Both the position numbers and the translations under genes were made by a program. This document shows, piece by piece, positions 1 to 27,247 of a stretch of DNA of 27,247 bases. The DNA comes from a virus, in the IMG/VR virus record IMGVR_UViG_3300043567_000050, positions 1 through 27,247 of that record; one strand, 5' to 3'. Numbering within the stretch: position 1 is the first letter of the stretch; each line of letters begins with the position of its first letter. The notes below the pieces were generated by a model. That model saw only the letters and a program-made list of their open reading frames with translations, did not search any database and was not told the origin of the DNA.

Positions 1-1
1 T

Positions 2-766
2 TGGACCAGTGTTACTTCTGTGGTATCAGCTTTTAAAAAACCTTTTGATGCAAAAAAGACTGCAGAGAAAGTTACCAAGAGTAAAAAGTCAAAATGGTTT
101 GGTATTGATCCTGTATTAATACAGCAAATATGGACTAATGAAGCAGACAGATCTACTACTCTAGGTACATGGTATCATAACCAAAGAGAAGATGATATAT
201 GTTCCTTAGCTTCATTAGAAAGAGAAGGAGTTACTATACCTGTATTTAAACCATCTGGTGAGAATAATGGGATAAGAGTAGCACCAAATCAAAAGTTAGA
301 ACCAGGCGTGTATCCAGAACATATGGTCTATCTTAAGTCAGCAGGCTTATGTGGCCAATCAGATTTAGTTGAAGTAGTCAATGGTAAAGTAAATATCACT
401 GACTACAAGACTAATAAGAAGATAGATATGGAGTCTTATGTAAACTGGGAGGGTATGCCAGACAAAATGCTACCACCAGTAGATAACTTAGATGACTGTC
501 ATTTCTATCATTATGCTTTACAATTGAGTATTTATATGTATATTATACTGAAGCATAATCCTAAGCTAAAACCAGGAAGAATATTTATACACCATGTTAT
601 GTTTGAGGTAGAGGCTGAAGATAATTGGGGGTATCCTGTAACTAAGAAAGATGAGAATGGAGACCCTGTAATAAAAGAAGTAAAACCAATTGCAGTACCT
701 TATTTAGTAGATGAAGTACAGGCAATTATTCACTATATGAAAGACAACCCAATTAAAAAGAAATAA
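2..766 (+). CDS. PD-(D/E)XK (RecB/Cas4-like) nuclease, 5'-truncated
   Basis: The frame is open to the window edge, so the true start lies upstream. A GTG at 20 is the first possible internal start, but coding-like sequence (a TSVTSVVSAFKKPFD stretch) runs through it. Counting from that GTG, the nuclease motifs are a GTxxH-like LGTWYH (H53), a conserved E100, GQSD with D115, DYK with D128 and K130, and a QxxxY motif (Q168, Y172). This is the order seen in RecB, AddB and Cas4-type exonucleases. Phages of this type use such enzymes in recombination, repair or DNA end processing; the exact role here is inferred. The stop overlaps the next start by one base (TAATG), so the two are probably translationally coupled. 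It lies just upstream of the packaging genes. Confidence 0.82.
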   Translation, partial: WTSVTSVVSAFKKPFDAKKTAEKVTKSKKSKWFGIDPVLIQQIWTNEADRSTTLGTWYHNQREDDICSLASLEREGVTIPVFKPSGENNGIRVAPNQKLEPGVYPEHMVYLKSAGLCGQSDLVEVVNGKVNITDYKTNKKIDMESYVNWEGMPDKMLPPVDNLDDCHFYHYALQLSIYMYIILKHNPKLKPGRIFIHHVMFEVEAEDNWGYPVTKKDENGDPVIKEVKPIAVPYLVDEVQAIIHYMKDNPIKKK

Positions 767-1281
767 TGATAGTTAAGCTATTTGAAATACAAAACAATGT
801 AGTAATACCAACTGAGCATTGTTATACTTTAAAGGCATTGAAAGATATTATGGATGATTATCCAGAAGATTACCTTAAGATATATCAGTATCTGTTCTAC
901 ATGACATGTCCTAATCCAGATATGAATCCTTTCTTCTATACACCAGATATAGATAAAGAAAACCTGATCATGCAACAGATAGAAGGTGAGTTCTCAACAG
1001 AAGATGATGCTGTGTTTACTGCGCTTAAATTCTGTGAAAGAATGTATGAAACACCAACATCCAGAGCATATAAAGGTATTGCATCCATGTTAGATAGATT
1101 AGCAAGATATATGGAAGTAACTACAATAACTGCAGGTAGAGATGGTAATATAAACTCCCTTATCAGTGCTGCTAAAAACTATGATGCAATTAGACAGTCT
1201 TTTAAAGGAGCCTATAAAGATCTTCAGGAAGAGCAATCAAGCAGAGTACGGGGAGGAATTGGAATGGCATATGACCAATAA
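766..1281 (+). CDS. Conserved phage protein of unknown function preceding TerL
   Basis: This 171-aa acidic, mostly helical protein has no motif I can name. It starts in a TAATG overlap with the nuclease gene and ends 2 nt before the terminase large subunit. The C-terminal half (about residues 95-171) reads as helical, with a polar Gly/Arg-rich tail (SSRVRGGIGMAYDQ). Position directly before TerL is where many phages keep a small terminase subunit, and no other candidate for that role is visible here. I see no helix-turn-helix strong enough to claim it, so a small-terminase role is only a positional guess. Reality as a gene is well supported by spacing, coupling and coding character. Confidence 0.7.
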   Translation: MIVKLFEIQNNVVIPTEHCYTLKALKDIMDDYPEDYLKIYQYLFYMTCPNPDMNPFFYTPDIDKENLIMQQIEGEFSTEDDAVFTALKFCERMYETPTSRAYKGIASMLDRLARYMEVTTITAGRDGNINSLISAAKNYDAIRQSFKGAYKDLQEEQSSRVRGGIGMAYDQ

Positions 1282-1283
1282 TT

Positions 1284-3488
1284 ATGAGTGAAATTTATCA
1301 AGACATACCAACTTATGACAATGGAGACTGGACAATTACAAGTTTTGAATCCAGAGAGGAGTTCAGCAACTTTATCTTTAGCATATTTAAAGAACCAGGT
1401 AAGTACAACTTCAATGAAACTACAAATAAAGTTTTCATATCTGAGTCAACAAAATTTAAAAAAGATGGAATATACACTCCAGCACCCTACAGATCAAAAG
1501 ACTTTATAACATATTGGGATGACCAAAAAGCTAAATGCCGTAAAGGTATAATAGTTAAAGATGGTAATAATGCATGGTTTGTAGCTAGAGAATACTACAT
1601 GTGGTTAAACTTTTTACCAATTTTTGATAAAGAGTTGCAACAATTTGGGTTTGCTAAGATACGGGATGCTCAGTATCATATGGCATTATATGAACTATTA
1701 GCTGAACTTAACTATAAACACTCTGCAATATTAAAGAAAAGACAGATAGCTTCTTCTTACTATCATATGGGTAAACTTATAAATCAGCAATGGTTTGAAG
1801 CAGGTGTAACACTTAAGATAGGTGCTAGTCTTAAAGATTATATCAATGAGAAAGGATCCTGGAAATTTTTACAGGAATATGCTGCATTCTTAAATGAACA
1901 CACAGCATGGTACCGTCCTATGTCACCGGATAAAGTAATGATGTGGCAACAGAAAATTGAGGTAAGAAAAGGAGATAGAAAAACAGAAGTTGGTCTTAAA
2001 GGTACTATACAAGGTATGTCATTTGAGAAAGATCCAACAAATGGTGTAGGGGGTCCGGTAAAATACTTCTTTCATGAAGAGGCTGGGATTGCTCCTAAGA
2101 TGGATCAGACATATGAGTACATGCGCCCGGCCATGAGATCTGGACTTATTACTACAGGAATGTTTATAGCTGCAGGATCTGTGGGTGATTTATCTCAGTG
2201 TAATCCTCTAAGAGATATGATCCTTAATCCACTATCTAAAGATGTATATGCAGTAGAAACAGATCTTATAGATGATAAAGGCACTCAAGGTATGTCAGGT
2301 TTATTTATTCCTGAACAATGGTCTATGCCTCCTCACATTGATGACTATGGTAATTCACTTGTAGAAGCTGCATTAAAAGCATTAGATGAGCAGTTTGATA
2401 AATGGAAAAAAGAACTGAGTCCAGAAGATTACCAGTTAAGGATATCTCAGCATCCTAGAAATATTAAAGAAGCATTTGACCACAGAACAGTATCTGTATT
2501 TCCTACTCATTTACTTGCAGCACAGGAAAGAAGAATAGAAGATAAGACATATGGTTATGAATTTTTAGATATAAGCACAGATGAGAATGGTAAGCCTGCT
2601 GTAATGCCTACAAATAAAAGACCTATATCAGAGTTTCCCATATCCAAAAAAACAGAAGATAAAACAGGAGTATTAGTGGTATGGGAAAGGCCAGTTAAAG
2701 ATCCAACATTTAGAATGTACTATGCATCTATAGATCCGGTATCAGAGGGAAAAACTAATACATCAGAATCACTATGTTCAATATATGTAATGAAAGCTCC
2801 AATTGAAGTAACTAAAGTAACTGGTGTAGAAACAGAAAATTATATAGAACAGGGTAAAATAGTAGCAGCATGGTGTGGAAGATTTGATGATATAAATAAA
2901 ACACATCAAAGACTAGAATTAATTATTGAGTGGTATAATGCCTGGACAGTAATTGAAAACAATATTTCACTATTTATCCAGTATATGATATCTAGAAAAA
3001 AACAAAGATATCTTGTACCTAAAAGTCAGATCATGTTTCTAAAAGATCTTGGATCTAATGCTAATGTATTCCAGGAGTATGGTTGGAAAAATACAGGTAC
3101 TCTTTTTAAAGCACACCTTCTTAGTTATGCTATAGAATATTGTAAAGAAGAAATAGATGTGGAAACAAAACCTGATGGTACAATAGTAAGAACTAAATAT
3201 GGTATAGAAAGAATTCCGGATCCAATGTTGATGAAAGAAATGAGAGAATATGCTGATGGAGTCAATGTAGATAGACTAGTTGCCTTTGCTGCTCTTGTTG
3301 CTTTTATGAGAATACAACACTCAAATACAGGTTATCCAAAAAGAACAATCATGGATGATGTGGCTAAAAACTTGCAAAAGTCTGAAAATTTTAGTAAATT
3401 AAATAGAAGTCCATTTAGACATATGGGAGGTTCTGGTAATTCATTAAGCAAAGGAATCACAAGATCCCCTTTTAAAAATATTAAATAG
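1284..3488 (+). CDS. terL: Terminase large subunit (packaging ATPase and nuclease)
   Basis: This 734-aa protein is the motor that cuts concatemeric DNA and pumps it into the prohead through the portal. The N-terminal ATPase half has an atypical Walker A region around residues 151-160 (KKRQIASSYY), a Walker B with acidic residues 264-266 (YFFHEEAG) and a coupling-type motif IAAGSVGD near 295-302. The C-terminal RNase H-like nuclease half has the expected acidic residues D484 (SIDP), E558 (VIEN) and D663 (NVDRLVAF). Length fits the long TerL proteins of crAss-like and other large phages. The Walker A lacks the usual GK(T/S), which is discussed as a finding. It is followed after 5 nt by the portal gene, the classic order. 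Confidence 0.93.
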   Translation: MSEIYQDIPTYDNGDWTITSFESREEFSNFIFSIFKEPGKYNFNETTNKVFISESTKFKKDGIYTPAPYRSKDFITYWDDQKAKCRKGIIVKDGNNAWFVAREYYMWLNFLPIFDKELQQFGFAKIRDAQYHMALYELLAELNYKHSAILKKRQIASSYYHMGKLINQQWFEAGVTLKIGASLKDYINEKGSWKFLQEYAAFLNEHTAWYRPMSPDKVMMWQQKIEVRKGDRKTEVGLKGTIQGMSFEKDPTNGVGGPVKYFFHEEAGIAPKMDQTYEYMRPAMRSGLITTGMFIAAGSVGDLSQCNPLRDMILNPLSKDVYAVETDLIDDKGTQGMSGLFIPEQWSMPPHIDDYGNSLVEAALKALDEQFDKWKKELSPEDYQLRISQHPRNIKEAFDHRTVSVFPTHLLAAQERRIEDKTYGYEFLDISTDENGKPAVMPTNKRPISEFPISKKTEDKTGVLVVWERPVKDPTFRMYYASIDPVSEGKTNTSESLCSIYVMKAPIEVTKVTGVETENYIEQGKIVAAWCGRFDDINKTHQRLELIIEWYNAWTVIENNISLFIQYMISRKKQRYLVPKSQIMFLKDLGSNANVFQEYGWKNTGTLFKAHLLSYAIEYCKEEIDVETKPDGTIVRTKYGIERIPDPMLMKEMREYADGVNVDRLVAFAALVAFMRIQHSNTGYPKRTIMDDVAKNLQKSENFSKLNRSPFRHMGGSGNSLSKGITRSPFKNIK

Positions 3489-3493
3489 GTACT

Positions 3494-6244
3494 ATGAAGA
3501 TAATAAATGCTTTACAGGCAAAAGGAGGAGCAACAACAGAAAATAACAGAATGGGTAGTATTACCCAACCGTTACAGTTTATTCCTAAAAAAGAAAAAGA
3601 TGAAAAGTGGGCAGCTTGGAATTTAGATTGGTTAGAGTGGCAAGGATTAAAACAAATCCGGAGAAATGCCAGAAGACTAATGAAAAATTATAAACTGGCC
3701 AAAGGTATAATAGATAAGTCTGATTATATAGTAGAAGAGAACAATGACTACAGAGATATAGTTGAAACACTTACTAAAGAAGATGTATCAGCATTAGAGT
3801 TAAAGTTCTACCCAATTATCCCAAATGTTATTAATGTTCTAGTAGCTGAATTTGCTAAAAGATCTACTAAGCTTACATATAGAGCAGTAGATGAGTTCTC
3901 ATATAATGAGATGATGGAGCAAAAAAGACAAATGGTAGAAGATGTCCTATTAGAAGATGCAAGACTTAAAGTATCTTCTGCACTTATGGATAAAGGTCTT
4001 CAACCTGACTCAGAGGAATTCCAACAAGAAACATCTCCAGAAAAACTTAAATCTCTTCCTGAAATTGAAATGTACTTTAGAAAAGACTACAGATCAATGG
4101 TAGAAGAGTGGGCTACACATCAGCATAAAGTAGATGTAGAAAGATTCAGAATGGATGAGCTTGAAGAAAGAGGTTTCCGTGATATGTTAATTACAGATAG
4201 AGAGTTCTGGCATTTCCGTATGATGGAGGATGATTATGAAGTAGAGTTATGGAATCCAGCTATCTCATTCTATCATAAGTCACCAGATGCTAGATATATA
4301 TCACAAGCTAACTGGGCTGGTAAAACTGATATGATGACCCCGGCAGATGTTATTGATAGATATGGTTATCTAATGGATGAAGAACAGTTAAAAGCACTTG
4401 AAGCTGTTTATCCTATCAGATCTGCAGGTTATACTATTGGTGGTCTTCAAAATGACGGTAGCTTTTATGATGGTACTAAATCACATGACTGGAATACTAA
4501 CATGCCATCACTTGCATACAGACAATATACTACTGCAATGGGTGGTGCTGTATTAGAAGGTGGAGATATTATTACACAGATACTTTCTGAAGGAGAAGAT
4601 TATTATGATCAAGGTACTGCATATCTATTAAGAGTATCTACAATATACTGGAAATCTCAGAGAAAAATTGGACATCTCATTAGTATAGATGATAATGGCC
4701 AAGTAGAAATGGATATAGTAGATGAAGACTATAAGATATCTACAAAACCTATATATGATACTAGGTTATTTAAAAACAAAAGCAAAGACAATCTAGTATA
4801 TGGTGAGCATATAGACTGGATATGGATTAATGAGGTTTGGGGTGGTATTAAAATAGGACCAAACATCCCATCTTTCTGGGGTATGAATAATCCAGGAGGA
4901 TTTACTCCTATGTACATTGGTGTTGATAAACCTAAGATAGGTCCATTAAGGTTTCAGTTTAAAGGTGACAATTCACTATATGGATGTAAACTTCCAGTAG
5001 AAGGATCTGTATTCTCAGACAGGAATACTAAGTCTACTGCACTTATTGACTTAATGAAGCCATACCAGATTGGTTATAACATAGTAAATAACCAGATAGC
5101 GGATATCTTAGTAGATGAGCTTGGTACTATAATCATGCTTGACCAGAATACTTTACCAAGACACTCCTTAGGAGAAGATTGGGGTAAAGGAAATTATGCT
5201 AAGGCTTATGTGGCAATGAAGAATTTCCAGATGTTACCATTAGATACTTCTATTACAAACACTGAGAATGCATTAAACTTCCAACACTTCCAAAAACTAG
5301 ATCTATCTCAGACAGAAAGATTAATGTCAAGGATACAGTTAGCTAATCACTTTAAGCAACAAGCTTATGAAGTAATAGGTGTAACTCCACAAAGAATGGG
5401 ACAGCAAATTGCACAAATGACTGCCACCGGAGTAGAACAAGCAGCAGCTTCTTCATATGCTCAAACAGAAATGTTCTTTGTACAACACTGTGATTACTTA
5501 ATGCCAAGAGTTCATCAGATGCGTACTGATCTAGCTCAGTTCTATCATTCTACAAAACCATCAAGCAGGTTAAGTTATATAACCACAGCAGATGAAAAAG
5601 TAAACTTTGAGATAAATGGTACTGAGTTATTAATGAGAGATCTTAACATCTTCTGTAGTACAACTGCAAACCATAGAGCTGTATTAGAACAGTTAAAACA
5701 AATGGCTATGCAGAATAATACTACAGGAGCTAGTATCTATGATCTTGGTAAAATTGTTCAATCTGATTCTATTGCTGAACTTAACAGTGCTCTTAAATCT
5801 TCTGAGCAAAAACAACAGCAACAAAAACAAGAAGAAATGCAACAACAACAGCAAATGCAAGAACAACAACTTCAGAAACAACAAGAGATTGAGAAGATGA
5901 AGATTGATGCTACTGCTGCTGAGAAAGAGAAAGATAGACAAACTGAAGTTCTTATTGCTGAAATTAGAGCAGCTGGTTATGGATCTATGGCTGATGTCAA
6001 CAAAAATGAAATCTCTGACTATCAAGATGCTATGAAAGACATTAGACAAAGTGAACAGTACATGGCCCAAAATCAATTGCAAAGAGATAAAGAAGCTACT
6101 AGAACTATGTTAGATAGAGACAAGAATGCTATTGAAAGAGAGAAGATACAAGCACAAAGAGAGATAGCTGATAAGCAACTTCAAGTAGCTAGAGTAAATA
6201 AAAATAAATATGATAAGGGTGGTTCAGTGAAAAATAAAAAGTAG
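3494..6244 (+). CDS. Portal protein with Gln-rich coiled-coil C-terminus
   Basis: This 916-aa protein follows TerL by 5 nt. Size, position and the N-terminal segment (residues about 35-130, with WAAWNLDWLEWQGLKQIRRN and a YPIIPNVINVLVAEFAKRS stretch) fit the large portal proteins of crAss-like phages. The portal forms the dodecameric DNA channel at one capsid vertex and docks the terminase and later the tail rings. The C-terminal third is a long predicted coiled coil; residues about 770-800 are very rich in Gln (QKQQQQKQEE type), followed by charged helical sequence. The last residues read KYDKGGSVKNKK, the same tag as on small lysine-rich proteins downstream. It is followed by a 92-nt non-coding gap with a candidate promoter. 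Confidence 0.88.
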   Translation: MKIINALQAKGGATTENNRMGSITQPLQFIPKKEKDEKWAAWNLDWLEWQGLKQIRRNARRLMKNYKLAKGIIDKSDYIVEENNDYRDIVETLTKEDVSALELKFYPIIPNVINVLVAEFAKRSTKLTYRAVDEFSYNEMMEQKRQMVEDVLLEDARLKVSSALMDKGLQPDSEEFQQETSPEKLKSLPEIEMYFRKDYRSMVEEWATHQHKVDVERFRMDELEERGFRDMLITDREFWHFRMMEDDYEVELWNPAISFYHKSPDARYISQANWAGKTDMMTPADVIDRYGYLMDEEQLKALEAVYPIRSAGYTIGGLQNDGSFYDGTKSHDWNTNMPSLAYRQYTTAMGGAVLEGGDIITQILSEGEDYYDQGTAYLLRVSTIYWKSQRKIGHLISIDDNGQVEMDIVDEDYKISTKPIYDTRLFKNKSKDNLVYGEHIDWIWINEVWGGIKIGPNIPSFWGMNNPGGFTPMYIGVDKPKIGPLRFQFKGDNSLYGCKLPVEGSVFSDRNTKSTALIDLMKPYQIGYNIVNNQIADILVDELGTIIMLDQNTLPRHSLGEDWGKGNYAKAYVAMKNFQMLPLDTSITNTENALNFQHFQKLDLSQTERLMSRIQLANHFKQQAYEVIGVTPQRMGQQIAQMTATGVEQAAASSYAQTEMFFVQHCDYLMPRVHQMRTDLAQFYHSTKPSSRLSYITTADEKVNFEINGTELLMRDLNIFCSTTANHRAVLEQLKQMAMQNNTTGASIYDLGKIVQSDSIAELNSALKSSEQKQQQQKQEEMQQQQQMQEQQLQKQQEIEKMKIDATAAEKEKDRQTEVLIAEIRAAGYGSMADVNKNEISDYQDAMKDIRQSEQYMAQNQLQRDKEATRTMLDRDKNAIEREKIQAQREIADKQLQVARVNKNKYDKGGSVKNKK

Positions 6245-6279
6245 TATAGCTATATAGTGCAGAAAAAGTTTTGCTGACT

Positions 6280-6311
6280 TTTAAATTTATCAAGTTTATT
6301 TTGTATATTGA
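6280..6311 (+). promoter_or_regulatory. Candidate Bacteroidota-type promoter before the scaffold/MCP unit
   Basis: TTTA at 6280-6283, a 20-nt spacer and TATATTGA at 6304-6311 match the -33/-7 pattern of Bacteroidota primary sigma promoters (TTTG, 19-21 nt, TAnnTTTG) with a few mismatches. The box lies in a 92-nt intergenic gap, 25 nt before the scaffold gene. Near-identical elements occur before 15194 and 21500. It would drive the scaffold and capsid genes. This is inferred from sequence only. Confidence 0.5.
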
Positions 6312-6336
6312 AGTATAACATAAAAAACCAACACTT

Positions 6337-7599
6337 ATGGAAGACACAACCAAAACTGGGGAGACCCAGACATTAGACACTACAACGGTAGGTCAAGTAG
6401 ATGTAAATATTGATGAGATCTTTGGAATACCAGGAGCAGAGAATGTAATGCTTCCTGAGGATGGCAAAGAAGATGATAAACCCAAGTCTTTATTTTCAAA
6501 AGAAAATGTAGACACTACGTTCCTTGACAACTCACCTGCTACTCCAAAAGAAAAGGAGGAAGCAGCTGAAAAGAAAGCCGAAGTTGAAGAAACCATTGCA
6601 GAGCTTGATGGTCTAATTGCACAAGAAGAAGATGCTGGAAATAAAGGAAGACCTAAAGTAGATAAATCTGGTCTTTATGATTTAGCACAGAAAATGATTG
6701 AAGAAGGAAGTCTAATACCTTTTGATGATGATAAATCATTAGAAGATTATACTACTAAAGACTTCAGAGAGTTATTTGAAGCTAACTTCCAAGAAAGAGA
6801 AGACAAAGTAAGAAATAATGTACCAAGAGAATTCTTTAATGCACTTCCAGAAGAACTTCAGTACGCTGCTAAATATGTAGCTGATGGAGGTCAAGATCTT
6901 AAAGGTCTATTTAGAACCTTAGCTCATGTAGAAGAAATGAGACAACTTGATCCATCTGATGAGTATGATCAAGCAGAAATTGCAAGACAATATCTTTATG
7001 CTACAAATTTTGGAACAGTTGAGGAAATAGAATCAGAAATCCAAGATTGGCAAGACATGGATAAGCTAGAGCAAAAAGCTAACCAGTTCAAACCAAAGTT
7101 AGATAGAATGCAAGAAGAAATTATTGCAAGACAGCTAGCAGAGCAAGAAGATAGAAAAGAGCAACAACAAGCAGCGGCAAAAGCTTACACAGATAATGTA
7201 TATAGTACTCTTGCTGCAGGTGACATAGGTGGAATTAAACTTGATAAGAAAACACAAGGTTTACTTTATTCAGGATTAGTACAACCTAATTACCCTTCAA
7301 TTTCTGGTAAGCCTACAAACTTACTTGGACACTTATTAGAGAAGTATCAGTTTGTAGAACCAAGACATGATCTTATTGCTGAAGCACTTTGGTTACTTGC
7401 TGATCCTAATGGATATAAGAATAGAGTAAAAGAACAAGGCGGAAGACAAGCTACAGAAAAAGTAGTAAGACAATTGAAAACAGAAGAGGCTAGAAGAAGT
7501 ACAGCATCTACTCAGTATGAAGAACCTGAGAGAAGAAATACAACTACTAGGGCTCCACAAAAAACCATCTCAAGAGCAAATATGTTTAAGAGATTTTAA
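6337..7599 (+). CDS. Probable capsid scaffold protein
   Basis: This 420-aa protein sits immediately before the major capsid gene, the usual place for a scaffold. The N-terminal ~110 residues are highly acidic, low in complexity and probably disordered. A charged, coiled-coil-like region spans about residues 226-290 (EIESEIQDWQDM, then EQEDRKEQQQAAAK). The C-terminus is short and basic, ending SRANMFKRF, which resembles the MCP-contacting tails of other scaffolds. It contains few hydrophobic core segments. Scaffolds direct procapsid curvature and are usually expelled or cleaved; I see no prohead protease gene in the window. Its own leader contains an AAAACCAACA element (6324-6333) and it follows a candidate promoter. 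The function is inferred from position and composition, not from a recognised family. Confidence 0.68.
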   Translation: MEDTTKTGETQTLDTTTVGQVDVNIDEIFGIPGAENVMLPEDGKEDDKPKSLFSKENVDTTFLDNSPATPKEKEEAAEKKAEVEETIAELDGLIAQEEDAGNKGRPKVDKSGLYDLAQKMIEEGSLIPFDDDKSLEDYTTKDFRELFEANFQEREDKVRNNVPREFFNALPEELQYAAKYVADGGQDLKGLFRTLAHVEEMRQLDPSDEYDQAEIARQYLYATNFGTVEEIESEIQDWQDMDKLEQKANQFKPKLDRMQEEIIARQLAEQEDRKEQQQAAAKAYTDNVYSTLAAGDIGGIKLDKKTQGLLYSGLVQPNYPSISGKPTNLLGHLLEKYQFVEPRHDLIAEALWLLADPNGYKNRVKEQGGRQATEKVVRQLKTEEARRSTASTQYEEPERRNTTTRAPQKTISRANMFKRF

Positions 7600-7604
7600 T
7601 TAGT

Positions 7605-7624
7605 AACAAATAAAAACAAATAAA
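7605..7624 (+). repeat. Tandem 10-bp A-rich leader repeat before MCP
   Basis: AACAAATAAA occurs twice head to tail (7605-7614 and 7615-7624), directly abutting the MCP start after one base. There is no Shine-Dalgarno sequence. Bacteroidota starts are favoured by A-rich, unstructured leaders, so this is a plausible translation enhancer for the most abundant virion protein. Confidence 0.6.
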
Positions 7625-7625
7625 A

Positions 7626-9242
7626 ATGGCAACTCCAGTTTTAAACAATGGTATATTTCTACGGGATACCGCGTACAATGCTACGTCACACGTAGACTCT
7701 TATCACTTGGTTAACATGTTGAAGGATGCAGAACCAATGGATTTAGGTCCAGTGGACCTTTGGGCTATGGCTCAGAAGGTAGAAATGCCTCTTTACCAAA
7801 TGTCTAGCTTTGGTGGTAAAAATGTAATTATGGTTGATAATGCTCGTGGTGAGTATAAGTGGCAGACTCCAGTGTCTGTGGACTTACCTTACATCCTTGA
7901 GGATATTGAACCAGACAACAATTTTAAAGGTATTGAAGGTTCAACCTTCCGTATCAAACTTAGCAGACGTGAGTTTGGACATGGTGATATCATCACTTAT
8001 GACAAATATAACGGAGTTGAGATGTACATTACTGCTGAAGATATTCTTCCATTAGGAGATGCTTATATCTATACAGTGCAGTTAGTAAACAATGATAACT
8101 TCAAATATTTGGATAACAAGTACTTGGCTAATGGTACTAAAGTTTTCCGTAAAGGTTCTGCCCGTGGAGAATATGGTGAAAGATTCTCAGATATCACAAC
8201 AAGAACAGGATTCCGTGAATTCTATAACTTTGTTGGTGGTGCTGAAGCTCACGTACATTATTCTATCTCTAGCCGTGCTGACTTGATGATCAAAGGTGGT
8301 ATGAATGCAGATGGTACAGTTCCTGTAACTGAGATCTGGAGAACATTTGACAAATCTGTTGATCCATCAATCACTTCTTTGGAAGACATGGTTAAAGTAA
8401 TGGGTAAAGATAAAGTTAAAAAAGCATTTGATAACGGAGACTTATCACGTACTTTCTTAACTACAATGGAAGCTGCTCACTTAACTAAAATTGCTTCTGA
8501 CATTGAGACTTACTTAATGTGGGGACAAGGAGGTAGAGTACGTCAAGATGGTCCAGATGATCTAAGATTATCTGTGGGTCTTTGGAAACAGTTAGATAAC
8601 TCATTCAAAAGAGTATACAACAAAAACAACTTTACATTAGATTTATTCCGTGGAGAGATCTACAACTTCTTCAATGGTAAAGTTGAGTTCCAAGGTCCAG
8701 ATCCAAAAAGATCTTTAGTAGTTCAAACTGGTATGGGTGGTATGAGAATGGTAAATGAAGCTATCAAGCGTGAGGCTGTATCTTCAGGTTTACTTATTCA
8801 GGCTGCTGATATTGGTGCAATCACTGGTAAAGGTATGGACTTGAACTTTGGATTTGCTTATACTTCATATGTAATTCCATTCTTGGCAAATGTTAAGTTT
8901 GTACTTAACCCAGCATTTGACAATGTTCATACAAATGATATTGAGAACCCAATCATTGATGGTTTCCCATTATCTTCTTACTCATTCATTATCTTTGATA
9001 TCACTGATAACACTAATGACAACATCTTCTTGTTGAAGTTATCTTGGGATAATCAATTGAAATGGTGGTATCAAAATGGTACTATGGATTATATGGGCCG
9101 TTCTCAAGGATTCCAGTCTTCTGGTCAATTCAACGGATACCGTGTGATGATGTCTCAAACAATGCCAGCTATCTGGGTTAAGGATCCAACTAAAGTCCTT
9201 AAGATTGTTATGAGAAACCCAATCACTGGTGGATCATTCTAA
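7626..9242 (+). CDS. Major capsid protein (HK97-fold expected)
   Basis: This 538-aa protein lies between a scaffold-like gene and a strong terminator, the expected MCP position in this gene order. The N-terminal region (NNGIFLRDTAYNATSHVD) and the aromatic-rich middle fit crAss-like major capsid proteins, which have the HK97 fold; I cannot point to single diagnostic residues. Codon use differs from most neighbours: arginine is often CGT (about a dozen cases) rather than AGA, and Phe/Ile/Asn codons often end in C. This is typical of very highly expressed genes. The leader has a tandem A-rich repeat and the stop is followed 18 nt later by an intrinsic terminator. All of this supports an abundant structural protein. 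Confidence 0.88.
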   Translation: MATPVLNNGIFLRDTAYNATSHVDSYHLVNMLKDAEPMDLGPVDLWAMAQKVEMPLYQMSSFGGKNVIMVDNARGEYKWQTPVSVDLPYILEDIEPDNNFKGIEGSTFRIKLSRREFGHGDIITYDKYNGVEMYITAEDILPLGDAYIYTVQLVNNDNFKYLDNKYLANGTKVFRKGSARGEYGERFSDITTRTGFREFYNFVGGAEAHVHYSISSRADLMIKGGMNADGTVPVTEIWRTFDKSVDPSITSLEDMVKVMGKDKVKKAFDNGDLSRTFLTTMEAAHLTKIASDIETYLMWGQGGRVRQDGPDDLRLSVGLWKQLDNSFKRVYNKNNFTLDLFRGEIYNFFNGKVEFQGPDPKRSLVVQTGMGGMRMVNEAIKREAVSSGLLIQAADIGAITGKGMDLNFGFAYTSYVIPFLANVKFVLNPAFDNVHTNDIENPIIDGFPLSSYSFIIFDITDNTNDNIFLLKLSWDNQLKWWYQNGTMDYMGRSQGFQSSGQFNGYRVMMSQTMPAIWVKDPTKVLKIVMRNPITGGSF

Positions 9243-9259
9243 TCCAAATCTATATATAC

Positions 9260-9290
9260 AGGGAGGGGGAAACTCCTCCCTTTTTTTTAA
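9260..9290 (+). terminator. Intrinsic terminator after MCP
   Basis: A GGGAGG stem (9261-9266) pairs with CCTCCC (9275-9280), with a further A-T pair at the base (9260 with 9281), and is followed by eight T residues (9281-9288). This is a textbook rho-independent terminator. No promoter-like element is seen between it and the next gene at 9325, so it may act as a partial terminator. Confidence 0.88.
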
Positions 9291-9295
9291 ATTTT

Positions 9296-9324
9296 AAAAA
9301 CCAACAAAACAAAAACCAACAAAC
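9296..9324 (+). repeat. Tandem AAAAACCAACAAA leader repeat
   Basis: Two copies of AAAAACCAACAAA(A)C (9296-9310 and 9311-9324) directly precede the ATG at 9325. The core AAAACCAACA also appears before the starts at 6337 and 17411. With no Shine-Dalgarno present, this looks like a phage translation-initiation leader. It cannot be a promoter box of the type seen elsewhere in the window. Confidence 0.55.
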
Positions 9325-10341
9325 ATGGAAAATTTCACAATGGTGGAAACAGGAAAAGGAACTGTTAAACAAACAACAATTGCTGTCCGCCCGTTCTTTG
9401 ACAATTCAGCTTCTAACATGGGATTAGAAGAATATGGTATCTCTCTATTTGATGGAGTAACTCATAATGAGCAATTAGCTTGTTTAGAAAACAATGGTGT
9501 AGTAAGATACATTACTGGTCTAAATGAATTTGCTCCAGAAATTAAGTTACTTAACCCAGAAGACAGAGAAGCCAGAGTAAGAGAAATAAGATCTGCAATA
9601 GTTGAACTTGAAAAAGAACTAGCTGCAAATGTTATTGAAATTGATGATCCTCAGTTCTGGAATAAAGTAAAGTTACTTAAACCTGATAATGCAGATTTTT
9701 GGAATAAGATATCTATATCTTGTAGTAATGATCCATTATTCCTAGACCCAAAGGATCCTTATGATAGAATTAAATTACATGCTATTGAAGCAGGTGGTTT
9801 TTCTATTGTAGCAAAAAGTTTTGATGATGCTAGATCAAAAGCAGTACCACCTAAGTTTTACTTAGACAAAGAAGAGGAAACTGTTATGTATAGAACAGAG
9901 TACAAAAAACTCCGTAATAAAGCATTGTCAGAATTACAAAAATTATTTGACAAAAACAGTACTAAGTTATTCTACATTGCAAAAGTTGTAGATATTAACA
10001 GTACACAATATAAGAGATCAACTCCATTAGATGTTATCTATGAGAATATGGACAGACATATTAATGGTGAGGGTGGAGAAACCAACAAAGAAAGAGCTGC
10101 AAAATCCTTCATGGAGACTGCAACTTTAGATATGGAAACACTAAAAATTAAATCAATTGTTAGAGATTCCGTTTTTTTTAAGTATATTATAAATAAGGCA
10201 GATGGATATATATACCATGCTAAGTCTAATAGCTTGCTTGGTAGAAATGTTTCTGATGTTGTTGAGTTCTTGAAAAACCCTTTAAATGAGGACATTTTGA
10301 AAGATCTTAACCTAGCCTGTGAGAAGTATTGGAACACTTAA
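9325..10341 (+). CDS. Conserved post-capsid protein, probably virion-associated
   Basis: This 338-aa protein is the first gene after the MCP terminator. I do not recognise a domain with a known activity. A helical charged segment at about residues 78-96 (DREARVREIRSAIVELEKE) is followed by two DFWNK/QFWNK echoes (about 109-128), then a mixed alpha/beta region and a C-terminal helix ending CEKYWNT. It has no signal peptide or membrane segment. Codon use is AGA-rich, unlike MCP. Genes in this slot in related phages often encode capsid auxiliary or vertex proteins, so a minor virion protein is a reasonable inference. Other roles in head assembly are possible. Confidence 0.7.
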   Translation: MENFTMVETGKGTVKQTTIAVRPFFDNSASNMGLEEYGISLFDGVTHNEQLACLENNGVVRYITGLNEFAPEIKLLNPEDREARVREIRSAIVELEKELAANVIEIDDPQFWNKVKLLKPDNADFWNKISISCSNDPLFLDPKDPYDRIKLHAIEAGGFSIVAKSFDDARSKAVPPKFYLDKEEETVMYRTEYKKLRNKALSELQKLFDKNSTKLFYIAKVVDINSTQYKRSTPLDVIYENMDRHINGEGGETNKERAAKSFMETATLDMETLKIKSIVRDSVFFKYIINKADGYIYHAKSNSLLGRNVSDVVEFLKNPLNEDILKDLNLACEKYWNT

Positions 10342-10353
10342 ATTTAAAATAAA

Positions 10354-11013
10354 ATGGCAACTAAAAAAATGGTTAAAAAACCAGTAATGAAAAAAGGTGG
10401 ATATTTAAAAAAGAAAGGTGATGGTGGTGGTTGGCATGCTCCTATGGCATTACCAGAAAATCCTAAAACTCAATCTCCTATGGTAGGACCAATGAATAAT
10501 CCTGCAAATAATAATATACAGAATGTTCCTAATGCTGCTTCAAGTGCAAAAAAGGCTAATTTGCAAAGTGTTCCTAGTGCTGGTTCAAGTAATGTTCTAA
10601 ATGCAGCAGATAAAATAAAAATTGGAATGCAAAATACTCCTAAACAAAAAAAAGGCGGATCTATGAAAAAAATGAAAACAGGTGGTATGGTAAATGCTAA
10701 TGCTAACCTAAAAGCAACAGCAACTGCTGGTAGCAAAGGTGTTAAGTCTGGTGTAAATCCTAAAGCTGCTGCTTCTAATGTAGCTAAGAAACCTTCTAAG
10801 CCAAGAAGCAAAGCTCCTAAGAAAGCATTACCAAAAGCTGCATATGGAATGTCTGTAAAAGGATATAACATGGGTGGTGGTACTGGAGATGGTACTCAAG
10901 TACCATATGGTACTCAAACTTTTAAGGAAGTTACTGTTACTGCACCAAAAAAATCTAAAGGTAAGCCAAAAGCTAAGTATGGTATGTCAATAACCAAAAT
11001 GAAAAAGAAATAG
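10354..11013 (+). CDS. Lys/Gly-rich KGG-motif protein, possible virion cargo
   Basis: This is a 219-aa, very basic, low-complexity protein. KGG/GG motifs occur at about residues 15, 24, 101, 110 and 174 (for example KKGGSMKKMKTGG). A 15-residue near-duplication has QNVPNAASS at 56-64 and QSVPSAGSS at 71-79. YGMS occurs twice (164 and 209). TFKEVTVTAPKK (about 189-200) resembles the EVVVTA motif at the N-terminus of mature TonB-dependent receptors, perhaps by chance. It has no hydrophobic core, so it is probably disordered or nucleic-acid-associated. It is the first of eight small lysine-rich genes spaced about 2 nt apart and shares its motif with the portal C-terminus. Function unknown; internal virion protein or DNA-condensing cargo is a hypothesis. 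Confidence 0.75.
   Translation: MATKKMVKKPVMKKGGYLKKKGDGGGWHAPMALPENPKTQSPMVGPMNNPANNNIQNVPNAASSAKKANLQSVPSAGSSNVLNAADKIKIGMQNTPKQKKGGSMKKMKTGGMVNANANLKATATAGSKGVKSGVNPKAAASNVAKKPSKPRSKAPKKALPKAAYGMSVKGYNMGGGTGDGTQVPYGTQTFKEVTVTAPKKSKGKPKAKYGMSITKMKKK
10519..10590 (+). repeat. 45-nt-period degenerate tandem duplication inside a CDS
   Basis: CAGAATGTTCCTAATGCT from 10519 and CAAAGTGTTCCTAGTGCT from 10564 are spaced exactly 45 nt apart, and each continues into a similar TTCAAGT. They encode the repeated (Q)xVPxAxSS segments. This is an in-frame duplication that has since diverged. Confidence 0.6.
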
Positions 11014-11015
11014 TC

Positions 11016-11354
11016 ATGCCAAAAGATGCATGCTACTCTAAAGTAAAAGCACAGTATGCTGTGTTTCCTTCAGCAAGAGCTTCACAGGCTATTGCTAAAT
11101 GTAGGAAAGGTTCTGGTACAGTTAGAAAAACTAAGGCCGGTACTGAGCTTAAAAGATGGCAAGCAGAGAAATGGCAAGATACTAAATCAGGAAAACCTTG
11201 TGGTGCCGGTGGTAAAAATGAATACTGCCGGCCTACAAAAAGAGTATCAAAGGATACTCCTAAAACAAAATATGAACTAACTCCTTCTAAACTAGCTGCT
11301 AAAAAAGCTGAAAAGTCTAGAGTAGGTATGGGAAGAAGAGTTAAAAAAGCATAG
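11016..11354 (+). CDS. Small basic cysteine-containing protein (DUF5872-like)
   Basis: This 112-aa basic protein starts 2 nt after the previous stop. The pattern PSARASQAIAKCRK, then LKRWQAEKWQDTKSGKPCG, then EYCRPTKRVSKDTPKT matches my memory of the DUF5872-type family. That family occurs in environmental phages and in some giant eukaryotic viruses. The cysteines (residues about 6, 28, 62, 70) could bind metal, but spacing is not a classic finger. The C-terminus ends in basic residues (GMGRRVKKA). The function of the family is unknown. It belongs to the group of lysine-rich mini-genes and is a candidate internal virion or nucleoid-like protein. The family assignment is from memory and needs an HMM search. 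Confidence 0.75.
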   Translation: MPKDACYSKVKAQYAVFPSARASQAIAKCRKGSGTVRKTKAGTELKRWQAEKWQDTKSGKPCGAGGKNEYCRPTKRVSKDTPKTKYELTPSKLAAKKAEKSRVGMGRRVKKA

Positions 11355-11356
11355 TT

Positions 11357-11596
11357 ATGGCAATTAAAAAAACAACAACTAAAAAAACACCAGCTAAGAA
11401 AAGTCCTTCAGTTGGTATTTCCATTTCAAGCAGTAGCAAGAATGAAATGAGAAAGTGGGAAGTAGAATCTGCTGTGTCTACATTACAAAGAGCATCTGAG
11501 ATACAAAAGAATGCTAAGTTAATGGCAGATGTAAAAAAGATGGCAGCTGAGAAAGCAAAAGAATTTAACAGCATTGCTGCTGGTAAAAAGATTTAA
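11357..11596 (+). CDS. Small histone-H1-tail-like basic protein
   Basis: This 79-aa protein has an N-terminal tail resembling histone H1 C-terminal tails (IKKTTTKKTPAKKSP). A serine patch (SISSSSK) follows, then one or two amphipathic helices (about residues 28-75, EVESAVSTLQRASEIQKNAK) and a terminal GKKI. The tail suggests DNA or RNA binding and the helices suggest oligomerisation; both are inferences. It lies 2 nt after its upstream neighbour and 2 nt before the next gene. No family recognised. Confidence 0.72.
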   Translation: MAIKKTTTKKTPAKKSPSVGISISSSSKNEMRKWEVESAVSTLQRASEIQKNAKLMADVKKMAAEKAKEFNSIAAGKKI

Positions 11597-11598
11597 TT

Positions 11599-11865
11599 AT
11601 GGCACAGGCAAAAACTAAGAAAGTAAAAGTTACTGCCGGTGGTGAAAAGCATGTAGTATATAAAAAGACTACAAAAAAAGGTGAAGGAAAGGTTGGCCAC
11701 ATTATGGTCAACCATCCTACCAAAGATAAAGGACAGTGGGATACTATAGACTTAACTGCAAAAGGAAGAGCAAAAACAATTAAGCAAGGAGTAGCAGCTA
11801 CAAAAAAATGGCATAAAGACAACCCGGACTATAAATATAAAGGTAAAGGCAATGGCAGGAAGTAG
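11599..11865 (+). CDS. Small basic phage protein
   Basis: This 88-aa lysine-rich protein has a conserved-looking centre (DTIDLTAKGRAKTIKQGVAATKKWHKDNP, from about residue 49) and basic N- and C-terminal extensions. The N-terminal half reads as beta strands (VKVTAGGEKHVVYKK). I have the impression of relatives in environmental Bacteroidota phages but cannot name a family. It overlaps the next gene by 14 nt in a different frame, the only overlap of this kind in the group, which supports coupled translation. Confidence 0.72.
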   Translation: MAQAKTKKVKVTAGGEKHVVYKKTTKKGEGKVGHIMVNHPTKDKGQWDTIDLTAKGRAKTIKQGVAATKKWHKDNPDYKYKGKGNGRK

Positions 11866-12205
11866 AGCACAGCAAGCAGCAATAGCTATCTCAATGAAGA
11901 AAGCTGGTAAGAAACCTAATATGAAATCTGGTGGTTCTACTCCCGCATGGACAAGGTCAGAAGGAAAAAATAAGACAGGAGGTCTTAATGCTAAAGGTGT
12001 TGCTTCTTATAGAAGAGAAAACCCGGGCAGTAGATTGAAACTTGCAGTTACTACTAAGCCTTCTAAACTAGATCCTGATAGCAAAGCAGCTAAGAGAAGA
12101 AAAAGCTTCTGTGCTAGATCTGCCGGGCAAATGGCTAATTTTCCAAAAGCTGCAAAAGATCCAAATAGTAGATTAAGATTAGCAAGAAAAAAATGGAACT
12201 GTTGA
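11852..12205 (+). CDS. Small basic protein (DUF6321-like)
   Basis: This is a 117-aa protein. The segment AWTRSEGKNKTGGLNAKGVASYRRENPGS (about residues 31-59) followed by RRKSFCARSAGQM (about 82-94) and a C-terminal SRLRLARKKWNC fits what I recall of DUF6321. That family is shared by phages, mostly aquatic, and giant viruses, with unknown function. The ATG lies inside the end of the preceding gene. Its last residues KKWNC and the matching DNA recur at the end of the next gene (HNH), which appears to be inserted here. The many Arg/Lys residues and Gly turns suggest nucleic-acid contact. Confidence 0.78.
   Translation: MAGSRAQQAAIAISMKKAGKKPNMKSGGSTPAWTRSEGKNKTGGLNAKGVASYRRENPGSRLKLAVTTKPSKLDPDSKAAKRRKSFCARSAGQMANFPKAAKDPNSRLRLARKKWNC
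12189..12205 (+). repeat. Left copy of 17-bp imperfect direct repeat flanking HNH gene
   Basis: AAAAATGGAACTGTTGA here and AAAAATGGAATTGTTAA at 12763-12779 differ at two positions. Each copy includes a stop codon and encodes KWNC at the end of its gene. The two copies bracket the HNH gene, consistent with insertion or with 3'-end mimicry. Confidence 0.6.
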
Positions 12206-12206
12206 T

Positions 12207-12779
12207 ATGCCATCAAAGAAGATAGAATATAATTGTACACATTGCAATTCTCTTTTTATAAGAGGTAAATATGATATTGAAAGAACTTTAAAAAAGAATA
12301 ATACTGTTTTTTGTAGCATTACATGTTCAAAAGAATACAGTAATAAAATACAATTAGAAAAAGGTTTTTCAGAAAATAAAACATGTAAAAAATGTAACAT
12401 AGAAAAACCAAGAACAAATGAATATTTTACAGCACATAAAAGAACATTAGATGGTTTTGATAGTTGGTGTAAAACATGTAGAGGTAATTATAGAAGTGAG
12501 ATAAGAAGAGGTCAATATAGGTCAATGATAAGTGATGAAGAATTAAAAAACTTATTAAAAACTGAAGGTTGTATTATATGTGGATCTGAAGATAAACTTG
12601 TAGTTGATCATTGTCACACTACAAATATAGTAAGAGGAATGCTTTGTAATAACTGTAATATGGGATTAGGTCATTTTAAAGATGATCCATTTTTATTAGA
12701 GTTTGCACGGATTTATTTACTATATTATAATAAAGAGTCTTCTGAAGCAGAAGAGTATTTGGAAAAATGGAATTGTTAA
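12207..12779 (+). CDS. HNH / recombination endonuclease VII-like protein with zinc fingers
   Basis: This 190-aa protein carries three cysteine pair sets. C10xxC13 with C36xxxC40 and C60xxC63 with C88xxC91 form two N-terminal zinc knuckles. C122xxC125 with C147xxC150 brackets the LVVDHCHTT nuclease motif (D134, H135, H137) and VRGMLCNNCNMGLGHFKDDP. The latter block is diagnostic of the endonuclease VII / HNH fold. Such free-standing enzymes in phages usually act as homing endonucleases; a T4 gp49-like resolvase role is less likely given the location among unrelated mini-genes. Its base composition is visibly more AT-rich and glycine-poor than its neighbours. It starts 1 nt after the previous stop, and both gene ends carry the KWNC repeat. 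It is probably a mobile insertion. Confidence 0.88.
   Translation: MPSKKIEYNCTHCNSLFIRGKYDIERTLKKNNTVFCSITCSKEYSNKIQLEKGFSENKTCKKCNIEKPRTNEYFTAHKRTLDGFDSWCKTCRGNYRSEIRRGQYRSMISDEELKNLLKTEGCIICGSEDKLVVDHCHTTNIVRGMLCNNCNMGLGHFKDDPFLLEFARIYLLYYNKESSEAEEYLEKWNC
12763..12779 (+). repeat. Right copy of 17-bp imperfect direct repeat flanking HNH gene
   Basis: AAAAATGGAATTGTTAA ends the HNH gene and matches 12189-12205 at 15 of 17 positions. It encodes the KWNC terminus and stop. The alternative is chance similarity of a short AT-rich gene end. Confidence 0.55.
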
Positions 12780-12791
12780 AACATATATAAA

Positions 12792-13436
12792 ATGAAAACT
12801 TGTAAATACGGTTGTGGTAAAATGAAAGAAGGTGGTAAAGTTGCTACTATTAAAAAAATGGCTAAAGGCGGTCCTGGAGAATGTCCTCCTGGACAGTGTC
12901 CAAAATCTATTGGTGGAAAAAAAGTTGGTTGCGGACCTTGTAGTGCTGGTTTAATTGCCGGTCTTGTAGGTAGCATTGGTGGCTCAGCTGCTGTTGCAAC
13001 TAAAATGATTTCAGATGCCATTAAAGCTAAGAAAGCAAAAAAGAAAGAAAAAGAAGCTGCTAAAAACTCTGAAGAAAAAAGAAAAGGCGGATCAGTTAAG
13101 AAATATGCTGCTGGTGGTAACACTGGTGGATATGCTCCAGCTCAAAAAGGTGGAGACAATACTAAAATGGGAATCTATGGTATTCCTAATGCTGGTAGAA
13201 CAGATTCATTAGGATTTAAAAAAGGTGGTTCTACAACTAGTAGAGCAGTAAAACCAGGATGCCGTGGAGGTATGGTTAAAGATGCTTCTGGTAATTGTGT
13301 TGCTGAAAGAAAGTTTAAAGCAGGTGGTTCATTAAAACCAGTACCGGCAGGTAAAGTTGGTTTATCAAAATTACCTACTGCTGTAAGAAACAAAATGGGA
13401 TTCCAGAAAAAAGGCGGAGCAGTTAAAAAGAAATAG
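12792..13436 (+). CDS. KGG-repeat protein with Cys cluster and glycine-rich hydrophobic segment
   Basis: This is a 214-aa protein. Nine GG motifs, mostly KGG or AGG (near residues 14, 26, 99, 108, 120, 145, 159, 178 and 208), are spread along it. N-terminal cysteines CKYGCGK (C4, C8) and CPPGQC / CGPC (C31, C36, C47, C50) precede a small-residue hydrophobic stretch SAGLIAGLVGSIGGSAAVATKMI (51-73, a possible membrane helix). A Lys-rich helix follows (about 78-98). It ends KKGGAVKKK, close to the portal end KGGSVKNKK. The mix of membrane-like helix and basic tails could fit a protein stored in the virion and ejected with the genome, but this is inference. No family recognised. Confidence 0.75.
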   Translation: MKTCKYGCGKMKEGGKVATIKKMAKGGPGECPPGQCPKSIGGKKVGCGPCSAGLIAGLVGSIGGSAAVATKMISDAIKAKKAKKKEKEAAKNSEEKRKGGSVKKYAAGGNTGGYAPAQKGGDNTKMGIYGIPNAGRTDSLGFKKGGSTTSRAVKPGCRGGMVKDASGNCVAERKFKAGGSLKPVPAGKVGLSKLPTAVRNKMGFQKKGGAVKKK

Positions 13437-13438
13437 TC

Positions 13439-13612
13439 ATGGCAACCAAAAAGAAGTCAGATAAAAAGTGGATGCAAAAAGTTTCAGCCTCTATTGAACG
13501 TAGAGGTACTGCAGGCAAATGTACTCCAATAACTAAACCTGGCTGCACTGGTAAAGCTAGAACTTTAGCACTGACTTTTAAAAAAATAGCAAAAGCTAAT
13601 AAAAAGAAATAA
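13439..13612 (+). CDS. 57-aa basic protein (KCTPITKPGCT family)
   Basis: This short gene fills the gap between two neighbours with 2-nt spacings on each side. It encodes 57 residues starting MATKKKSDKKWMQKVSASIE. The centre GKCTPITKPGCTGKART (about 26-42), with two cysteines, and the TFKKIAKANKKK end match a mini-protein type I recall from many uncultured Bacteroidota phages, usually unannotated. It belongs with the lysine-rich group, and its charged C-terminus KKK is the shared ending. Function unknown; a virion or nucleic-acid-associated role is a guess. Confidence 0.8.
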   Translation: MATKKKSDKKWMQKVSASIERRGTAGKCTPITKPGCTGKARTLALTFKKIAKANKKK

Positions 13613-13614
13613 CT

Positions 13615-13908
13615 ATGAAAAAGACTAATAAAGAAAATCCTATTACATTCTTCAGAAAAGCTAATGAAGCTAGACAAAAACTAGTTAAAAAATCTATGGG
13701 AGGACCGGGTAATGAAGTTGATCCTTATAGTGCAACTGAAGAATCTGGCCCTAAAGAACAAAAAGCTCAAGAAGCTTATGATCTTAATAGCAAAAGTAAA
13801 ACAAAAGGTTATTCTAATGTAGCAGCTGGTAAACAGTGGACTACTGGAACAGTCGCACCATATGCACCTATTAAGAAAAAAGGTGGCTCTGTAAAAAGAA
13901 AAAAATAA
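13615..13908 (+). CDS. Small basic protein with C-terminal KGGSVK tag
   Basis: This is a 97-aa protein. The N-terminal basic amphipathic helix (FFRKANEARQKLVKKSMGG, about 12-30) is followed by a polar, probably disordered centre and an aromatic segment (GKQWTTGTVAPYAPIK). It ends KKKGGSVKRKK, almost identical to the portal terminus (DKGGSVKNKK). The codons for this tag differ between the two genes, so selection is at protein level. It is the last of the lysine-rich set and lies 3 nt before a conserved structural gene. No family recognised. Confidence 0.75.
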   Translation: MKKTNKENPITFFRKANEARQKLVKKSMGGPGNEVDPYSATEESGPKEQKAQEAYDLNSKSKTKGYSNVAAGKQWTTGTVAPYAPIKKKGGSVKRKK

Positions 13909-13911
13909 ATC

Positions 13912-14610
13912 ATGCTTAATAGTACTATTACCATAAAGATTAAACAGAGAATCAATAAGTTAGATTCTCAGGATTATGATAATCTTGAGTGCTGGCAGAT
14001 TGTGGAAGGTTTTAATAAAGCTCAGGTAGAATGGGTTAGAAGACAGCTTCATGGTATAAACTTAGTTAAAGAAGGTGATGAGCAATCTACCAGAAGAAAG
14101 GATGACTTGCAAGTACTATTATCTACATATGATCTAACTCTTACAGATAAAGAGATATATTATGAATCTGTGCTTCCTCAAGAATATCTTCAGTGGAAAA
14201 GAGTAGATGTCTTTGCTAACAAAGAATGCTGTGATAAAAGAAGGATGACTGTGTATCTTGCTGAAGAAGGTAACTTAAATCAGTTACTTAGAGATGATGC
14301 AAAGAAACCTAGTTTTGAATGGGCGGAAACTTTTGCTACTCTAAAAGGTAATAAAGTAAATGTATATACTAACAATGCATTTGACATAGAAAAAGCTGAC
14401 TTAGTATATTACAGACAGCCTGTTAAAATTCAAATCCAAGGATGTGTAGATCCATATACTAATGTAGCTTCTACAGCTGAAGTACTGTGTGAATTTAAAG
14501 ATGATATAATAGAATTAATAATAGATGAGGCAGTGAGTATACTTGCTGGAGATATTGAGTCAACAAACCAATTCTCTAGAGGTACAGAAACTGCAGAACG
14601 TAACAACTAA
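13912..14610 (+). CDS. Conserved head-tail adaptor/connector-like structural protein
   Basis: This 232-aa protein is unlike its basic neighbours: mixed alpha/beta and strongly conserved-looking. Recognisable segments are QRINKLDSQDYDNLECWQIVEGFNKAQVEWVRRQLHG (residues 13-49), KPSFEWAETFATL (about 126-138) and EFKDDIIELIIDEAVSILAGDIES (about 199-222). I recall this family in phages from many Bacteroidota-linked metagenomes, next to capsid and tail genes. The terminal helix DDIIELIIDEAVSILAGD recalls the C-terminal helices of connector/adaptor proteins. A ring or adaptor role in the neck is inferred from position and fold impression. Confidence 0.72.
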   Translation: MLNSTITIKIKQRINKLDSQDYDNLECWQIVEGFNKAQVEWVRRQLHGINLVKEGDEQSTRRKDDLQVLLSTYDLTLTDKEIYYESVLPQEYLQWKRVDVFANKECCDKRRMTVYLAEEGNLNQLLRDDAKKPSFEWAETFATLKGNKVNVYTNNAFDIEKADLVYYRQPVKIQIQGCVDPYTNVASTAEVLCEFKDDIIELIIDEAVSILAGDIESTNQFSRGTETAERNN

Positions 14611-14615
14611 AAACA

Positions 14616-15128
14616 ATGGCAACAAGAATGTTAAAAAGAAATCCTGAACCTGCTAGAACAATCAGTAGACCAGAAGTAACTGTAACACAACCTAAACAAG
14701 AATCAGCTAAACCACAGCCAACTCCGGATACAGGAGTAGGTGGTAGCTCATTAGATAATATGGTAGCAGCATGTGCAATGGAACTTATGAATGCTAGAAA
14801 TAGTTTTCACAAGCTTCATTTAAAAGTAAAAGGAGAAGGATCTTATGCAGCACATATTGCAATAGGAGATTTCTATGATGGTTTACCAGGACATGCTGAT
14901 ACACTTGTAGAAGGTTATCAAGGAGTTTCTGAAAAACTATTAACAATAAAAGATGTAGCACCAAGAACATTGGATACTGTAGCTGATGGTGTATCATATC
15001 TTAGAGATCTGTATGCTATGATAAACAAACTTCAGGGGATGCTACCTTATTCAGAGATAGTAAATAACCTAGACTTAGTTAAAGATTCTATTAATTCTAC
15101 TAAGTATAAATTACTTTTCTTGAAATAA
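14616..15128 (+). CDS. Dps/ferritin-like four-helix protein (DUF5856-like)
   Basis: This is a 170-aa protein with a disordered Pro/Gln N-terminal extension (1-43) and a helical core. Residues H68, H80, D84/85, D95 and E99 follow nearly the Dps ferroxidase spacing (H, +12 H, +4 D, +11 D, +4 E), in HLKVKGEGSYAAHIAIGDFYDG and ADTLVEGYQG. I recall DUF5856 proteins of T4-like marine phages with the same FYDG/VE.YQG signature. In bacteria Dps stores iron and shields DNA. Here the gene sits at the end of the virion operon, so it may be a virion component or an oxidative-stress protector for the host. The position of one ligand (D85 versus the expected 84) is slightly off, so activity is uncertain. 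Confidence 0.72.
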   Translation: MATRMLKRNPEPARTISRPEVTVTQPKQESAKPQPTPDTGVGGSSLDNMVAACAMELMNARNSFHKLHLKVKGEGSYAAHIAIGDFYDGLPGHADTLVEGYQGVSEKLLTIKDVAPRTLDTVADGVSYLRDLYAMINKLQGMLPYSEIVNNLDLVKDSINSTKYKLLFLK

Positions 15129-15130
15129 AT

Positions 15131-15161
15131 TTTGTTATTTCAAAAACTTTTACTATATTAT
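15131..15161 (+). promoter_or_regulatory. Candidate promoter before the 528-aa structural gene
   Basis: TTTG (15131-15134), a 19-nt spacer and TATATTAT (15154-15161) match the Bacteroidota -33/-7 pattern and the elements at 6280 and 21458. They lie in a 65-nt AT-rich gap. The leader continues into an A-rich, SD-less stretch before the ATG. The next gene's codon use also suggests high expression, which supports the call. Confidence 0.55.
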
Positions 15162-15193
15162 AGTATATATTTATAAACTAAAACAAAAAAACA

Positions 15194-16780
15194 ATGAGTT
15201 ATTTTAATCATGCCTTTAGAAAAACCTTTGTGGGAACCATAGGAGGTTATACTCCTCTTGATGGGGGTCAGTTAGGAACTACTGGGAATATTTTTCCTGG
15301 TGGATCATTTGGATTTGTTAATCCTAAAACTTGGAGTATAGTTCCAACAACTTATAATGCTGAAACAGTTGGTTGTTGTAACCTTATCCTTGCTGCAGGT
15401 TCAATTTATCAAAATGATAAAATTGGTCCTTTCCATGGAGGATATACAGAATCTAACAAATCTAAGGAAATCAATCCAAGATATGTAAACAAATTCTACC
15501 GTGTAGATCCATGTTTACCACAAAATGAAGTAGTACATGTTGGTAACACAGCTTGGACTGATAGCGTTGCATTATCATTATCTACAGCTGGTGCTGGTGA
15601 TCCAGGTGCTAACTTAGTTGATGGTGTATACACAGATATTCCATTAGATGCAGTTGGTCCTTCAACAGGAGTTGGTTTAGTAGTTAATATCACTGTAGTA
15701 GGTGGTGAAGTTACTTTTGTAGAAATTGTAAATGGTGGTTCAGATTGGACAACAGCTGATACAGCTACAACAGGAACTGAACTTATTCCTGAAGATGGTG
15801 ACGGTACACAACCTATATTTGTTGTAACAGCTGGTGTTGGTGCTAACTGTTGTAAAGAATTCTTTTGTGGTGAGACTTATACATTACGTGTTGATGTTAA
15901 AGGTTCTCCTGCATTAAGATTATTAAACCACAACTCTTACATCATTGCTTCTGCATATGGTGGATGTTGTCCAGAAGGTGCAATTGCTCCAGTAGTAATT
16001 GACTCTACATTAATCTTCAAACAATGGGCTGAAGCTATTACTAGATATCCAGTTATCTCTCCATTCATGCAAATCATCTTAGTTGATGAAACAGGTACTC
16101 CTTGGTATGCACCAGGAACAAGTGCTGCTTTCTTAGCTGCTAATGATGTTGATACTTGGGATCATTATGTATCTCCAGGACACACTCCTGATGGTTGTGC
16201 TGGTTTAGTTCTTAACGGAGCTTATGTAGATACTAAATTCCAAAACTGTACATTCCAAATCACTGACTTCTATGAAGTAGAGCCAGTTAGATTGTATGTA
16301 TCTGAAATGGACTTAAATGGTGATCCATGTTTATTCAATGGAGTATGTGTAGTTAAAGAATGTGAAGGAAGACAAGTAATGGGATTAGGTGAGTCAGTTG
16401 CAAGAGATGTTATTTTATCTGAGCAATACAGACAAAACTTCTTCCATTCAGATTTCCGTATCAGGGAGATTACACAAGGATACAGTGTGTTTGATTTCAT
16501 TAACCGTAATGTATTGTACACAAGATACTTTATCCAACATAATGTACCACGTTTCAATAACCCAACTAGTACATTTGATAATGACCAATACTTGTTAGAA
16601 GTTATTACTTGTGATCGTATTGTTGCATTTGAAACTTTTGTTAATGCATGGTTAGCTAACTGTTCTCAGTGTACAGGTCTTGAAGTAGAAGGATGTGTTG
16701 AAGATGCTTGTGAGCCGGTTTATAACTTCCCAGTTTTAACAACAAACTTCACTCCTAACACAACACAATTGTGTGATTAA
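15194..16780 (+). CDS. Abundant virion structural protein with inserted beta domain
   Basis: This 528-aa protein has its own candidate promoter and a terminator 21 nt after the stop. CGT arginine and C-ending codons are frequent, as in MCP. The backbone (NDKIGPFHGGYTESNKSKEINPRYV near 74-98, then ETYTLRVDVKGSPALRLLNHNSY near 227-249, RFNNPTSTFDNDQYLLEVI toward the end) belongs to a family I recall as an unassigned structural protein of Bacteroidota-type phages. A Gly/Val/Thr-rich block at about 126-216 (GVYTDIPLD, ITVVGGEVTFVEIVNGGSDW) looks like a separate beta-sandwich module inserted between C107 and C219/C220. Capsid auxiliary, head fiber or tail part are all possible. High abundance is the best-supported inference. 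Confidence 0.8.
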   Translation: MSYFNHAFRKTFVGTIGGYTPLDGGQLGTTGNIFPGGSFGFVNPKTWSIVPTTYNAETVGCCNLILAAGSIYQNDKIGPFHGGYTESNKSKEINPRYVNKFYRVDPCLPQNEVVHVGNTAWTDSVALSLSTAGAGDPGANLVDGVYTDIPLDAVGPSTGVGLVVNITVVGGEVTFVEIVNGGSDWTTADTATTGTELIPEDGDGTQPIFVVTAGVGANCCKEFFCGETYTLRVDVKGSPALRLLNHNSYIIASAYGGCCPEGAIAPVVIDSTLIFKQWAEAITRYPVISPFMQIILVDETGTPWYAPGTSAAFLAANDVDTWDHYVSPGHTPDGCAGLVLNGAYVDTKFQNCTFQITDFYEVEPVRLYVSEMDLNGDPCLFNGVCVVKECEGRQVMGLGESVARDVILSEQYRQNFFHSDFRIREITQGYSVFDFINRNVLYTRYFIQHNVPRFNNPTSTFDNDQYLLEVITCDRIVAFETFVNAWLANCSQCTGLEVEGCVEDACEPVYNFPVLTTNFTPNTTQLCD

Positions 16781-16801
16781 TAGGAATTAAACTATAAACA
16801 T

Positions 16802-16836
16802 AAGGGGAGCCGAGTATATTACTCCTCCCCTTTTTT
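16802..16836 (+). terminator. Intrinsic terminator with two-part stem
   Basis: AAGGGGAG (16802-16809) pairs with CTCCCCTT (16825-16832), and GAGTA (16812-16816) pairs with TACTC (16820-16824), leaving a CC bulge and a 3-nt loop. Six T residues follow (16831-16836). The next gene starts 12 nt later without a recognisable promoter, so this may be a readthrough terminator. Confidence 0.9.
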
Positions 16837-16848
16837 ATTATAAACATC

Positions 16849-17391
16849 ATGGCAAATCATGTATTAAGCTTGGAATTACCTACAGTTATGAACTCATGTA
16901 TCATGAAGTTATTTGATACAAGTGTTTATACAACATTACTTCCGGTAACTTGTCCTACATTAAATATAACTGTACCTGGATTTGGATATTCAGTACAGCT
17001 AGATACTACTGAAAACTTTGCAGAGACAATAACTGCATGTGACCTTCAGTTACAAACTGAAGATTGTGGAACAGTAAATTATGATATACCAGACGGGATA
17101 TATATTATCAAGTATAGTGTATCTCCTAATGATCAGGTATATGTAGAATATAACCACATGAGAATTACACAAGCTTTAATAAAGTACAATAAAGTTTTGT
17201 GTGATGTGGATGCTGCAGCATGTGATCCGCCAGCAGCAATCAAAAAGAAATTAGAAGCTTTGAGATTAATTAATATGTATCTTCAAGCTGCAAAAGCAAA
17301 AGTGGAATATTGTCATGAGCCTCAGAAAGGAATGAGCTTATACAATTATGCACTTAAGCTTTTGAATAAATTAACTTGTACTAATTGTTAA
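16849..17391 (+). CDS. Conserved cysteine-containing structural protein
   Basis: This is a 180-aa protein. The N-terminal half is beta-rich (residues about 1-105, SLELPTVMNSCIMKLFDTSVYT, PDGIYIIKYSVSPNDQVYVEYNHMR). The C-terminal half is helical (about 127-175, KKKLEALRLINMYLQAAKAKVEYC), ending LTCTNC. About nine cysteines are present, many beyond the start of the helical half. The beta/helix plan and position fit a small adaptor or decoration that holds the fibers encoded next to it. I recall relatives adjacent to the same CxxC mini-protein in other environmental phages but know no function. It follows a terminator closely and so depends on readthrough or an unseen promoter. Confidence 0.72.
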   Translation: MANHVLSLELPTVMNSCIMKLFDTSVYTTLLPVTCPTLNITVPGFGYSVQLDTTENFAETITACDLQLQTEDCGTVNYDIPDGIYIIKYSVSPNDQVYVEYNHMRITQALIKYNKVLCDVDAAACDPPAAIKKKLEALRLINMYLQAAKAKVEYCHEPQKGMSLYNYALKLLNKLTCTNC

Positions 17392-17398
17392 ACATTTT

Positions 17399-17408
17399 AA
17401 AACCAACA
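17399..17408 (+). promoter_or_regulatory. AAAACCAACA translation-leader element
   Basis: The same 10-mer precedes the starts at 6337 and (twice) 9325; here it ends 2 nt before the ATG at 17411. No Shine-Dalgarno is present. It is probably a translation-initiation leader rather than a promoter. Confidence 0.4.
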
Positions 17409-17410
17409 AA

Positions 17411-17611
17411 ATGAGTAGTTGTCCTAATTGCGGAGCCAAATTAAGTTGTGGATGTCAGAAAAGAACACTTCCAAATGGAAAACAAGGATGTAGTAATTGT
17501 GCTACTAAAGCTCAGAAAGTAGCAGCACAAACTAAACCAGTTGTTCCAACTGTAAACACAAATACTTGGGGACCAAATAGATATTTAAACCTGAAGAAAT
17601 TTACCAAATAA
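17411..17611 (+). CDS. 66-aa zinc-ribbon-like mini-protein
   Basis: Residues 4-36 contain CPNCGAKLSCGCQKR and then GCSNC, giving six cysteines in C-x2-C, C-x-C and C-x2-C groups, enough for a zinc ribbon. The rest is polar and ends in KFTK. It lies 19 nt after its neighbour, behind an AAAACCAACA leader, and 1 nt before the large cysteine-rich gene. I recall this CGAKLxCGCQ-type protein as a common companion of these structural genes. Role unknown: it could be a metal-binding structural cap or a chaperone for the cysteine-rich proteins around it. Confidence 0.78.
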   Translation: MSSCPNCGAKLSCGCQKRTLPNGKQGCSNCATKAQKVAAQTKPVVPTVNTNTWGPNRYLNLKKFTK

Positions 17612-17612
17612 A

Positions 17613-19427
17613 ATGGCTGCTGTAACATTTGAACGTATTGTAATAAGGTTCACAAGTTGTTGTGATGAAACTGTCTTTTTAGAATTTCTATATGATGGTA
17701 CAACTGACTATGGAACATTGGTAAAACCTACTACATTATTTCCAGGATTTACAGATACATGTTACAGAGTAACCACATACTTAACCGGTGATTGGTCTGG
17801 ATTAAATCCAGCACCTTCATTAGCTTATTTTACTGTTTTATCAATAAGCCCAGATCCAGATTGTACTGACTATGATGAAGAATGCCCAGATTGTCAAACA
17901 ACGTGTTACACATTATACAACTGTGATGGTCAATTTTTTAATAGTACAAATCCCAGTTTAGAAAGTGTTGTAGGTGAATATGTTGTTATAGTAGCTGATG
18001 GTGAAAATTCAACATGGTTTGTATTAGAAAATACAGGTTATTGCAATAGTCCATTTAATGATTTTATAATAGATGATCTTGGTCCTACACCTTGTCCTTG
18101 TAAATGTTATGAAATAACAGGTGTAATTAAACAAGTAATCTATATTGATTGTGATGGTGTTATACAAACTCTTGTAGGAGTAGGACCTTTTGACAAGTTC
18201 TGTTCACAAATTTATCCAATAGTAAACGGTATACCTGGTAATTATCAAGTTGTAGATAATGGTGACTGTGTTGATGGAGACTGTCCATTAGTTTGTTATG
18301 AACTTGAAAACTGTGATACAAGTGAAATCATATATTCTACACTACAAAGTTTATTTCAATATGCTAATACTAGTACTGTAGTTCAAATAGAAGGTTATGA
18401 TGGATGCTGGTCTGTAAGAGAATCAGAAGAACTTTGTGATTGTCCTATTAGCCCTATAGTAGTTAGAGAGTATGGATCTTGTGGAGAATGTTTACCTATA
18501 ATAGCATATAAACTTACAGGTTGTGAGAACCCTGATGATATAAAATATACTTATCAAGACTTATCTTTATTTGTTGGAGAGTATGTTAAAGTAGAAGACT
18601 GTGGTTGTTTCTTTGTAGAACTTATAGATTTCCAACCACCAAGCATAACTACTGTAGTTATACTAACTTCATTTAACTCATGTACTGCATGTTTGACTCA
18701 GTATTATATATTAGAAGATTGCAATAGCTTGCTTGATCCAATATATACAGGTTCTGATCTTTCTACTTATCTTGATGATATAGTTAATGTACAAGGCTGT
18801 GAGGGCTGCTGGGAAATAAGTGAAGTTGAGATACCAATAAATCCGGTAGCTGTTACAATAACTAAGACTTATATAGATTGTCCATCTTGTACACCTGTGC
18901 TTCCGTGCATGTGTAATAAAATGACAAATTTTAGTACTCAAGATAAAGAGTATGAGTATATAGATTGTAATGATCAAACAGTAGTTTTAAAATTAGGAGC
19001 AGGAGAAACAAGTGGAAAGATATGTCTTAAAGTTTGGACAATAGATTATCCTGACACAGATACATTAGAAATATTTGGTGAGTGTTCAGAAACTAATACA
19101 CCAGGTATTTATACTTGTCCAATAGTTACTCCTAAAAGAAAGATTAAACCAGGATACTCTGTTCCAACATGTGATATAGATAAGTGGGAAAAGATTACTT
19201 GCAGAGCATCAGAGATATTATATAAAGAAGTCATGAGACTCAGATATGGATTAACTAACTGTTGCCCTGAAGATGATGAGAAGTGGTTAATTAAAAAAGA
19301 GCTGATAGATTTGGCTGCTTTAGTTGATCCTGATTATATATGTAAACCAGTTCAGTCTTGTGGTTGTCCACCAAGTTCATGCGGGTGTGGATGTAATTCA
19401 ACACTTAAGACTTGTAATTCTCAATAA
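17613..19427 (+). CDS. Cysteine-rich modular repeat protein, likely fiber or decoration
   Basis: This 604-aa protein has about 50 cysteines. Two module types alternate. Type A (about 65 residues; YxLxxC, then a YTxxDLSxY-like stretch, then V-x-V-x-GCxGCW and a closing SCxxC) occurs at about 98-163, 228-293, 298-360 and 364-426. Type B (aromatic-Ile-x-C/SC, hydrophobic strand, GxG, then FC/IC-x-x-V/I) occurs at about 7-80, 165-222 and 432-497. The order is B-A-B-A-A-A-B. A helical C-terminal domain follows (520-577, WEKITCRASEILYKEVMRLRYG), then a CGCPPSSCGCGC tail. It has no signal peptide. Such modules suggest a stable beta-rod, perhaps disulfide-bonded once outside the cell or zinc-bound. 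Receptor binding or decoration is inferred. Confidence 0.8.
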   Translation: MAAVTFERIVIRFTSCCDETVFLEFLYDGTTDYGTLVKPTTLFPGFTDTCYRVTTYLTGDWSGLNPAPSLAYFTVLSISPDPDCTDYDEECPDCQTTCYTLYNCDGQFFNSTNPSLESVVGEYVVIVADGENSTWFVLENTGYCNSPFNDFIIDDLGPTPCPCKCYEITGVIKQVIYIDCDGVIQTLVGVGPFDKFCSQIYPIVNGIPGNYQVVDNGDCVDGDCPLVCYELENCDTSEIIYSTLQSLFQYANTSTVVQIEGYDGCWSVRESEELCDCPISPIVVREYGSCGECLPIIAYKLTGCENPDDIKYTYQDLSLFVGEYVKVEDCGCFFVELIDFQPPSITTVVILTSFNSCTACLTQYYILEDCNSLLDPIYTGSDLSTYLDDIVNVQGCEGCWEISEVEIPINPVAVTITKTYIDCPSCTPVLPCMCNKMTNFSTQDKEYEYIDCNDQTVVLKLGAGETSGKICLKVWTIDYPDTDTLEIFGECSETNTPGIYTCPIVTPKRKIKPGYSVPTCDIDKWEKITCRASEILYKEVMRLRYGLTNCCPEDDEKWLIKKELIDLAALVDPDYICKPVQSCGCPPSSCGCGCNSTLKTCNSQ

Positions 19428-19442
19428 TAATTAGTATATTAT
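19411..19442 (+). promoter_or_regulatory. Weak candidate promoter before the fiber gene
   Basis: CTTG (19411-19414), 20 nt and TATATTAT (19435-19442) match the other candidate promoters. The -7 box ends only 3 nt before the ATG at 19446, so a transcript would be leaderless or nearly so. It also overlaps the end of the upstream gene. It may be a chance match in AT-rich DNA. Confidence 0.28.
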
Positions 19443-19445
19443 AAT

Positions 19446-21125
19446 ATGAAACCATTAAACTTAGATAATAGACCATGTAGCCCAATATCAAGTAATTGTG
19501 TGATATGGCAAGGTCCAGATATTCCATGTATTAAATTATGTACAGGAGACACTGTATCTGATGTAGTATTTAAACTAGCTACAGAACTATGTGCTATAAT
19601 GGATACACTTAAAATTACAAACTATGATTTATCATGTTTTAATTTAATAGCATGTCCTCCAGATGATTTCCAAAAACTAATTCAATTAATTATTGATAGA
19701 ATCTGTGCTCTTGAAAATATTAATGAAACAGAGTTAGCAGGTATTGCAAGATCAACAAGATCTACTTCAACATGTCCTGATTGTGTAGTAACAGTTGCAG
19801 AACCTTTTATTGTAGGTACACAAACTACTATGCAGTTAGTAGATTATGTATTAATGATTGGTCAAAAGATCACATCTATTATAGATGAGATCATAAACTT
19901 ACAGATTCAGATAACAGATTTATTAGTTAGAGTAACAACATTAGAAAATACACCACCTCCAATTACACCAACACCAACAATTATAGTTGGTTGTAATATT
20001 GGTACTTTGGTTTCTGGAAATTCATATGCAATTGATACTGTACTAGATCAATTAATAAATAGTGTAGCAAGTGGATATTGTTCACTATTAGGAGTATTAG
20101 GAACACCTGCTCAGATAGGTAGTTCATTGGTTCCTGCATGTGCTTTTGGTACTGATGTTACTACAGATCCAAATTGGACACCTGTTCCAGCAACTCTTGC
20201 AGAAAGTATTACTAATGCATGGATTGTTATATGTGATGTGTATGCTGCAGTTTCTACTGGACTTGTAAGTACAACTAATACTAACAGTGTAAACTTAGAT
20301 TTGACAGCTGGAGTATTAACTGCAAATATACAAGATACAGGTTGGGTAGATCTAGATGGATTTGCATGGTACGGAACATATAATATTGCAAATAAAAAAG
20401 TACCACAGTGTAGAAGAATAGGAAATGCTGTACATTTTAGAGGAGTTGTAATGATACCATTACAAGATCCTTTAAACGGGACTCAACCATTAATATGGGA
20501 TTATAATGGATCAGCACCTTTAACAGACACATATTTTTTAAACACTACAGTAGCTCCATCTCAAGTTGGACCTGGATCAGTAGTTTTAAATTCTGGAGGC
20601 TCTGTTACATTTAATCAAGGTTTGTCAGTTATACCAACTTCTATAGTTGATTCAGGAACTAATTTTGATAATAGTTATTTTCTAAATTATACATTAGCTT
20701 ATAGATTTATAAATATAAGTTCTGTGCCATTATACAGTGGTATGCTAACTACTTTAGTAAAACCAATCATTACTTCAAACAAAACATTAATATTAGCATT
20801 AGTAAAAGATTATGAAGAATCAGCAGGAACAGGTGGAACTGTAGGTAATCCAAACAGTACATCTATTGCAAATAATGTTATATCACATGTAAGATCTGGA
20901 GAATATGTACCTAAGTATCAGAGTGCATCTAGTGTAATGAATAGTTCACCAGTATCAGGTGCTCAACCTGTTACATTAGACTATGATGCAACATTAACAT
21001 ATCCATTTAGTTGTGATGCAAATAATGAAACTAATGTTGGTGGATTTGGTTGGGTACAACTTGATGGTCTTATTGCATATTTAGATCCTTGTACAACAGA
21101 CATTAAAAATTATTCTTGTCCTTAA
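19446..21125 (+). CDS. Fiber / receptor-binding-type protein
   Basis: This 559-aa protein has three parts. The N-terminal module (residues 18-49, CVIWQGPDIPCIKLCTGDTV, with C18, C28, C32 and C49) reappears in the 81-aa gene that follows. A coiled-coil segment spans about 128-172 (QLVDYVLMIGQKITSIIDEIINLQIQITDLLVRV), ending in a Pro/Thr linker (PPPITPTPT). The rest is beta-rich and Ser/Thr/Asn-rich, with two echoes, GWVDLDGFAWY (about 299-309) and GWVQLDGLIAYL (about 535-546). A trimeric fiber with an N-terminal anchor is the natural reading. Whether it is a head or tail fiber cannot be told from sequence. Confidence 0.78.
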   Translation: MKPLNLDNRPCSPISSNCVIWQGPDIPCIKLCTGDTVSDVVFKLATELCAIMDTLKITNYDLSCFNLIACPPDDFQKLIQLIIDRICALENINETELAGIARSTRSTSTCPDCVVTVAEPFIVGTQTTMQLVDYVLMIGQKITSIIDEIINLQIQITDLLVRVTTLENTPPPITPTPTIIVGCNIGTLVSGNSYAIDTVLDQLINSVASGYCSLLGVLGTPAQIGSSLVPACAFGTDVTTDPNWTPVPATLAESITNAWIVICDVYAAVSTGLVSTTNTNSVNLDLTAGVLTANIQDTGWVDLDGFAWYGTYNIANKKVPQCRRIGNAVHFRGVVMIPLQDPLNGTQPLIWDYNGSAPLTDTYFLNTTVAPSQVGPGSVVLNSGGSVTFNQGLSVIPTSIVDSGTNFDNSYFLNYTLAYRFINISSVPLYSGMLTTLVKPIITSNKTLILALVKDYEESAGTGGTVGNPNSTSIANNVISHVRSGEYVPKYQSASSVMNSSPVSGAQPVTLDYDATLTYPFSCDANNETNVGGFGWVQLDGLIAYLDPCTTDIKNYSCP

Positions 21126-21135
21126 AACTTAAATA

Positions 21136-21381
21136 ATGGCAACTACAACAACAAATACATGTAAAAAATGCGGATGTGAAGATAGCTTCATGCCAAGTCC
21201 TGCACCATGCCCAACACCAATAGGATGTCCTACTCCAGAACCATGTTCTGAAGTTATAGATGCTCAGTGTGTAATCTACACTGGTCCAAACATCATGTGT
21301 GGTGAAGCAGTATTAATAGCAACAAACACAAACTTAGCTACAGCTTTACAAGTTATAGTAGCTCAATTGTGCAATCCTTAA
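21136..21381 (+). CDS. 81-aa stand-alone copy of the fiber N-terminal module
   Basis: The first 40 residues are a Cys/Pro-rich linker (CKKCGCEDS, PCPTPIGCPTPEPC). The rest (C45 to C79, CVIYTGPNIMCGEAVLIATN, then LATALQVIVAQLC) parallels residues 18-49 of the preceding fiber protein. The first two cysteines are spaced identically (10 residues) and the end is a shared LxxxLC-type helix. It ends right after the module, with no fiber stalk. It may cap, compete for or extend the fiber anchoring site. It is the last gene before a strong terminator. Confidence 0.8.
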   Translation: MATTTTNTCKKCGCEDSFMPSPAPCPTPIGCPTPEPCSEVIDAQCVIYTGPNIMCGEAVLIATNTNLATALQVIVAQLCNP

Positions 21382-21419
21382 AGAAGTTACAGGTTGTTGG
21401 TTTCTGTGACAACAAGACA

Positions 21420-21450
21420 AACCCTCACACTTGTGGGGGTTTTGTTTTTT
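21420..21450 (+). terminator. Intrinsic terminator closing the fiber transcription unit
   Basis: AACCCTCACA (21420-21429) pairs with the G-rich segment 21432-21441 (TGTGGGGGTT, one G-T wobble) around a tiny CT loop, followed by TTTGTTTTTT. Upstream, GTTGT (21393-21397) and ACAAC (21409-21413) could form a second weaker hairpin. The main hairpin is convincing. Confidence 0.88.
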
Positions 21451-21457
21451 AATTACA

Positions 21458-21489
21458 TTTGCTAGTCTCATTTATTTTTAGTATATTAA
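21458..21489 (+). promoter_or_regulatory. Candidate promoter for the tail-ring unit
   Basis: TTTG (21458-21461), a 20-nt spacer and TATATTAA (21482-21489) follow directly after the terminator, leaving a leader of roughly 5 to 10 nt before the ATG at 21500. Terminator then promoter marks a transcription-unit boundary. It is the best of the four matches to the Bacteroidota -33 element. Confidence 0.58.
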
Positions 21490-21499
21490 TAGTAATAGC

Positions 21500-22081
21500 A
21501 TGAAGGAATTTAACAAGCCAGATGTAAAAGCTCCAAGATTTAGACCAGATGTACACAATGTTCTAAATAAAGAGTTCTTTGAAAAGTTTAAGAAAAAATA
21601 TTCAAAGTATAAGGATATTGATAATGTTGTATTAAAAACTATAGTTAAGAAGTTTAATAATGCAATTTATCAAACAGTAATTGATAAAAGAGATGGTGTT
21701 CAACTTCCTGAACAAATAGGTTGGTTGTTTATTGGAACATGTCAAGAAAGTAAAAAGAAAAACATTGACTTTGTAAAGTCTCATAAATATGGGATGACAG
21801 TAACAAACAGAAATTGGGATACAGATGGAAAGTTAGCTAAAATCTTTTTTACCAGTCATGCATTAAAACACAAAATGAGAAACAGAGAGTTTTGGAGTTT
21901 TGTTGCATGTAGGGACTTTAAAAGAAAAGTTGCTAAAAGTTATCCTGAAAATTGGAATATGTATGTGGTAGTAGATCCTACTGCAAAACTTAGACTGATC
22001 TACCAAAAGGCAACATATATTGATATGCTTGTCAAGAAACAGAAAAAGGAATTGAAAACATATAATGAATTTGACATATGA
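21500..22081 (+). CDS. Basic conserved phage protein leading the tail-ring unit
   Basis: This 193-aa lysine-rich protein (KEFNKPDVKAPRFRPDVHNV at the start) has a globular middle with WLFIGTCQESKKKNIDF (about 75-91) and a conserved-looking FWSFVACRDFKRKVAKSYPENWNMYVVVDPTAKLRLIYQ region (about 131-169). I recall this family in crAss-like and related phages beside the tail genes but know no activity. It is first in a unit with two ring proteins and the muzzle-like protein, and overlaps the next gene by 4 nt (ATGA). A DNA-binding or tail-lumen cargo role would fit its charge, but this is conjecture. Confidence 0.72.
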   Translation: MKEFNKPDVKAPRFRPDVHNVLNKEFFEKFKKKYSKYKDIDNVVLKTIVKKFNNAIYQTVIDKRDGVQLPEQIGWLFIGTCQESKKKNIDFVKSHKYGMTVTNRNWDTDGKLAKIFFTSHALKHKMRNREFWSFVACRDFKRKVAKSYPENWNMYVVVDPTAKLRLIYQKATYIDMLVKKQKKELKTYNEFDI

Positions 22082-22740
22082 CAACAATAGGAGAAGCCAT
22101 ATCAAGAGTAAGAAATGCTCTTAAGGCTGTTAAGGAAGATGCTTTCTTAACTGATAGGACAATCTATTTTGCTCTTAGTAAATATGCAAAGACATTAATC
22201 AAAAGAGAAGACAATCAGTTCAGGTTAATGAAGATGAGTCAGATCTTTCAAGTTCTACCATATATTGAACTTATAGATGTTGATAGAGTAGAGGCTGGTT
22301 GTATTGGTGTATACTCAGAATGTTATTTTAAAAGATCTAAAGATAAATTACCAAGTATACTGGACGGTATGTTTGGACCTATCATCCGTACTACATCTTC
22401 TATAGATGGATCTATAGAAATGTTTAGGACAGATCCTGGTACTTGGGTTTCTATAACTAAATCAAGCACATTTAAATATAACAAGAGACCATATTTCTGG
22501 TACCTTAATGGTTATGTATACTGTCCTAACATAGATTGGGATGCTATAAGAATGGAAGCTATATTTGAAAATAAAGTAGAAACATGTGACACTGATCCAT
22601 GTTTAATAAAACAAGATGAAGTGTTAGCTATTCCTGATTATTTATTTTCAGAAGCTGAACAGTTTGTACTAAAAGAATTAACTACTATTACACAGATGCC
22701 AGCTGATGGTGCAGATGATAGTCAAAACTCATTAAGATAA
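22078..22740 (+). CDS. Ring/tail-tubular protein (P22 gp4-like placement)
   Basis: This is a 220-aa protein. It has an N-terminal helical start (MTTIGEAISRVRNALKAVKEDAFLTDRTIYFALSKYAKTL), followed by beta-rich sequence and a C-terminal helix (SEAEQFVLKELTTITQMP). The helical opening and size resemble head-tail connector or tail-tubular proteins such as P22 gp4, assigned by pattern and position. It starts in an ATGA overlap with the gene before and ends in a TAATG overlap with the gene after, so the three are tightly coupled. In crAss-like virions several ring proteins join the portal to the muzzle; this is a candidate for one. The exact ring is unknown. Confidence 0.7.
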   Translation: MTTIGEAISRVRNALKAVKEDAFLTDRTIYFALSKYAKTLIKREDNQFRLMKMSQIFQVLPYIELIDVDRVEAGCIGVYSECYFKRSKDKLPSILDGMFGPIIRTTSSIDGSIEMFRTDPGTWVSITKSSTFKYNKRPYFWYLNGYVYCPNIDWDAIRMEAIFENKVETCDTDPCLIKQDEVLAIPDYLFSEAEQFVLKELTTITQMPADGADDSQNSLR

Positions 22741-23783
22741 TGGATTTCAATTACACTCTCCGCTACAGACCTTTTGATCAACTCTTAGAAGATGTATCAA
22801 TAGACATGAATACTCTTGCTCTAGAAAATATGATAGAGCCTCAGCAATTAATTAAAGTTGCTAAAAGAATAAACTATGATCTAGGTCTAAGAATAAATCA
22901 AACAAGAGAAGTTGTACTTGAGGTTTGTCATAACAAAGTAAAATTACCTGATAACTTTTATACATTTAATTTTGCTTTTATTTGTGGAGAGTATGAAGAC
23001 CATGTTGGTTATGGGGGAATGTCTGGTGGAACTAATATACAAGAAGTGCCTTATCATGAAACTCCATCAACAGTAAATCAGTGTGCACCTCCTACAGTTA
23101 ACTGTAGATCATGTAATGCTAATCCATGTAAACACACTGCAGCTTGTGATCTTAATCATCCTATAGTAGATCCAATACCAACTGAGTATGATCCTGACAA
23201 CCCATATGGTAATACATGTGTGCCTCCACGGGTATTCATGAACTGTAAAGGTGAAAAGTGGGAGTTAATCCAAATATTAAATACAGGAGCTACAAGAAGG
23301 TATTCTAGACTTATTCCATTAAGGATGAAACAAAGTCAAGAAATAGAATGTGATTGTCCTAACTTGTATTATGACACAGCTAATCAAGGTTGGATAAAAG
23401 ATGGATTTTTATTTACAACATTTGAGACAGGTAAAGTATATCTTAATTACCAAGGAGCTATGGAAGATGAGGCAGGTAACTTACTTGTACCTGATCATGA
23501 TTTGCTTAATGACTATTATGAGTATGCAATAAAACAAAGGCTGCTTGAAAACTTATTTATGAATGGAGAAGATGTTTCTGCAAGATTACAACTTGTAGAA
23601 CAGAAACTTAAAGCTTCAAGAAATCAAGCATTGAGTTTAGTCAACACTCCAAACTTTAAAGAACTAGAACAAATGTGGTGGACAAACAGAAAAGCTATGT
23701 ACAACAAGTATTATGACATGTTTAAAAGCTATTCTCCAAACAGAGCATTTTATGGAATTAATGGTGTATCTAGAGTATTATAA
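22740..23783 (+). CDS. Tail ring/connector protein next to the muzzle
   Basis: This is a 347-aa protein. The N-terminal segment (QQLIKVAKRINYDLGLRINQTREVVLEVCHNKVKLPDNFYTFNFAF, about 35-80) matches what I recall of crAss-like ring proteins preceding the muzzle. A cysteine-rich loop (C115, C122, C125, C130, C136, reading NCRSCNANPC) interrupts it and could bind zinc. The C-terminal part has helices ending SPNRAFYGINGVSRVL. Overlap with the gene before and a 2-nt gap to the next indicate a single assembly unit. A connector role is inferred from family impression and order. Confidence 0.75.
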   Translation: MDFNYTLRYRPFDQLLEDVSIDMNTLALENMIEPQQLIKVAKRINYDLGLRINQTREVVLEVCHNKVKLPDNFYTFNFAFICGEYEDHVGYGGMSGGTNIQEVPYHETPSTVNQCAPPTVNCRSCNANPCKHTAACDLNHPIVDPIPTEYDPDNPYGNTCVPPRVFMNCKGEKWELIQILNTGATRRYSRLIPLRMKQSQEIECDCPNLYYDTANQGWIKDGFLFTTFETGKVYLNYQGAMEDEAGNLLVPDHDLLNDYYEYAIKQRLLENLFMNGEDVSARLQLVEQKLKASRNQALSLVNTPNFKELEQMWWTNRKAMYNKYYDMFKSYSPNRAFYGINGVSRVL

Positions 23784-23785
23784 TC

Positions 23786-26700
23786 ATGGCAGAAGAAAAA
23801 GGAAACTTAAATACTAGTAAGACTAACACCTTTATAAAAGGTTTACATAAAGATAGTGATCCAGCATTCATTCAAGAAGGAATGTGGAGCTATGCTAGAA
23901 ATGCTGTAAACAATACTATTGAAGGTGATGTAGGTACAATATCCAATGAGAACTCAAATGCATTGTGTGCAACAGCTGGAGCAACAATTCCTAATACTTT
24001 TTCATTCAGATACATTATAGGTGCAATACACATGTTTAGTGATAAGTGGATTGTGTTCACGGCTTCTCATGCAAGTGCTGTTGAGATTTTACCAAGAGTA
24101 TCTGAGATAGGTTTATTTGAAGAAGCATCATGTACATATAGACCAATTGTTCAAGATGCATGTTTAGGTTTTAGTAAGTCACATTTAATTTCTGGAGCAG
24201 CAAGAGAAAAAGAAGATTGTTCTTGGCAAGTATATTGGTCTGATGGATTAAATCCAGATAGATATTTAAATGTTGGTGATCCTAAAACTTGGCCTAGTTC
24301 TGATTATGTTTGGTTAGGTGGAGCTAATGTAAACTACTATTCAAACGGAGTTAATACACAATTTCTTTGGCCAGGAGTTGCTTGGATGCAAGATTGCACA
24401 AGAGGAGATTGTGAATTTTGTGTGGATGAGCCGGTGCTTGATTGTGATAAAACAAGGTTAGCCAGATTAATGAGCACACCTTGTCTTAATTTAAGAATTG
24501 GTGATGGTTCAGGTTCATTAGAAAATGGTAGTTACTATGCAGTTATTGCATATACAATAAAAGGAGAAAAGATATCAGATTATTTTGCAGCAAGTAATGT
24601 TCAACCTGTATATACGCTTAACTCTACACAAGGTTCTTTACAATTAGAAGTAGAAGCAGATACAGAAAATTTTGATGAGTTTCAGTTTGTGCTTGTTGCA
24701 AACATAAATGAGAATACTGTTGCTAGAGTAATTGGATACTATTCTACAAATACTAGAAACATATTTATAGATCAGTATAAACCTAGCTTTGAGTCTATAG
24801 ATATAACACTCATACCTTTGATGACTCCTGTATTTGAGAAGTCAGATCAAATGACTCAGTTAAATACTTACTTGCTTAGAATAGGACCAACTTCAAAGTT
24901 TGACTTTAACTATCAACCACTTGCTAACTTAATTGAAGCAGAATGGGTTTCAGTAGAGTATCCAGCAAACTATTATTTTAGAGGAGGATCAAAGACTAAC
25001 TTCATGAGAGATGAGGTGTATACATTTTTTATAAGATGGGTATATAACACAGGAGATAAATCTGCATCATATCACATTCCAGGAAGAGCACCTGAACCTT
25101 GGGGACCAAACGGTATTCCTGAAAATGAACCTTATACTAACTCAGATAGTTTTCCAGGAGATGTTGATTTATTTCAAACTATAAATACAGCAAGATTAAA
25201 CCCACCACCAGCACCAGGATTTTATCCTTATACATTATCAGATGGTGGTAGAGTAATAGCTGCTGGTAGAATGGGTTATTGGGAATCTACTGAAATATAT
25301 CCAGATAATAGACCTGACATATGGAATTCAAGTTATTATGTTTGGACAGGTAAATATAATAATCCAGATGAAGATTATGACTTATGTGGATTACCTATAA
25401 GACATCATAAGTTTCCAGAGAATGTGATATATGATGAAACCACAGGACAGTTGTTATCAACTAATGTTGCTCATCATTTTGCAAAAGATCCAACAACTCA
25501 AGCAATTTATATAAGGATGATGTCAGTGCAGTTTAAGAATATCATATATCCAAAAGATAATGATGGTAATGATATTCCAGGAATTGTAGGATATGAAATC
25601 TTAAGAGGCTCAAGAGATGGCAACAGAAGTATAATTGCCAAAGGAATGATAAACAACTTTAGAACTTATAATAGAGTTGGAGTTCCTGCTAATAATAGAA
25701 CAGGTCTTTATGCTAATTATCCTTACAATACTATTATACCAATAGGTAATGATACAACTGGTAATGACCAATATTATAATGATCCATTTATAAAGTCTGT
25801 TGATTCTAATGATGATATTTTAAATCAAGAAGTACCTAAAAATATTATTAGTTTTCACTCACCGGATACTAGTTTTAGAACACCTTACTTAGCTCCAATA
25901 GAACTAAAGTTATATGGACATGTTTCTGGTAATGCATTGCAAAGATTTATTGAACCACAAGGTCATCCTAAGTTTAAATTATTAACTAATGATGCTTTAT
26001 GGATTATAATTATTTCTGGTATACTTGATGTTATATTGAGATCATCCGGAGAGAAAAAAATAAATTATCCACAAGGTAGTTTTACTGGACAGTATGACTC
26101 ATTATGGACATTTGCTGGTGGAATCGGTAGTAACTTCTTACCTCCCAACTTACCAATATGGCCTACAGGTGCGGCATTACCAAATAATGTAACACCACAA
26201 ATAGGAATTGGGGTTGATAATGCAACTTTTACAGCTTCATTTGGAACATATAATGGTGTTGGTGGCTTTCTTGCAGATGCCTTTGGGGGAACAGACTTAC
26301 TATCTCCAATATTTCAATTTCATAATAATAGTGCAATAGCTAGTGGAGGAACATATAATCCAATTAATTATGAAAAACCTTTAACTGGTTATGAACAATT
26401 TCCAACATGGACACAGATATTATTAAATAGTATAGGTAGTGTAAGTCAGATAGGGTTCTTCTTCATGGAAGGAGCAACTGCTGCAGCAGAATTATTATAT
26501 GCAATAGCACCTTATAGACAATATGCTTTACAGCTTATTGGTCATGGTTTATATGATGAGTTTAATCCTTTTAATATAAATGATACTAAAAGGTTTAAAA
26601 TTGCAGATGCATCTTATGTGTTTAAAAATATATCATTTGAAATAGATGATTATAATGATACTATTACAGGTAGCTCATTTCAGAAATATACAATCAATAA

Positions 26701-27247
26701 CTATAAAAGATCTCAGTTGTTAATGTTAAGAACTGAGAGACCAAATACACCTACAACAGATGGTCCTAAGTTACTAGTAAATGGTAATACTGGTTTAGAT
26801 CAATCATTAGGATCTTTAGGTATGTTTGATGATTGGTTAGGTCCAGATGGTCCAAAAATTAATGAAAAGAAAAAGAGTGTACAATTTAGTGTTCCAATTG
26901 CTAGTCATTATGGTGCTATGAAAATAGATAATGATGATCAGTATGGTCAATTAAACACTATTACTCAATTTCCTATAACACCTTGTGAACAAAAATTTAA
27001 TAAAAATAGTTTACCAAATAACACATTTACTGTTCAGGTATCAGTAAATCCTCCTGTTTTTGAAAGTGTTACACAAAAAGTTATAAGTCAAACTCCAGTA
27101 ATATTTGGAGGAGATACTTACATAACAAGATTTACAGAAAAGAATCCAATGTTCTTTTTCTATAACTGGTTATATACAGAACCTAATGGTTATGAGTATA
27201 ACTACTTTAATAGTCAAATGATCCCTGAACCTAGATACTGGGCTAAC
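23786..27247 (+). CDS. Giant muzzle-like tail protein, 3'-truncated
   Basis: The frame is open for 1154 codons and runs off the window. The start ATG lies 2 nt after the preceding stop. Near the start, TFIKGLHKDSDPAFIQEGMW and EGDVGTISNENSN (about 15-58) match my memory of the long tail 'muzzle' or stabilisation proteins of crAss-like phages. The visible end (GGDTYITRFTEKNPMFFFYNWL, about 1110-1132, and MIPEPRYWAN at 1145-1154) belongs to the same pattern. A strongly hydrophobic stretch near 738-752 (ALWIIIISGILDVIL), with another around 880-905, could be a lumen plug or a membrane-interacting segment. The missing C-terminus prevents judging full length. It would form the distal barrel that gates DNA exit. 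Confidence 0.82.
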   Translation, partial: MAEEKGNLNTSKTNTFIKGLHKDSDPAFIQEGMWSYARNAVNNTIEGDVGTISNENSNALCATAGATIPNTFSFRYIIGAIHMFSDKWIVFTASHASAVEILPRVSEIGLFEEASCTYRPIVQDACLGFSKSHLISGAAREKEDCSWQVYWSDGLNPDRYLNVGDPKTWPSSDYVWLGGANVNYYSNGVNTQFLWPGVAWMQDCTRGDCEFCVDEPVLDCDKTRLARLMSTPCLNLRIGDGSGSLENGSYYAVIAYTIKGEKISDYFAASNVQPVYTLNSTQGSLQLEVEADTENFDEFQFVLVANINENTVARVIGYYSTNTRNIFIDQYKPSFESIDITLIPLMTPVFEKSDQMTQLNTYLLRIGPTSKFDFNYQPLANLIEAEWVSVEYPANYYFRGGSKTNFMRDEVYTFFIRWVYNTGDKSASYHIPGRAPEPWGPNGIPENEPYTNSDSFPGDVDLFQTINTARLNPPPAPGFYPYTLSDGGRVIAAGRMGYWESTEIYPDNRPDIWNSSYYVWTGKYNNPDEDYDLCGLPIRHHKFPENVIYDETTGQLLSTNVAHHFAKDPTTQAIYIRMMSVQFKNIIYPKDNDGNDIPGIVGYEILRGSRDGNRSIIAKGMINNFRTYNRVGVPANNRTGLYANYPYNTIIPIGNDTTGNDQYYNDPFIKSVDSNDDILNQEVPKNIISFHSPDTSFRTPYLAPIELKLYGHVSGNALQRFIEPQGHPKFKLLTNDALWIIIISGILDVILRSSGEKKINYPQGSFTGQYDSLWTFAGGIGSNFLPPNLPIWPTGAALPNNVTPQIGIGVDNATFTASFGTYNGVGGFLADAFGGTDLLSPIFQFHNNSAIASGGTYNPINYEKPLTGYEQFPTWTQILLNSIGSVSQIGFFFMEGATAAAELLYAIAPYRQYALQLIGHGLYDEFNPFNINDTKRFKIADASYVFKNISFEIDDYNDTITGSSFQKYTINNYKRSQLLMLRTERPNTPTTDGPKLLVNGNTGLDQSLGSLGMFDDWLGPDGPKINEKKKSVQFSVPIASHYGAMKIDNDDQYGQLNTITQFPITPCEQKFNKNSLPNNTFTVQVSVNPPVFESVTQKVISQTPVIFGGDTYITRFTEKNPMFFFYNWLYTEPNGYEYNYFNSQMIPEPRYWAN

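Follow-up and report, generated by a model that had tools for sequence, protein, structure and literature searches.

A C-terminal KGG tag on small basic proteins of an aquatic crAss-like phage resembles the tail of the virion protein gp45 and suggests a role in capsid loading

Small basic proteins encoded between the post-capsid gene and the adaptor-position gene of an aquatic crAss-like phage and its relatives can end in a lysine-rich tag built around a double glycine, a looser form of which is found at the C-terminus of gp45 (crassvirus cargo protein C1) of crAss001 and of many of its homologues. Cryo-EM and mass spectrometry place gp45 of crAss001 inside the virion, where it is described as bound to the portal in the capsid and present also in the tail (PMC10172136). 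The likeness to this virion-internal protein suggests that the tag helps to load proteins into the capsid or to hold them to DNA.

The stretch of DNA analysed (the window, 27,247 nucleotides of IMG/VR record IMGVR_UViG_3300043567_000050) is, judged by its genes, a structural region from an aquatic crAss-like phage: PHROG matches and a comparison of gene order showed the terminase, portal, capsid and adaptor-position genes to be related to those of crAss-like phages and to follow the same order. The portal is similar to 136 phage records, all at <60% identity (uncultured phages, 49; Bacteroides, 30; Flavobacterium, 29; Cellulophaga, 9; and others). Its own C-terminal KGGSVKNKK, absent from the strings listed in the preliminary description of this DNA, fits the tag, and such a fit is sporadic among portals of relatives (5 of 101 distinct C-termini). 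The acidic protein encoded next to it had no PHROG family at E values up to 0.01.

Table 1. Head genes and mini-genes of the window, with the dN/dS of each mini-gene and the share of its relatives that carry the tag
Feature	Position	Strand	Product	Assignment and motif	dN/dS	Tagged relatives
Portal	3494..6244	+		PHROG 6547, E 1e-93; C-terminus YDKGGSVKNKK fits the tag, KGGSVKNKK at about 6215-6241		
Acidic protein, scaffold position	6337..7599	+	420 aa, net -28	Assigned by position only		
Major capsid protein	7626..9242	+		PHROG 11589, E 1.5e-30		
Mini-gene 1	10354..11013	+	219 aa, net +39	Variable, low-complexity		5/38
Mini-gene 2	11016..11354	+	112 aa, net +23	DUF5872, Pfam PF19197, E 1.4e-13; no KGG	0.13	0/39
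Mini-gene 3	11357..11596	+	79 aa, net +11	Conserved unnamed family, relatives in 51/77 intervals; no tag	0.22	0/51
Mini-gene 4	11599..11865	+	88 aa, net +17	Conserved, relatives in 29/77 intervals; no tag	0.12	0/29
Mini-gene 5	11852..12205	+	117 aa, net +24	DUF6321, Pfam PF19846, E 1.1e-16; no terminal tag		1/76
HNH / endonuclease VII-like gene	12207..12779	+		Pfam PF02945, E 1.2e-14		
Mini-gene 6	12792..13436	+	214 aa, net +36	[KR]GG present six times; ends in the tag KKGGAVKKK at about 13407-13433		12/45
Mini-gene 7	13439..13612	+	57 aa, net +16	Conserved; C-terminal end ANKKK without GG	0.15	0/47
Mini-gene 8	13615..13908	+	97 aa, net +13	C-terminal tag KKGGSVKRKK at about 13876-13905		13/17

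As the preliminary description had it, eight basic small genes and one HNH insertion fill the space from the post-capsid gene to the adaptor-position gene. The gaps measure 1-12 nt, with one 14-nt overlap, and the HNH gene is read as a homing insertion outside the mini-gene set. Lysine and arginine make up 20-32% of the eight mini-proteins, whose net charges sum to +179. Purifying selection acts on mini-genes 2, 3, 4, 5 and 7 (median dN/dS, 0.12-0.24); mini-genes 6 and 8 offered one usable pair each and mini-gene 1 none. The DUF5872 assignment of mini-gene 2 (51.9 bits, gathering cut-off 27.5) is accompanied by four cysteines that are invariant across 26 aligned sequences, while the DUF6321 protein of mini-gene 5 (61.6 bits, cut-off 28.5) is present in all 11 longer relatives. 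Mini-gene 1 matched neither a PHROG nor a Pfam family at E up to 1, and in mini-gene 8 the N-terminus recurs in relatives and the middle varies. Neither DUF protein had a sequence relative in the PDB at E up to 10; the AlphaFold2 models reached a mean pLDDT of 49.9 (DUF5872) and 66.2 (DUF6321, pTM 0.36), a Foldseek search with the latter gave a single match at E 8, and an NCBIfam search gave one match only, below its cut-off. Since families and bodies differ, duplication of one gene was rejected as the origin of the set, in agreement with the preliminary description.

Five KGG strings had been quoted as common to several of these proteins. All five exist, but they are confined to three of the eight (mini-genes 1, 6 and 8), three of them in mini-gene 6, so that within the window alone the case for a motif shared by several unrelated proteins is weak. 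In mini-gene 1, MKKGGY stands near the N-terminus and QKKGGSMKK is internal, the protein ending in MKKK without KGG. The mini-proteins are rich in lysine and glycine, which would favor low-complexity drift, with KGG arising by chance. Across the eight mini-proteins [KR][KR]GG was observed 6 times against 0.78 expected and [KR]GG[SAMT][VMTI][KR] 5 times against 0.05, numbers reached in none of 2000 composition shuffles, while the reversed GG[KR][KR] was observed once against 0.76 expected; the other 18 window genes, with the HNH gene left out, held no [KR][KR]GG (0.28 expected). Chance from composition was rejected on these shuffles, and drift is an extremely improbable explanation, as neither composition-keeping shuffles nor scans with permuted orders reproduce the tag: searched as DNA, the tag matches 97 stretches of viral contigs and two permuted orders match 0 and 0.

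The tag itself becomes apparent among the relatives, which are not independent of one another. From 158 loci, 77 distinct intervals were obtained, the remainder lacking an anchor or repeating an interval. Of 312 nonredundant mini-proteins, 90 have [KR]GG within their last 16 residues, where shuffling gives 11.6 (300 shuffles, maximum 22). The C-terminal consensus is KKGG-[SAVTM]-[VI]-K-x-KKK, and its distance from the end of the protein peaks at 8-11 residues. Two positions after GG, V, I, L or M stands in 68 of these 90 tags, compared with 17.7% of tail residues. A looser form of the tag ends 80 of the 312 proteins. With its regular expression held fixed, held-out loci gave matches in 23 of the 147 mini-ORFs that were new, where 0.28-0.51 were expected, and in one, a portal, of the 195 ORFs that lie outside the interval. 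No [KR]GG occurred in any last 16 residues in 19 of the 77 intervals, and 10 of 28 held-out intervals had no match to the expression. The bearers are largely dissimilar in their bodies, similarity at 1e-6 being detected in 209 of 3486 tagged pairs (6.0%); as single linkage merged 246 mini-proteins into one family, body clustering was done with coverage limits.

The tag is not, as had been implied, common to the whole mini-gene set. It is carried by 30 of 100 relatives of mini-genes 1, 6 and 8 and by 1 of 242 relatives of the five conserved mini-genes (2, 3, 4, 5 and 7), so that a protein can belong to the operon without it. The check proposed at the outset was whether the motif is as frequent in non-virion proteins. 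Run with the looser expression on eleven relatives, it gave matches in 17 of the 70 ORFs of the cluster and in 2 of the 57 of the head, each of them a portal, and in none of 143 tail ORFs and none of 1022 others. This last class is defined by position, as lying in none of the head, tail, cluster or cargo regions, and not by proven virion absence. The idea thus survived the comparison. The zero for the other region is nevertheless a matter of cut-off, because in one relative (G001) an ORF upstream of the terminase (89134-89445) ends in KKGGAVARKK, just outside the expression. Genes were called as longest ORFs on genome pieces of <=20 kb, so that genes across piece borders were lost or cut, and small spurious ORFs inflate the class of others; module borders were set by script in six genomes and by hand in five more.

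Outside the mini-genes, the closest counterpart is gp45. In crAss001 it is the only one of 124 ORFs to fit the looser tag, and among C1 (gp45) homologues 40 of 69 fit, against none of 185 neighboring ORFs; the looser expression was written after C1 tails had been seen, which keeps this count from being blind, and part of the C1 set had already been among the initial proteins read (L280, for instance, is identical to crAss001). KGG lies in the last 20 residues of seven of the eight C1 proteins read from Steigviridae; two Intestiviridae C1 candidates had no tag, nor did any of six C2 proteins. Like the mini-proteins, C1 gp45 bears a C-terminal GG-x-[LIV]-[KT]-x-[KR]-[KR] element, a likeness of the tails. 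Unlike them, it is large and has a portal-bound domain, and its tag is looser, often NGGK or KGGY, varies beyond GG and often runs on into G-[LF]-T-[FY]. The presence of a similar element on gp45 of crAss001 and many homologues, a protein of the virion, lends support to the part of the preliminary description that proposed a common address signal.

By hhalign, three alignments of cargo-side proteins of the aquatic clade had no significant match to C1; in one of them, A6, a stretch similar to C1 was seen by eye, which hhalign did not support. p-crAssphage gp47, used as a query, found no relatives in viral contigs. In cargo-side proteins [KR][KR]GG occurs 18 times against 4.2 expected in six genomes and 10 against 2.9 in five more, while in the same two sets the other region is at expectation (2 against 3.3 and 3 against 3.3), head genes have none, and tail genes have 0 against 0.9 and 2 against 0.7. 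We rejected this excess as main evidence because part of it stems from a few orthologous positions that repeat, and because a recurrent site, KKGGYTPAEL, lies within a conserved stretch; the basic C-terminal form occurs in 0 of 72 large cargo-side proteins of the clade.

We see an even chance that the tag is a capsid-lumen cargo signal on basic head proteins and that the C-terminal tail of gp45 has the same role. Its main rival is a tail that only binds nucleic acid, in which GG-x-[VI] is a flexible hinge, the lysine run grips DNA and the mini-proteins condense DNA with no sorting involved; we hold this to be possible but less likely than not. The proteins are very basic, with a median summed net charge of +154 per interval (77 intervals), and a lysine-rich tail would bind DNA without any address role. 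In a study of T4, lysines of internal proteins were the only positively charged residues seen to contact DNA phosphates (PMC3012670). A relaxed tag pattern, furthermore, gave four matches in the genome collection (the strict pattern gave none). The one that was read as full-length, L535 (159 aa), is encoded on an archaeal contig with short basic neighbors, putative ribosomal protein genes. However, S or A followed by V or I after GG, at a fixed distance from the C-terminus, is more than charge needs, K and G keep a strict order ahead of the basic run, as the permuted scans show, and five of the eight basic operon proteins do without KGG.

Two further explanations were weighed against a cargo signal. 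Double-glycine cleavage sites exist in other systems, and the capsid targeting sequences of T4 are N-terminal and cleaved by the prohead protease, so KGG might be a head-protease site at which the tag is removed in maturation. A PHROG scan of 20 window proteins recognised no protease, and gp45 tails vary beyond GG; we consider this very unlikely. The element might also act as DNA, a repeated GGTGG-type sequence serving as a recombination signal that shuffles mini-genes and leaves the peptide without function. Gene content does vary among relatives (4-11 ORFs per interval), and GGTGGT and GGTGGA account for 54 of 75 distinct strict matches, but those 75 use eight different GGN-GGN codon pairs and the preferences at neighboring positions are for kinds of amino acid, which makes such a signal highly improbable.

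The preliminary description knew of no described system with this logic, yet the logic is known from T4 capsid targeting. According to the T4 study, diverse internal proteins share only a short targeting sequence, which sends them, and foreign proteins fused to it, to the head (PMC3012670). The likeness lies in a short peptide on otherwise dissimilar proteins. The tag described here is basic and, being C-terminal, was not placed in the T4-type targeting system. In position and length it resembles the encapsulin cargo loading peptide, a C-terminal peptide of ~10 residues that loads different cargo into an HK97-fold shell (PMC7355545); several bearers carry it in both cases, those described here being putative cargo. 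The encapsulin peptide, unlike this one, sits in a hydrophobic shell pocket of a bacterial compartment, whereas here one hydrophobic residue is followed by a lysine run, in a phage head. Among the best-ranked literature matches we found no description of the tag or of its link to gp45, which is weak evidence of novelty.

The untagged members have counterparts of their own. DUF6321 and DUF5872, the families of mini-genes 5 and 2, occur in cyanophages and pelagiphages, in P-SCSP2 as separate mini-genes between the scaffold and capsid genes; in Syn9 and S-SCSM1, unlike here, DUF6321 forms the C-terminal portion of a longer protein, and gp029 (DUF6321) of cyanophage S-SCSM1 is labelled a virion protein. 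In the aquatic clade both families lack the KGG tag save for the single relative of mini-gene 5.

In the scheme that we propose, the mini-gene operon would provide basic proteins for incorporation into the head of the aquatic crAss-like phage. On some of them, a C-terminal K-K-G-G-[SAVTM]-[VI]-K-x-K-K-K would load or keep the protein in the capsid lumen, so that tagged mini-proteins would be present in the virion, and the C-terminal tail of C1 (gp45) may serve the same loading or retention. The tag would bind an acidic partner of the assembling head, either the scaffold or the inner capsid surface, and later the DNA; the acidic protein at the scaffold position is one candidate partner and the major capsid protein the other. 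The untagged conserved members (mini-genes 2, 3, 4, 5 and 7) may condense DNA or be injected with it.

The tag may also reach beyond the clade. Of the 97 strict-tag loci, 26 show no core gene of the clade (nine of these being one near-identical family) and 19 show no window gene; at three annotated loci among those without a clade core gene, the tagged gene is near a portal, capsid or tail-sheath gene. It is conceivable, though in our judgment rather unlikely, that GG-x-[VI]-K-x-KKK at the C-terminus serves tailed phages of aquatic and gut habitats as a general code for lumenal sorting, spread across unrelated lineages and borne by the C1 ejection protein, some portals and fast-changing mini-protein operons that would act as exchangeable payload.

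In the crassvirus virion structure most of the cargo is not resolved and gp45 is resolved in part. A tag of about ten residues, nearly common to gp45 and to obscure small proteins, offers a cheap and direct experimental handle on it. If the tag is an address, the cargo of uncultured phages would be predictable from the last residues of their proteins, and phage heads might be loaded with chosen proteins.

The 27,247-base virus record behind the window carries a structural module, whose features are collected in the table. Its portal matches 136 phage records, every one at less than 60% identity (49 uncultured, 30 Bacteroides, 29 Flavobacterium, 9 Cellulophaga and others). Relatives of its capsid protein are encoded in at least 598 IMG/VR stretches, where close relatives are common, and we retained the best 80 of these (92-100% identity). 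A homologue of the Dps-like gene adjoins the adaptor-position gene in six relatives (G001-G006).

Features of the structural module
Feature	Position	Details
Terminase		PHROG 6681, E 1e-53
Portal		PHROG 6547, E 1e-93; C-terminus KGGSVKNKK
Acidic 420-aa protein, scaffold position		net charge -28; no family matched
Major capsid protein		PHROG 11589, E 1.5e-30
338-aa gene	between major capsid protein and mini-genes	
Basic mini-genes 1-8 (+)	10354-13908	gene 2, DUF5872 (PF19197)
Gene 5	11852-12205	DUF6321 (PF19846)
HNH gene	12207-12779	after the DUF6321 gene
Adaptor-position virion protein	3' of mini-genes	PHROG 29507, E 2.8e-12
Dps/starvation-inducible-like protein	14616-15128	PHROG 858, E 1.3e-17; after adaptor-position gene
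Tail-region proteins	15194-21381	cysteine-rich
Cysteine-rich tail-region protein	17613-19427	50 Cys in 604 aa
Four other cysteine-rich proteins	within 15194-21381	19, 18, 9 and 9 Cys

The eight basic ORFs of the preliminary description were found in their place, with gaps of 1-12 nt or one overlap, together with an endonuclease VII-like insertion. The KGG strings quoted from them exist as well, but are confined to genes 1, 6 and 8, gene 6 having six [KR]GG copies. Over the eight proteins, [KR][KR]GG occurs 6 times (0.78 expected) and [KR]GG[SAMT][VMTI][KR] 5 times (0.05 expected), counts that none of 2000 shuffles preserving the composition of each protein reached; the reversed control GG[KR][KR] occurs once (0.76 expected). 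The median dN/dS was 0.12-0.24 for genes 2, 3, 4, 5 and 7 (13-61 pairs), while one usable pair each gave 0.51 for gene 6 and 0.21 for gene 8, and gene 1 had no usable pair. The HNH and DUF6321 genes both end in KWNC with near-identical DNA. In relative G003, too, the HNH gene ends in EKWNC, and there it overlaps DUF6321. The HNH gene looks like a homing insertion with a copied 3' end of its target.

From 158 loci we obtained 77 distinct intervals running from the post-capsid gene to the adaptor gene, with 550 plus-strand ORFs (4-11 each, median 7); the summed net charge of an interval has a median of +154. Among 312 nonredundant mini-proteins, 90 have [KR]GG within their last 16 residues, where 300 shuffles give an expectation of 11.6 and reach 22 at most, and 68 of all 381 [KR]GG sit 8-11 residues from the C-terminal end. 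The consensus of the 90 tags is K/R-K/R-G-G-[S A V M T]-[V 0.58, K 0.20, I 0.13]-K(0.89)-x-K(0.90)-K-K; the second residue after GG is V, I, L or M in 68 of the 90, compared with 17.7% of tail residues. A looser regex, GG.[VILM][KRTN].?[KR].?[KR], was scored in the last 24 residues. By this regex the mini-genes of the 77 intervals form two classes: relatives of the conserved genes are hardly tagged (gene 2, 0/39; gene 3, 0/51; gene 4, 0/29; gene 5, 1/76; gene 7, 0/47), and relatives of the variable genes often are (gene 1, 5/38; gene 6, 12/45; gene 8, 13/17). After removal of the last 24 residues, the bodies of 84 tagged proteins were similar at 1e-6 in 209 of 3486 pairs (6.0%).

With the regex unchanged, 80 adaptor loci yielded 47 previously used, 5 unusable and 28 new intervals. 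In the new intervals, 23 of 147 new distinct ORFs fitted the looser regex versus 0.28-0.51 expected; outside them the only fit among 195 ORFs was a portal. The common address signal suggested in the preliminary description would have been undermined by an equal frequency of the motif elsewhere. With "elsewhere" set by position, it was not equally frequent: in eleven longer relatives the regex fitted the ends of 17/70 cluster ORFs and 2/57 head ORFs (both portals), and 0/143 tail, 0/72 large cargo-side, 0/30 small cargo-side, 0/1022 other-region and 0/155 antisense ORFs. A slightly altered definition admits a single other-region ORF, which lies upstream of the terminase at G001:89134-89445 and ends KKGGAVARKK. 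Several large cargo-side proteins (G001-G006, G012-G016; loci L088-L124, L213-L242) end in GGx[VIL]E[YF][LI] or GG[FYS][VI]Y...PF, that is, the GG-x-hydrophobic core minus the basic tail.

DUF6321 is present in all eleven longer relatives. The mini-gene run is absent at this place from two outgroups, Leptolyngbya phage Lbo-JY46 and Cellulophaga phage phi17:2 (post-capsid gene assigned by position), and from G016, a remoter relative with 78% identity in the capsid protein; in all three the adaptor-position gene follows directly. G016 (loci L238, L239) has a few basic mini-genes at ~37-40 kb, away from the head genes, one being a gene 3 homologue. The looser regex fitted 0/172 ORFs in Lbo-JY46, 0/197 in phi17:2 and 1/208 in a further outgroup, csAssE-Sib, the one being a 40-residue basic ORF.

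Searched as DNA, KKGGx[VIM]KxKKK-stop matched 97 stretches of the viral collection, and permuting its first four residues to GKGK or GGKK gave no match there in either case; in the genome collection the true order gave none and a relaxed pattern four. A core gene of this clade was found in 71 of the 97 loci. Of the other 26, 19 match no window gene and nine represent a single near-identical 53-residue family; in the three annotated ones the tagged gene lies two genes 3' of the portal (L365), two genes ahead of the capsid gene (L413) or ~3 kb from the tail sheath gene (L388). The strict tag also ends proteins of 600-1097 residues at loci lacking a clade core gene (L394:1130-2932, L413:16-3309, L433:11904-13952). 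Runs of basic mini-genes also occur at loci of other phages (L388, L435, L369), and one of the families there, which ends KGGGYK or AGGGYK, is found in the crAss-like clade too; L435:9318-9626 has a weak hit (E 7e-5) to PHROG 220, the family of a minor head protein and DNA pilot. The GG of the tag is encoded by eight codon pairs in 75 distinct contexts, GGTGGT and GGTGGA making up 54. The tag is very probably a sequence element under selection.

Outside this clade, gp029 of phage S-SCSM1 contains DUF6321 (E 3e-22) and a DUF5872-like stretch (42.3% identity to gene 2 residues 5-55, tblastn E 1e-3), which the Pfam DUF5872 model did not match. Its record labels gp029 "virion protein", as it does the NMNAT. 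As far as checked, this label marks mass-spectrometry detections: the virion proteins detected in S-SCSM1 number 45 and include the labelled NMNAT (PMC9602691). The DUF6321 protein of Syn9, gp114, has no structural label, though some other Syn9 proteins have one, which is neither clearly for nor against virion membership. In cyanopodovirus P-SCSP2, DUF5872 and DUF6321 are adjacent mini-genes between the scaffold and capsid genes. DUF6321 occurs in 537 phage records, for the most part cyanophages.

In crAss001, the looser regex fitted one of 124 called ORFs, namely Gp45, with the C-terminal sequence GGTKKAKGGKVRTKKKKGLTYG. This is cargo protein C1, which was detected by mass spectrometry, with residues 425-552 portal-bound inside the capsid and residues 214-245 in the tail barrel; its C-terminal part is absent from the resolved stretches, and the word "lysine" does not occur in the main text of that report (PMC10172136). 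Among ten C1 proteins compared, KGG lies in the last 20 residues of 7/8 from Steigviridae (crAss001 included, DAC15 not) and of neither Intestiviridae candidate, whose match to gp45 is a short stretch only; C2 (gp46) proteins have KGG in 0/6. Of 80 IMG/VR loci, 73 had a called C1 ORF (69 distinct). The looser regex, devised after C1 tails had been viewed and so not blind, fitted 40 of these 69, some from phages first examined, against 0.02 (whole-protein shuffle) or 0.45 (tail shuffle) expected; it fitted 37/58 of those of at least 600 aa and 0/185 other ORFs of the C1 loci. Another DNA-binding protein in the crAss001 structural region, the annotated HU/IHF-like Gp42 (NC_049977, 36472-37059), is encoded just ahead of the tail and cargo genes.

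The logic of a shared cargo peptide is already known from T4 (PMC3012670) and from encapsulin cargo loading peptides (PMC7355545). Among top-ranked matches in the open-licence literature, none described the operon, the tag or the close likeness of its forms on gp45 and on the mini-proteins, which is weak evidence of novelty. T4 internal proteins are described as a diverse set with the targeting sequence alone in common (PMC3012670); the placement of the present tag, on variable members and hardly on conserved ones, resembles this. We give roughly even chances to an address role, in which the basic C-terminal tail would draw the tagged mini-proteins and C1 into the assembling head by way of an acidic partner there, either the scaffold or the inner surface of the capsid; after packaging they would remain with the DNA. 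DNA binding alone is a rather less probable account of such a tail. The two functions may also both hold at once.
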